Shown piece by piece: positions 1-64,000 of a stretch of 64,000 nucleotides of DNA (position 1 is its first letter; every line of letters begins with the position of its first letter). The position numbers were made by a program, and so were the translations under genes. This DNA comes from Ceratodon purpureus (Eukaryota > Streptophyta > Bryopsida > Pseudoditrichales > Ditrichaceae), in assembly GCA_014871385.1 (NCBI GenBank), contig MU104857.1, positions 1-64,000 on the forward strand, given 5' to 3'. The notes beneath the pieces are model-generated. The model did no database searches. It worked only from the letters and a program-made list of their open reading frames with translations, and had not been told where the DNA came from.

Positions 1-1813
1 CACACCTCCCACAGCAACGGCTTCCTTGCTGGTTCCCTCGACGGGGAAGACTGGGTGCTCCGTGAGCCACCTCTTCTTCCGAATCCAGTCCTGGGTCGCC
101 TCCTCCTCGGCCCTCCTTTTCTTCGACAGTTTATTCAACTCCGACTCCTTGTTTCTGAGGAAGGCCAACTGGACGTCGCTTCCGAACGCGTGGAATCCAA
201 CCCCCGCAGCCCACTCATCCACTGCACGGTCCGAAGGTAGGTGACCACGTTCAGCAGTTCAAAGAGAGGTTAGTCATTCAAAACTGAAATTACAGATCAT
301 TTGGCGGTTGTCTCTGAACACAAAGGTGGCAATTTCACAACGTCGGATGTCTTCTTACTCTGTGCATGGACGAGGCCGCTTGCTTTAACGGTGTCGACTT
401 CCTCCTCGGTGACTGCGTCCATCAAGCCCTCGAGGACAGTCGGGGCTGGAGCAAATGAGGACGTCCGTTCTCGAATCTCACGGGGCTCCCACTCTGCGTC
501 AGAGCTGCTGCCTACGACTTGGCGACAACCAGCGGGGAATCCTGTTGATTTGTCAAAACGAATGATTGTGTTTGTGCGGGGAAAAAAAGGACAGGGATCT
601 AAAACTAGCGACATCAACGACCACGCTAGGCTTCTCTCCGTAAATGAATGAGGGGATGGCAGAATGCATTGGAGGAGTACCTGGTCCTGGTGACATTGGG
701 CATCCATCCCACCTTCTGCCGGGCTCCTCCATCGGTTGGTCCCCAATTTCGTCCGCATCCGCTCCAGCGAGATGCTGTGCAATTCTGTCAGGGGCCACCA
801 CACCTGCGTCGAGGGAGCCGAAACAGTGAGCTCCGTGTCAATGACAACGATAATCTCCGAGTAGTAGAAGCCGATGTAATAGGGTTTGACAAATATAATG
901 AGCAAGAGTTACGAACATATCACGTCAGAACATGGAGGCTATTTCGAGGCCTGACCTGGAGAGTTCCTTCACAATACTAACCTCTGTTATTTTCGCCCCT
1001 CCGGAAGAAACTGGCTGCCAGAGCCCTCTGAAGTACTGTCTCCATCTGTCGTACCTGAAATTCATGGACGGTGTTAGAAACCGAAGACGCCAAAAGGATA
1101 TGCACATCGACCCCTCGCTCAATCTATTCTGTAATGACATGATACTAGTTTTAGAAATCCCGAACCTTCTTGGAGCCGACCGCGCTTGTAAAGCGGAGGG
1201 GCGACCACTTCATCTGGTTTAGTCGGCAAAGCATCCCTCAGATCGTATCCATTCACAAGCCCCGTGTTCATCTGCCAGACCTGTCTGTTGACCTCCCAGT
1301 CGTCCGGAGCTCCCTCCAACTCGCTCTCGTCGAGGTCGGATACTTCGTTATGCGGCCAATCGCCACCCTCCCGGTGGATCTTGGTCCTCAGTTCCTCCAG
1401 CGTCATGAACTGCTTCCCTCCCCGAAGGCACTGCTTTGCGGCAAAGGAGGCCCAGTCGACGGCATAACCGAGCTTTTCAGCTAGTAACCCTCGCCCGAAG
1501 GCGAGCCCGAAAGATCGCTGCTTGCCAATTGGCCGCTGGTGAGTGAGCTGATACAGCTTCTCCACGCGGTGTCTCATTCGTGGGCTCTCTGATGACACCG
1601 CCTTCGCATACCTGAACTGCCCGCTGCTTCGGGACCCCATCTCTGCACACACTTCGCTTCGTCTGCAATCCTATCCGGCAGTGCGTCCCTCTGTCGTCTT
1701 GGCGCCCCTGGTATGTAGCCGTAGTTGTTAAGCTTCAACTCCACGAAGAACCAGAGCGGTGACCCTCGATGAGGGCTTCGAGGGATGTCGTGGCTGTCAA
1801 TATGGATCAGCAA
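1..1813 (-). CDS. Unrecognised gene family, copy A (left-edge partial, probably decayed)
   Basis: Minus-strand exons that run off the left edge. A large block at about 1,140-1,813 holds the family core, with motifs NNYGYIPGAPR, SSESPRM and FGRGLLAEKLGYAVDWASF. It matches copy B at 8.7-9.4 kb closely. The two halves of the block lie in different frames that switch near 1,640, where copy B reads straight through, so this copy is probably a pseudogene or has a sequence error. Downstream exons 359-511 (acidic, DAVTEEEVDTV) and 1-221 (basic helical, KKRRAEEEATQDWIRKK) have proper acceptors and a GTAAGA donor, and their phases fit each other. I do not recognise the family and propose no function. 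Confidence 0.55.
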
Positions 1814-2639
1814 CCAATTGCAAATCTTTTGTAATCAAATTCAGAAGTTAAAAGTGCATTGGGGCACGCGACAATAGACAATTCTAGCAATCTCGCAAAC
1901 TGCTGCCGCAAATTTGTTACCAAAAAGGAGAGTAACATGCCATCATTCATGACAAAGCACGAAGGGCTTCTATTTGTACACCACAGAAACCATACTACCG
2001 GGTCTTTGCAACAATGTTGCTCATTGTAATCCGAACGACTTGATTCACAGATACCTTGCCAAAGAAACTCAAACTGAATTCCGATCATTGCAAGATTGTT
2101 AGATTAGTACCACTGTTTGAATAGCTAGGTCGATTAATTCTCAATAAATGTGAGTACGAGTGCACTAAAGAGACCAGTGTCAACTTGTGTAAAGAGAAAA
2201 TGCAGTTCACCTGTTGTCTTCGTCCATGTTGAAGGATCTGATGTAAGTGAGATATGATTCCACCACCCGGTGATACTGCACCTAAACCTATTCTGATTTG
2301 CTGCCGTCGACTGTTGGTTCGTGGATGCCGAATATTGCAAGACCTTCGCACGTTCAATCAGCATGACATTGTTGAGAAGGGTTAGGAAGCTGTTCGTGTT
2401 CGAATACTATACACAACTCTAGTACAATCAAAACTATTACGAAAATTGGCAAGTTCGCTTGTAACGGCGACATAGCCATAGAAAATAGCAAGATCACTTT
2501 CACAGGTTTAGAAACGGGTTAGGGCTTTGATAGATACAATTAGTCATGTCGTGAATGGTGTAGCGATCGTCGAGGTAGATAGGCAAACCCTCCACCCACC
2601 ACCTTCCAACCACTTCAAGGGCTCCCTCACAAACCCTAA
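1814..2639. other. Stretch without a supported gene
   Basis: Only short, uneven reading frames are present and none is bounded by convincing splice signals. Composition resembles the surrounding intergenic DNA. Confidence 0.5.
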
Positions 2640-3690
2640 TGGTCCAGCGCGAGAATGGCAATGTGGCGATTGCAGCTGAAATGCACGACGAGGCTTAGGG
2701 TGCATACCTGATCCGTCCGTGTGGAACGAGCAGATAGGACCACCGATGTCGCACTATGGAAACAAACGAGTGTCAGGACGTGTGTGGATTCCGAACTGCG
2801 GTACCTGTGCACATGCTGCAATCAATCGCCGTGTGTCAAGCAATGTAGAGTCTCGCAAACTCTCTACACTTCACACCCGAGTCGAAATGTATTCGCTTTC
2901 AACTACTATGTTTCCAGCGGCCACAACCTAGGTACATGTGAACCCCCCATCCGCAACCTAATGAGACGAGCGAAGAGCATGTCGATGTGTTCCATTGGAG
3001 ATGATAGCTTACCTGAAAATAGGACCGAGTCGACGAGGGGACCAGCTTTCTCCGAGACTACAGCAAATCCACAGAGTCGCTCCAGTGCTATTCTCCCAAG
3101 GATCCCGACTTCAGATAGACCTCGACAGGTGCTGAGCTCCGCGGCGCATTCCAACGGCTCCTCTCCACAAGCACTGACCCACGACAAATCACCACCTGCG
3201 ATAATGGCAATGTGGCGATTGCAGCTGGAATGCACGACGAGGCTTCGGGTTGCATACCTGATCCGTCACGCCAGAGTCTGTCGATGCGTGTGTGGATTCC
3301 GAACTGCGGTACCTGCACATGTTGCAATCCGCCGAGTGTCAAACAATGTAGTGTCCCCTAAACCCTAAACCCTAAACCCATTTTCACTCCCTCGCAAAAT
3401 GTATCTGCTTTAAATGACTAGAACCCCAGCGGCCACACCTATGTGTATATGAACCCTATCCGCAATCTAATGGGACGAGCGAGTAAGAGCAACGACGTGT
3501 TAGATTGGAGCTGCTAATTTACCTGCAAAGCAGACCGAGTCGAGGTTGGAACCCGCTTTTCTCGGGACTACAACAACTCGGCAAAGTCGAGGCTGAGATC
3601 CTCTCCCAACGATCCCGACTTCAGTTAGAAATGCGCAGTTGCTGAGCTCCGCAACGCATTCTAACCGCTCCTCTCCCCGGCCTCTCCTGG
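2640..3690. repeat. Diverged tandem duplication of about 0.55 kb
   Basis: The unit at about 2,640-3,180 is repeated at about 3,195-3,690. Shared landmarks in the same order include the run ending GCACGACGAGGCTT, TTCCGAACTGCGGTACCTG, CAGCGGCCACA, the GATCCCGACTTCAG stretch and GTGCTGAGCTCCGC. The copies differ by many substitutions and small indels, so the duplication is old. No long open frame is shared, and I see no coding function. Confidence 0.75.
3356..3379. repeat. Interstitial telomere-type repeat (CCCTAAA)
   Basis: Slightly more than three perfect copies of the plant telomere unit CCCTAAA, at the junction between the tandem-duplication units. Short blocks like this are common in plant genomes and are not evidence of a chromosome end. 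Confidence 0.85.
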
Positions 3691-4633
3691 ACGACACAAT
3701 GCCATCCTGCGCTTGCGAACTTCACCATATGCGCCAGCATTAGGGTTCAGGGCGAACATCAGTAGGGTAGGATTTGACATGCTGCCCCACACCACTATGC
3801 TCCAGTCGGATCACTGAGGACGTTGGCCTTCCAGAGGTGGACATCTTGAGGCAATCACGATTAATGAGATGTGTAACAACTTGTCACGCATGGACATCAT
3901 GCGGCCTTGTTCCCCCGACCACCATGGTCAAATCAGTCCCTCACAGGGCTTGACGTTTTGTTAACTTTCTCCATCATCTTCCCCCGCAAATGATACATAT
4001 GATCATCATGCGGCCTTGTCTCCCAGACCCACACGGTCAAATCGGTCCCGAAAGCAGTAATTGACGATTGCATATGTGACCCTCCATAAACTTCTCAGAA
4101 CGTCATTGAGTCCCACGCACTGATTGGATGGGGAGCGCTGCCTAAATGAGGTGACTGCAAACTCAATGACGGGATGTTAATGACCAGGCAGTTCGAAACA
4201 AATGATGGGATAGAGGGATGCCAAGACAAGGGTGGGGTGGTGGGGGTTTAGGGTTACGATAGGGGTTGCGTTCACCACGGCGATAGATCTTGACTGACAC
4301 TACCTGAGACGTATTGAGCCTGACGTAAAAGAACATCCTCATGCAGAGTCCACTCTCTTTTGCAAACTTCATGGACAATGTTCTGAACGTCAACAGAATC
4401 TGCGGGAGAGTATGACAGGGAGAGGCTAACTGGGATGACTGCTGAATTAACAGGACAGAAGACTCTGACTGATCGCTGACATGATCGCTGACATGAAGTT
4501 CGGGATCATTGGGGATTGAGTGTCATCTAGTTTCAGAACGCTGTCGAGGAACATTTTGAGTACATAATAACGGGACATGAGTTGCCTTCTCTAACTCTAC
4601 AGGGTCATTCGCTTGTTCCGTAAGAGTGCTTAC
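3691..4633. other. Stretch without a supported gene
   Basis: No exon with good borders seen. It contains a short internal direct repeat around the words ATCATGCGGCCTTGT and CACGGTCAAATC/CATGGTCAAATC (about 3,895-3,935 and 4,006-4,045). Confidence 0.4.
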
Positions 4634-4872
4634 CGGGTGTGGGAGCGCTTGGCCCCGGTAGCGTTGTGGGAGAGTCTTCTCGACTGCGGCTTCCTTCACC
4701 AACCGTTGCAATCGTGCGTACAGCCACTGGGTTTTTTTGAACTTCGACCCCCCGGGGTGCAGTTGCTATTCGATCTAGCTCGGCAGATGTTTCTCGAAGG
4801 CGGCTCTGCAGCCAATCTTGCCTTGCGGAATCGGTGAGGCGCCTTTTCTTTCCCTCCACCAGGAACTCCTCC
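4634..4872 (-). CDS. Single exon of an unrecognised minus-strand gene
   Basis: Open frame between a fair acceptor (CTGAG before 4,872) and a very good donor (CCG|GTAAGC at 4,634). The product is charged and helical (EEFLVEGKKRRLTDSARQDW) followed by a Ser/Pro-rich tail. The KKRR-x-AxQDW pattern faintly resembles the 1-221 exon of copy A, so it may be a third relative of that family. Neighbouring exons could not be joined with confidence. Confidence 0.45.
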
Positions 4873-5175
4873 CTCAGATCAAGCAGGTAAACAAAGCAGG
4901 GCCTTTCAGAATACGCCACGTAGACGCTAAGCGAGGAACAAAAAGTCTCGTCCGGTGAGCTCTGGGAATCACATCACTCAGATCCCTCACCCACTCTGAT
5001 TATATCCGCTGTAGACTTTATGTCAGTCCGTATGGTGTCTTTCATGTCCAATCCGAATTGGCCCTCCATTGATACTGTAAACTGACAGACGTGGTGTAGA
5101 CACTCTGTGAGTGAGGATTTGATCTTGATTCTAAGATGAAAACCAAGCTGAACGTGGTTCAGGTTTCATACCCTT

Positions 5176-5683
5176 CTACACTGCCTGTCTAAACCAATCT
5201 CTTATATGTGGAGCGAAACGTATCAATGCATCGCGGGTACGCGCATTCCTTGAAAGGAGTATGACAAGCTTCTGGAGCTCCGCGATGTACTGATGATTTA
5301 TCCCAGGATTAAAACCTACAAACTCTCTATTACCCGAATATCTGTGAGGACACACAGAACAAACATTTCCTCGGTAGCATATGGACAACTCACCTGTTTT
5401 TGTTGCAAACCGACCATTGTGTCATTGGTGTTACCATCCAAGACAGGAAGATATCGTCTCCTTCCAAGCACACAATGCCCTTCTAAAGCAACCAATGTAT
5501 GTCAATCCCGGTAAGATTTCAGAGTTATCATGGACAGCGACCACTGGACCGAGCAAATTGCCCACTGAGAACATCCAATTCCCGACCGTATGTGCGTTAA
5601 GGTAAACAAGATGAGAGAATGACATTTCGGACACATTTGGACCACTATGAATTATCTCAAACATAACCCGCATGAAAGGAATC
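5176..5683 (-). CDS. 3' end of an unrecognised gene (last three exons)
   Basis: The final exon 5,176-5,341 follows a CCTCACAG acceptor and encodes 54 residues, including GINHQYIAELQKLVILL and HIRDWFRQAV, then a stop. The exon before it, 5,394-5,482, ends in an excellent CAG|GTGAGT donor, and its phase joins exactly (AG+A gives Arg). It carries GIVCLEGDDIFLSWMVTP. A third exon, about 5,575-5,683 (FEIIHSGPNVSEMSF), joins in phase but through a weak GTCGGG donor. Phase agreement and residue composition make these real coding exons. I do not recognise the protein; the helical C-terminus could be part of a repeat scaffold, but that is a guess. Confidence 0.6.
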
Positions 5684-5820
5684 CTGGATTTGTATTACTA
5701 GCATTTCTTTTGGTAAAAGCAACAATCCAAATCAACTTAAACATTCACCAACAGTGCGGAATCCTGTGAGTCCACTGTGGCGAGCGGTGTTAGAGATAGG
5801 GTTTGCTGCATTTGACTTAC

Positions 5821-5924
5821 CGTCAGAGTCGGTAGCCGTCAACCGCACGGGTGCTTCTTGCCGACTCAGTTCAGTCTCCCAAATTCCAAAATCCAATTGT
5901 ACAGTCCCCCGCCCCTTCGATATT
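5821..5924 (-). CDS. Exon of an unrecognised gene, with a decayed copy at 10.2 kb
   Basis: The acceptor TGTCCAG and a perfect donor GACG|GTAAGTC bound an open frame containing VQLDFGIWETELSRQEAPV. The same exon end and donor recur at about 10,214, but there a 10-bp repeat (GTTGGTAGCC) shifts the frame. This is the likely intact copy and the other is decayed. Confidence 0.45.
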
Positions 5925-6407
5925 CTGGACACCACAGTAACAGGTTGCGCGGAGACGTCAAAATATGTCCGTCAATGCAAACGAAACAACAACCCTACAG
6001 TACTTTGCCATGGAACCGGCCAAAAACTTCTACGTTTAACACTCGTCACACGACCCTGCAACGGAGGACGCCAAGTACCGAAACAAATAAAAGAACTCCG
6101 CATCTACCGTCGTCGCTCACACCCCGTTTTCTTAGAGCGCTGGCAGCTGAACTTACCGAATACTGCACTGAGCCTACGGGGCAGCGACTTCGGGCATCAC
6201 ATGAGAAACTTGACCGCAGCCAACCCTGTCCTAGCAGATAGACTAATCCGACAGCGGCCTCAACCTCCGGCGAGAGCGAAATAGAAGCCAAAAGTACTGT
6301 GAGAGGAACGCGAAGTGATATGGAGGGTAGAGCGTACTCATAGATCGCCGGTTCATCCAGTAGGGGTAGCCAACAACGGGGACGTGCTTCAGGGTTTTCC
6401 ACAATAC

Positions 6408-6600
6408 CTGACTGGACGGATGAAATCCACCTGGTAAATCACCTGGTGGGCGCAATTGGACAGCTTGATGCTGGTTGATCACTCCCTCCACGCGCCACGT
6501 TCCGGTCTGGAGCTCCCCCATCCCCAGGTTTCTTCCATTGCTCCAGAGCAGTCTACTCCTCGCAGGGGTCCAACGGTGCCACCAAACTCCACCGCCCCTC
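6408..6600 (-). CDS. Probable exon, unrecognised
   Basis: Open frame with the segments GMGELQTGTWRVEGV and GGFHPSSQ ending at a CAG|GTATTG donor (6,408). The upstream border is not clear. It lies between duplicated blocks but is missing from the second copy, so it may belong to an inserted or deleted segment of about 0.7 kb (roughly 5,895-6,580). Confidence 0.35.
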
Positions 6601-7156
6601 AAATCGGCACCCCCTGCAGCGTCAAATACAGCGAAGGAAAAAGCAGGAAGCCATCATATAGCCTACGATGACATACTAATGTGCACAACGCCATCATCGA
6701 GTCATGTATTTGCTGAATCACAGGTACACAATCACGATCTCCTTTGTCGCATCCAGGGTTCAAAATCACCTGTTTGTCATTATGACATGAGGGACGACCC
6801 TCAACCATTCGGTGACATTGCATGTCTAGTCACTAATGCTATTCACGTGTCACGGGTGAACATTTGCCGAGGTGTTCAGCAGGAACTACGATTACAGACC
6901 TAAGAGCGTGCAGCAGGAGATTCGAAACTAATCCGGGCATCTGAATTTCATAGTTTTCCTACTCGGCCCTCTCGTCGCAGGGTCCGAGCTGCACTGCACA
7001 CCTCCTCTTCCACCGCGAAGACGTACGATCTCCGTCCCCATTCGTACCATCTCCTCCCGGACTTCGACGTGGCCCATGTTCAGCGGCTGTCGTTGTCGCT
7101 GAGGACGATGTACTCCTCCACGCCAACCTTATTCGCCATCCTGGAGGAGACTCGCA

Positions 7157-7184
7157 ATTTGCCCCCCCCAAAAAAAAAAAAAAA
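7157..7184. repeat. Poly-A tract after a C run
   Basis: A homopolymer C then A run on the plus strand (CCCCCCC followed by about 15 A). No flanking duplication that would mark a retroposed tail was seen. Confidence 0.5.
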
Positions 7185-7267
7185 CAAGCCAAAAAAGATA
7201 TCGCTGCCCTTGTAAACCCGCAGTCACGGCGCCCACATCCAGGTCTCCATCCTCCCAACAGCTTCAC

Positions 7268-7372
7268 TGATGCTGCGCTTCCGTTTGTATCGTGTCCCTT
7301 GCTCCCGGGCAGGCGTCGATCATCCGCTGGTAGCCGACGACGTAGAATCGTCGCCCAACGTGGTTACAAAGC
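7268..7372 (-). CDS. Possible additional exon downstream of gene copy B
   Basis: Between TTTCAG and a GTGAAG donor lies an open frame with NHVGRRFYVVGYQRMIDACP, which looks protein-like. Its phase does not match the GTGAGT donor at 7,419. It would fit only if the exon above used the GTC six bases earlier, so membership in copy B is uncertain. Confidence 0.35.
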
Positions 7373-7418
7373 CTGAAACTCAAAAAACCAAACAAAAATT
7401 TGCACCATGAGTACTCAC

Positions 7419-9385
7419 CGACGTCGGTGGAAAGGGGACACGACTAACATCCACCGGCTCATAGAATCCGTTGAGTTCGCCTAGACTTGTATTACCTGCC
7501 GGTACTGACAGGGGCAGTGACCGAAACTGCAGGTAAACACCCGGCGTGTCCTCGTGCCAGTTACCTCCTAGCTCAGTGGATTCGACCCTGACTTCCGTCG
7601 AGGCTGCAGCCGTCCCTGCGCACTGGCAAAGCAGGCCCGTGGATGACCGAGTGCCTGTGACGTGCTCGGTCCGCATACCTAAATTCACATTCCCCGCCAT
7701 CCTGGGTATAGTTAGGTGAAACACGCGGATGGACTTGCAAATAAACATTTTATGGTGCCGCCGTCGGCCACTTCTAATCCGTCACAAACACTGTATGAGT
7801 GACTTTCGTACCTGGATTTCCCGCCCCTGGACTGGTATCGCCGAGGGTGTGATTCGGTGGCCCTCCTCCTCGAATTCCTGCCCTCCGCCAGGATGGAGCT
7901 GCACGCTTCACTCCTCTTCGGCTCGATGATTCTCCAACATGAGCTTCGTCCAGCACCTGCTCTCCTTTGTTCCCCCCCTTGTCCGGGGCTTGTTCCCGCG
8001 CGTACAAGTATTCCAGTCGCTCACTGTCGGTCATCCCCACGAACCCATCGGCAAGCGCCTTCATGTCCGCTGCGCATCGACAACAGGGTGCACGGTTAGT
8101 TTCTTCTCACAGATAGGAGAATTTACATGCACGAGGTTAGAAATGCATAGCGACGATGCTCACTTCCGAGAATGATTTGCTCCTCCATCGCGTTACGTTG
8201 CTTCTGGAGGATTATCATCATTGAGCAGTCGAAGACAAATTGCTCGCCGGCTTCACCGGGTTTGTCACGGAGATTTGCATCGCTGGTCGGGAAATCCCCT
8301 TCGTTGTCCGTTACGTCGTCTCTGGCTCGATGGATCTCGTCCTCTACGACAAAAGATTAGGACACGTAGGTTTAGATAGCGGGACAGACCCTAGACCAAC
8401 AAGTAGAAAAACCGAATCATGACTGGTGAAGGCAATGCAATGGACACACATGATTTCTGTATTAACCAGGATCCTACCCCTGTTTCGACCTCGTTCCGCA
8501 CTGTTGACGATGAGGCCGGGGGACGACCGTGGCGCGGTTCGGCTTCTGGTACGGCTCGATGCTAACTCTGAGGAACCAACACGTTCGACAAAACCATGGC
8601 ATGTTATCAGGAAAGGATCAAACTCTATACAAGCGACTGAAGGGTTGTAGGTGCGTAGAGTGTACCTAACGAGAGTGATAAGGAACTGAAGAGATTGCTG
8701 AGCACACCATAAAGCGGTAACACCCTAAACCGTGCACCCACCTAGGACGGAATTGCCAGTAATTGAGTAGAGGGGCCGCGATACTGTGTTGGACACTTTG
8801 TTTCCCAAAACGGGCTTCAGGTCGTACCCCCGCACCAGATTCAAGTTCATTTGCCGAGGATGTCGGTTAAGGTCCCAGTCGTCGTCGGCGCCTTCGAGCT
8901 CATCATCGGCTGTCGCTGAGACTATGTTTGACGGCCAATCCCCATTGCCTTGGGCGCACCTACGGAGCGATTCAAACTCACGTCCTCCCCTGCCGCATTG
9001 TTTCTCTGCAAATGCCGCCCAATTCACCGCGTACCCAAGTTTTTCCGCCAACAATCCCCGTCCAAAACCCAGCCCTATGCTCTTGGACTTTCCTATAGGT
9101 TTCTGATAGGCCAGTTCATAGAGACTTTCGATGCGATAAATCATACGTGGACTCTCCGAGTACTCTGAATTTGCGTACCAGAAACACCCTCCTCTCCTCG
9201 CCCCCCAACGTGCAGTGCAATGTTCCTCCCCGCAGATGGATTGAGGTAGGTGATCCGGATGAGTCCGTGGCACTCCCGGAATAAAACCGTAGTCGTTCAG
9301 ACCTTGGTGGCTGAACCACTTGGCCTTCCCTCTGCGTATGGCCGAAGCCCCGGTTCCGCTGTCTTCCGCCATTCCAACTCTCCAC
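7419..9385 (-). CDS. Unrecognised gene family, copy B (four in-phase exons)
   Basis: Exons 9,385-8,742, 8,343-8,164, 8,069-7,812 and 7,678-7,419 join in phase at every border through good GT-AG sites (for example CAG|GTACGA and TCG|GTGAGT), giving about 447 codons. The first exon carries the family core shared with copy A: LNDYGFIPGVPR, SESPRMIYRIESLYEL, then FGRGLLAEKLGYAVNWAAFA. The second and third exons are acidic and helical (SMMIILQKQRNAMEEQIILG, SERLEYLYAREQ), followed by a basic Arg/Pro-rich stretch. No signal peptide or known catalytic motif is visible. An upstream exon supplying the start codon is needed, because the first exon begins in mid-codon. Function unknown. Confidence 0.6.
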
Positions 9386-10198
9386 CTGGACACCGAAGGG
9401 ACACGTCAGATTTCATATCCGCATGGGGAATTCCATCCGTCCTTAGCTGCTACATATTCCTCTATACTGTTGGAATCAACACGTATACGTATATACACAT
9501 TAAGCAGTGGAACCAACGCCGATATCCAGAGAGCAGGAGGCAATCTTTCCGGACAATGGCGAGGTCTTGCAGAAGTCCGAGAACTACGTCGGCCTCCTGA
9601 ACTCAACACTGGCGTTACCCCAGCAACGCGGGAGCTGGGTGACCAAGTGGGTGACGCCCGGTGATGGCCCTTACAATTCTCGTTCCGACGTCACGAATCA
9701 CCCCAGGAATGAGTACCACATCGGAGAAGGAAATTCACAGAGTATTATCTAGGCCTCGAACCAGGAAAGGAAAGGAATCACTGTTTGCTCTCGCCCTGTG
9801 AAAGCACATTGCAAGCAGTGACCATGGCGACCCTACTTCCACATACTTGGCGAACTCTCCGCCCAACATACTCGATTTTACTCTTCTAGGTGTCACGTAC
9901 TGTCTAGTACAGGTACGGAAATTGCCAGATCCCGGACCGACTGCCTCCAACACCCTCACCCAAACAACTGACTGATTTCCGGGTGTGAGATTCGAGATCA
10001 AGCGATTTCGCAGTTTCTAGAGCAACTCCAGATGACAATTCACCAAAGGTACAGGTGCACACAGACCCTGTCGACACGGATGCGTCAGCATCGACACGGT
10101 ACAAATGCACCGCATACCACTACAGCTGGCTCAGGAAACACAAGCCTGGAGATACACTTGCACACAAGCCAATCACATAGCAGTTTCGGAAACAGGGT
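9386..10198. other. Stretch without a supported gene
   Basis: Probably holds the missing 5' exon(s) or promoter of copy B. None can be fixed from sequence alone. Confidence 0.35.
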
Positions 10199-10735
10199 GC
10201 GTTGCATTTGACTTACCGTCAGGGTTGGTAGCCGTTGGTAGCCGTCAACTGCACAGGTGCTTCTTGCCGACTTACTTCAGTCTCCCAAATTCCAGATCAG
10301 TTGCTCCGTCAAACTCCACGGCCCCTCAAATCGGCACCCCCTGCAGCGTCAAATACAGCGAAGGAAAAATCACGAAGCCGTCATATCGCGTACGATGACA
10401 TACTAATGTGCATCACGCCATCGTCGAGTCATGTGTTCGCTGAATCACAGGTACACAATCACAGTCTCCTGATGTCGCATCCAGAATTCAAGACCACATG
10501 TTCATCATTATGACACGAGAGACGACCCTAAGCCATTCGGTGACATTGCACGTCTGGACACTAATGCTATTCACATGTCACGGGTAAACATTAGCCCAGG
10601 TGTTCAGCAGAAACTGCGATTACAGAACGAAGAGCGTGCAGCAGGAGATTGGAAACTAATCCAGGCATCTGAATTTCATAGTGTGCCTCCCCGGCCCTTT
10701 TGTCGCACGGTCCGAGCTCCACTGCACACCTTCAC
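10199..10735. repeat. Second copy of the 5.8-7.0 kb segment
   Basis: Matches 5,805-5,895 followed directly by about 6,585-7,010 on the plus strand, with shared runs such as GCATTTGACTTACCGTCAG, CGGCACCCCCTGCAGCGTCA and ATCTGAATTTCATAG. The 0.7 kb between these two blocks in the left copy is absent here. Together with gene copies A and B this suggests one larger segmental duplication, later edited by indels. Confidence 0.75.
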
Positions 10736-10809
10736 ACAGCGTGAATCCTAAACCCCGAAACCCAATTTGGCCATGGCCGGAGGTTCTTCGGATTAGGAAA
10801 TGCAAGAAA

Positions 10810-13800
10810 TTAGAGAACGACGCCAATTCCAAGCCTCGGATTAAACTCGTGATCGAACGCCACAAAGACGTGATGAAGAACTCCATTCAAACCAGCATTT
10901 TCATCGGTGAATACTTGCAAGCGGAACACATCGCGACCCTCCGAACCGAACTTCACGACTCCATGCCAAGGACAACTTCCACTACCTAGGGCTGAGTCCC
11001 TCAAAACATAACCCAGAAACGACGCTCCAGGACTATCGAGTCGTCGCCATGTTCTTTTGAAACACCACACTCGTTTCTCCCGGATTTACATAAGAACCAC
11101 CGCTATAAGAGGCAGACAAAGTGTAGGCTGTCAAATTACCTGGCGAAGGGGTATACTTGTACGTCGGGCGTCGAAGCGCAGAGCACCAAGCTTCCCAGAC
11201 CCCTTGTCCTCTTAGCTCCGTCGACGACCGAACGTGAATGAACCTGCACAGAGACAACACAGGAGCATTGTCAAATCCGAAACACGACGGAGAAGGCGAT
11301 GCGAGGATGCGTTCTGCCCGCAGATCACGGGGAGCTTCATGTACGGAGGGTTTCGAGTTCACGACCGAGATAACCTAGGACCGCAATATCCCGAGCGTGG
11401 ACACCAACATCGATAGCTTCACCTACACGACGAGCGTGCATCAGGCACCGCGACGAAGGAAAACCCTATCACCGGAATGCCCTCTTGCACGATAATGCGG
11501 CCGGCGAGATTGAAGTGTGAAAGGCTTCATCTGTCGACCCCAACCTCCCGAGGCCCCAAAGACACAGACAGCAAACCTCCGATCGAACAAGGCGGTACTG
11601 GCGCGTGATTCACGATAAGCGTACCTTGGCCACCGCAACGCAGCTCGTCCCCGTTCACCGGAATGTCGTCCCCAATCATAATGCGCCCGGCGTGAATGGA
11701 GGGTGGGAGAAGGTAGAGGATGGACGAGGGAATTCGCAATTGCAATAAAGGCAACCGCGACTACGAATTGGGAGGATTGAAATTCACGCTCACAGACCCC
11801 ACGCAAACCAGGGGATGGAGAGGGGAGGTATATGCCGCTCCGGGAGGTCGGGGCGTCCGAGGCGGCAGGGTACGATGTTCTACTCACGCACATTATCCAG
11901 GAAGGCCCCTGAACACGCCAACTAAATCCTTGCACGATACGCTTCAACCACAACACTCCCTCCCACTCAGGGTAACTTGATGAAAAACAAATGGACCTTT
12001 TCGATACACCAAAAAAAATCAAACACATTGCCCCCTCCAAAGCTCCACCCTGGAGTTTACAATACTGTGGTACCTCCCGTGCATTACCTGCTCGAAATCC
12101 GTGAAAGAAGTCCATTTGGGAGATGAGTCCTCAGTGGGCACGATGATCTTGAGCTCGTCGGCACCCGAAGTGGCCATCTGGGCTACCTGCACAGTTTGCA
12201 AAAAAACAAAACCAATATTATTAAATATTGAACTACACATAAAATAAAATTGCATTCTACAATCAAGAAGCCGGTGGTTGATAACCAATCCAGAGTGGTT
12301 AACAACCCCTTGGATGTGAGGGCTCCAGAGGCAGCGGGGGTACGATGTTCCCATAACGCACTCCCATCACAGTCAGATTCGCACCCATGCATGGACGGTA
12401 CACGTCATGAGTGCGCATTGGGCCTCACAGTCACACCCGGGATGTGATTTCCTGGGCTGAAGTGTGACCTCGATAGCCCTTTTTTTCCGACGACTGGGCT
12501 TGTGGTGCAATGAGAGGTTACATCACCTCCGCACTGAGGTTCTCACGTCGAGGGTGTCCACATCCGCAGGTTACCTGTGATAGTAACAGAACCGGTCCAG
12601 TCTGGTTCGAAAACATTCCAACGAGGGCGTCCATCTCCTGTACCCTGCGCGAAAGTGATGTCCATTCCCGAATGCCAACAGTTGAGCTGAATTCGTATGT
12701 AGCAGCAATCGTCGTCCTTCTATTCACCTGAAAGAGTCGTTACATATTAACAGTATTTAACGGACTGATCAACGAGACATGTTTGCAAGAATAATAGACA
12801 CATCAAGGTTAACATCCAATTATCGAACAACTTAGGAGCCAATTCTCGTCTCTGCTACTCAACAGAGGGGATTTACCTAAGAATCCCATACTAGATGCAA
12901 ACATACTGGATAGAGAGATATATATTTCGTACCCAGAGTTTGGCGCGAAAACGTATGACGTTGCCCTCTCGTTCGAAAGTTCCAACCAGCATGAACAGCA
13001 CGAGCAACAAAACGGGTGGACAGTTCGAAGTGGATGCCTCAGGGACTCTCGGTTTCCGACCACTGTCCAACATGTTTGAGACCATCCCAAACCGTGGATG
13101 GGGAAGTCCACTTGCGCTCTTCGCAGCCCAGTGGACTACTCGGTCAGATTCCACCCACATGTTCCCCGCAGTCCCCCACATGCTCCATCGTCTAGCTCTC
13201 TAATTCCCACAGAGTCTCCCATACGCCGGCTGCTCTGTCAGGTGGTCTTGGAAGCGCCTCCGGAAGCGGTGGAGCTTTGGTAGAAGTTGGAAATCTCAGT
13301 GAAAAGACACTTTAGATTTGAGAACTCATAGCTGCGTCTCCTATGGGATCCTTCGGTACCACCAACTCCAGCTGCCATCACTGCGGGGGCCATTGGCGAG
13401 AACTGCTTGAAACTTCAGAGAACGTTATTCCAATTTCTTACATTTCAAGCACTATGACGATGTCCTCAACCAAAGAGTAGACAATGATGGAGCAGATTTG
13501 GATTCCATATTTCAACCCCAAATCAGAGCTATAGCGAATGGAAAGGAGATAAAAAATATAAAGAGGTAACACGGTAAAATACACTAGCATACAGTACACG
13601 ACGGACCACACTTCGTGAGTTGACTACCTCCACCAGAGTGCGATCTTCTACAGCGAGAGGGCTTTGGTATCGTTGATCAGTCACTTCTTGTATGCCTGCC
13701 ACCGAAGTCGCCACCGTCTGGTACGGGCAAGTAAAAGGGGGATACTGGTCTCCATGTATCGCCTGCGAAGCACATCCGCTTTATCGATAACCGAATGCCA

Positions 13801-15887
13801 CAACTACACACTTGAACATCCAATGACAGTATATATTCGACACGGTACGATGGAGCATATCAACACAATACTTGATAAAATCAACGATTGGTCATACGAG
13901 GACCAGGACATAACCCTAGTATCGAACACTCATTTACCATTGAAATCTCCGACATTCTTGCCTTTCGGTGGAAGAAAAAATTTATTCTGTTTATTTCCAT
14001 CCACAATTACTGAATGTACAAAACTTGCGCTCAGGTAAGTCTTCGCCAGTCATGTTCAAAAGTTTAGGCTCACAACAATCATAGCTTGCATCTCTGTAAC
14101 GGATGAACAATATTACTTCGAAGTACTAGATGAAGGATGCGACGAGAAGTCGCTCCATCCACTCAAGAACATGCATCTTCAGGAGCGGCGACCTATGAAC
14201 TGCACTAGGGAACCCCCCAGGAATGCCCAACCAGTCCAACACATGCACGGAGTTCCGAAGGGGTCCACGCTCACCACGATATCAACGTCCTCACCCTATC
14301 CTCCTCCCCGGACGGTCCTCACCCTCCAGCCAATGCACTCGGGCCGGAATGGTGAGGGCAGTTCCGTGACATGTAGGTCAGGGTGACCCTTGGGGGTTCC
14401 CCACTGCAGTTCCCCAGCGCGGTTGTGTTTGTGATGCGTCGTGGACCACGGTGAGACGGGTGACACTGACTCGTAGACTCGTCCCATGGATAGCATCCGG
14501 CCCCTTGCACAACGAATACATTGCTCAGTGTTGTGTGGTGTTGACACTGACCGGCGTCACCCGGCACGGCCTAACCCAAGTGCCACGAAAGGTGAGGGTG
14601 GACCGGTGACACTTAGGTCGGGTCATGCAGGGCGACGCCGGTCAGATGCCAACACCACGCAATGTGTCCGCTGTGCAAGGGACCTAGGTCCTATCCATGG
14701 GACGAGTGTACGAGTCAGTGTCACCCGTCTCACCGTGGTCCACGACGCATCACAAACACAACCGCACTTGGTGCGGGCGCGGCACTGAGGAACCCCAGCG
14801 AACGCCAAGCATGCGGAGCACATGCACGGTGTTCCAAAGGGGCCCACGCTTACCGCGAGATCCACCTCGTCTACCCAACATCCTCCCCGGACGGACCTCA
14901 CCCTCCAACACATGCCCGAACAGAGTCACCGGCGTCACACAGCGTTGGACTCAACCCCAAGTGTCACGGATCCACCCTCACCCCTCGAGCCCGGGTGCCA
15001 ACACCACGCAACACTCTGCAATGTGTCCGCTGGGACGAGACTAGGAGCCAGTGTCTCACCGTGGGCCTCAACGCATCACAAACACAACCGCGCACTAGGT
15101 GCGGACTAGCTATGAACTGCGCTGGGGAACCGCCGGGGAACGCCCAAGCATGCGGAGCACATGCACGGTGTTCCAAAGGGGCCCACGTCTACCGCGAGGT
15201 CCGCCTCGTCAACCCAACATCCTCCCCGGACGGACGCCTGTGCCTCCTTTCGTATTAAAAATGGAGTTCTAAGAGCATCCCCAGTAAGCTGTAAACCTGT
15301 AAGCCTGTAATTACGAGAACGTCGTTCTCCCAAACCTGAGTGCCTTTCCGAAGCAAAACATTCCAAAACCGTTTACAGATTTACAAGTTTGCCCCAAAAA
15401 AAAACCTTCCAGAATGAGGTTTCGACCTGTAAATTACAGGCTTGATCTGAACCGCAATTCACGTCTTTCTACATCTTTCCGATTACAGGTTTACGGTTCA
15501 GGCCTTACTTGGGATGCTCTAAATATATGCTACATGCAGCAAAAGTACAAGGTGGACGTATTCAGCCATAGGTACGGGAGTCATTCAGAATGTTGTGCAA
15601 AAGCATCAGAGAGATGAGGGACGTGACTAATGCAATCCAATTTGCAAACAGCACGATCCAAACCTGAACATCGAGCCGGCTGCATCGCAATGGCGTATGA
15701 TGTGTTCGAGCGCCGGTTTCAGGTCAGCGCCGGACCATAGCTCACCCCTCCCCTGCCCCTCGAGCACCTCGCCAGCATCCTGCTCGCCCTCCTCCGTATC
15801 CCAAATAATTCGAGCTGGTATGGGGTACATTCTAAAATGCTCTGTTACAAACCCTTCAGCCCCCTCGAACATGTAGCCCATTGCCAT
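10810..15887 (-). CDS. Unrecognised multi-exon gene with mostly phase-0 introns
   Basis: A likely start ATG at 15,887 has an in-frame TAG four codons upstream. The first exon, 15,664-15,887, contains MFEGAEGFVTEHFRMYPIP and ends CAG|GTTTGG. Further exons have good borders: 13,628-13,717 (30 codons), 12,933-13,062 (hydrophobic run PPVLLLVLFMLVGTF, a possible membrane segment), 12,575-12,727 (51 codons, coiled REWTSLSRRVQEMDAL), 12,088-12,186 (33 codons, DELKIIVPTEDSSPKW) and 11,140-11,243. The last exon, 10,810-11,053, ends HEFNPRLGIGVVL and a stop. Three of the middle exons are exact multiples of three and phase 0. At least one exon between 15.6 and 13.7 kb is missing, and that gap holds a palindromic repeat. 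I cannot name the product. Confidence 0.5.
11440..11750. repeat. Short internal duplication
   Basis: ACCGGAATG...ATAATGCG(G/C)CCGGCG occurs at about 11,471-11,505 and again at about 11,658-11,690. On the minus strand it reads AGRI(I/M) in both copies. A second pair, GGTACGATGTTC, links about 11,871 and 12,340. These look like remnants of local duplication inside an intron or exon of the surrounding gene. Confidence 0.5.
14170..15240. repeat. Cluster of degenerate direct and inverted repeats
   Basis: Three direct copies of a block that includes CACATGCACGG(A/T)GTTCC and CATCCTCCCCGGACGG (CCTATCCTCC in the first copy) start near 14,197, 14,785 and 15,118. Between them lie inverted copies of a second block (see the palindrome). 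The cluster sits in an intron-sized gap of the 10.8-15.9 kb gene. No transposase frame is visible. A foldback-type non-autonomous DNA element is possible. Confidence 0.65.
14421..14763. repeat. Imperfect palindrome, arms of about 130 bp
   Basis: The reverse complement of 14,421-14,557 matches 14,635-14,763, with shared runs such as GACGCCGGTCAG, CTATCCATGGGACGAG, and GAGTCAGTGTCACCCGTCTC continuing to CACAAACACAACC. A 77-bp spacer separates the arms. Transcribed RNA would form a long hairpin. A third partial copy of the arm is at about 14,993-15,090. Confidence 0.8.
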
Positions 15888-16248
15888 GGATCCTTCTTCC
15901 TAGGGATTTATCACGTGGGAGATGGTGGTGTGAGTGGGGCATATCAATTTCAAATGCCGGAGGAAAACTGAACCTCCAGAAGCGCTCAAGTTTCTGCTAC
16001 ATATGTCGGAAGTGGGTCACTCTCGTAGCCTCTTCACAAATCCTCTTAAAACAATGACCTGGGCGGGTAGCTGCAACACGGGGCCCTTCTGGCATAGATC
16101 CAGGCAGAGGCGCAGGTAATACCTCCTCCAACAGGACGTGCCAATCGTGGCCCTTCATGTACTAAAGAGACCCTTTCTCCACCTTCGCCGATTTCGCACA
16201 CTGACTGGATGGAATCTGAACTTGCCACACCCCAAAACCCTAAAACCC

Positions 16249-16877
16249 TCAACAGTGGACTTCGCCATGGTACTTGGGAGTCGCACCCCGGATGAAATCA
16301 GCCATTTCCTTGGGTCTTCTAAAGCCTATCCAAGACAGCGGCAATCGTTTTATCCAAGACAGCGGTAATCGTTTTATCCAAGACAGCGGTAATCGTTTTT
16401 TGTTTGATGGCTCTCCGCAACTGCCGCATTCAAGGAGTGCGGAGTCGACTTGTACCCATGCATCGGCACCTTCAAATGCGAGATATATGTGAGGCCTCTT
16501 CTCGATAGCCGGGCGAGGCAAGCTTACGGGGTGGACCGCGGTCGAAAGCACCGAAATTGCACCGGAGTTCGTCTTTGGTCCGTCCGTCCGTAACGCAGGA
16601 CTCCATCTTCACGGTTCCATCTGTTGTGAACACGGAACCTCGCCCTCCTCGGAAAATTTTTACTTCCCCCCAACTCTTTTATCTGTAAAACCCACGCTCG
16701 CCCGCCTGCACCGACTTCCTCGGCCAAGCGGCACCAAACCCTAAACATTCGAGGGCGAACAAACAATACAACCCCACACCACCGCATCCCTTCCACGGGC
16801 GAATCTTTGTGATTGCATTGGTTGAGACGCTTCTCCTCTCCCAATTTAAAAGTCAACGCCAAGTACACGTAACCCTG
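16249..16877 (-). CDS. Unrecognised exons, uncertain gene model
   Basis: After a good acceptor (TTTGTTTCAG before 16,877) an open frame begins YVYLALTFKLGEEKRLNQC. A second reading frame, about 16,676-16,544, looks coding (GSVFTTDGTVKMESCVTDG) and ends at a CCCC|GTAAGC donor. A third block, about 16,270-16,500, has IYLAFEGADAWVQVDSALL and runs into the 24-bp minisatellite, where it reads KRLPLSWI three times. How these pieces join is unclear, and I do not recognise the product. Confidence 0.3.
16327..16398. repeat. 24-bp minisatellite, three copies
   Basis: The unit TATCCAAGACAGCGGTAATC plus GTTT is repeated three times; the first copy has one base change. The 24-bp length keeps the frame, giving an 8-residue repeat (KRLPLSWI) on the minus strand if translated. 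Confidence 0.9.
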
Positions 16878-17154
16878 AAACAAAAGTAATTAATGCAAAT
16901 TAAAAGTAACTGGTAGTCGTAAGTCCCGTGAGGTACGTAGTACGTTGGGAGTGTGTCATAAATATGGAGTATGCACTCAGCACTGTGCATAGGCTCCCCA
17001 TGGCGGAAGACACCCTAAACCCTCTTATGCATCACTGCATCGACTATACACACTCGATGAATGAGGAAGGAAACTGCCAAAGCGAAGCCAAAAACCATTA
17101 AACTCACTCATTTTATTTTTCAATTTATATTTTGTGTATTGAATGCTCTGGTTA

Positions 17155-17172
17155 ATATATATATATATATAT
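17155..17172. repeat. (AT) dinucleotide microsatellite
   Basis: Nine perfect AT units inside the AT-rich island. Confidence 0.9.
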
Positions 17173-17443
17173 CATTTGTTTAGAAATTTCTCTATTATAG
17201 TCATGATTTTCTAATAATCAAAGACTGCTTTGATTGATTGGATCATGTGGCTATTTTTTAAGAAATAAATTTGTATCAATGGTTCTTGCACCATAATTTT
17301 GTTGATTATGATAATTCTGAGATTTATGTTTTTTCTAGCATTATGTCACTGAATATAGCCTGGGGCTATAGAACCAAAAGTTCAATGACATCAACCCTGC
17401 CTACCTGGCAATCGTTGTTTTGAGTGCACCCTAAACACCTAAC

Positions 17444-17473
17444 GGGCAACGGGTCCTACCGGACCCGTTGCCC
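17444..17473. repeat. Perfect 13-bp hairpin
   Basis: The arms GGGCAACGGGTCC and GGACCCGTTGCCC are exact reverse complements with a 4-base loop. The stem is GC-rich inside an AT-rich island. Confidence 0.9.
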
Positions 17474-17476
17474 TTA

Positions 17477-17511
17477 TTCAAACCCTTCTCGCTCCGCTCG
17501 ATGGGTTTGAA
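17477..17511. repeat. Second hairpin, 9-bp arms
   Basis: TTCAAACCC and GGGTTTGAA flank a 17-base loop, three bases after the first hairpin. The tandem stem-loops look like a transposon end or a structured insertion, but no coding capacity is attached. Confidence 0.75.
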
Positions 17512-18130
17512 ATTCCTGATTTGTTTTTAATAAACCTTTTCATGATTTACTATAGAATATTATATAATTGAAGGGGCTTAGTAGATATGATCTTTATTTA
17601 TAGAAGGTAAGTTCAAATGGTGCCCATGAGTTAAGGATGCCTGGATTCGGAGGTGGATTGCTGCCGTGCCGGCTTGTGTGGCAGCCGAGGATAGGGTGCA
17701 AGTCAATGGAATATAAGTCATAAGAGAAAAACATAAGATGAATATGGAAGTTGTCTTCCACCCTCTACTGTTATGGTGGTTAAATAGCACTATGGCAATA
17801 TGCTAAATTTTGTCAGTTAACAGGCATGGATGCTATCTTGTGAGCGGTGAGCACTGAGCGGTGAGCGGTGAGCACTAAATTTTTAAATTTTTGACTATTA
17901 TTTGAATATTTTGAGATGATTTTGCATGACATGGCATATATGGGACCTATGGCCGTGGAAGGTGGTTTAAGGGGTTTTTCCAAAGATAATGGCTTCTAAA
18001 TTGATCAATGTAGAAATTTACACCCGATTCATATCCAATGGAGGTGAGGAGCTCCAAAATGCTTTCTCTGATAATCTTGTAAAAATACATTCCTGCTAGA
18101 GACATCCACTCACTTCTTAAATCGCTGTGG

Positions 18131-18931
18131 AGTATCGTTCTTGTCAAAGGCACCCTGAAACACCACCACCTCCGTGCAAGACCGCTTCAGCCTCCGCCAT
18201 CGCCAAGGCGATCAGCCTCTTATTGTGCATGTAGGAGCTGTAACCCCTAAACCTGAACCGGCATCCACATATCCTCCGCATCCCCGGGGCCACCATTGTC
18301 ACTACCCCTCTGTGCAGCAAGAGCAACTCGAAAACCCGGATGCCCATGGCTGCATCTACACCACTCTAGACAACATGCATGCAAAGATAAGGATGCAAAG
18401 TTTCTATCGAATCACATCGCAATGAAGCTCGCCGCGCAGTATCCCACTCGCTCAGAGCACAGAACCACAGCAGCACTGATTGAGCAGGTTGACGCTGGGT
18501 TCTGGCCCCGCGCCCCGCATAGCACTGAACTACATCATTTGGGGAGTCTCGTGTGCTTTTGTCTTTGGATAGAGTGAATTGCCTAGAGATGTATTGTGAT
18601 GTATGTAGGGTACTAAGCTCAGGATTCGGTGTGTGAACTCTATAATATCGGAGGCGGGAGCCACGTCAGTCAACTTGTGAGTGGGACCTGCAGTCAGTCG
18701 GCAAGTGCGACACCGCAGTTAGTCGGCGACCGCCGTGCATCTGGACGCGGATGATGGCATTTGTTAGGGATTTGGCGTTACATTCGGATATGCATCAAGG
18801 GGATGGACCGACACTGCCGGATCATACTCGTGCCGAATGATAAACATACACCGGCGATCTTTACTAATCAGAGGCAAGGTGCTAAACACAGATGTGGATG
18901 ACAGTAGACGTGCTTGTGGGGGAAACACGGC
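18131..18931. other. Region downstream of the EDM2-like gene, no gene supported
   Basis: Likely contains the EDM2 3' untranslated region and polyadenylation region. Short words such as CAGTCAGTCGGC/CAGTTAGTCGGC repeat near 18,690-18,730. No convincing exon. Confidence 0.4.
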
Positions 18932-21900
18932 CTAGAGCCATTGCTCACGAAGATGCAGCCGGTATCGTGCGCATGGAATCACATCAGAGCTCAGAAAGTC
19001 TTGGGGGAAAAAAGGTCGAGTCCTAGACCCAAAATGTTTTTCGACTCCGCTGCAGAGGTCGCCCAAAAGTCTCGATAAAGCATATGGACCTCCGGTCCTG
19101 CTCCCATCGTTCCACACCAACACGCTTAATTCATCCACGGAGTACCTCAATGTCTCTGTATCCCTGAAAAATACACGTCCGTAAGCAGATACAAACAGCG
19201 TATATACAAAAGGCTTCCCCCCTTACCCGAATCCGATATCCTATCGTCTCTCAATTTGGTTCCCGCGTCCGTTACATGGTCTCACTGCTCTGCGGGATGC
19301 CAACCTCCAAATGCAGGAGGCGAGCCTTCAAATCCTGGGGGAGCTTGGTCTCCACACCTAGGAGGACGGAAGTCTGTCAACTCAGGAGGATGCGAGTGTC
19401 CGAACCCACGAGGAGGGAGGTCTCTCAACTCTGGAGGAGGCATGCCTCTATGATCAGTGGGGCGCGAGTGCCCATACCTGGGCGGACGCAACTCTCCAGA
19501 CTCTGAAGACGTACCTCTACAAACAGGAGGACGGGGGACATGCGAGAACTCTCGAGGATTATTATCGTGAGGCCGGTTCCGGGGATCACCGCAAGCAAAC
19601 GGACCCGGCTCGAACGGAGGGTCAGGCTCATCCACGGGGTGAAGAGGACGGAGTTCAGGGAGGTGTTGCGGACGGAAACGTGGGGGCACGCGATCACGAG
19701 GACTGTCATGAACCTGCGAGGCTCGAAACGGAGGTGGGGGCGGGGGTGGAGGCGGCGGGGGAGGTACATATGGAGTATCAGGTGCAGGAGGAGGCAGAAT
19801 TCCGGCGTCTTCGGAATGCGATCCTAAACCCGGCGCTCTAGACGTCCTAATTGCCACCATGTGTTGAGGCCGTCTTGGATCCCGGGATCTCTTCCATCCA
19901 ATGACAAGGTTTGCCGTCGGAACTGATTCAGGTGTGGACGTGGTAGGATTTACACGCTTCTCACTCTTCTGGAGTTTCTGGCTTGGATTTCTTGACAAGG
20001 ACGAACTGACCGTGACGGGCGGAGTCGCCGTTGAACGCGCATTCGACCCCCCAGAGGTTTCGGCCCGCACAAAAATATAGAGGTGCGGAGCCACGTGGTT
20101 GCCTTGCTCCAGATGATTGTCATTCAAGCCATGCACGCTGCCGGGCAGATAGAATGACTTTTCAGCCATGGTCGTCGGATCATCCAACACGCATTCGAAA
20201 CCAGAATGTGGTAATGGTTTCTTGAGTGGGGGAATGATGAGAACAAGCACTCTCGGATTCATGCTCAGAGCGTGGCTGATGAACACGTCTGTATACGTGA
20301 AGGGAGGGTTCAACCCTATCACCAAATCGTCACCAGGTCCACATTCACTAACACCGACGCTTAACCAGTCTCTCCGCTCGAATCCTAAGGTATCCTTTGG
20401 TGTGAAGATATCAAAATTCTTGAACTGGCACTTGGACTTCTCGGAGTTGGAGAGTGCGTCGAGTAGCAGCCGGGCAAAAGTATTGCATCCGCAGCTAAAA
20501 TCCACAATCTGGAACATCCATAGACACGTTTCAAAACACTGGGGATTCGTTCGTGCAAACACTTGGACATGCGCAGTGACATTGCAAGAGAGGGGGATAG
20601 AGTTCATACTGTATCTCCATCCCGAATGTGAGGTTCAAGAACTTCCACCACCTGCACAGCGAGAGGGTGACCTTCCATGTAAGCTGTTTGTGCACACATA
20701 CACTGGCTTCGTACGAAGTGGTCACATTTTAGCGCACATCATTCGTACCTTCTTGAGCTTCTCCACTTTTGTGAAATGTCGCCCGTAAGACGTGTAGCGC
20801 TTTCCATGTAAGGTCGGAGCGAGGAAAGTCCTCAAACGACTCTGGAAAACATCCACGGGACAAGATTTAAGTATCATCGCTGGACGAAAGACGAAATTCA
20901 TCATTCGGGCACTTGGGTGTGCGGACCTAAGTTCCCGATACCTACACCCCCAACAGTTTCAAAATTAACCTGGTCACCAACGCTCCGTCTCCACTCTGTT
21001 GTGCATTCTATGCATCTATAGCGAATACTACGAATTTGGATAATGCGTCTTGCAACTGACACTCGTTTTCATCTGAAATGCTTCACAAATTTATACTCAA
21101 TCGAACTTGACTCCAACATTTCTGGATTAACGTTTTGTGTGTTTTTTTTTTTTTTTTTTTTTTTTTCCGGGGGAGTTCCAGCACATACTTGCCTTCGTAT
21201 ACTACATGTGTACGGTTGAATTTTCCGATGATGAAACCTACTGTAAGATGTATGGCTTGATCCAGGTAAAAGGCAGCCGCGTTTACCTCTTCTGCATGAA
21301 TAGCAACAACTTGATCTTGAGCACATTTTAACTTTGCATCTTCCCAATTGGCACCTTGCTTCAACCACTCCATCGCAGCCCTTGCGCCGTTCAAAATTGA
21401 GTCAAACCTTCCTCGCGGCATCCAATTGAATTCCCTCCGCGAATAAATTGAAGGAAGCGTGAGTTTGGCCTTCACGGATTCTTCTGTGATCGCTCGATGC
21501 GACTTACCAACAATGTCACGAACAAGCCTGCACCGCCAGAGGCACATACCAGTTTGTAGGTTAGAGCACGCTAGAAGCACTACTTTAATGACGACCTCAC
21601 CCGAACTGAGCAAGAGGGAATACATACTATACCTCTTGTAAGCTTGTACGGATGGTTTCTGCGTCGCAGGTCCCGCCGTGTCTGTACCCTGAGACGGCAT
21701 TTGCGATACTGACGAAGCAGATACTTTGCTTCTAAAGTGAGGTCGTCCCTGCCCTACAATGCTGACTTTCTTCTGAGCCTTTTTAGAGGTCGTTGTTGAA
21801 TGAGAGCTATTTTCCTTAAACTTCAAGTGATTTCGTGATGGAGTGCCTAGATCTCGCAGGAGTTTATGATCTCTGCAAACAGAGCAGGGGGAGAAAACCG

Positions 21901-24900
21901 TCAGAAGCGTCCCGACAGATTCTGCGAGAAGACGGGCAGACATTCAGTGCACGGGACATGCAAATTGTGAACGTGAGATATACATCATTTTACACGTGAA
22001 TGGAAGAAGCAGCCCCACTCACGTGCAGTAAACAATGAAGAGCTTGTCAAGTAACCAAGCTCGAACTTCGAAGCGCGACTCCTCGTCGCCATCAAAACTC
22101 AAGGTTCTGGATAACGCGACATGCAGGGATATATATTCAATGGAAAGCACCAGCTGCACAACTGAGTGACAAACTATCCAACGCACTCTTCACTAGTAAG
22201 CTAGGGGCTCTGTCGAGGAGGAAGCTCTGAAATACACCTTGGCAGGCATTTCACGTGCCAGGCTGCTGGACACCGTCTGCATGCAGCGAGGTTGAGGTCC
22301 CTCTCCTTCTTTTCTTCACCTTTTCCACACTTTGTACACCTGTGCAGTGGGCAGGTGAAGGACTCCCCAACCCGAATGCCCTTCGCTAATGCTTCCCTTG
22401 ATTCTCTTTCGTCCGACCCAGGCTTCAGTTTGCTTGCAATACACCGAGGATGATAAAACTTACCACAAGACGCAACATCGCATACAAAAACTTCTCTTTT
22501 TCGTCCGAGAGCCGCATCAGAAGTACCAAGCCCCTCACAAACGTAGCATTGGTGCTTTTTGGTCTTGCAGTTTGTGCAGAACCAACCTCTCCTGATATTC
22601 TGCACAACCAACATGCTCAAACGACACACAATCGCCGTGCGATGAATTCCGTTCATTTTCTTGGAATATAACTTAACAATGGTACAATAAAATACCTCCA
22701 TGTCCACCGTGTCGGGGAAGCCGAGGGTCGCGCACTGGGAATTGGTGCCGTCAAGTCCACGAGGATGAAACGATCTCATGCATGGACCATCGCAGCAGAG
22801 CAAGTAACCCCCATCGTCACAAAAAATGCACAACGAATCCCCTAGATCACCTTCGGATTCAACGCCTTCGTCGCCCACCCCTTCATCCTCGTAAAACTCT
22901 TCTTTGCTCTCATACTCACGCATGCTCAGAGCTTCCGACCTTGTGTGCTCCATCCTGGGCTTCTTCCCCGGTGGATAGTGCTCTTCATCCGACCCTCCAT
23001 CGTTGAGCCGTAACACCCGCTTGCCGGTTGCTTTCTCTCGAGTAAGGGACAACAAGGTCTTTTGTGCATCGGCCTCTTTCAAGGTGGGATCCAAATCAAT
23101 ATACTGTTCTATCAATGAGCGCCGCTTGCGTAGGCGGCCACGAAACGTCATTGAGGGGACCCCCCTGCGCACAGAGTCGTCAATGTCACCGTGTCACGGG
23201 TTCGGAACACGATTTGCAAATTGACATAACATTAACGATTGCGAAACGACAACGCGATATCACTCTGCTAATTAATCTTATACAAGGACTCGAGGCAAGT
23301 CCATGTTGATACACTGGTTAATAGCCGAAACCCCGCGGACACTTGAATGTACATTCATCCAAGTGCCGCCTGCCTCGTCATTTCTCAAAATATATGGATC
23401 GGTAACAGCGCAGCATAGCCCGCGCCTAGTCGTTCACGGCATGACAGCTTCCGGAGGAAAAGGACATTGCATGTTGCGACTCCAATGACGGGGTCTATCA
23501 CAGGGATCAGACCCTTCGAACAGACGATTCCGCACCATGTCTTCACTCGCGTCCGGCTCCTTCTTCAAGAGAGCGAGAAATCTCGCAATACACGCTACTT
23601 CCTCTGCTGGTTCCCTGTAGCTCGACCGAGGTTCGTCGAGCTTCACCCTGCACAACAGAGGTCCATCATTGACGTCTCAACGCAGCGAATGCAACGAGGT
23701 AATTGAACAGGCGCTTCTACGCGTGTAATTCCAAGTGTAGAGACCAACCCGTCAACTCAGCAGACCCGTTCAGCACGCTGTAAACGTCGAAGTATGGACT
23801 ATTCCCTTCTGTAGCACGACGTGGTATACGTATTCCTCCGGAAGGCACTTAATTCACACTAACTACCCTCCAAAGTAAACCACTCCGTGTTCGTTCCCAC
23901 GAAGACCTATAGTTTTCTTTCTTTTAGACTTTAACGGAAATCACCACCAGTGTCCGACCGTACTCCGTCTTACAGACGGTTGGACGAATCCGGTAGTTTT
24001 TGCCTCGTTCCTATTTTCCGGCTTTTTAGACTAGTGGCCGGTTCCCACTGATCCGTCTATCCTTTAAAGTGGCTGGATTTTCCACCGTCCCGTAACTTAA
24101 AGTGGCTGGACACCCCACTGTTCCTATCTACCACCCGAAAAGTGGAGTAATAATCCTTCCGTACGGCTAGGGACCGGTCCGGATAACTACTCAGTGCCGG
24201 TTACGGATACGGAAATCATACTACAATGACATCACCTTACGGCTGCGCGGTGTTCTACTATACTATCTCCCTTCCGGATTGGTTCGCAGTAGGACATCCG
24301 GCTTTTATCCCATCTACAGGAAGCGACCGGTCCGTTTCCGGATCCCGGTGTACACACGGCTCTCCGTGTCCTTGAGACTACCAGTCCTGCTGCAATACGT
24401 CTCTCCTTCCCTACGGGCTCCTTCCGGGACTGGAAACCGTCAACACTCGACGCTTGACACCTCCCCAGTCTCTCCGGGCGCTCTCCTGACCTTCCTACTG
24501 TTCAACACTCCTCCGGAACACTACTGAAGACAATAGAACCACAAACCATACGGCAACGGACCCGTCAGCAGCCGGTTGACACAACAAATCCAAAAGTATA
24601 TTCTCAATTGCAACAACAAAACGGCGTACAAAAACAAGGCCCCGGCCTTGAAAAAACGTCTATCTTAAATACTACAACCTATCGGTTCCTAAAGCGACCA
24701 AGTGGCCCACCGAGATCCAGAAATTCCGGATCTTGGATCCGGGAATCCCGGACCGGTGGCCGCCTTCTATTCCTAGTTACTGCCGTTTATCTATCCGGAT
24801 TGGCAGCCGGGTGCACTGGAGCCCCATCGTTAGTCGCTGCCATTTTATCCAGTCCTTATCCTAAACCCTACTCCTTGTGCTTATCGAGCCGGGGACTGTG

Positions 24901-27900
24901 CCGGGTTCCGTCCAGCCGTTCCTTCCTTTGTACCCGCTTCAGTTTCTTCAACGGGGGGTCTTCTTCCGGAGCCGCAGATGCTGACGGTTCACTGGACTTC
25001 CGGGATCGTTCTGCTTGAGCTGCCGGGGATGGAGATCGTGCCGCCACCGGAACTGCGCTGAGATCCACCTGGAGCGTTTCCGGAGATCCCTGTACCGGTA
25101 TAAAATCTGACGGTGGTGGTCTCTGGTCCGGTTCCAAGGGAATGTTTCCGGGATTAACAGTCTCGACTCCATCCAAGTTGGGTAGAGTGTGCAGACTGCT
25201 CAAGGTGTCCGGAATAGGATCCTCCAGCGGGTGTCCTATCTCCTGTTGGGCGGGCCGGATGGCCGACCGTATCGGAGAGGCTGGAGGTGGCACCGGTGCC
25301 GGTTCCCGGGTTGGGGACGGTGGTCTGGGATCCTCTTGATTTGCCGGTGGCCCTGATGACGGACCGGCCTCTGCGTAACCGAGGATTTCCACCAGGTTCT
25401 TCATCATCGTCCATGTGTCCCTCATCACCTGCGTCCGGTCGTGCATGAACTTTATAATATTCTTCGTAGTCGGATCCGGTTGACGGGTCAGGAAAGCTTG
25501 GTAAACGGCGCACTGATTGGCCACATCTACCGGAAGAGCTAAAGTGGCCTTGATCTCGGCGACCGACCGGATGGCCTCGACTGCCCGCTCACGGGCGTCA
25601 TTGAAATCCTTCCGGGCATCACGCACCTCCTCCTCGAGCTTCCGATTCGTCTCCCGGTACTTCGCCAGCCGGTCCATGTGCTTCTCCTGGAGACCGGCCA
25701 AGTCCCGCTGCTTGCGAAGAATGTTCAGGCAATCCTCCAACCGGTCCGAACCCGTAAGGATCATTACCTCCCTAGCCAACCGGCCCTCCGCCTTCCTAGT
25801 CGACTGTAAGAACCGGGCATATGTCGTTGCCTGCTCCGATAGGTTAACTAAGTCCTGGTACGGATCTCCGGTGTGCTCCGGTGGTCCGGTGGGCTGTTGG
25901 ATCTCCGTGTTCAGGATTCGCTTGGCCGGTGCGGGAGTCCGAGGTGATCCGGATGGCTGTCCTTTCTCCGGGCTAGGACGGGGTCTCTTAGCCGGCGTGG
26001 GGGAGACCTCAATAACATCATCCTCGTCGTCCTGGTCGGACACTTCTTCCGGCTCAGCGAACTGCTGATAGCTTAAGAGCATATCGTACTCCCGGACCTC
26101 TTCAGCCGTCAACAGTCCCTTAGTACGGTAGAGGTGGATGAGGAAAGACGGAAGGCAGGTGGCCTGCTTCTTGGTCTTCCGGAGATTGGCCACCTGTCGG
26201 TCGACTATCGTCTTCATCATGACCCCCCAGTCCACCGTGAATTCACCGATCATGGCCCCAATGAAAACGGACGCCCACTTGTTGGTGATCCGTTTGGGCT
26301 TTTCCGGATGGAAGATAGGGTTCATAAACCCTACTACTCTCCGGGCCTCCGGATCCGCAATGTCATCCACCACCCATCCTTCTCTCGGGTCTCCGGTCCC
26401 CTTGAGATACTGATGTACGAAGTCCCGGGGCTCCGGCGTCGAGACCTCGCCGCCGGAGTTCTTGAAACCATACGTCTCCCTCCAGAGTTGTGCCGACCAC
26501 TTATCCGGCTCTCCCCGGATGGTTCCTCGATTCTCAGGATCCTTGACGAGGATCTCCTGGGCCGGAAGGGCAAACTTCCAACCCCATGCCTTGTCCAGTA
26601 GGACCTCACAACCCATAGACTCTAAGGCGGTCCGGAGGAGCTCCTTCTCCTTCTCTCCGGCCGGTATCAACGGCATCACCCGTTGTACCCTGAACGACTG
26701 TCCTTCCGCCGCCGGTTCCTTCCCTTTCCTACCCATTCTGCTAAGTCCTCCTCTCCGTCACTCCGGTAACACCTGCACGCACGATCCTCACCACAATCTC
26801 TCGCCTAACGGAAACACTTCCGTCTCACCGTCTCTCTCCTACCGTCTAACCCTAACTGCGCCCACCGCCTTAGAGCGCAAGGACCCGTCGTGCCACAAAA
26901 TGACAAAGAGAAAGGAAGAGCATGGCGGTTCTTCCTCCTTTTATACCTGCCCTCGCGCCCACCCGTTCGTAGCTCATCATGACGGACGGTCGTAGCCCCT
27001 CATCATTGGACGGTCGCGACCGGCGGCGTTTTAATGGTTGCAGCCATTATCCCCGTGTGCGTTGTACCGTTTGGCGGCTATCCTTAAGTCTGCCGGGTCA
27101 GGGCTCTGTCAGATGGGCTGTACCCGTCTCTCCTCCACCGCAGACGACCGGATCTCACCCGGCTGGCCTTCCGGTCAATTAGTTATTCAGCCGACCGGCT
27201 TAACCGGTTGTTTGACTTATAGGCTTAGGACTTCCGTATTTCTAACATAAAATTTTTAATTTTTTTATCATTTTCCTACCGGAATTAGTATTCCGGCGTG
27301 TCAACCGTGGAAATCACTTTCCACATTACCCCTTTTTCACCCGTGAGCGTCCTCGCGAACGTCATCCGGTCTGTACAGTTTGACCCGGGATCCGTTCACC
27401 CTAGTATCCATTGGATATCCTTCTAGGTCTGAAAGTTGTAATGACCCATTGGAATAAATCTTATCAACCCGGAACGGTCCCATCCAGCGAGTATGTAACT
27501 TACCCGGAAAATTCTTGTACCGGCTGTCATAGACTAGAACCAATCCTCCTTCTTCGATTCCTTTATCCGTTGTGATTCGCTTGTCATACACTTCCTTCCT
27601 TTTGGCTTGGACCTCCTTTGTCCGTTCCAATGCCTCCATCCGGTCTTCCTCCATCCGGTCGATGACCTGTAGACGGTCGTCGAGTGCATCCGTTTTACCT
27701 CCGTGGTTGGCTGCGAGTACCCTCAACGTCTCTACTTCCGTCTCGATGGACTGAAGTACCTCCTGTCCGTATACCAGATAATACGGAGTCCGTCCGGTTG
27801 TACTTTTGTGTGCCGTGTTGTACGCATAGACCGCCGATGTCAGTTTCCGGTCCCAGTCCGTCTTATGTGAGGTCACCACCTTGGTCAGAATCTTACAGAT

Positions 27901-30900
27901 TATTCCGTTGGCACGTTCCGTCAATCCGTTCGCCTTAGGATTGTACGGTGTGGTCTTCCGGTGTTTGACCTCGTACTGGTTGGTCAGACCGGCCACCACT
28001 TCGTTCAGGAAATGTGTTCCCCGGTCGCTCACTATCTCCAACGGATGGCCAAATCGCATCATTATCCTTTCGAATATGAACCGGGCGGATGTCTCGGCAT
28101 CATTCTTCCGGGTGGCTCTGGCTTCTACCCACTTCGTGGCGTAGTCCGTCGCCAAAATGATGTACCGGTGCCTCTGAGTGCCTACCGGTTGAATTGGCCC
28201 AATAAAATCCACTCCCCATTTTTCAAACGGTGCTAGGGGAACAATGGGAGTTAACGGCCAGTGATGCCGTACGGCCGGAGCTCCTATCCGTTGGCAGGGA
28301 TCGCATTCTTTTATAAATTGATGAACATCCCGGTGAAGGTGTGGCCACCAGTACCCGGCCTCGCGAATCTTCTGTACGGTGATGACGGATGCATAGTGTC
28401 CTCCGGCCGGTCCATCATGCAAAGCCCGGATGACCTTCCGTCGATAGATGGGTTCTAGGCAGCGTCGGAGTTTTTCATCCGCCCCTAGTTTGAAAAGCAA
28501 TTCTCCGACGAGGAAGTACGGTGCCACCCGGTGCTGAAACACACTCTTCTCCTCCCTACTCAGTCCTTCCGGATACCTCTGAGTCTGGAGATAGTTCTTA
28601 ATCCGCTGAAGATCCTGGTCCTCCCCTTCGTCCTCCTGAATTCGGTAGACGGAAGACGTACCTTCTACGACCGGAAGGTCGCGGGGGTCCGGTATATCCT
28701 GTATACTGGTACCAACCGGGTATTCTTCCGGGAATTCATCCGGAAACTCTGAAGATATCTCCTCCTTGCTCTCCTTTCCCCGTTGTCGCGACAAATAATC
28801 TGCATTGAGGTTAGACTTCCCAGATTTGACAATAACTTCGTAGTTGAACTCCTGAAGAAGTAATATCCACCGGGCCAACCTTCCGGACAGATCCGGTTTG
28901 TTGACTAGATACTTCAGCGAGTCATGATCCGTATGGAAGATGACTTTGTACCCCAATAGGTAATGGCGAAATTTCTTGCACGCATAAATGACGGCTAGAG
29001 CCTCCCGTTCGGTTGTCGTGTAATTCTTCTCGGCCGGATTCATCTGCCGGCTGGCATAATAGATGGGTCGTTCCCGGCCCTCGTCATCCAATTGCCATAG
29101 GATAGCTCCCACACACCAACCGGATGCATCCAAAGTGACATGAAAAGATTTCGACCAATCCGGTGGGGCTAGTATAGGGGCTGTGACCAACCGTCTCTTC
29201 AGTTCTTCAAAAGCCTGTTGACGGATTTCCGTCCAGAGGTACTCTTCTTCCTTCTTGAGCAGCTCCGTTAGTGGCATTGCCAACCGGGCATAATTCTCAA
29301 TGAACCTCCGGTAGTATCCCACACACCCCAGGAATCCTCTGAGTTCCCGGAGGTTGGTGGGGGCAAGAAGGGCCAACATGACTATTACTTTTGCTACATC
29401 CACTGCTATTCCCTTCCGGCTGACTATGTGTCCGAGCAATAGTCCGGCTAACATACCGAAAAAACACTTGCCCGGATGGAGCTTGAGTTTAGTCTCCCGG
29501 CATCGCTGGAACGTTTTCCGGAGGTAGTCCAGATGTTCCACCCACCGGCTGAACACCGCAAAGTCGTCAATGAAAACTTCCAGGAAATGTTTTAAGAAAT
29601 CCTGAAATATGTCCATCATCAACCGTTGAAACGTTCCGGGAGCATTGCACAATCCGAAAGGCATCCGGTTGAAAGCGTAGGTACCCCAATCAGTGGTAAA
29701 AGTAGTTTTCAGTTGGTCCTCCTTCCGGATGGACACCTGATTGTATCCGGAAAACCCATCTAGAAAACTGAAGCATTCCTGACCGGCCACGTGATCGAGC
29801 ACCATGTCGATGAAGGGTAAAGGGAAATGATCCTTCTTCGTGGCTGCATTCAGCTTCCGGAAATCCTGACATACCCGGATTTTGACTTTACCATCCGGAC
29901 CCGTTTTCTTTGGTACTACTACAATCGGTGACACCCACTCGGAGTTATTCACTGGATAAATAAAACCGGCTTCCAGCAGTTTATCTAGTTCCTCCTTCAC
30001 CATCATGGAGTACTTTGGGTTGAGCCGGTACTGCCTTTGGCGAACCGGAACCGCTCCCTCCATTAGGTCGATGTGATGTTCGCCCAATTCCGGCGGTATA
30101 CCCACCAGATCCGATGGAAGCCAGGCGAAGACATCATCATATTCCGTAAGCAGTTCCAAATACTGTGCCCGCTCCCGGTCCGTCAGTCCTTTTCCCAAAT
30201 AGAAAGTCCTACCGGTTTCCGTCTTCACTGCTTCGTAATCTTCCGGTGCTACCACATTCTTGACCGGTTCCCTAGCATCCGTTTCTACGGACCCCGGAAG
30301 GGCTGACCAGGGTAAGTCACTGGTCCTTGACCCGGATATCCCTGTTTTGATTATCCCATCTGCGAACTGTCCTTTAATCCATTCGGAGGTCAACGGAACG
30401 CTTGCTTCTCCTAAGGCCCGGTCATCGTCCTTCCTGCCTTCCGGTGGTCGGTTCGGTACTTCGGTTCCATCCGGCTTCTGTTCAGGTACCGGGTTACGGA
30501 ATCCCAGATCTTCTTCTGATACCTCCCGGAATTCTTGTACATGATATGACTGCAGGGAATCCGAGTTCTCTGAACTTGTCCAGTCGGAAGTGTAACCATC
30601 CGTTTCACTTGTTTCCCCCAGATGGAGCTCCGGTTTCCACGATAGCAAAACAGCCGGATCCCCGAAAGTAAAAGCCTTCTTCGCCCAATTTACCTTGACT
30701 CCGGCTAGATATAGCCACGGCCGTCCGAGTAACAGTGGAAACGGATTTCCTTCCTCCACCCGGATAACCAAATAGTTGAGCGGGTAAGTGAGTCCGGAAA
30801 TCTTTGTCGGTACTGCCGACAGTTTTCCCACTGGTACTACTCGAGACTGGTCTGCCATCCGTAGAGTCTGATTGGTAGGCTCAAAGACAGTGTACCCTAA

Positions 30901-33900
30901 ATCATTGGCCGTACTCTCCAGTAGTAGATTTACTCCGGATCCTCCATCTACCGGTACCTTCTGGATAAGGCATCCGTCGATCTCCACAGCTATTTCCGGA
31001 GCCCCGAAATCCTCCATCTCGGCAAAATTAACTGCGACGGAAGGCAGCTTAATCTTCCGTTTACGGGTCCGAATTAAGCCGGACTTAACCTGCTTCTGAT
31101 AATTAGGATTATCATGTAACAGTTGTCCTATGGTGACATTGGCCGGCTGGGCCTGAATATCCTGTAGGATGTCGTACCTGTCGGCTTTCGCCCGGACCTC
31201 CGGTTGGATAATTTCCGGAATCTCGCTGAATGTCACCTTCCGGCCCTCCTGTACTTGAGGTAACCCAGCAATTACCTCCGGTCCAATATCCGGCATAGTT
31301 GGTAGGGTCTTGACCCCTTTTTCAACCGGGACCGTCTCCGGGGGCACCTCCTTCTCTGATTCCCCGGACGTTTCTGAAGATTCCGGTCGGCTACTCTCTT
31401 TCCTCTGAGACCTGGTCCGAACACCAGACTTCCTCTTCTTCTTTTCTGAAGCCTGTTTCCGGGTGGAACTACGAGAACTGACCTGATGGATACCCACGCC
31501 GGTCTCTCCTCGTGGTTCCACCGGTAACCGTCAATTTGGCGGATTCTCTACCCCGTCCTTGTGACCGTAGTTGAGCCCGGTACGCTCCCGGGGAGGTTCT
31601 TCCACTTGCTTATAGATAGCCCTAGGTCTAACCGGTTGTTGGCATTGGGGTGACTTATGGCCGTACTGACCACAGTTTTGACACGGAAGTTCCAACGGTG
31701 CGCCTTGCCCTCCTCGGTGTGGACAATTGTTAGCATAATGACCGGCTTCTCCACAAATATAACAGCATCCAAACTGCCGTTCCACCGAGACGGGTGGTCG
31801 TGCTGGCGGGGCCGGATGTCCACCGGATGGATAGCCCATTCCGGGTCGCGGTCTGATAACCGGCTGCATCATCCGTCCACGGCCATAGGCCGGGTTTACC
31901 TGGTAAACCGGTAGCATCTCTACTTCCTCCTCTTCATAAGCAGGTTCCGCAAAGAATACTGACCCCTCTTCATCCACAAACTGCACTCTCTTGGGTGCTC
32001 CGTGTGGGCATTCCCGGTTGTAATGTCCCGGCTTTCCGCAGTTGGTGCACCACACATTGTTCCGGACGGTGGGCAGCGCTTTCCGTGCTTTCTTCTCTTC
32101 CGCCATCTGGACTTTGAGTTCTTCAATGCTGTTCACCAGATCTTTGATCATCCGTTTCTCCGATGGGTATTCCTCCTTTACTCGGACTATCGTCCGTTCT
32201 TTGTCCTTCCGGTAGCCCTTGCTACCTGACGCCTTCCGTCGTGAGCGGTCTTCCTCACTGCTACTGCTTCCGGTTTCCGAGCTGTCTTCGGAGCTGGATC
32301 CACTGGATTCTGAACTAGTAATATCCACCGGGCCAACCTTCCGGACGTTATTCACTGGATAAATAAAACCGGCTTCCAGCAGTTTATCTAGTTCCTCCTT
32401 CACCATCATGGAGTACTTTGGGTTGAGCCGGTACTGCCTTTGGCGAACCGGAACCGCTCCCTCCATTAGGTCGATGTGATGTTCGCCCAATTCCGGCGGT
32501 ATACCCACCAGATCCGATGGAAGCCAGGCGAAGACATCATCATATTCCGTAAGCAGTTCCAAATACTGTGCCCGCTCCCGGTCCGTCAGTCCTTTTCCCA
32601 AATAGAAAGTCCTACCGGTTTCCGTCTTCACTGCTTCGTAATCTTCCGGTGCTACCACATTCTTGACCGGTTCCCTAGCATCCGTTTCTACGGACCCCGG
32701 AAGGGCTGACCAGGGTAAGTCACTGGTCCTTGACCCGGATATCCCTGTTTTGATTATCCCATCTGCGAACTGTCCTTTAATCCATTCGGAGGTCAACGGA
32801 ACGCTTGCTTCTCCTAAGGCCCGGTCATCGTCCTTCCTGCCTTCCGGTGGTCGGTTCGGTACTTCGGTTCCATCCGGCTTCTGTTCAGGTACCGGGTTAC
32901 GGAATCCCAGATCTTCTTCTGATACCTCCCGGAATTCTTGTACATGATATGACTGCAGGGAATCCGAGTTCTCTGAACTTGTCCAGTCGGAAGTGTAACC
33001 ATCCGTTTCACTTGTTTCCCCCAGATGGAGCTCCGGTTTCCACGATAGCAAAACAGCCGGATCCCCGAAAGTAAAAGCCTTCTTCGCCCAATTTACCTTG
33101 ACTCCGGCTAGATATAGCCACGGCCGTCCGAGTAACAGTGGAAACGGATTTCCTTCCTCCACCCGGATAACCAAATAGTTGAGCGGGTAAGTGAGTCCGG
33201 AAATCTTTGTCGGTACTGCCGACAGTTTTCCCACTGGTACTACTCGAGACTGGTCTGCCATCCGTAGAGTCTGATTGGTAGGCTCAAAGACAGTGTACCC
33301 TAAATCATTGGCCGTACTCTCCAGTAGTAGATTTACTCCGGATCCTCCATCTACCGGTACCTTCTGGATAAGGCATCCGTCGATCTCCACAGCTATTTCC
33401 GGAGCCCCGAAATCCTCCATCTCGGCAAAATTAACTGCGACGGAAGGCAGCTTAATCTTCCGTTTACGGGTCCGAATTAAGCCGGACTTAACCTGCTTCT
33501 GATAATTAGGATTATCATGTAACAGTTGTCCTATGGTGACATTGGCCGGCTGGGCCTGAATATCCTGTAGGATGTCGTACCTGTCGGCTTTCGCCCGGAC
33601 CTCCGGTTGGATAATTTCCGGAATCTCGCTGAATGTCACCTTCCGGCCCTCCTGTACTTGAGGTAACCCAGCAATTACCTCCGGTCCAATATCCGGCATA
33701 GTTGGTAGGGTCTTGACCCCTTTTTCAACCGGGACCGTCTCCGGGGGCACCTCCTTCTCTGATTCCCCGGACGTTTCTGAAGATTCCGGTCGGCTACTCT
33801 CTTTCCTCTGAGACCTGGTCCGAACACCAGACTTCCTCTTCTTCTTTTCTGAAGCCTGTTTCCGGGTGGAACTACGAGAACTGACCTGATGGATACCCAC

Positions 33901-36900
33901 GCCGGTCTCTCCTCGTGGTTCCACCGGTAACCGTCAATTTGGCGGATTCTCTACCCCGTCCTTGTGACCGTAGTTGAGCCCGGTACGCTCCCGGGGAGGT
34001 TCTTCCACTTGCTTATAGATAGCCCTAGGTCTAACCGGTTGTTGGCATTGGGGTGACTTATGGCCGTACTGACCACAGTTTTGACACGGAAGTTCCAACG
34101 GTGCGCCTTGCCCTCCTCGGTGTGGACAATTGTTAGCATAATGACCGGCTTCTCCACAAATATAACAGCATCCAAACTGCCGTTCCACCGAGACGGGTGG
34201 TCGTGCTGGCGGGGCCGGATGTCCACCGGATGGATAGCCCATTCCGGGTCGCGGTCTGATAACCGGCTGCATCATCCGTCCACGGCCATAGGCCGGGTTT
34301 ACCTGGTAAACCGGTAGCATCTCTACTTCCTCCTCTTCATAAGCAGGTTCCGCAAAGAATACTGACCCCTCTTCATCCACAAACTGCACTCTCTTGGGTG
34401 CTCCGTGTGGGCATTCCCGGTTGTAATGTCCCGGCTTTCCGCAGTTGGTGCACCACACATTGTTCCGGACGGTGGGCAGCGCTTTCCGTGCTTTCTTCTC
34501 TTCCGCCATCTGGACTTTGAGTTCTTCAATGCTGTTCACCAGATCTTTGATCATCCGTTTCTCCGATGGGTATTCCTCCTTTACTCGGACTATCGTCCGT
34601 TCTTTGTCCTTCCGGTAGCCCTTGCTACCTGACGCCTTCCGTCGTGAGCGGTCTTCCTCACTGCTACTGCTTCCGGTTTCCGAGCTGTCTTCGGAGCTGG
34701 ATCCACTGGATTCTGAACTAGAATCCCGGCTCCTCCGGACCTTTCTGAGACGTCTAGAGCTCTTCCCTGCCTTACGGTACTGCCGTATGGACTGCTTGGA
34801 GTTTTCATAGTTCTGGGCGGCCTCCATGGCCTCCGGTAAAGTCTGTGGCCGGGTCTGCCTTACTTGGAACCCCATCCGGTCGGGTAACCCAGCAACGTAC
34901 CATTCTACCTGGATACTGTTTGCAATTCCGGGACTTAGTTTATGAATTAAACTCCTAACCCTCTGTCCGTACCGGCGGACCGACTCTTCCGGCTCCATCC
35001 GGATTTTACTAAGTTTTCCCAATGTGCGGGCTTCTCCTCCTACCTCCCGGAAGGCCCTCCGGAAGGCATCGGATAGCAAACCCCAACTCCTTCGCACGTT
35101 GTCCGGTTCCTCTTGGTACCACTGGAGTGCCCCCTTCTTGAGTAATCCCTGGAACAACCGTAACTTGATTGCTTCGTCCTCTTGGTTGGCAGCAGCCGTG
35201 GCGTTGAACTCGCTTAGCCATTCGTCCACGTCCTCCCGGCCATCGCCCCTGAACTTCCGATACTTCAGTCTGGAGAACGTCCGGGCCATAGGAAGACCCG
35301 CTACCGGTCCCCCGGTCACCGGCCCGGGTGGTACTGTCCCACCCTGACCTCCGGATCCGGAAGTCCCGGCTATCTCTTGATCTGTGTCTTCAATGGATTC
35401 TGCTCTAGTAGTGACGAATGGTCTGGCTTCCGTCTCCTGATCACCCTTCTTCTTTCTACTAGACCTCCGTACTCCTTCCGGCTCAGAATTCGGATTCATG
35501 CGTTTTCTACAACCTGACTTGGGTTAGTGACAACCGTAGAAATCCGGAGAAAGAAAATCATATAGATCCCCGGCAGCGGCGCCAAAAATCACATGTAGCA
35601 CGACGTGGTATACGTATTCCTCCGGAAGGCACTTAATTCACACTAACTACCCTCCAAAGTAAACCACTCCGTGTTCGTTCCCACGAAGACCTATAGTTTT
35701 CTTTCTTTTAGACTTTAACGGAAATCACCACCAGTGTCCGACCGTACTCCGTCTTACAGACGGTTGGACGAATCCGGTAGTTTTTGCCTCGTTCCTATTT
35801 TCCGGCTTTTTAGACTAGTGGCCGGTTCCCACTGATCCGTCTATCCTTTAAAGTGGCTGGATTTTCCACCGTCCCGTAACTTAAAGTGGCTGGACACCCC
35901 ACTGTTCCTATCTACCACCCGAAAAGTGGAGTAATAATCCTTCCGTACGGCTAGGGACCGGTCCGGATAACTACTCAGTGCCGGTTACGGATACGGAAAT
36001 CATACTACAATGACATCACCTTACGGCTGCGCGGTGTTCTACTATACTATCTCCCTTCCGGATTGGTTCGCAGTAGGACATCCGGCTTTTATCCCATCTA
36101 CAGGAAGCGACCGGTCCGTTTCCGGATCCCGGTGTACACACGGCTCTCCGTGTCCTTGAGACTACCAGTCCTGCTGCAATACGTCTCTCCTTCCCTACGG
36201 GCTCCTTCCAGGACTGGAAACCGTCAACACTCGACGCTTGACACCTCCCCAGTCTCTCCGGGCGCTCTCCTGACCTTCCTACTGTTCAACACTCCTCCGG
36301 AACACTACTGAAGACAATAGAACCACAAACCATACGGCAACGGACCCGTCAGCAGCCGGTTGACACAACAAATCCAAAAGTATATTCTCAATTGCAACAA
36401 CAAAACGGCGTACAAAAACAAGGCCCCGGCCTTGAAAAAACGTCTATCTTAAATACTACAACCTATCGGTTCCTAAAGCGACCAAGTGGCCCACCGAGAT
36501 CCAGAAATTCCGGATCTTGGATCCGGGAATCCCGGACCGGTGGCCGCCTTCTATTCCTAGTTACTGCCGTTTATCTATCCGGATTGGCAGCCGGGTGCAC
36601 TGGAGCCCCATCGTTAGTCGCTGCCATTTTATCCAGTCCTTATCCTAAACCCTACTCCTTGTGCTTATCGAGCCGGGGACTGTGCCGGGTTCCGTCCAGC
36701 CGTTCCTTCCTTTGTACCCGCTTCAGTTTCTTCAACGGGGGGTCTTCTTCCGGAGCCGCAGATGCTGACGGTTCACTGGACTTCCGGGATCGTTCTGCTT
36801 GAGCTGCCGGGGATGGAGATCGTGCCGCCACCGGAACTGCGCTGAGATCCACCTGGAGCGTTTCCGGAGATCCCTGTACCGGTATAAAATCTGACGGTGG

Positions 36901-39900
36901 TGGTCTCTGGTCCGGTTCCAAGGGAATGTTTCCGGGATTAACAGTCTCGACTCCATCCAAGTTGGGTAGAGTGTGCAGACTGCTCAAGGTGTCCGGAATA
37001 GGATCCTCCAGCGGGTGTCCTATCTCCTGTTGGGCGGGCCGGATGGCCGACCGTATCGGAGAGGCTGGAGGTGGCACCGGTGCCGGTTCCCGGGTTGGGG
37101 ACGGTGGTCTGGGATCCTCTTGATTTGCCGGTGGCCCTGATGACGGACCGGCCTCTGCGTAACCGAGGATTTCCACCAGGTTCTTCATCATCGTCCATGT
37201 GTCCCTCATCACCTGCGTCCGGTCGTGCATGAACTTTATAATATTCTTCGTAGTCGGATCCGGTTGACGGGTCAGGAAAGCTTGGTAAACGGCGCACTGA
37301 TTGGCCACATCTACCGGAAGAGCTAAAGTGGCCTTGATCTCGGCGACCGACCGGATGGCCTCGACTGCCCGCTCACGGGCGTCATTGAAATCCTTCCGGG
37401 CATCACGCACCTCCTCCTCGAGCTTCCGATTCGTCTCCCGGTACTTCGCCAGCCGGTCCATGTGCTTCTCCTGGAGACCGGCCAAGTCCCGCTGCTTGCG
37501 AAGAATGTTCAGGCAATCCTCCAACCGGTCCGAACCCGTAAGGATCATTACCTCCCTAGCCAACCGGCCCTCCGCCTTCCTAGTCGACTGTAAGAACCGG
37601 GCATATGTCGTTGCCTGCTCCGATAGGTTAACTAAGTCCTGGTACGGATCTCCGGTGTGCTCCGGTGGTCCGGTGGGCTGTTGGATCTCCGTGTTCAGGA
37701 TTCGCTTGGCCGGTGCGGGAGTCCGAGGTGATCCGGATGGCTGTCCTTTCTCCGGGCTAGGACGGGGTCTCTTAGCCGGCGTGGGGGAGACCTCAATAAC
37801 ATCATCCTCGTCGTCCTGGTCGGACACTTCTTCCGGCTCAGCGAACTGCTGATAGCTTAAGAGCATATCGTACTCCCGGACCTCTTCAGCCGTCAACAGT
37901 CCCTTAGTACGGTAGAGGTGGATGAGGAAAGACGGAAGGCAGGTGGCCTGCTTCTTGGTCTTCCGGAGATTGGCCACCTGTCGGTCGACTATCGTCTTCA
38001 TCATGACCCCCCAGTCCACCGTGAATTCACCGATCATGGCCCCAATGAAAACGGACGCCCACTTGTTGGTGATCCGTTTGGGCTTTTCCGGATGGAAGAT
38101 AGGGTTCATAAACCCTACTACTCTCCGGGCCTCCGGATCCGCAATGTCATCCACCACCCATCCTTCTCTCGGGTCTCCGGTCCCCTTGAGATACTGATGT
38201 ACGAAGTCCCGGGGCTCCGGCGTCGAGACCTCGCCGCCGGAGTTCTTGAAACCATACGTCTCCCTCCAGAGTTGTGCCGACCACTTATCCGGCTCTCCCC
38301 GGATGGTTCCTCGATTCTCAGGATCCTTGACGAGGATCTCCTGGGCCGGAAGGGCAAACTTCCAACCCCATGCCTTGTCCAGTAGGACCTCACAACCCAT
38401 AGACTCTAAGGCGGTCCGGAGGAGCTCCTTCTCCTTCTCTCCGGCCGGTATCAACGGCATCACCCGTTGTACCCTGAACGACTGTCCTTCCGCCGCCGGT
38501 TCCTTCCCTTTCCTACCCATTCTGCTAAGTCCTCCTCTCCGTCACTCCGGTAACACCTGCACGCACGATCCTCACCACAATCTCTCGCCTAACGGAAACA
38601 CTTCCGTCTCACCGTCTCTCTCCTACCGTCTAACCCTAACTGCGCCCACCGCCTTAGAGCGCAAGGACCCGTCGTGCCACAAAATGACAAAGAGAAAGGA
38701 AGAGCATGGCGGTTCTTCCTCCTTTTATACCTGCCCTCGCGCCCACCCGTTCGTAGCTCATCATGACGGACGGTCGTAGCCCCTCATCATTGGACGGTCG
38801 CGACCGGCGGCGTTTTAATGGTTGCAGCCATTATCCCCGTGTGCGTTGTACCGTTTGGCGGCTATCCTTAAGTCTGCCGGGTCAGGGCTCTGTCAGATGG
38901 GCTGTACCCGTCTCTCCTCCACCGCAGACGACCGGATCTCACCCGGCTGGCCTTCCGGTCAATTAGTTATTCAGCCGACCGGCTTAACCGGTTGTTTGAC
39001 TTATAGGCTTAGGACTTCCGTATTTCTAACATAAAATTTTTAATTTTTTTATCATTTTCCTACCGGAATTAGTATTCCGGCGTGTCAACCGTGGAAATCA
39101 CTTTCCACACCTTCCATTACACCCCGTGACATCATTGAGCCCTGACGAGAAACCACTCGCCTTGACTGACCCAGCTTGTACCCCTCCCCTAAACCCTCAT
39201 CCAAAACAAGGTTCGCTGATGCTTTCAAGGATGGGGCCCAAGTGCTGAGAGAACCGAGCGAAAGCAATGGCAGCTGTTGGGAGTTTACCATCGTTTCACC
39301 CCGCTCGTAGGCACGATCTTCACCAGGACACGGAAAGGCTCATGTTCGGGGAATGTCAACTTCCACGCTGTGATCGCGCACTTCACATCCAATCCTCCAC
39401 TCTTGCCACGTAAAGACACCTCTGACGTGCCAACGGAAACCCCCTCCGGAATCAATTCTCGGTCCTGAAATTCCAGCGGCAGGACACAGAGCGAGACTGG
39501 ATTACTGTCGTCCCCGTTACAAATAGTGTACTCGTCCACGTCGGTGATCTCGGCTTCGTTCCCCTTCTCACTACGAGAGTCAATATGTCTAAAAAAATCA
39601 ACTGCAAGCTCCGCCGATCTCACATGCTCCCCAGGTACAACCTGCAGGGGCAGACCCGCCAACAACTGGGACCTCCTAGGTGCCTCCTCCACAGAATCCA
39701 TGGCTGTGCGAGACGAGTTTCCGTTCGGGGCGTGGGACTCGACATTGTGGAGCCCAGCAACGCTCGCAGTAGCTCTGTTCCCTACAGCAGTACCATCAGG
39801 TTTCTCCTCCCCGACCGACAGCAAGGGCGGTTTCTCTTCCCCGACTGACACCACAGTCGATTGCAGCCCAGGTGCCTTCAACATCTCTTCAACCATCTCT

Positions 39901-40043
39901 GTATGTGTTCTCTTACCGAAATAGTACCCTCCTTCCCGAAGCTGGATCGGCACTCTACCCGCATCATCAGGAAACTCAACTCTCATGTAATACTCCCCAT
40001 GTTTGCTGCCGGTCATAACAAAACTCCCTGCGACTCGAGCCAT
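18932..40043 (-). CDS. EDM2: EDM2-like PHD-finger / methyltransferase-like chromatin protein
   Basis: Eleven exons join in phase: 40,043-39,289, 23,647-23,513, 23,164-22,696, 22,599-22,238, 22,106-22,023, 21,872-21,633, 21,527-21,287, 20,841-20,749, 20,651-20,610, 20,508-19,286 and 19,163-18,932. They give about 1,291 residues, close to plant EDM2. The start ATG at 40,043 has a strong ACCATGG context. Order: an N-terminal RFTS-like region (NPVSLCVLPLEF, then VKLDEPRSSY), three PHD-type Cys/His fingers, YTSYGRHFTKVEKL, a methyltransferase-like core (IVDFSCGCNTF and GLNPPF), and a Pro-rich tail ending near RYSVDELSVL. Plant EDM2 is nuclear; it affects H3K9me2-marked intronic transposons and the choice of polyadenylation site. 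Intron 1 is 15.6 kb because of a retrotransposon. The only weak border is the donor of exon 2 (GTCTGA). Confidence 0.92.
19286..20508 (-). CDS. EDM2: EDM2-like exon 10: methyltransferase-like core and Pro-rich tail
   Basis: Starts at the SAM-binding-like motif DFSCGCNTF, continues through FERRDWLSV and GLNPPFTYTD (the NPPF motif typical of N6-adenine-type methyltransferase folds, thought degenerate in EDM2) and SFYLPGSV. About 230 residues of basic then Pro-rich low-complexity sequence follow, with a run of 12 Pro and degenerate units of the LRPPRYGHS / LPPRGFGHSHP type. The GCA|GTGAGA donor leaves two bases that exon 11 completes in phase. Confidence 0.88.
20610..20651 (-). CDS. EDM2: EDM2-like 42-bp microexon
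   Basis: CTGTGCAG|GTGGTG to GATACA|GTATGA encodes VVEVLEPHIRDGDT, exactly the linker expected between FTKVEKLKK and IVDFSCG in EDM2. Both borders are phase 0. Confidence 0.9.
21142..21166. repeat. Poly-T tract (25 T) in an EDM2 intron
   Basis: A homopolymer run in intron 7 of the EDM2-like gene (poly-A in the sense strand). No flanking duplication to suggest a retroposed tail. Confidence 0.9.
22238..23164 (-). CDS. EDM2: EDM2-like exons 3-4: three PHD-type zinc fingers
   Basis: Finger 1 is CIFCDDGGYLLCCDGPCMRS-FHPRG. Finger 2 is CYVCEGLGTSD...CDVASCGKFYHPRC. Finger 3 is CTKCGKGEE...CRRCPAAWHVKCLPR. A 96-bp intron (22,600-22,695) divides finger 1 from finger 2. It lacks stops and is a multiple of three, so a single long open frame hides it. 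Removing it joins VDME to NIRRGWFCTNC, as in plant EDM2. Confidence 0.88.
23805..23809. repeat. Target-site duplication CCTTC (left) of element 1
   Basis: CCTTC directly precedes the terminal TG of element 1 and is repeated at 39,110-39,114 directly after its terminal CA. This fixes both ends and shows a simple integrase-mediated insertion. Confidence 0.92.
23810..27325 (-). repeat. Element 1, 3' LTR (3,516 bp)
   Basis: Matches the 5' LTR over its full length. Its promoter would fire toward EDM2 exon 2, which starts only about 160 bp beyond the LTR end. Confidence 0.92.
24868..26736 (-). CDS. Element 1 LTR-encoded protein, 622 aa (3' LTR copy)
   Basis: Same predicted product as the 5' LTR copy. 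A transcript from the 3' LTR could carry this frame and then continue into EDM2 exons. Confidence 0.8.
   Translation of the reverse strand: MGRKGKEPAAEGQSFRVQRVMPLIPAGEKEKELLRTALESMGCEVLLDKAWGWKFALPAQEILVKDPENRGTIRGEPDKWSAQLWRETYGFKNSGGEVSTPEPRDFVHQYLKGTGDPREGWVVDDIADPEARRVVGFMNPIFHPEKPKRITNKWASVFIGAMIGEFTVDWGVMMKTIVDRQVANLRKTKKQATCLPSFLIHLYRTKGLLTAEEVREYDMLLSYQQFAEPEEVSDQDDEDDVIEVSPTPAKRPRPSPEKGQPSGSPRTPAPAKRILNTEIQQPTGPPEHTGDPYQDLVNLSEQATTYARFLQSTRKAEGRLAREVMILTGSDRLEDCLNILRKQRDLAGLQEKHMDRLAKYRETNRKLEEEVRDARKDFNDARERAVEAIRSVAEIKATLALPVDVANQCAVYQAFLTRQPDPTTKNIIKFMHDRTQVMRDTWTMMKNLVEILGYAEAGPSSGPPANQEDPRPPSPTREPAPVPPPASPIRSAIRPAQQEIGHPLEDPIPDTLSSLHTLPNLDGVETVNPGNIPLEPDQRPPPSDFIPVQGSPETLQVDLSAVPVAARSPSPAAQAERSRKSSEPSASAAPEEDPPLKKLKRVQRKERLDGTRHSPRLDKHKE
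27337..31521 (-). CDS. pol: Element 1 pol (protease, RT, RNase H, integrase)
   Basis: About 1,394 residues. An aspartic-protease-like segment (VPVDGGSGVNLLLE) lies near residue 190. Reverse transcriptase has FLDGFSGYNQVSI and the catalytic FIDDF motif. RNase H shows TLDASGWCVGAIL and HTDHDSLKYL. Integrase has the HHCC finger (HDGPAGGHYAS...CDPCQRIG) and catalytic-core segments WGVDFIGPI, VSDRGTHFLN and NPKANGLTERANGI. A GPF module (MGPFRVDKIYSNGSLQL) ends the protein and no chromodomain follows. Expression relative to gag is probably by stop read-through. Confidence 0.92.
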   Translation of the reverse strand: MEPRGETGVGIHQVSSRSSTRKQASEKKKRKSGVRTRSQRKESSRPESSETSGESEKEVPPETVPVEKGVKTLPTMPDIGPEVIAGLPQVQEGRKVTFSEIPEIIQPEVRAKADRYDILQDIQAQPANVTIGQLLHDNPNYQKQVKSGLIRTRKRKIKLPSVAVNFAEMEDFGAPEIAVEIDGCLIQKVPVDGGSGVNLLLESTANDLGYTVFEPTNQTLRMADQSRVVPVGKLSAVPTKISGLTYPLNYLVIRVEEGNPFPLLLGRPWLYLAGVKVNWAKKAFTFGDPAVLLSWKPELHLGETSETDGYTSDWTSSENSDSLQSYHVQEFREVSEEDLGFRNPVPEQKPDGTEVPNRPPEGRKDDDRALGEASVPLTSEWIKGQFADGIIKTGISGSRTSDLPWSALPGSVETDAREPVKNVVAPEDYEAVKTETGRTFYLGKGLTDRERAQYLELLTEYDDVFAWLPSDLVGIPPELGEHHIDLMEGAVPVRQRQYRLNPKYSMMVKEELDKLLEAGFIYPVNNSEWVSPIVVVPKKTGPDGKVKIRVCQDFRKLNAATKKDHFPLPFIDMVLDHVAGQECFSFLDGFSGYNQVSIRKEDQLKTTFTTDWGTYAFNRMPFGLCNAPGTFQRLMMDIFQDFLKHFLEVFIDDFAVFSRWVEHLDYLRKTFQRCRETKLKLHPGKCFFGMLAGLLLGHIVSRKGIAVDVAKVIVMLALLAPTNLRELRGFLGCVGYYRRFIENYARLAMPLTELLKKEEEYLWTEIRQQAFEELKRRLVTAPILAPPDWSKSFHVTLDASGWCVGAILWQLDDEGRERPIYYASRQMNPAEKNYTTTEREALAVIYACKKFRHYLLGYKVIFHTDHDSLKYLVNKPDLSGRLARWILLLQEFNYEVIVKSGKSNLNADYLSRQRGKESKEEISSEFPDEFPEEYPVGTSIQDIPDPRDLPVVEGTSSVYRIQEDEGEDQDLQRIKNYLQTQRYPEGLSREEKSVFQHRVAPYFLVGELLFKLGADEKLRRCLEPIYRRKVIRALHDGPAGGHYASVITVQKIREAGYWWPHLHRDVHQFIKECDPCQRIGAPAVRHHWPLTPIVPLAPFEKWGVDFIGPIQPVGTQRHRYIILATDYATKWVEARATRKNDAETSARFIFERIMMRFGHPLEIVSDRGTHFLNEVVAGLTNQYEVKHRKTTPYNPKANGLTERANGIICKILTKVVTSHKTDWDRKLTSAVYAYNTAHKSTTGRTPYYLVYGQEVLQSIETEVETLRVLAANHGGKTDALDDRLQVIDRMEEDRMEALERTKEVQAKRKEVYDKRITTDKGIEEGGLVLVYDSRYKNFPGKLHTRWMGPFRVDKIYSNGSLQLSDLEGYPMDTRVNGSRVKLYRPDDVREDAHG
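31531..33924 (-). CDS. Element 1 internal duplication (repeated pol start and gag end)
   Basis: This 797-codon frame is not a separate gene. It consists of the first part of pol followed by the last part of gag, because about 2.4 kb across the gag-pol junction is present twice in tandem (roughly 29.9-32.3 and 32.3-34.7 kb). The two copies look identical, so the duplication is as young as the insertion or arose during its reverse transcription. Confidence 0.85.
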   Translation of the reverse strand: MEPRGETGVGIHQVSSRSSTRKQASEKKKRKSGVRTRSQRKESSRPESSETSGESEKEVPPETVPVEKGVKTLPTMPDIGPEVIAGLPQVQEGRKVTFSEIPEIIQPEVRAKADRYDILQDIQAQPANVTIGQLLHDNPNYQKQVKSGLIRTRKRKIKLPSVAVNFAEMEDFGAPEIAVEIDGCLIQKVPVDGGSGVNLLLESTANDLGYTVFEPTNQTLRMADQSRVVPVGKLSAVPTKISGLTYPLNYLVIRVEEGNPFPLLLGRPWLYLAGVKVNWAKKAFTFGDPAVLLSWKPELHLGETSETDGYTSDWTSSENSDSLQSYHVQEFREVSEEDLGFRNPVPEQKPDGTEVPNRPPEGRKDDDRALGEASVPLTSEWIKGQFADGIIKTGISGSRTSDLPWSALPGSVETDAREPVKNVVAPEDYEAVKTETGRTFYLGKGLTDRERAQYLELLTEYDDVFAWLPSDLVGIPPELGEHHIDLMEGAVPVRQRQYRLNPKYSMMVKEELDKLLEAGFIYPVNNVRKVGPVDITSSESSGSSSEDSSETGSSSSEEDRSRRKASGSKGYRKDKERTIVRVKEEYPSEKRMIKDLVNSIEELKVQMAEEKKARKALPTVRNNVWCTNCGKPGHYNRECPHGAPKRVQFVDEEGSVFFAEPAYEEEEVEMLPVYQVNPAYGRGRMMQPVIRPRPGMGYPSGGHPAPPARPPVSVERQFGCCYICGEAGHYANNCPHRGGQGAPLELPCQNCGQYGHKSPQCQQPVRPRAIYKQVEEPPRERTGLNYGHKDGVENPPN
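33934..35499 (-). CDS. gag: Element 1 gag
   Basis: 521 residues from an ATG. The capsid-like core resembles Retrotrans_gag (FRGDGREDVDEWLSEF, GALQWYQEEP, EARTLGKLSKIRM). A Ser/Glu-rich linker and three CCHC zinc knuckles follow (CTNCGKPGHYNREC, CYICGEAGHYANNC, CQNCGQYGHKSPQC). Gag is followed in the same frame by pol after a single UGA. Confidence 0.9.
   Translation of the reverse strand: MNPNSEPEGVRRSSRKKKGDQETEARPFVTTRAESIEDTDQEIAGTSGSGGQGGTVPPGPVTGGPVAGLPMARTFSRLKYRKFRGDGREDVDEWLSEFNATAAANQEDEAIKLRLFQGLLKKGALQWYQEEPDNVRRSWGLLSDAFRRAFREVGGEARTLGKLSKIRMEPEESVRRYGQRVRSLIHKLSPGIANSIQVEWYVAGLPDRMGFQVRQTRPQTLPEAMEAAQNYENSKQSIRQYRKAGKSSRRLRKVRRSRDSSSESSGSSSEDSSETGSSSSEEDRSRRKASGSKGYRKDKERTIVRVKEEYPSEKRMIKDLVNSIEELKVQMAEEKKARKALPTVRNNVWCTNCGKPGHYNRECPHGAPKRVQFVDEEGSVFFAEPAYEEEEVEMLPVYQVNPAYGRGRMMQPVIRPRPGMGYPSGGHPAPPARPPVSVERQFGCCYICGEAGHYANNCPHRGGQGAPLELPCQNCGQYGHKSPQCQQPVRPRAIYKQVEEPPRERTGLNYGHKDGVENPPN
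35567..35584 (-). promoter_or_regulatory. Primer-binding site of element 1 (tRNA-Asp type)
   Basis: TGGCGCCGCTGCCGGGGA on the minus strand, nine bases inside the 5' LTR. It matches the 3' end of plant tRNA-Asp(GTC) with one mismatch, as recalled. This primer is typical of the Athila/Tat side of Ty3/gypsy. Confidence 0.75.
36652..38520 (-). CDS. Element 1 LTR-encoded protein, 622 aa (5' LTR copy)
   Basis: An ATG-initiated frame wholly inside the LTR, in the same sense as gag-pol. The N-terminal third looks globular and has several Trp (KWSAQLWRETYGF, EFTVDWGVMMKTIV, FLIHLYRTKGLLTAEEVREY). Then come an acidic and Pro-rich linker, a long coiled coil (KYRETNRKLEEEVRDARKDF), and a Pro/Ser-rich C-terminus with basic ends (LKKLKRVQRKERL). 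It is not gag or pol, and no zinc knuckle, protease or envelope-like membrane segment is visible. It is homologous to the 731-aa LTR protein of element 2. Function unknown. Confidence 0.8.
   Translation of the reverse strand: MGRKGKEPAAEGQSFRVQRVMPLIPAGEKEKELLRTALESMGCEVLLDKAWGWKFALPAQEILVKDPENRGTIRGEPDKWSAQLWRETYGFKNSGGEVSTPEPRDFVHQYLKGTGDPREGWVVDDIADPEARRVVGFMNPIFHPEKPKRITNKWASVFIGAMIGEFTVDWGVMMKTIVDRQVANLRKTKKQATCLPSFLIHLYRTKGLLTAEEVREYDMLLSYQQFAEPEEVSDQDDEDDVIEVSPTPAKRPRPSPEKGQPSGSPRTPAPAKRILNTEIQQPTGPPEHTGDPYQDLVNLSEQATTYARFLQSTRKAEGRLAREVMILTGSDRLEDCLNILRKQRDLAGLQEKHMDRLAKYRETNRKLEEEVRDARKDFNDARERAVEAIRSVAEIKATLALPVDVANQCAVYQAFLTRQPDPTTKNIIKFMHDRTQVMRDTWTMMKNLVEILGYAEAGPSSGPPANQEDPRPPSPTREPAPVPPPASPIRSAIRPAQQEIGHPLEDPIPDTLSSLHTLPNLDGVETVNPGNIPLEPDQRPPPSDFIPVQGSPETLQVDLSAVPVAARSPSPAAQAERSRKSSEPSASAAPEEDPPLKKLKRVQRKERLDGTRHSPRLDKHKE
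38722..38729 (-). promoter_or_regulatory. TATA box of the element 1 LTR
   Basis: TATAAAAG on the minus strand, about 200 bp upstream of the LTR-encoded ATG. Initiation some 30 bp downstream would place the whole 622-aa frame in the R-U5 part of the genomic RNA, ahead of gag. The same box occurs in the 3' LTR at 26,938-26,945. Confidence 0.7.
39289..40043 (-). CDS. EDM2: EDM2-like exon 1 (start codon and N-terminal region)
   Basis: The exon reads from the ATG at 40,043 to a GATG|GTAAAC donor and leaves two bases (TG), which the G at 23,647 completes to Trp. That gives VKRW-VKLDEPRSSY across the retrotransposon, matching the W-I/V-K-L-x-x-P-R-K/S-S-Y/F stretch of plant EDM2. The last ~80 residues align with the EDM2 N-terminus. 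The first ~165 residues (GEYYMRVEFPDD, YYFGKRTHTEMVEEM) have no counterpart I recall, and include a short duplication (SVGEEKP twice). Confidence 0.88.
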
Positions 40044-40184
40044 GGTCCTCGTCCCGCCAACGAGGAATTCCCCGTTCACTCTATTCCTGGCACATGGTCG
40101 CTACACTCTTGACCCCCTCCGCGACGGAACACAGCAATCCCGAGTCCCTCCCTCACCATCGCCAATATGCTCCCAGTTTCACTC

Positions 40185-40232
40185 TCCCACCCACCCACCC
40201 CCCCCCCCCCCCCTAAAACCCTAAACCCTAAA
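40185..40232. promoter_or_regulatory. Telobox cluster and C-run upstream of EDM2 exon 1
   Basis: A CCCA/poly-C run (to 40,213) is followed by CCCTAAAACCCTAAACCCTA, about 170 bp upstream of the EDM2 ATG. AAACCCTAA teloboxes are known in promoters of plant housekeeping and chromatin genes. The position supports the chosen EDM2 start. Confidence 0.5.
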
Positions 40233-41578
40233 TCCGTGTAGGGAATCGCGTGTACACCATGTAGGGAATCGGGTGAGGAGCACTCATGTACTCTAGTCGG
40301 TGTAGACGTTGATAATGAGGTTGGAGCCGTCGCCCACAATTACTCGTCAATGGATTGTACAGCAGCTTTACACCCACAGTACCCCTCTACAGCTATTTTC
40401 ATTTCTGCTGTCATTCCGTTGTGCGTGCAAGCATGTTCTCAGGCTTCGGGTTTGCAGTGGGGTGCGATCACAGACGGGAGCGGCGATTGCAATTTGTTGA
40501 AAGGGGTGCATTGGCAGGTGAATTGAAGATAGAGGGAGTGCAGCGCAGTGTCTGGATTGAGTGGAAGGGTGAGTATTAATTACATTTAACACTACTGAGC
40601 TTCAAGTACCGGTCCAGCGTCGGCCACATTCTCATGCAAGTTCTGGATCCATTCCGCGCACAACCGAAACACAGTACATGCTTTTTTGGTAGGAACACTC
40701 TTGTCGTTCGTGTGTGAACATCTACTTTATATGTGCATTGTTTATCCATTCGTCTGGTCATTGAAGTTGACAATCCAATGGTAAATTGAGCTGCGATTGG
40801 ATGGCTTTGAATGTCAACTCCAGCAAGGCTCTTTGAGGCAAGATCAATCCCTGGGCCGATCGTGAGGACGGTGGATGGTAGGTGCCCTCGAGAAGCCTTG
40901 CCCCATTGCACTCTGGGCCGGCCAAGTACAGCATTCATACACAGAGGGCATCCATGCCATGATGTGTAGTAGGAGAGACTTTTGTTCCCGTGGCGTTAAC
41001 CGGGCCTCACCGTCGAGGTTGTCAACACATAGGGATGGATGGACCGCATCCCTAAGGTGGTGGATATCAACCAGCGCCATAGTTGGGTAAACCATTACTA
41101 AGAGATGGAAAATCAATGTTCCGTTCGGGGTGTAAGACGGCATTATGCACGCCCGCCATCAGACCTGAGGTATGATACTCCAGTAGGCTTGTCGTTGAAG
41201 TCATGCTACTGCGTTCCCCAGACGAAATCTTTTCACTACGTGCATGTTTCACTGTAAAAAAATCCAGTCTTACAATCCGTAATGGGGTTCGGAAGATGCT
41301 CATTGTAGAAAGGAATATCTCCACTGTAAACGAGAACCAAACTGCCTATTCCCGTGATCCGAGCATCACGTGACGGCCTGGGTAACTCCTACATTTAATC
41401 CGCAGTTGTGCATGCACCACAAAACTTACAACTGATCTGGGGGCTCACACATTTTTTTACAAATTTCCTTACACTAATACACCCACCAGAAACCGCACCA
41501 CCGAGAATGTGACTAGGTGCTCGGAGTTCTGCCATGTTTTAGATGACCTCGTCCGGTTGTTGTCGTCGACAACAGGCC
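40233..41578. other. Intergenic region between EDM2 (5') and POT1 (3')
   Basis: No supported gene. A short minus-strand frame at about 40,592-40,665 (CAEWIQNLHENVADAGPVLE then stop) looks protein-like but has no clear acceptor. The rest should include the EDM2 promoter and the POT1 3' untranslated region. Confidence 0.4.
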
Positions 41579-41637
41579 TCACCCTGCAAACCGAGTACCA
41601 AAAACGCGATACCGCCGTGTCTCTCGTGGACGGGCTT
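41579..41637 (-). CDS. POT1: POT1 3' coding remnant beyond element 2
   Basis: Seventeen codons (RPRETRRYRVFGTRFAG) and a TGA, preceded by the left copy of the target duplication (41,633-41,637). S/T-R-R-Y-R-I/V-F-G-T is the conserved C-terminal motif of plant POT1. Continuity with 55,005 proves that the element sits inside this exon. Confidence 0.9.
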
Positions 41638-44600
41638 TGTCGGAACACGGAAACGCAACTAACCTCCGGATAGCGCTCTAATTGAGCGTAAACTTCCGTA
41701 CTGTCACTAGGTTCCGAATATCGTCCAGGGATTCAATAGTGTTTCACCAAGTAGTTACCTCTAATCGTTCCGAGCCTTGCCACTGCTCGGATAGTGTCTT
41801 TGGAACGTAACTTCTTAACTATCTCCTTCTCTATTCTTCTCTCATTAGGTGTTTCGTCCCCAAACCCCAACGTCTCGGATCAGTTACCGTCTCACAACTG
41901 TCCTAGAGTATTCTGGCCAGAAGGTCACACAAACGGTCCTCTCCGATTCGTAGGACTACAACGACAAACCAATCCGGATCTGGGAGAACCAGGATCCGAT
42001 TATCCCTAGGCGACCCGTACCACGTTCCGACTCCCCCTCTCACTATGCACGGAACCTCTTCAGAAGTTCAGGGAGCCCGACCAAGTAGTTCTTGATCCGC
42101 TTCGACCTTAGCGACGGCTATTCCGTATGAGGCTGATTTGGGGACGGAACAGTGAGGCTTCACTCCTACGACAATCCGCTAAATCTTTCCGCTCAATCCC
42201 ATTTCCTTTCCGGTTCGGGTCTCGTTGCAACTCCCATCACCTTCCTATCCGAGCTACAGCGGAACTCTCATATCCTTCCCGGATCATTCACACTTAGCGG
42301 GAAATCAAGCACCGTACTTACAAAACACAAATACTTTACTGATAAGGAGTATAGGGGGAAAACATGCAAAACGAAGACCCGGACCGCATCGCCTGCCCGG
42401 TTTAAGTAAGCAGGGGCTTCCACAAAAGCGGCGGCGCCGGCAGTTCAATCAAAAACCCTAATCCCTAACTACCTACCTAGAATTCTACTTTACGACAAGA
42501 ACGGATCTCTCGATCCGGAATCTGTTCCTATAAATCCGGAAAGTTACGACAAGTGGCAGTGAGAGGAATCTATCACTTCTTTGTCTTCTTGTGGCTCTCC
42601 TGCTCGCGATCCTTCGACCTGGTCACCCGTGGCTCTGATCCGCCCGCCTCTGCTGCTCGTGCCGCCTTGCGCCTAGCACTCCGTTCCGCCTTTGCTTCTC
42701 TTTCCTGGGCCTCCAAGGACAACCGGGTCACGATCCGGGGTTTGGGAGAATTGGGCGATTTCGGAATCATATGTGCGGGAGGGGTTCCGGACGTCGGGGT
42801 CTGGGTTTCAGTTCCGGTGGTCCTGATCGGAGAGCTCCCATGCGTCTCTGAGTCGGACTCGGAAATCGTAATCGGCTCCTTCCTTTTCCGCAACCTCCGG
42901 AACTCACCGACAGTGTTCTGAGGGGAAACTGCTGCTGGCGTTCCGGTGGGAGTAGGCGTCACCGTTCCGGTCTTGGCTGTGGGTGAAGGGGTCAATCCCC
43001 CCTCCTGAGTTACTCGGGTCCGTCCGGGTGGTGAAATAGGTCGTCCCCACTCCGGTCCCGCTATCTCCCCTCGGTAATTCGCAATGATCACCTCCTCTCC
43101 GAGTCGTGGAAGAACATCCGGCGGCACGGTCCGAGTCACCTGTTCCGAGATAGTTCTCTCCTCGACCCGCCTCTCGGTGACTGTCGTTCCGGTCACCTGC
43201 ACCTGCCCGGTGGGGATCGCGCAGCTCTGCTGGACTGTACTGGTTCCGGGTGACACCACCTGTGCTTGGACTTCCCGGATCGCCTCCGCAATCGTCCGAT
43301 TTGTCATGGCGGCCTCTTCGACCGTCATCGGATCTGCTGCTTGGAGGTTACTCCCTATCGGGGTTCGGAACCCCACTCCGCGAGATTCTCCTACCACGGC
43401 ACGAGAGGGCGATCCGGGGAGTGGAAGACCCCGGCCAGCGACTACGAGACTGGGACTTCCGGTGCTCGGATTGAGCAGCTGCCGGACCTTCTTCAGGATC
43501 ATGTTCATCGAGTGCTCGCATTTGGAGAGGATCTTGATGATCTTCTGCTTGTCCTCGAAATCGGCCGGCTGCAATACATTCTCATCAAATAGCCGGGCCT
43601 TGTTGATTACCGCTCCCGAACTTCCCACCAACTTCCGAAGTTCCCCCAAAGTCTCCTCCTGCTCGGCGTGGAACTTACGGATCTCGTCACTCTTCGCCGC
43701 CAGCTCCTTCGTCAGCTCCTGCAACTGAAGCTCCAGCCGCTTCTTCTCACTCCGGAGAGTTGGGGCATCCTTCAACAACTCCACTTCTCGGATCACCTCT
43801 TCCGGTAAGCACCCTCCCAGCGCTGTACAGACCCTCCGGAACAGGGTTTCGATCCGATCGTAAGAAGCTTGCGCCCGGTGAGTCTCCTCCCGAATCCCCC
43901 GAAACAGGTCCACCGGAAATCCCCGATCGGAACTGATCTCTCTCCGTTCCGGATCTCCCCGGGCCGTAGACGGCTCCGCATGTCGTGACGCAGGCTGCTC
44001 CGATCGCGATCTGGACTGAGCCCTAGCAGCGCCAGGGTTCGGAACTTCCCTCGTATCGTCCTCATCCTCCGAGTCCGTTGTATCAGAGGGCTCAACTCGC
44101 GGATCGGGTTCCATTCCGGGCGGAATCTCCGAGAAGTTGAGGCAGTTCTTCGCGTGCGTATACGTCTCGTCCTCCTTATCGGTCAGCAAGTCATTCGCAT
44201 GGTAAAGGTGAAAGAGGTAAGGGGAGAGTGGGGTCGGCTTCTTTCCGATTGTCGGAACCATCTTCTGCACCACTTCCGCCATGAGTGCAGCCCAATTCAC
44301 CGGACGTTCTCCTGTATACGCTCCAAGGATGGTATTCCCGACCGTAATGGTAACTTGTGCCGGTTTCTGCGGATATAGGATCGGGACGAGGAAAGCTAAG
44401 ACCTGCCTCTGCCTCCTATCCTTGCAGGCGTCTATCTCGTATCCATTGTTCCTATGGATCTTCCCGTGGAACCTATCCTGAACGTACTGATCCGTCCGGG
44501 TCGCCCAAAGGAGTCCCTTCTGCTCGAAACCGTAAGCTTCCGCCCACTGTTCCGCATTCCACAGCGTGGGCTTGCCTCGGATCGTACTATCCCACCGGTT

Positions 44601-47600
44601 GTCCGGACCTTCCAGGACCTCCCTCACCATTACCTCGCTCTTCAGTAACCACGGCCGTGCCAACAATCCCTCACACCTCATCCGAGTGAGGTCGGTGATC
44701 AGTTCCTCCATATCCGATTCCTTCACTGGAGTTCCGGGGCTAAGGACGCAACACTGCACGCGTGCCATCTCTACTCCTCACTTCTCTCCCTCTACGATCC
44801 GACAGCAAGAAACCCGGCAATCCAACTGCCGGTGAATCGGAAAAGACAAAGACACCTCACCGCTCTTTCACTCTCTACTACCAGTTCGCAAAAAGGAACT
44901 CCAAACCCTAACACCCTCGCTTATATACCCCAGGCATAATAAACGCTGTGGCGGCCCGTAATTGCAGCCGCCAACGTACCGGGTAAACGCCTATCCGAGT
45001 CATGATGACTTCCGCGTCGCTTCGGATCCTTGACGCGGTTACAGTAACGGTCAGTACTCGGATCGTCCACCCGTTCCGTATCTTATCTTCCGAGTTTCCG
45101 GAATCCAGGTTCCGGGAACTCTTCCTGCGTTAACTGTTTTAACGTTTCTGGAGTATCCGGTTTGCGTTAACTACTAATGCTGCTAGTGTCTGGCCAGTTT
45201 TTACCTAATTAACCAAAAAATTAAAAAATAAATGGAATACTTACGCCGGCTGGGGCTTTTTCCGGTTTATTCTGAGTTTCTCGGATCCCACATTACCCCA
45301 TTTTCAAATGTGAGAGTCCCCGCGAACACTATTCTTCTTCCTCCCCTTCCGGGCTTTCGCTTCCTTCGGTGTCTGTGAACTCCTCAGGGTTGTAATTCTT
45401 CACTCGGGATCCGTTCACCCGGGTTTCGAAGCTATTTCCCTGGAGGTCCGCCAGTTGTAATGATCCGTTCTCAAAGATCCGCGTAACCCGGTAAGGTCCC
45501 ATCCATCTTGTATGTAACTTTCCCGGAAACTTTTGGTGCCGATTATCGTATAAGAGCACCAAGCCTCCTTCTACCACCTTATTGTCCTTAGGAATTTTCT
45601 TGTCGTAGGTCTCCTTACGTTTTGCCTGGACATCTACAGCCTGCTGTAGAGCGCCTCTCCTGACTTCTTCCAGATCCTGTAATGCCACGATCCGGTACCC
45701 CGGATCCTCGACTCTCGTTCCGTGACGGGCAGCCATAACCCGTAAGGTTTCTACCTCCAGCTCCACTCCGTGAACTGCGGATTGTCCAAAGACTAGGAAG
45801 AACGGACTCTTACCCATGGTTTTCTTCTCACTGGTATTGTAGGCGTGTACAGCTGAAGGGAGCTTCCGATCCCAATCCGTCTTATGAGCCGAGACCATCT
45901 TGTTCAGGATCTTTCCGACAATGCCATTGGCTCGTTCCGTCAGCCCATTCGCTTTCGGATTATAAGGGGTCGTCTTCCGATGCTTGATGAGATACCGTTC
46001 CGTGATATTGATGATGACATCGTTCAAGAAATGTTTTCCCCGGTCACTCACCAGTTCTAACGGATGTCCAAATCTCATCATTATTTCTTCAAAGAGAAAT
46101 GTGGCTGCGGCTGCGGCGTCATTCTTCACCGTTGCTCTTGCCTCTACCCATCTGGTCGCATAATCCGTAGCCAGGATAATGTATCTCCTCTTCCGGGCTG
46201 TGACCGGATTGATCGGTCCAATAAAGTCAATCCCCCATTTTTCAAATGGAGCCAAGGGAATAATGGGAGTGAGGGGCCAGTGGGTTCGGAACGAGGGTGC
46301 CCCGGTTCTTTGACACTGGTCACACTGCCCTACGAATTCCTTCACGTCTCGGGAGAGGTAAGGCCACCAATATCCGGCTGATCGGATCCGCTTGATGGTT
46401 GTCTCCGAGGCGAAATGGCCGCCCGAGGGTCCGGCGTGTAAGGCCCTCATGACCTGCCTTCTTTCGGATTCCTCGAGGCACCTCCGCAATACATCATCCG
46501 GTCCCATCCGGAAAAGTACCCCTCGGATCAGTGTGAAAGGAGCTACTGTATTCTGAAATACCATCTTCTCCTCCCGCGTAAATCCCTCCGGGTACCTCCG
46601 TTGTGTTAAATACTGGATAATCTCCGAATAATCGGAGTTCTCCGTTCCGGAAATGTGAAATACCTCCGCCTCTTCCGGAAACTCATCCGGAAACGTGGCG
46701 GTGATGTCCGAGACTGCTTCCGGGCCTCGCATCCTTGACAGGTAGTCGGCGTTGGCATTGGCCTTACCCGGTTTCACTACTACCTCGTAGTTGAATTCCT
46801 GGAGCAGCAAGATCCATCGTGCAATACGCCCTGAGAGATCCGGTTTGTTCACCAAATACTTCAGGGAGTCATGATCCGTATGGAACACGATCTTGTATCC
46901 GAGAAGGTAGTGTCGGAACTTCTTGCACGCGTATACTACCGCCAAGGCTTCCCGTTCAGTGGTAGTATATTTCCGTTCCGCAAGGCTCATCTGCCTGCTA
47001 GCATAATAGATCGGATGCTCCTTCCGATCCTCCCCTTGCTGCCACAGAATCGCCCCTAGGCACCACCCGGAAGCGTCGATTGTCACATGGAATTCCTTCG
47101 ACCAATCCGGTGCTGATAGGATCGGAGCGGTGGTCAGGGCCTTCTTCAGTTCCTCGAACGCTTGCTGTCTCCGTTCCGTCCACAAAAACTCTTCTTCCTT
47201 CTTCAACAGTTCCGTTAATGGGGCTGCCAATTTGGCATACGCAATAATAAACCTCCGGTAGTATCCGACGCATCCTAGGAATCCCCGGACCTCTCGGACG
47301 TTGGTGGGAGACACTAGAATAAGGATAGCTCGTACCTTATCCGAATCGACTTCCAACCCGTTCCGACTTACGATGTGTCCGAGAAGAATTCCGGAAATCA
47401 TCCCCATAAAACATTTTCCGGGGTGTAATTTCAGTCCGGTTTCCCTGCACCTCTGGAAGGTCCTTCGGAGGTACTCGAGATGTTCCTTCCACTTACTGAA
47501 CACCGCGAAGTCATCGATGAAGACTTCTAGAAAATGCCTCAAGAAATCTCGGAAAATATCCACCATCAGCCTTTGGAATGTTCCGGGAGCGTTACACAGT

Positions 47601-50600
47601 CCGAAGGGCATTCTGTTGAAGGCGAACGTCCCCCATTCCGTGGTGAAGGTCGTCTTCAGCTGATCTTCTTCCCGGATCGACACTTGGTTGTAACCGGAAA
47701 ATCCATCAAGAAAGCTGTAGCACTCCTGCCCTGCCACGTGATCGAGGATAATGTCCGTAAAAGGTAACGGAAAGTAATCCTTCTTTGTGGCCGCATTCAG
47801 TTTCCGAAAATCTTGACAAACTCGGATCTTGACTTTCCCATCCGAGCCAACTTTCTTCGGAACGACGACTATGGGCGATACCCACTCGGAATTGTTTACT
47901 GGATAAATGAATCCGGCTTTCAGGAGGCTATCAATCTCTTCCTTCACCATCAGAGAATACTTCGGGTTGAGCCTGTACTGGCGTTGTCTGACCGGAACTG
48001 ATCCGTCAACCAAGTCTATATGATGTTGGCCGAGTTCCGGAGGTATTCCCTTGAGGTCGGATGGTGACCAAGCGAATACGTCCAAATATTCCTTTAATAA
48101 ATCCACATACTCCTTTCTCTGCTCCTTGCTCATGCTTCGCCCTAGCAGAAACGTCTTTCCGGGGGCTACTTCCACCTTCTCATAGTCGGATGGTTTCACA
48201 ACGTTCTTGACTCGTTCCGATTCCCGTTCCTCTCCCTGATCCGTCCATGCGCTCCATACCCGGACAGGGGTGTCCGGATCGAGACCCATGGCGGGCAGGT
48301 TTCCCTCCTCGACCTGTTGTCGGAACCATTCGGCTGAGAGTGGAACACTTCCCTCTCCGAGTGAGCGATCCTCTAGTACCGGGAATTTCACGCGCTCCGA
48401 TGATGGTTGGGGTTGCTCACTGATCGGATTATGAAATCGGAAGTCATCCTCGGTAACTTCCGAGAACTGATTCACGAAATAACTAAATACTTCGTCATCC
48501 TCCTCTTCCGGGTCGGACCAGTCAGACGTATACCCATCCGAGCCACTGGTCTCCCCTAGATATCCATCCATCTTCCACGGAATCCGCTGATTGGTTTTTC
48601 CGAGCACGAACTCCTTGGCTCCCCAATCAACGAGGACTCGTGCCATGTATAGCCAGGGCCTTCCTAACAACATCGGGAAGGGACGGCCCGTACTAACTCG
48701 GATTATCACGTAATTCAAGAGGTAGGTTACCTCTCCGATTGTGGTCGGAACTTGGGACAACCTTCCCACGGGTTTAACCCTAGATTGATCCGCCATTCGT
48801 AACACCTGATCGGTGGATTCGAACGAGGTGTATCCGAGTTCAAAGGCCGTATCCTCCAACATCAGGTTCACACCGGATCCTCCATCTACCGGAACTTTCG
48901 GGATAGCACATCCTTCTATTAGCACCGTCAGTTCCGGGGCTCCATGATCCTCAACCTGTAAGAAGTTAGTAGCTACAGACGGAAGCTTCACCCCTCGACG
49001 CCTCCGCTTCGTCCATGCCTCTCGGATTACCTTCTGGTAATTCGCGTTGTCATGGAGCAACTGTCCAATCGTGACATTTGCCTTGAGGGATTTGATGTCC
49101 CCAAGAATGTCATACTCGTCCACTCTGGGATCGGAAGGAATAACCACCGGAACGTCATCAAACCGGACCGAAGGCTTGGTGATCTTCCGGACGGGGGAAT
49201 CCGTGAGTTCTTTCCGAACTTCCTCGCTGATATCTTCCGGAAGGTTCCCTCCTTCCACCCCATTTTCCGCTCTTGGACGGTCATTTTCTTCTGGTAAAGC
49301 TCTGGTTACCGTAGAGGGTTCGGATCCCGAATCCGAATCCACTCTTCTGGATCTTACCCTCCTCCTGGTCTTCCGGGATTTCGGAAGCTCCGGTTCCTGG
49401 GCACGTTCTCTAGCGGAACTACGGGTTGATATTCTGTGTACTGGTACCTCCGCGCCCTCCTGTAGTTCCGTCACGAACCGTCATTTGTCCGGATTCTCTA
49501 TCCCACCCGAGTGACCGTAGTTTAGCCCAGTCATCTCTCTCGGAGGGACCTCCACCTGTTTGAAAGTCGGACGGGGTTGTGCCGGTTTGGCACACTGAGG
49601 AGCCGTATGACCGTACTCTCCGCAATTTTGGCACGGAAGGATCCGTGGTGCTCCCTGCCCCTGCCGCTCAAACGGACAATTAGGCGCGTAATGATCCGGG
49701 CTCCCACAGTTAAAGCAGTACCCGTGGGTCGGCTTCTGGTACATCGGCCTACCCGGAACGTTCGGTGGGATCCGGTATCCGGCGGGAGGACGAGCTATCT
49801 GGATCGGAGCTTTCCCTCGCCCGTAAGTGGTCTGAACCTGATATACAGGTTGGTACTCCTCCATCTGAAACTCCTCCTCTTCCGGATAGGCAAAGTATAC
49901 CTCTTCTTCCGGATGGACGTAGTGAATTCGTTTCTGGCGGGGTTCAGTACACTCCGGAGGATAATGTCCTTGCTTTCCGCAGTTAGCACACCACACATTA
50001 GCTCTGCTGGTTGGAATCATCTTACGAGGTTTCCGATTCTCGGAAAGGTGGACGTTGAGTTCGGCAATCGATTCTCGGATCTCCTTCATCTCCTTCATGA
50101 CCTTCCGAGAATCGTCATCCTCCACTTTCACCTTGATCAACTCTCGGTTCCGTCTTGGCCGGGTGTCTCTACTGGAACCCCCTCGGCGTTTCGAGGCTCC
50201 CCTGGAGTCCTCTTCCGACTGATCGGAACTGGATGAAGTGGAATCGCTCTTACTGGTAGAGTCGGAATCTTCCGAGGAGGACTCGTGCCTCCGACGGCGC
50301 TCTCTCTCCTTCCGGATCTTCTTGCCCCTCTTCTCGGTATGCTTCAGAGACTTCCGTAGAGATTGGGCCGAGTTCTCATAGTTCTGAGCCGCTTCCACGG
50401 CTTCCTGAAGTGTGGCGGGACGGGTTTGTCGGATCTGAAACCCCATCTCCTCTGGAAATCCGGCGACAAACCATTCCACTTGTACACTCGGAGCTATGGC
50501 TGTAGTGAGTTTCTGTATGAGCGCCTTTACTCTCTGACTGTACTTCCGTACTGACTCGGAAGATCTCATCGTCATCCGACTCAGCTTTCCGAGTGCGCGA

Positions 50601-53600
50601 GCCTCTCCTCCAGCCTCACGGAACGTACGTCGGAACAAGGTCACGAAACTGGTCCAGTCGTTACGTGTGCGTTCCGGAACGTCTTGGTACCACTGTAGAG
50701 CTTCTCCCTTCAGAAGACCTTGGAATATCCTTCTCTTCGCATCCGGATCTTCCTGATTGGCCAGAGCAATGGATTCGAACTCACAGAGCCATTCGTCCAC
50801 GTCTTGACTTCCGTCTCCTTTGAATCGGTTGTACTTCAGTCGGGTAGAGGGTGCCATCGGATTGTCTTCCTCGTCTTCTTCCTCTTCCTCGGTCTCCTCT
50901 TCTACTCCTGCGTCGGCTTCGACCTCGTCAGCTTCAACTTCTTCTTCTTCCGGGTCTGGAGCTGTACCTGCTCCGGCTGTGGAGGTTCCGGCCAACGACA
51001 CCACGATTACGTCTCCTTCTCGTTCTACAGCAGTCTGGATCCGGGGAAGTAGATTCGTTCCCGGTAGATCGTGTACCAAAACTTTTCCCCTCTTCTGTAG
51101 CAACCGAGTGGATCTTCTTCCCCCTAACTCTTCCGGTTGCGCCCCAACCATGGAAGAGATTGGGAATTCTTCTTCCGATTCCTCGGAAGGCAGGATCTGC
51201 ACGTAAGACTTCCGCCTACCGCATATCCACCTAAATGAAGCCTTCACGGTCTGACTCCACTTTTCTTCAAATCTGCGTTCACGTATCTCCCGAGTATCCA
51301 CCTGGTTCACAGCTTATCGAATCCCCGGCAGCGGCGCCAGATTTTTACGTGTCGGAACACGGAAACGCAACTAACCTCCGGATAGCGCTCTAATTGAGCG
51401 TAAACTTCCGTACTGTCACTAGGTTCCGAATATCGTCCAGGGATTCAATAGTGTTTCACCAAGTAGTTACCTCTAATCGTTCCGAGCCTTGCCACTGCTC
51501 GGATAGTGTCTTTGGAACGTAACTTCTTAACTATCTCCTTCTCTATTCTTCTCTCATTAGGTGTTTCGTCCCCAAACCCCAACGTCTCGGATCAGTTACC
51601 GTCTCACAACTGTCCTAGAGTATTCTGGCCAGAAGGTCACACAAACGGTCCTCTCCGATTCGTAGGACTACAACGACAAACCAATCCGGATCTGGGAGAA
51701 CCAGGATCCGATTATCCCTAGGCGACCCGTACCACGTTCCGACTCCCCCTCTCACTATGCACGGAACCTCTTCAGAAGTTCAGGGAGCCCGACCAAGTAG
51801 TTCTTGATCCGCTTCGACCTTAGCGACGGCTATTCCGTATGAGGCTGATTTGGGGACGGAACAGTGAGGCTTCACTCCTACGACAATCCGCTAAATCTTT
51901 CCGCTCAATCCCATTTCCTTTCCGGTTCGGGTCTCGTTGCAACTCCCATCACCTTCCTATCCGAGCTACAGCGGAACTCTCATATCCTTCCCGGATCATT
52001 CACACTTAGCGGGAAATCAAGCACCGTACTTACAAAACACAAATACTTTACTGATAAGGAGTATAGGGGGAAAACATGCAAAACGAAGACCCGGACCGCA
52101 TCGCCTGCCCGGTTTAAGTAAGCAGGGGCTTCCACAAAAGCGGCGGCGCCGGCAGTTCAATCAAAAACCCTAATCCCTAACTACCTACCTAGAATTCTAC
52201 TTTACGACAAGAACGGATCTCTCGATCCGGAATCTGTTCCTATAAATCCGGAAAGTTACGACAAGTGGCAGTGAGAGGAATCTATCACTTCTTTGTCTTC
52301 TTGTGGCTCTCCTGCTCGCGATCCTTCGACCTGGTCACCCGTGGCTCTGATCCGCCCGCCTCTGCTGCTCGTGCCGCCTTGCGCCTAGCACTCCGTTCCG
52401 CCTTTGCTTCTCTTTCCTGGGCCTCCAAGGACAACCGGGTCACGATCCGGGGTTTGGGAGAATTGGGCGATTTCGGAATCATATGTGCGGGAGGGGTTCC
52501 GGACGTCGGGGTCTGGGTTTCAGTTCCGGTGGTCCTGATCGGAGAGCTCCCATGCGTCTCTGAGTCGGACTCGGAAATCGTAATCGGCTCCTTCCTTTTC
52601 CGCAACCTCCGGAACTCACCGACAGTGTTCTGAGGGGAAACTGCTGCTGGCGTTCCGGTGGGAGTAGGCGTCACCGTTCCGGTCTTGGCTGTGGGTGAAG
52701 GGGTCAATCCCCCCTCCTGAGTTACTCGGGTCCGTCCGGGTGGTGAAATAGGTCGTCCCCACTCCGGTCCCGCTATCTCCCCTCGGTAATTCGCAATGAT
52801 CACCTCCTCTCCGAGTCGTGGAAGAACATCCGGCGGCACGGTCCGAGTCACCTGTTCCGAGATAGTTCTCTCCTCGACCCGCCTCTCGGTGACTGTCGTT
52901 CCGGTCACCTGCACCTGCCCGGTGGGGATCGCGCAGCTCTGCTGGACTGTACTGGTTCCGGGTGACACCACCTGTGCTTGGACTTCCCGGATCGCCTCCG
53001 CAATCGTCCGATTTGTCATGGCGGCCTCTTCGACCGTCATCGGATCTGCTGCTTGGAGGTTACTCCCTATCGGGGTTCGGAACCCCACTCCGCGAGATTC
53101 TCCTACCACGGCACGAGAGGGCGATCCGGGGAGTGGAAGACCCCGGCCAGCGACTACGAGACTGGGACTTCCGGTGCTCGGATTGAGCAGCTGCCGGACC
53201 TTCTTCAGGATCATGTTCATCGAGTGCTCGCATTTGGAGAGGATCTTGATGATCTTCTGCTTGTCCTCGAAATCGGCCGGCTGCAATACATTCTCATCAA
53301 ATAGCCGGGCCTTGTTGATTACCGCTCCCGAACTTCCCACCAACTTCCGAAGTTCCCCCAAAGTCTCCTCCTGCTCGGCGTGGAACTTACGGATCTCGTC
53401 ACTCTTCGCCGCCAGCTCCTTCGTCAGCTCCTGCAACTGAAGCTCCAGCCGCTTCTTCTCACTCCGGAGAGTTGGGGCATCCTTCAACAACTCCACTTCT
53501 CGGATCACCTCTTCCGGTAAGCACCCTCCCAGCGCTGTACAGACCCTCCGGAACAGGGTTTCGATCCGATCGTAAGAAGCTTGCGCCCGGTGAGTCTCCT

Positions 53601-56600
53601 CCCGAATCCCCCGAAACAGGTCCACCGGAAATCCCCGATCGGAACTGATCTCTCTCCGTTCCGGATCTCCCCGGGCCGTAGACGGCTCCGCATGTCGTGA
53701 CGCAGGCTGCTCCGATCGCGATCTGGACTGAGCCCTAGCAGCGCCAGGGTTCGGAACTTCCCTCGTATCGTCCTCATCCTCCGAGTCCGTTGTATCAGAG
53801 GGCTCAACTCGCGGATCGGGTTCCATTCCGGGCGGAATCTCCGAGAAGTTGAGGCAGTTCTTCGCGTGCGTATACGTCTCGTCCTCCTTATCGGTCAGCA
53901 AGTCATTCGCATGGTAAAGGTGAAAGAGGTAAGGGGAGAGTGGGGTCGGCTTCTTTCCGATTGTCGGAACCATCTTCTGCACCACTTCCGCCATGAGTGC
54001 AGCCCAATTCACCGGACGTTCTCCTGTATACGCTCCAAGGATGGTATTCCCGACCGTAATGGTAACTTGTGCCGGTTTCTGCGGATATAGGATCGGGACG
54101 AGGAAAGCTAAGACCTGCCTCTGCCTCCTATCCTTGCAGGCGTCTATCTCGTATCCATTGTTCCTATGGATCTTCCCGTGGAACCTATCCTGAACGTACT
54201 GATCCGTCCGGGTCGCCCAAAGGAGTCCCTTCTGCTCGAAACCGTAAGCTTCCGCCCACTGTTCCGCATTCCACAGCGTGGGCTTGCCTCGGATCGTACT
54301 ATCCCACCGGTTGTCCGGACCTTCCAGGACCTCCCTCACCATTACCTCGCTCTTCAGTAACCACGGCCGTGCCAACAATCCCTCACACCTCATCCGAGTG
54401 AGGTCGGTGATCAGTTCCTCCATATCCGATTCCTTCACTGGAGTTCCGGGGCTAAGGACGCAACACTGCACGCGTGCCATCTCTACTCCTCACTTCTCTC
54501 CCTCTACGATCCGACAGCAAGAAACCCGGCAATCCAACTGCCGGTGAATCGGAAAAGACAAAGACACCTCACCGCTCTTTCACTCTCTACTACCAGTTCG
54601 CAAAAAGGAACTCCAAACCCTAACACCCTCGCTTATATACCCCAGGCATAATAAACGCTGTGGCGGCCCGTAATTGCAGCCGCCAACGTACCGGGTAAAC
54701 GCCTATCCGAGTCATGATGACTTCCGCGTCGCTTCGGATCCTTGACGCGGTTACAGTAACGGTCAGTACTCGGATCGTCCACCCGTTCCGTATCTTATCT
54801 TCCGAGTTTCCGGAATCCAGGTTCCGGGAACTCTTCCTGCGTTAACTGTTTTAACGTTTCTGGAGTATCCGGTTTGCGTTAACTACTAATGCTGCTAGTG
54901 TCTGGCCAGTTTTTACCTAATTAACCAAAAAATTAAAAAATAAATGGAATACTTACGCCGGCTGGGGCTTTTTCCGGTTTATTCTGAGTTTCTCGGATCC
55001 CACAGGCTTTGTCCAGGTAATAAGACTTCAGGCAACAGGTGACCCAAGGAGGATTTGGAGGACCATGCTCGCGGACCCCGAGGAGCCGATCCACTTTACG
55101 CTTCAGGACTACCACCGTGTCTCCTTGCCGTCGTAAATTGGCAGCAGGGCACCCACCGAAGAATTCAACCTGCAGTAAAACGAAGAAGGGGAGTCGCATC
55201 ATTCACGCACCCTAAACCATGGGAAGGATTTTCAAAGACAAAACTTCTGGACTCCCCTCCAGTAGACGAGACTTACTGCATCCTCGCCATACAGAAATGC
55301 GTGAAGACGGGCTGTTGGATCCTCCAGCGTGAGTCGAACAACGAACACAAAGTCTCCCTGGTCCGGGTGATCTATCGGTTGTGCCGCACTGCCATCAGTG
55401 GGCTCACAAAAATCAAGCACATCCGATGGCCAGGTGGCCATGACTCGCACCATACATCGGAACTTGTAAGTCACCTGCATAAGAAACATACAGAAGTCAA
55501 CAATCACGACCACACCTGTCGAAACTCGCAGCGTCCCGCCGAAACATCCGACGACCGACGAGGCCCAGAGAGAGTACGGAACGAACCGATGTCACACTGC
55601 ACTACGACCCTGCCTATTCTCAGCAATACAGGCTCTGTGCTGAACTCAAAATTCTCCAGCCGAGAATAAGTGCAGAGAGTGACCTCTGGATATGTGAGAA
55701 CCTCTCGTAAAGCGGAAAGCTTGACATGGTCGTAGCCCGTGACTGCAAAAGCACGTTGCCTTAATATTCCCACATCTGTAGCTTAATGTTCCATGTAGAG
55801 CTGAAGAGACAGACAACAACTCCTATCTGAATGGAGATTCGCACCTCAGTTCCGTAATCCGTGGACGTTACGATGATAGTGTTGAGCGTCAACACCAACA
55901 CGGGTATGTTTACCGCTCGGATTGTTATTGAAATAGTTCCTTACAAGTTGCATAGCGGAAGGTCAAAAAACCTAGAATCGTCAGGAGTCGCAAAGGAAGG
56001 GACAGACAACATACCTAACATAGATTGAGGAGGTTGAGGACACCATTGAGGGAGACGGAGCGCCTCTGAAGCAAGGCGCTCTTCATATGCTCTACAACGA
56101 CCACAGATGTTTTAACGCAAGTGAAGATCTAAAACCTTGTGCATTGTCCACGGGGATAACGCCGAAGAGTGCGATCTGAATGGGTGAAGGAACGATAAAC
56201 AGTCGAATACATACAAAATCCATACGATATATCAATTCCAAAAGAACATCCGTGCTCTCATTGCACTCAACAACGTGCATTTAAACATGTTCAATTACTT
56301 TCCTACCTTTCACAGTTTTGCACAGTCTGGGTGCTGGGGGAGAGAATGCCAATCTTGCTACAAGGATAGAGGACACCTTCATACAACCCTTTCCGAACCC
56401 TAAAGCGAATGTTCCGTAACTTCACCCAGTCACCGGCCACAGGTAACAGGGGCCTGGAATCATTTTCAGGCATACCGTCGGGAACCAAGGGTAGGACGGT
56501 GCCCAAAGCCGGAAAACCACGCATCACATCAACCGGTACTGCCACCTGTTTTGCAATCCATAAATCTTGTCCGGGATCTCCGTTCTCGCTGTGATCCCTA

Positions 56601-58482
56601 CCACAATAAAAGATTAAGAAACCACAATAAAAGATTAAGAAATCACTGCCTCCCGCTGCTCGCAATATCTGCAACTTGGAAGTACATTACGTTCAACTAC
56701 GATGCAATTTCCCAATCCGGTTTACGGAGTGAAGAGTATTGGCACACCGCTGCGACCAAGTAAAAATCAAGGAGCGCTATCAGCTTATGGCCAAGAGAAA
56801 TTTAACCGATTTGTCTACTCACAGCTGCTTGCAAAACATACTCTGCCGCCAGCACCAACTATGGAATCAGATTAACTAATCCCGGAAGACAAAGTCTCTG
56901 TTCCTTATGACAGAACCGCCCAACAGGACGGTGACAAGTTCATGAACCCTAACCTCTCAATATGCGCGGTTCGTGAACTTACGAGGGATTTAGGCACGCA
57001 GGGCTTGCATCAGTTCCATCCCAAACGTGCATGATAACTTTATTCTCCGCACTTTGCTCGCTCACGAACAATATCTGCAAAATCCAAGTGCCCAATGTTA
57101 CGGTCCCTGTAGGCCACCACCAATCATTCCAATTTGGTGCGTAAGTAATCATCTCGGGGCTCTAGACGTCCAACACCACTACACCCTAAATCCAAGACTA
57201 ACTAGGCGTCGGCTTTCCCCGACAATCCCACTTCCGGCACTACACAATATATACAACTTATTACTAGTATATAGATACCAGAACACGCTTTTCCCAAATG
57301 TACCACATGTATGAAATATAGTAAGGATGTTCAATTCTGAACCCGAACGAAGACGGGGGGGGGGGACAACAGAGTATTCACCTTACAGCAAACATCGCAG
57401 TAGGAGTCCACGGCAACATCTTTAATCTGCTTCATATATTTGCTAGTCCCTGCAACTGTTGCGAGGCAAAACAGCTTGGTTGTAAAAGAAGCTGCCATGA
57501 AACGAATGTTTGCAATAGGGGCAGTCTATAGGAAACGGGAAGAGGAACATCTTGTCATCACAGGCCTGACGTTGATTCATATATCGAAGTGAATTTCACC
57601 TCCTCAAACAAATACTGAATTGTTGGGGAGGGCCGGGAAGTGAACGTACGCGTGTCAATGGAGTGACTTGAAGCCCACGTGCGAAGAAGGCCGACGATGT
57701 TACGATCACTCGCTTCCATGGTAAAACTGGTGCCAGACGGATTTTGGTACGGTACATAGTCATCTCCTTCACACCCCCGAAACAACACAAATGATGATCT
57801 CGATCTCTCGTTTCCGCTTGCCTGAGGAGCATCCGAGTGGGTCTTCATCTGCCAGCAATTTACACTTGGTCACTTCACATTCCCCGTGCTTTCGAAACCA
57901 TTCATCAACGGAAACCACTTGATGGGACCAGCGCATCAAATGCAACAGACAGCCTAGACTGGCAAGGGGACTAGCGGCAAACGGAATGGATGTCGGAGCC
58001 TGCCACCGGCCTGCTCTTACTAGCAGAAGGAACACCCCACGATGCAGCGATTGATAAGCAGCTGGTCTACCTGAAGGCGATGAAACCTGATCACATCACC
58101 GAGATCCTTCACGCGTGGCATCTGGTCAAGACGTGGTGCAAAGAAGAGCACCCGTAGCCCCGGGCTGTTGTACGACGTATCTATCACCGTCATTGTACAC
58201 AAGTAATCTGCCATCACCGAGACATCACCCCAGTCGTGAATATCACACCTCCAACAAATAAAAGGGCACCACATAGATGTTCATTATATGAGGCAGGAGG
58301 CACGGAAACTCAGTCCAAACTCGTTCTCCGGCAAACTGCGTGGAGAGCAAACCTCGTCCTCGGGTGGGCTTTGGCTGCTCATACGCGGCCACAACGCCAT
58401 AGAAGTGCACCGTCTCCCCTACAAGCTTCACGGCTTCTGCGAGCGTGGCGTAATTGTAACCCTCTCGCTCCCGATTTGACAT
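41579..58482 (-). CDS. POT1: POT1-like telomere end-binding protein, last exon split by a retrotransposon
   Basis: Ten exons join in phase: 58,482-58,353, 58,207-58,071, 57,848-57,600, 57,426-57,382, 57,074-56,983, 56,597-56,307, 56,091-56,015, 55,742-55,684, 55,474-55,277 and 55,169-55,005. The last continues at 41,632-41,579 on the far side of element 2. The native product is about 497 residues, normal for POT1. OB-fold 1: YATLAEAVKLVGETVHFYGV, YLCTMTVIDTSYNSPGL, SSFVLFRG. OB-fold 2: VIMHVWDGTDASP, GDWVKLRNIRFRVRKGLYEG. C-terminal region: VVRLTLEDPTARLHAFLYG, NPPWVTCCLKSYYLDK, then RRYRVFGTRFAG and stop. POT1 binds the telomeric G-strand and protects chromosome ends. The split lies 17 codons before the stop; beyond it the frame runs about two dozen codons into the LTR. 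Confidence 0.93.
41633..41637. repeat. Target-site duplication GGCTT (left) of element 2
   Basis: GGCTT precedes the LTR TG at 41,638 and recurs at 55,005-55,009 after the LTR CA. One copy belongs to the original POT1 exon. Confidence 0.92.
41638..45292 (-). repeat. Element 2, 3' LTR (3,655 bp)
   Basis: Full-length match to the 5' LTR, at a constant offset of 9,712 bp. Confidence 0.93.
42573..44768 (-). CDS. Element 2 LTR-encoded protein, 731 aa (3' LTR copy)
   Basis: Predicted product identical to the 5' LTR copy. Confidence 0.82.
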   Translation of the reverse strand: MARVQCCVLSPGTPVKESDMEELITDLTRMRCEGLLARPWLLKSEVMVREVLEGPDNRWDSTIRGKPTLWNAEQWAEAYGFEQKGLLWATRTDQYVQDRFHGKIHRNNGYEIDACKDRRQRQVLAFLVPILYPQKPAQVTITVGNTILGAYTGERPVNWAALMAEVVQKMVPTIGKKPTPLSPYLFHLYHANDLLTDKEDETYTHAKNCLNFSEIPPGMEPDPRVEPSDTTDSEDEDDTREVPNPGAARAQSRSRSEQPASRHAEPSTARGDPERREISSDRGFPVDLFRGIREETHRAQASYDRIETLFRRVCTALGGCLPEEVIREVELLKDAPTLRSEKKRLELQLQELTKELAAKSDEIRKFHAEQEETLGELRKLVGSSGAVINKARLFDENVLQPADFEDKQKIIKILSKCEHSMNMILKKVRQLLNPSTGSPSLVVAGRGLPLPGSPSRAVVGESRGVGFRTPIGSNLQAADPMTVEEAAMTNRTIAEAIREVQAQVVSPGTSTVQQSCAIPTGQVQVTGTTVTERRVEERTISEQVTRTVPPDVLPRLGEEVIIANYRGEIAGPEWGRPISPPGRTRVTQEGGLTPSPTAKTGTVTPTPTGTPAAVSPQNTVGEFRRLRKRKEPITISESDSETHGSSPIRTTGTETQTPTSGTPPAHMIPKSPNSPKPRIVTRLSLEAQEREAKAERSARRKAARAAEAGGSEPRVTRSKDREQESHKKTKK
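45329..49474 (-). CDS. pol: Element 2 pol (protease, RT, RNase H, integrase)
   Basis: About 1,381 residues with the same domain order as element 1: protease-like VPVDGGSGVNLMLED, RT FLDGFSGYNQVSI and FIDDF, RNase H TIDASGWCLGAIL, integrase HHCC (HAGPSGGHFAS...CDQCQRTG) with WGIDFIGPI, VSDRGKHFLN and NPKANGLTERANGI, and the GPY-type end MGPYRVTRIFENGSLQL. No chromodomain. Confidence 0.93.
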   Translation of the reverse strand: MTELQEGAEVPVHRISTRSSARERAQEPELPKSRKTRRRVRSRRVDSDSGSEPSTVTRALPEENDRPRAENGVEGGNLPEDISEEVRKELTDSPVRKITKPSVRFDDVPVVIPSDPRVDEYDILGDIKSLKANVTIGQLLHDNANYQKVIREAWTKRRRRGVKLPSVATNFLQVEDHGAPELTVLIEGCAIPKVPVDGGSGVNLMLEDTAFELGYTSFESTDQVLRMADQSRVKPVGRLSQVPTTIGEVTYLLNYVIIRVSTGRPFPMLLGRPWLYMARVLVDWGAKEFVLGKTNQRIPWKMDGYLGETSGSDGYTSDWSDPEEEDDEVFSYFVNQFSEVTEDDFRFHNPISEQPQPSSERVKFPVLEDRSLGEGSVPLSAEWFRQQVEEGNLPAMGLDPDTPVRVWSAWTDQGEERESERVKNVVKPSDYEKVEVAPGKTFLLGRSMSKEQRKEYVDLLKEYLDVFAWSPSDLKGIPPELGQHHIDLVDGSVPVRQRQYRLNPKYSLMVKEEIDSLLKAGFIYPVNNSEWVSPIVVVPKKVGSDGKVKIRVCQDFRKLNAATKKDYFPLPFTDIILDHVAGQECYSFLDGFSGYNQVSIREEDQLKTTFTTEWGTFAFNRMPFGLCNAPGTFQRLMVDIFRDFLRHFLEVFIDDFAVFSKWKEHLEYLRRTFQRCRETGLKLHPGKCFMGMISGILLGHIVSRNGLEVDSDKVRAILILVSPTNVREVRGFLGCVGYYRRFIIAYAKLAAPLTELLKKEEEFLWTERRQQAFEELKKALTTAPILSAPDWSKEFHVTIDASGWCLGAILWQQGEDRKEHPIYYASRQMSLAERKYTTTEREALAVVYACKKFRHYLLGYKIVFHTDHDSLKYLVNKPDLSGRIARWILLLQEFNYEVVVKPGKANANADYLSRMRGPEAVSDITATFPDEFPEEAEVFHISGTENSDYSEIIQYLTQRRYPEGFTREEKMVFQNTVAPFTLIRGVLFRMGPDDVLRRCLEESERRQVMRALHAGPSGGHFASETTIKRIRSAGYWWPYLSRDVKEFVGQCDQCQRTGAPSFRTHWPLTPIIPLAPFEKWGIDFIGPINPVTARKRRYIILATDYATRWVEARATVKNDAAAAATFLFEEIMMRFGHPLELVSDRGKHFLNDVIINITERYLIKHRKTTPYNPKANGLTERANGIVGKILNKMVSAHKTDWDRKLPSAVHAYNTSEKKTMGKSPFFLVFGQSAVHGVELEVETLRVMAARHGTRVEDPGYRIVALQDLEEVRRGALQQAVDVQAKRKETYDKKIPKDNKVVEGGLVLLYDNRHQKFPGKLHTRWMGPYRVTRIFENGSLQLADLQGNSFETRVNGSRVKNYNPEEFTDTEGSESPEGEEEE
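49481..51310 (-). CDS. gag: Element 2 gag
   Basis: About 609 codons. The frame opens just after the primer site without an ATG at its very start; the first ATG is inside. An acidic N-terminal extension precedes the capsid-like core (FKGDGSQDVDEWLCEF, GEALQWYQDVPE, EARALGKLSRMTM). A Ser/Arg-rich linker and three CCHC knuckles (CANCGKQGHYPPEC, CFNCGSPDHYAPNC, CQNCGEYGHTAPQC) follow. A single UGA separates it from pol in the same frame. Confidence 0.9.
   Translation of the reverse strand: MNQVDTREIRERRFEEKWSQTVKASFRWICGRRKSYVQILPSEESEEEFPISSMVGAQPEELGGRRSTRLLQKRGKVLVHDLPGTNLLPRIQTAVEREGDVIVVSLAGTSTAGAGTAPDPEEEEVEADEVEADAGVEEETEEEEEDEEDNPMAPSTRLKYNRFKGDGSQDVDEWLCEFESIALANQEDPDAKRRIFQGLLKGEALQWYQDVPERTRNDWTSFVTLFRRTFREAGGEARALGKLSRMTMRSSESVRKYSQRVKALIQKLTTAIAPSVQVEWFVAGFPEEMGFQIRQTRPATLQEAVEAAQNYENSAQSLRKSLKHTEKRGKKIRKERERRRRHESSSEDSDSTSKSDSTSSSSDQSEEDSRGASKRRGGSSRDTRPRRNRELIKVKVEDDDSRKVMKEMKEIRESIAELNVHLSENRKPRKMIPTSRANVWCANCGKQGHYPPECTEPRQKRIHYVHPEEEVYFAYPEEEEFQMEEYQPVYQVQTTYGRGKAPIQIARPPAGYRIPPNVPGRPMYQKPTHGYCFNCGSPDHYAPNCPFERQGQGAPRILPCQNCGEYGHTAPQCAKPAQPRPTFKQVEVPPREMTGLNYGHSGGIENPDK
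51322..51339 (-). promoter_or_regulatory. Primer-binding site of element 2 (tRNA-Asp type)
   Basis: The same 18 bases as in element 1 (TGGCGCCGCTGCCGGGGA), ten bases inside the LTR. Confidence 0.75.
52285..54480 (-). CDS. Element 2 LTR-encoded protein, 731 aa (5' LTR copy)
   Basis: ATG-initiated and wholly within the LTR, in gag-pol sense. Its N-terminal domain aligns with the 622-aa protein of element 1: TIRGKPTLWNAEQWAEAYGF against TIRGEPDKWSAQLWRETYGF, FLVPILYPQKPAQVT against FMNPIFHPEKPKRIT, RPVNWAALMAEVV against FTVDWGVMMKTIV, and FHLYHANDLLTDKE against IHLYRTKGLLTAEE. Next come an acidic linker, a coiled coil (KKRLELQLQELTKELAAKSD), a Thr/Pro-rich stretch and a basic tail (EREAKAERSARRKAARAAE). 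Conservation across diverged families implies selection on the protein. No known domain recognised. Confidence 0.82.
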   Translation of the reverse strand: MARVQCCVLSPGTPVKESDMEELITDLTRMRCEGLLARPWLLKSEVMVREVLEGPDNRWDSTIRGKPTLWNAEQWAEAYGFEQKGLLWATRTDQYVQDRFHGKIHRNNGYEIDACKDRRQRQVLAFLVPILYPQKPAQVTITVGNTILGAYTGERPVNWAALMAEVVQKMVPTIGKKPTPLSPYLFHLYHANDLLTDKEDETYTHAKNCLNFSEIPPGMEPDPRVEPSDTTDSEDEDDTREVPNPGAARAQSRSRSEQPASRHAEPSTARGDPERREISSDRGFPVDLFRGIREETHRAQASYDRIETLFRRVCTALGGCLPEEVIREVELLKDAPTLRSEKKRLELQLQELTKELAAKSDEIRKFHAEQEETLGELRKLVGSSGAVINKARLFDENVLQPADFEDKQKIIKILSKCEHSMNMILKKVRQLLNPSTGSPSLVVAGRGLPLPGSPSRAVVGESRGVGFRTPIGSNLQAADPMTVEEAAMTNRTIAEAIREVQAQVVSPGTSTVQQSCAIPTGQVQVTGTTVTERRVEERTISEQVTRTVPPDVLPRLGEEVIIANYRGEIAGPEWGRPISPPGRTRVTQEGGLTPSPTAKTGTVTPTPTGTPAAVSPQNTVGEFRRLRKRKEPITISESDSETHGSSPIRTTGTETQTPTSGTPPAHMIPKSPNSPKPRIVTRLSLEAQEREAKAERSARRKAARAAEAGGSEPRVTRSKDREQESHKKTKK
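54632..54639 (-). promoter_or_regulatory. TATA box of the element 2 LTR
   Basis: TATATAAG on the minus strand, about 155 bp upstream of the LTR-encoded ATG, the same arrangement as element 1. The copy in the 3' LTR is at 44,920-44,927. Confidence 0.7.
55005..55169 (-). CDS. POT1: POT1 last exon, 5' part
   Basis: After a TTACTGCAG acceptor the exon encodes 55 residues, from VEFFGGCP through RKVDRLLGVREHGP and NPPWVTCCLKSYYLDKA. The right target duplication (GGCTT, 55,005-55,009) encodes part of its last two codons. Confidence 0.9.
56600..56641. repeat. 21-bp tandem repeat at a POT1 splice acceptor
   Basis: ACCACAATAAAAGATTAAGA plus A occurs twice in tandem just upstream (minus sense) of POT1 exon 6. 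In sense it duplicates the pyrimidine-rich TTCTTAATCTTTTATTGTGG tract before the TAG acceptor. Confidence 0.85.
57355..57365. repeat. Poly-G run in a POT1 intron
   Basis: A homopolymer run of about 11 G next to exon 4. Confidence 0.7.
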
Positions 58483-60162
58483 TGTACTCTGGCAAAACGT
58501 GAGCACACGAACATGTTAGAAAATACTCCTCCGAATTGTATGCCGAAATGAACTAAAAACAATCGCTCCTCGCAGCATCCGCACCCCGAAGAACCGCAGC
58601 ATCCACATCTATCGATATCCTCTCCCTCCAGACCCTCTCATTCGATCTCATCTTGACGGACACATACACGGTACCATCGAAATGAAGAAATGAATCACTC
58701 CAGGGAATGACAGGAACCTTCGGGTGACAAGCAGCGTCAGCTAACCAACGATCCCGCTCCAATGAACACACGAAACCCTAGGCTTCTGTGGATCCCGAAT
58801 TGCCGAGGCTGGTACGTGTAAGGTGTAGGGTTCAGGGTTCAGCAGTGCAACGATCTTCTCCAATCGATCTGCTCCTCACTCCTCCGGCTTGTCGTCGCTC
58901 AGCATCAGCCTTGCAACCCATCATCCCCAAAAGCAGCTTCCGCACCCAGAACCAGTCACCGAACCCACATGAACCCTCCCGAGACCAAACCCTCCCGCCC
59001 CTGATGAGATTGCCAACGACGGAACGTGAGCAGGCATCAAATTCTCGGAGAAATGCATGCAAAAAAGAGGATAACAAAAGGTTTTACAAGGAGGAATATC
59101 GATCCGGTCCAACACACAATGTTAAACCCTCGGCTTGTGTCTTCAAATTGCGAACCTCAGGAGTGGTGCTCATCGATCATCACGGATGATGTCCCCGTTT
59201 GCAGGAGTTTCACCAACATGGATAGGACTGAGTTGGAGATCATGATCATACAACATGTCAGTCCCTGCAACCCTAAACCCTAGAACCAGAATTCATGCCG
59301 ACACAAATAACTACGACTTATCTTGAGCTTCATGGATACGACATAGTACGTAGATTTCGCGAATCGCAATTGCCCCAGTGTCTGCGAATATACATGTGCG
59401 GTCCGATGGGAACAATGTTTTTTACATCTGCAGTGCACACCCCACGTGTCGATTATTAGCGGCAAGATTGGAGAAAGGTTGATTTGAGTGGGAAAAACAG
59501 CCTGCGAATGAGGACAACATATAACACAGGCTGCCCTTGTCAGCCGGCCTCGCCGGTCCTGATAAATTGCCAGGGGAGTTGTCACACTTCAAATAGTGAT
59601 TTTTTATTTATTTTTTTGGAATTTGCATCGTTGGACAAAACTTATACTCGGCAACGACCGGTGATGTGGTATTTGCAGGGGGATCATGATCATACAAAAT
59701 GACGACGTAACTCCAAATACTATCGACATTCATAAACCTGGGAGAGTGTACTTAGAAATTTATCCACAGAGTATTGAATCCACGACGATGACGAAGTCAT
59801 TCTCCAACGCGATTCCACCCAGCTACTGTTATCATCTACCAAAAAAAGACGTTTCATTTCTTCCTGTGGTTTCGAACAGACACAGTGCGGGGAGATGGAG
59901 TGACAACATGTTCTCAAATCTTCCAACGTACACATGTCCATGCGATCTCAACCAAGGAACTCGGTAACGTGAACCCGAGAGAGCACATATTTGTCCCAAA
60001 CATGACTCTTTCGCGAATATTGATCTACGAAGACCCCACCAGTATTCTGAAGGTACTTGAAGTTTCGGAGTGAACACCCAACCAATTTCAGGTCCAACAT
60101 CTGAAAACACATAAGCGTGCCCCTATGAGTGCCTTCGCTTTTGCGAGCTCTCGTGTTCAACG
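58483..60162. other. POT1 upstream region, no other gene supported
   Basis: Contains telobox-like TAGGGTTCAGGGTT (58,826-58,839) about 345 bp upstream of the POT1 ATG and CAACCCTAAACCCTAG (near 59,268). A 72-codon minus-strand frame (58,553-58,771) could be a leader or an upstream frame but has no ATG-based support. Confidence 0.4.
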
Positions 60163-60465
60163 TTGCACGTCAATTCTCCCGTTCGTGGATCCTCTGCTTA
60201 CAAAGAAGCATCGACATATTTGTTCTTCTCCGAGGCCAACATCGCGGAACTCGTCGGCAACCTCCTCTTCCTATCCATCACCGGCCTGATCTCTGTCCTC
60301 CATCGTTCAGCCACCCCTGGGCAATCCGCCACTTCCGAACCCGCCTGGGCCTTCGGAGGCGTCATCTTTGTCCTAATCTACAGCAATGTCGGCACCTCGG
60401 TGATCTTTGGTGACCAATCATTTTTCAGAACGGTTGGTTTGTTCGAATCATCTCATGAATATTGA
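60163..60465 (+). CDS. Possible plus-strand terminal exon with two membrane segments
   Basis: Strongly C-ending codons and two hydrophobic runs (LVGNLLFLSITGLISVL and AFGGVIFVLIYSNVG) suggest real coding, ending at a TGA at 60,465. It would converge on the F-box gene. The upstream exon was not found. I cannot assign a family; a small thylakoid or other membrane protein is only a guess. Confidence 0.35.
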   Translation: MHVNSPVRGSSAYKEASTYLFFSEANIAELVGNLLFLSITGLISVLHRSATPGQSATSEPAWAFGGVIFVLIYSNVGTSVIFGDQSFFRTVGLFESSHEY

Positions 60466-60484
60466 AAGAAGGCAATTTCCCAAG

Positions 60485-61759
60485 CTACAGACGTTTCCCA
60501 TCGCCCACACAAACTGGAGCACGTGGCTGGGCATCCTTCTGCAATATGTCCCTGACACAGAGGTCCTGGTGTGTTGCCCGATAGTGGTGGCCGTACCGTG
60601 GATTCGTTTCTCTCAGTGGATGTTCAGGTAAGATGTCCGCAGTGGCGCTCACCACGTTGTATATCATGACCTTTCCTGATGAATTCGAGAATAACACCAC
60701 CGAGCTGCAGGAGCCATTGAAGTTCAAACGCAATGCCAAACAGGTAATGGCAAGACCACGTTTTCTGATTCGTTCACCAAAAAGATGGGAGAGCGTTGAT
60801 GCCGGGATTCGGAGGACAATCCTGGATGTTTTCTCTAAAACTTGAATCTCGACCATCTCCAACATCATTGCACCTGAAGTAGATGGGGCAGACCGCCATA
60901 ACATCACGAACAACTTGCCGCCGCTGACCACGAGTTCCACGAGATCCGCTGCCGGAAGGTTTTCGAAAACCGTGCTCCAAGTATCCTTTTCGATATCATA
61001 CGACGCAAGAAAGTGCCCCAATGAACCAAACACAGTGAAAATTGCATACAAGCCCTGTTGGAACACTACAGCCGACCTTGCAAAGTTGTTGTCTGAACCT
61101 CCCCTCGGCGGCTGACTTGCACAACGCCATTTGTTTGTGGATGATACATACATCCACAGACACGGATGGAAACCTGTTTTTCCAAAACCAGAGTTGTCAA
61201 ACAGGAAGATTCTAAAGACGCGAGATCCACGGTCTGCAGCCACGACCACTATGGAACGCACCTTGCCTTCATTTGGGCAAGGAACAAGCATCCATCTCAT
61301 CTTCAATATTGGATCAGACACCTGTATACAACAAACGGATGGACCGCCATGATTGCTGCCCTCGTCCTCGACTGGACAACAAAACTCAGCAACAAGGCCG
61401 TCGCCCATAGCCACGTCTCTTGTATCGAACCCTTGGTCGACAGAGCCTTTGATCAAATACCAGCGCCTCTCGTCCAGATCTAGAAAACAAGTCATCCCTC
61501 TCACGGAGCGGTCAATTCTGGTGTGAGGATCTGAATGAAATTTGGTAGAGAAACACACTCCGAGGCCACGTCCCACCCAGGTCTGCTCGTAAGAGTCGTG
61601 GAACCTAGAACTACAGATAATGTGGTTCCACCCCTTACACACAGTCCGCATCCTACACAACACCGGCAACGGCAAAAAGGCAAGCACGCGCTCCATAACC
61701 TCCGATGGCAGAATGCTTTGCCGCACGCCATGGATTGAACGCGAACTAGTTCCAGCCAT
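60485..61759 (-). CDS. F-box / kelch-like protein, intronless
   Basis: 424 codons from an ATG at 61,759. The F-box lies at residues ~16-60 (LPSEVMERVLAFLPLPVLCR, then VCKGWNHIICSSRFHD). Beta-propeller-like blades follow, with recurring W and G pairs (WMYVSSTNKW, YDIEKDTWSTVFENLP, LVVSGGKLFVMLWR), as in plant F-box/kelch proteins that act as substrate adaptors of SCF ubiquitin ligases. The substrate cannot be told. One uninterrupted exon contrasts with the intron-rich neighbours. Confidence 0.88.
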   Translation of the reverse strand: MAGTSSRSIHGVRQSILPSEVMERVLAFLPLPVLCRMRTVCKGWNHIICSSRFHDSYEQTWVGRGLGVCFSTKFHSDPHTRIDRSVRGMTCFLDLDERRWYLIKGSVDQGFDTRDVAMGDGLVAEFCCPVEDEGSNHGGPSVCCIQVSDPILKMRWMLVPCPNEGKVRSIVVVAADRGSRVFRIFLFDNSGFGKTGFHPCLWMYVSSTNKWRCASQPPRGGSDNNFARSAVVFQQGLYAIFTVFGSLGHFLASYDIEKDTWSTVFENLPAADLVELVVSGGKLFVMLWRSAPSTSGAMMLEMVEIQVLEKTSRIVLRIPASTLSHLFGERIRKRGLAITCLALRLNFNGSCSSVVLFSNSSGKVMIYNVVSATADILPEHPLRETNPRYGHHYRATHQDLCVRDILQKDAQPRAPVCVGDGKRL

Positions 61760-61832
61760 GACTATCTCTGCACACCATTACATTCCAACAAAATTACGTT
61801 ATAACACATTGGTGCATAGCGCAAAACATGAG

Positions 61833-61884
61833 TTAGGGTTCGGGGATCGTTGCTAAAACGAAGTGCCCTACAAAACCCTAAACC
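61833..61884. promoter_or_regulatory. Teloboxes upstream of the F-box gene
   Basis: TTAGGGTT (61,833-61,840) and AAACCCTAAACC (61,873-61,884) lie 75-125 bp upstream of the ATG, a usual place for plant telobox elements. Confidence 0.5.
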
Positions 61885-63739
61885 TTTACCATCAACCGAA
61901 CTCATTGCAAACTGAGACAATGAGGAGACGGACATCAAAACAAACTTCCGAAACACCCCTTCCAGCATTCGCAATCATCACATATTAGCACATAGTAGAC
62001 ACCCTTGCAAGTTGCATGAAAGCCCTCTGCAAAATTTCAGATTCCCTTCGAAAGGAATGCTCCAGGTCCGGTAATACTGACAGGACCAAGTTGAGTACAA
62101 GTCTTGATCCGGGACCCGACGCCATACTCTCGATGTCCCGATCACATCTATCACAAATTCTACGTCACCCTGAACCGATTCCCCAAGATAAATTCATAAC
62201 AACCCAAGCGTCTACGATGTCAATTGGAATTCTGTTCCAGCCACCGTCCACGGACGAAACCCGTTGAGGACGGGCTACTCCGAGAGGCTCAGAACGAACC
62301 AAATCAGAGTCCTAGCAATGAAAGGCGGTAAGATCTGCGAGTGATGGAGTAGTGCCGTACGGAACCCACTAACTGCAGGACAATGTCACAAATTGTCGAT
62401 GTCACATGTCCCAAAAACCCCGACAGCATCAGAATGCCCCGAAGCGATAAACACTGCTCGACAAAGCCTAAAACCATCGACAGCCTCCAAATATGCCACA
62501 CGGCACAATGCTCGTTCACAGCCACACCCACTCGACCGCACCAAACACCCGATAAAAAAACATAACACAAGCAAGACTTTTGTGAACAGAAAGTCCAGCC
62601 AAAAAGGCTACAGAATCAACACCCCGCACCCTCCCACAACAAAACAACACCCAATCGTTCACCTAACCCTCCGCCCTAGTACCCAACACTAAGAGCGCCA
62701 AAATGCACGACACCGCACGAGACCGCTGCATGTTACCGTTCCCACACGACGAACAAGATCCACAGCGCGCTCACCACCAGTCCTCCATACGCAAAACCAC
62801 GCACGACACCACCATAATCATGCGGCATCCACACGAACATCACACCTCACCAAATTCCTGATATTGTGAGGACCATCGCAGGTTTGGAAGCTGAAGGTGA
62901 CGACGTTCCATTTGAATACGTCCGGAAAACAATGCCAAATGGCACCATGTTCTCCCCAGTCTGTATTCAAGTAGCTTCCCAGGAGTAGAAAAAACCGCAA
63001 TCTATATACAGAGTGACTGAATCCGGAAGGAGGAGCACAGGATCAGGCGGCTCAGAGTTCAGGTGATTTAACCTGGTGACTACAAGACGAGGATCATTGG
63101 GAAAAAAGTGATTTGATCCGAAAACGTCACGGTATTACTAGTGCTATGTTACCCAACGGTGTCCATAGTCCTAATTGCCAAGGCATGTCCCATAAATGAA
63201 AAGACCGATTCAGCTAAAGCAGTTAAATGAAAACTCCGTAAGGAACAAGTCCTAAAAGGTGTAAGCACAGTACTGTAAACCATGCTCCAAACGATGGAAA
63301 ATATAATAACCTAGGCCAAAATTGAGGAAACTGTTAGTGCGGAGCATGGAAGATCTGCCTCCAAGTATGCCCGTAACTTGGGGGTGGGGGATCCTTCGGA
63401 ACGAATCTCGCCTGCACCATCCGAGCCATTGTTTAACTAAGAGAGATCCGCATGGTCTTATCAAAGGATGACAACTTGGTATTATTATACCAGTACTCAG
63501 CATTGCATAAGTATGCAAGTTGGTCTAAAAACGCCAGCTTAGTATATACTAACATCGCACCTATATAAGCGCTGAATCGTTTGCTGAACACACAAGTCAT
63601 TTATAGCTGAACCAGGCTTCATTTTCGACATTCAAGAGAAAATTGAACCAACCGCAAGATGTCCATAATATTCTAAAACAGGATATAAAATACTGGAGTA
63701 CTTGCACAGAAACAGTAAAATCCTTGTCATAATGCACTA
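61885..63739. other. Stretch without a supported gene
   Basis: Between 62,380 and 62,820 the plus strand is markedly rich in A and C, with few T and G, and gives spurious open frames. A 60-codon minus frame at 62,818-63,000 (LNTDWGEHGAIWHCFPDVF) looks protein-like but has no clear borders. Confidence 0.4.
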
Positions 63740-64000
63740 CTATGCAGCATTCAGTTCCTCAGTTTCTGATATGATTGCAGCATGGAATTGTGGTAGTCTA
63801 GTATGATTGATGCTTGGGAGCTCAACAGCGATGACCGATGCCCAGGAATCGTGAAACACCACAACCTCAATTCTGCGAGGAATCGAGTACCGCTTCTCGA
63901 TTGTCTTTTCGTCAAGCCCCACTGTAGCCATGAGATACACTCGTGTCCGAGCCCTCTCCTTCCGAGGCACCTTCGTCGTCGCAAATTCAACCTGATCTTT
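63740..64000 (-). CDS. 3' end of an unrecognised gene (right-edge partial)
   Basis: Open from the window edge to a stop at 63,740, giving 86 codons that include VEFATTKVPRKERARTRVYL, MATVGLDEKTIEKRY and VVVFHDSWASVIAVELP. The alternation of charged and hydrophobic residues and the even composition support coding. Family not recognised. Confidence 0.55.
   Translation of the reverse strand, partial: KDQVEFATTKVPRKERARTRVYLMATVGLDEKTIEKRYSIPRRIEVVVFHDSWASVIAVELPSINHTRLPQFHAAIISETEELNAA

Follow-up and report, generated by a model that had tools for sequence, protein, structure and literature searches.

A Ty3/gypsy retrotransposon interrupts the final coding exon at one of the nine POT1 loci of a Ceratodon purpureus assembly

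In the moss Physcomitrium patens, POT1 is a single-copy gene, and plants without it survive long-term culture but are sterile and carry chromosome fusions, according to the available part of the report (PMC3400083). The first-pass annotation of the DNA described here had called POT1 essential in moss, which is too strong a word for a gene whose loss is survived in this way. POT1 is also duplicated in Brassicaceae and maize, as stated in the same portion of that source. For Ceratodon purpureus, telomere length differs among strains, and which of two strains had the longer telomeres depended on the enzymes used (PMC10856949, available part).

The C. purpureus POT1 analyzed here shares with its P. 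patens counterpart 66% identity (using an approximate spliced query), the PF02765, PF16686, and PF25507 profiles, and a conserved FGT end. However, in contrast to the single-copy gene described for P. patens in the accessible text of PMC3400083, nine loci are found here, one of them split by a retrotransposon. The situation also differs from that of Brassicaceae and maize, being the C. purpureus loci of several ages, with near-identical blocks among them and with five of the six placed copies near scaffold ends. No report of an amplification of, or insertion into, Ceratodon POT1 was found in the literature searched, which includes the available parts of PMC10856949 and PMC10167121.

The interrupted POT1 copy

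The window, the whole stretch of 64,000 nucleotides that was analyzed, belongs to an 89-kb unplaced contig (C16), where POT1 lies on the minus strand in 10 exons (Table 1). The profiles of OB1, OB2, and the C-terminal OB are all above cut-off in the approximate spliced protein, tail included, and human POT1 and Oxytricha TEBP-alpha are matched by profile and, for the model of the annotated Ceratodon POT1 (P0001), also by fold. In other Ceratodon gene records, an uninterrupted POT1 orthologue adjoins the same F-box gene.

Table 1. Features of the POT1 locus and of the inserted element (window coordinates)
Feature	Position	Strand	Remarks
POT1 exon 1	58353..58482	-	ATG at 58482; length and GT donor same in 8 other copies
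POT1 exon 2	58071..58207	-	AG..GT borders
POT1 exon 3	57650..57848	-	AG..GT borders
POT1 exon 4	57382..57455	-	AG..GT borders
POT1 exon 5	56983..57074	-	AG..GT borders
POT1 exon 6	56307..56597	-	AG..GT borders
POT1 exon 7	56015..56091	-	AG..GT borders
POT1 exon 8	55684..55742	-	AG..GT borders
POT1 exon 9	55277..55474	-	AG..GT borders
POT1 exon 10, 5' part	55005..55169	-	ends ...SYYLDKA at insertion
POT1 exon 10, detached 3' part	41579..41632	-	17 native codons and stop, RPRETRRYRVFGTRFAG*
F-box gene (neighbor, synteny marker)	60488..61762	-	
Target-site duplication GGCTT, left copy	41633..41637	.	
Target-site duplication GGCTT, right copy	55005..55009	.	also last bases of the interrupted exon
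LTR stretch read by interrupted POT1 frame	54933..55004	-	23 codons and stop
Complete Ty3/gypsy LTR retrotransposon	41638..55004	-	13,367 bp; transcriptional direction same as POT1
5' LTR	51350..55004	-	3,655 bp; TATATA starts 54639; AATAAA starts 54983
3' LTR	41638..45292	-	3,655 bp; identical to 5' LTR
gag ORF	49484..51313	-	610 codons; Retrotrans_gag, Ty3_capsid, zinc knuckles
pol ORF	45332..49480	-	1,383 codons; RT, RNase H, integrase
734-codon ORF in 5' LTR	52288..54489	-	second copy 42576-44777 in 3' LTR

The first-pass annotation had described a young retrotransposon in the last coding exon, flanked by duplicated GGCTT, and both parts of this description are borne out by the sequence; the moss origin that it assumed is right as well. 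When the element and one GGCTT are removed, the frame that ends in SYYLDKA at 55005 continues at 41632 as RPRETRRYRVFGTRFAG and its stop, as had been proposed, yielding a 491-residue protein whose tail differs by one residue from that of P0001 and is identical to the tails of two near-identical copies in the assembly (C3 and C50), so that chance does not explain the continuation. In these two copies the site is empty, with a single GGCTT, an uninterrupted exon, and the tail present. In the interrupted state, 23 LTR codons are read before a stop, giving 497 residues, in agreement with the earlier estimate of about two dozen codons replacing the 17 native residues; as found, this copy is without its last 17 residues and does not have the complete conserved C-terminus. 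P0001 is unlikely to be the product of a model that spliced this very element out as an intron because, among the 10 ways of placing an intron so that precisely the empty-site mRNA results, none has GT-AG or GC-AG ends.

The element shares with plant Ty3/gypsy elements the gag gene, the RT-RNase H-integrase order (RVT_1 541-693, RNase H 767-896, and integrase 1004-1175 in pol), LTRs that on its own strand start with TG and end with CA, and the 5-bp duplication. On the other hand, it differs from them in that each 3.6-kb LTR contains a 734-codon ORF, which has no Pfam match and is alignable with a 629-codon LTR ORF of a neighboring related element. A putative primer binding site, TGGCGCCGCTGCCGGGGA, is located 10 bases inside the 5' LTR border, and by its resemblance the element may be Tat/Ogre-like. 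A self-comparison of the window reveals no difference between the LTRs over 3,655 positions, where about 10 would be expected if the insertion were as old as the split between C16 and C3. Moreover, among 624 first-look candidates for 500 LTR bases, the 40 that were scored (the element's own two LTRs counted) are all 98-100% identical. Judged from the identical LTRs and the dispersed near-identical relatives, the insertion is young and recently active.

Conservation of the C-terminus, also claimed earlier, is confirmed by 118 of 120 homologues with residues over at least 10 of the 17 tail positions, T487 being invariant (118/118). In the model of P0001, the uninterrupted orthologue, residues 480-485 are predicted with high confidence as a strand, and a profile alignment places the lost tail at the end of human POT1; the split copy would then lack the final strand predicted for the third OB fold. 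Also, of 51 positions conserved at 95% or more in 117 other homologues, the C16 copy keeps 50, and the remaining one is altered as well in each of the three other Ceratodon proteins used for comparison, which suggests that this POT1 was constrained until the insertion. An old decayed pseudogene is ruled out by the open frame and by the retention of these near-invariant sites.

Nine POT1 loci and three near-identical blocks

The search of the genome for a second POT1, recommended in the first-pass annotation, returned nine loci, and the same nine were recovered with a different query. In eight of them the coding sequence is intact and the splice sites are conserved; these eight encode four distinct proteins, and two of them, C3 and C50, are near-identical to the split copy and free of the insertion. 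The statement that POT1 is split is thus right for the C16 copy and misleading for the gene as a whole, and the loss of a single-copy POT1 is ruled out by the eight intact coding sequences. Likewise, of the warning that a changed end would matter unless another copy or allele exists, the proviso applies and the alarm is unsupported, a broken copy being of little consequence because intact ones exist. Besides these loci, C13 carries a POT1 stretch that is partly N and otherwise frameshifted, and two short matches are present on C5.

Among the POT1 loci, only those of the C3 and C9 types have near-identical extra versions, with two C9 copies lying on one chromosome-scale contig, whereas no such version is seen for C4 or C7. 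The dN/dS values between paralogue types are 0.19-0.38, which would be compatible with purifying selection, and the shortest Ceratodon branch in the tree is that of the chromosome-4 type (0.021, versus 0.13 leading to the window pair). POT1 is amplified in this assembly, with loci of several ages. No telomere repeat array occurs in the terminal 10 kb of the C3 scaffold, so that "subtelomeric" would here mean near a scaffold end only.

Small gaps aside, C16 aligns along its entire length to C3:24,959,599-25,021,015, with 167 substitutions in 60,388 bases; the POT1 proteins of these two copies differ at residues 100 and 452. C16, C3, and C50 (a short unplaced contig of 46 kb, as C16 is) are collinear at about 99% and differ pairwise by 0.25-0.28%, nearly symmetrically, the substitutions unique to each of the three blocks being about equal (55, 74, and 45). 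Given these near-equal differences and the predominance of single-base changes among the C16-C3 indels (72 of 94), read errors left in the assembly, or another genotype within the sequenced culture, could contribute. Both young elements of the window are absent from C3 and C50, and the second element of the C16 contig repeats the pattern of duplication and empty site.

Origin and consequences of the insertion

Most probably, the insertion occurred recently in one of several duplicated POT1 blocks of a single haploid genome and is tolerated through the other copies. The insertion of a full-length Ty3/gypsy element into the last coding exon of one copy, in the direction of the gene, is directly visible in the sequence, as are the target-site duplication, the empty sites of C3 and C50, and the eight intact coding sequences. 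If transcribed, the split copy would encode the 497-residue protein, with the last OB3 strand replaced by 23 LTR-coded residues, which may be unstable or weak; alternatively, little POT1 mRNA would come from it, as transcription enters the LTR. Function would be supplied by the other POT1 copies, and we infer that the plant tolerates the insertion because at least three versions of this block exist. Since mosses have a haploid gametophyte, the genotyping of both alleles suggested in the first-pass annotation fits poorly, and the extra versions are more plausibly duplicates, or a different genotype, than alleles; of these, C16, C3, and C50 would have arisen by recent segmental duplication within a single haploid genome and not from mixed genotypes.

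That C16 and C50 instead come from other genotypes (a sibling, a contaminant plant, or mutated culture cells), with an insertion polymorphic between haploid genotypes, seems unlikely. The small and nearly symmetric divergence of the three blocks and the shortness of both contigs would fit such an origin. Nonetheless, a mixture would give extra versions genome-wide, which is not so at the few loci checked: C4 and C7 are twinless, none of the 12 diverged F-box matches is on a small contig, and two C9 copies share a chromosome-scale contig. Redundancy like that of C16 and C50 is therefore not seen at the other loci examined, although these controls are few, and two of the F-box copies, both on C2, score alike (1343 and 1312 bits).

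It is improbable that a protein of 497 residues is produced and works as a modified POT1 or a dominant negative, with its DNA-binding folds intact and OB3 broken. The open frame does extend 23 codons into the LTR, certain mutations in human OB3 are dominant negative (PMC5394241, available part), and human Q623, counted along the profile alignment, falls in the strand aligned with the lost one. However, the AATAAA at LTR base 22 precedes the stop codon and could end the mRNA early.

For the C16 copy to have been the main working POT1, with telomere protection lost or altered to a significant degree by its disruption, is very improbable: the deep conservation of the tail and the near-invariant residues that are kept would agree with an important copy, but eight intact copies exist in the same assembly, and the shortest branch belongs to the chromosome-4 type, not to the window pair. 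Least credible is an assembly error that misjoined the element into the exon, since, although the contig is short and LTR repeats are a frequent source of misjoins, an exact 5-bp duplication and a frame restored on omission are not expected from one, and the second element of the contig repeats the pattern.

Finally, the amplification of POT1 is a more interesting by-product than the split copy itself. It is possible, and we propose it only tentatively, that POT1 in C. purpureus has become a gene family whose members sit in duplicating blocks close to the ends of chromosomes. If so, POT1 copy number would be tied to chromosome-end turnover, retrotransposons could break or alter single copies while protection is maintained, and strains could differ in POT1 dose. 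Eight intact copies and a naturally split one in a haploid moss would make a ready system for asking why POT1 is amplified and whether telomere length is set by its dose or by its variants; the split C16 copy could show whether losing the last OB3 strand alone abolishes function.

The insertion in the last coding exon of POT1

The first-pass annotation proposed that a young retrotransposon splits the last coding exon of POT1, and this split is confirmed as real. The gene is read as ten exons with AG..GT borders, the last breaking off at ...SYYLDKA, and the remaining coding part is found only on the far side of a 13,367-bp element flanked on both sides by GGCTT. The LTRs of this element are identical (3,655 bp each, ends TG..CA), and it carries open gag and pol ORFs in the direction of POT1, pol having RT, RNase H and integrase in the Ty3/gypsy order. 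Removal of the element and one GGCTT gives a POT1 of 491 residues, and the filled site encodes 497, 17 native residues being swapped for 23 LTR-coded ones. An early spliced POT1 model, used for the Pfam and protein searches, matched PF02765, PF16686 and PF25507 and retrieved 126 proteins at E <= 0.001; among the 120 matches listed, the three nearest are Ceratodon purpureus proteins.

Coordinates of the features in the window and on related contigs
Feature	Position	Strand
POT1, ten exons	58482 to 55005	-
POT1, remaining coding part	41632-41579	-
POT1 element, LTRs	41638-45292; 51350-55004	
POT1 element, gag and pol ORFs		-
734-codon LTR ORF, two copies	52288-54489; 42576-44777	
TATATA	54639	
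F-box gene	60488-61762	-
Second element	23810-39109	
Tandem duplication in second element	29940-32322; 32342-34724	
ORF with PHD fingers	22204-23193	
ORF next to second element	39288-40100	
Stretches absent from C50	40757-41251; C16 62454-71477	
Near-identical POT1, single GGCTT	C3:24,985,920; C50:29,931-30,626	
POT1-like stretch	C13:16307400-16312100	

At least 40 genomic sites match a 500-base LTR query at 98-100% identity, the two LTRs of the POT1 element included; this is a lower bound scored out of 624 first-look candidates. Each LTR carries a 734-codon ORF with no Pfam match and 12 relatives in a protein database search, which also aligns with a 629-codon LTR ORF of the neighbouring element. 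Because TATATA lies upstream of it, this ORF would probably be the first reading frame of the element RNA.

The window holds a second young element of 15.3 kb, with a single difference between its 3,516-bp LTRs and a 5-bp duplication, CCTTC. It lies ~180 bp past the end of an ORF. Its LTR carries an ORF too, and part of its coding region is doubled by a near-perfect tandem duplication (99.9%). Another ORF encodes NSD-type PHD fingers and presumably resembles plant EDM2-like proteins.

Empty sites and age of the insertion

The window takes up the opening 64 kb of C16, a contig of 89,299 bp; the assembly comprises 151 contigs and 362.5 Mb. Near-identical POT1 copies with a single GGCTT are present on contigs C3 and C50. 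C16 is collinear with C3 along its full length, small gaps aside, and with positions 5,318-45,909 of C50, the remainder of which is in line with C3. In the block alignment, neither young element is present at these sites in C3 or C50. Also, C50 lacks two stretches of C16, one of ~0.5 kb directly past the POT1 stop and one of ~9 kb. Substitutions amount to 167/60,388 bases for C16-C3, 100/40,472 for C16-C50 and 127/45,833 for C50-C3, being unique to C16 in 55 cases, to C3 in 74 and to C50 in 45; single-base events make up 72 of the 94 C16-C3 indels.

Taking every host difference between C16 and C3 as real, ~10 LTR differences are expected in the POT1 element at the age of the C16-C3 split and 0 are seen (P 4e-5), and for the second element 1 is seen against 9.7 expected (P 6e-4). 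If 5e-9 to 1e-8 changes occur per site each year, as assumed here, the 0/3,655 differences make the POT1 element no older than roughly 40,000-80,000 years (95% upper bound). We file the event as an ordinary recent transposon insertion with a redundant POT1 copy as its target.

The POT1 family and its near-identical blocks

A genome search with POT1 gives hits at 12 places. Besides the window these are two short matches on C5 and nine that are substantial. When gene models were projected on these nine, eight (C3, C50, C4, C7, C9 twice, C31 and C42) proved to have an intact coding sequence with conserved splice sites, encoding four proteins (C3 = C50; C4; C7; C9 twice = C31 = C42). The ninth, on C13, is partly N and frameshifted at its 3' end, possibly a decayed copy. 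A second, mid-gene query again gives nine loci, and dN/dS between POT1 types is 0.19-0.38. Judged from these sequences, this assembly has a multi-copy POT1 family of nine loci, eight of them with intact coding sequence.

Five of the six placed copies, counting the doubtful C13 one, lie <0.53 Mb from the nearer scaffold end (C13 148 kb, C3 175 kb, C9 310 and 515 kb, C7 529 kb); the sixth, on C4, is 2.24 Mb away. The chance of at least 4 of 5 independent loci falling within 530 kb is 4e-5, a post hoc value whose threshold was picked after the data were seen. These distances are to the scaffold end and not to the telomere, the terminal 10 kb of C3 showing no telomere array.

Of all loci checked, the C3-type and C9-type POT1 blocks alone have near-identical versions on short contigs, which leads us to favour local duplication, as the probable reading, over a mixture of genotypes. 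Two genome queries find no near-identical twin of the C4 or C7 POT1. A search with the F-box gene next to POT1 yields 15 matches: three at 99-100%, on C16, C3 and C50, and 12 diverged ones, none of which is on a small contig; two diverged copies on C2 score alike and may be twins on one chromosome. A mixture is given some room, as an improbable reading, because contigs such as C16 and C50 are unplaced, the control loci are few and read errors may be present. Annotated records also bear on the gene: the protein encoded on C9 matches KC19_8G001300 exactly, so that the assembly appears to be the set with KC19 names, and names and residue differences suggest that the M758 records are another set. 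There, M758_N017100 is a POT1 with 4/491 residues different from the window copy, and M758_N017200, numbered next, matches the window F-box gene at 99% identity. Both are on one contig of 117,075 bp, and thus the M758 set has an uninterrupted POT1 orthologue beside its F-box neighbour.

The lost tail and the tolerance of its loss

In an alignment of the 120 listed homologues, 118 cover at least 10 of the 17 tail positions, and among these R480 (115/118), F485 (113/118) and T487 (118/118) are kept, the remaining positions being free to vary. An AlphaFold2 model of P0001, an annotated uninterrupted Ceratodon orthologue (45 sequences, mean pLDDT 84.9, pTM 0.74), ends with a predicted strand at 480-485, mean pLDDT being 95 over residues 481-490. 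A profile alignment matches the moss end to human POT1 residues up to 631, in the OB3 domain, which is matched in 5h65 and 5un7 as well. Counted along this alignment, human Q623 falls in the strand equivalent to the lost one. According to PMC5394241, Q623H is reported in 'FM', which we read as familial melanoma, and POT1 is said to be destabilised when OB3 mutations disrupt its binding to TPP1. Since the tail is conserved, predicted to form a strand and aligned to human OB3, its loss should harm the split protein, and the putative product could be absent, unstable or interfering.

Among the Ceratodon branches in a tree of 11 selected proteins, that of the chromosome-4 type is the shortest (0.021) and that of the window type is longer (0.13). 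Yet 50 of 51 near-invariant sites are retained in the window copy, so the insertion struck a gene previously under constraint.

Physcomitrium has one POT1, without which it survives in culture but with sterility and chromosome fusion (PMC3400083), as well as severe developmental defects and telomere shortening (PMC10856949). In contrast to that single gene, this Ceratodon purpureus assembly has nine loci, and because intact copies are present the loss of one POT1 should be tolerable. The alarm initially raised over loss of essential telomere protection is therefore unsupported, given the redundant gene copies, and the unexpected amplification of POT1 is the item worth following.
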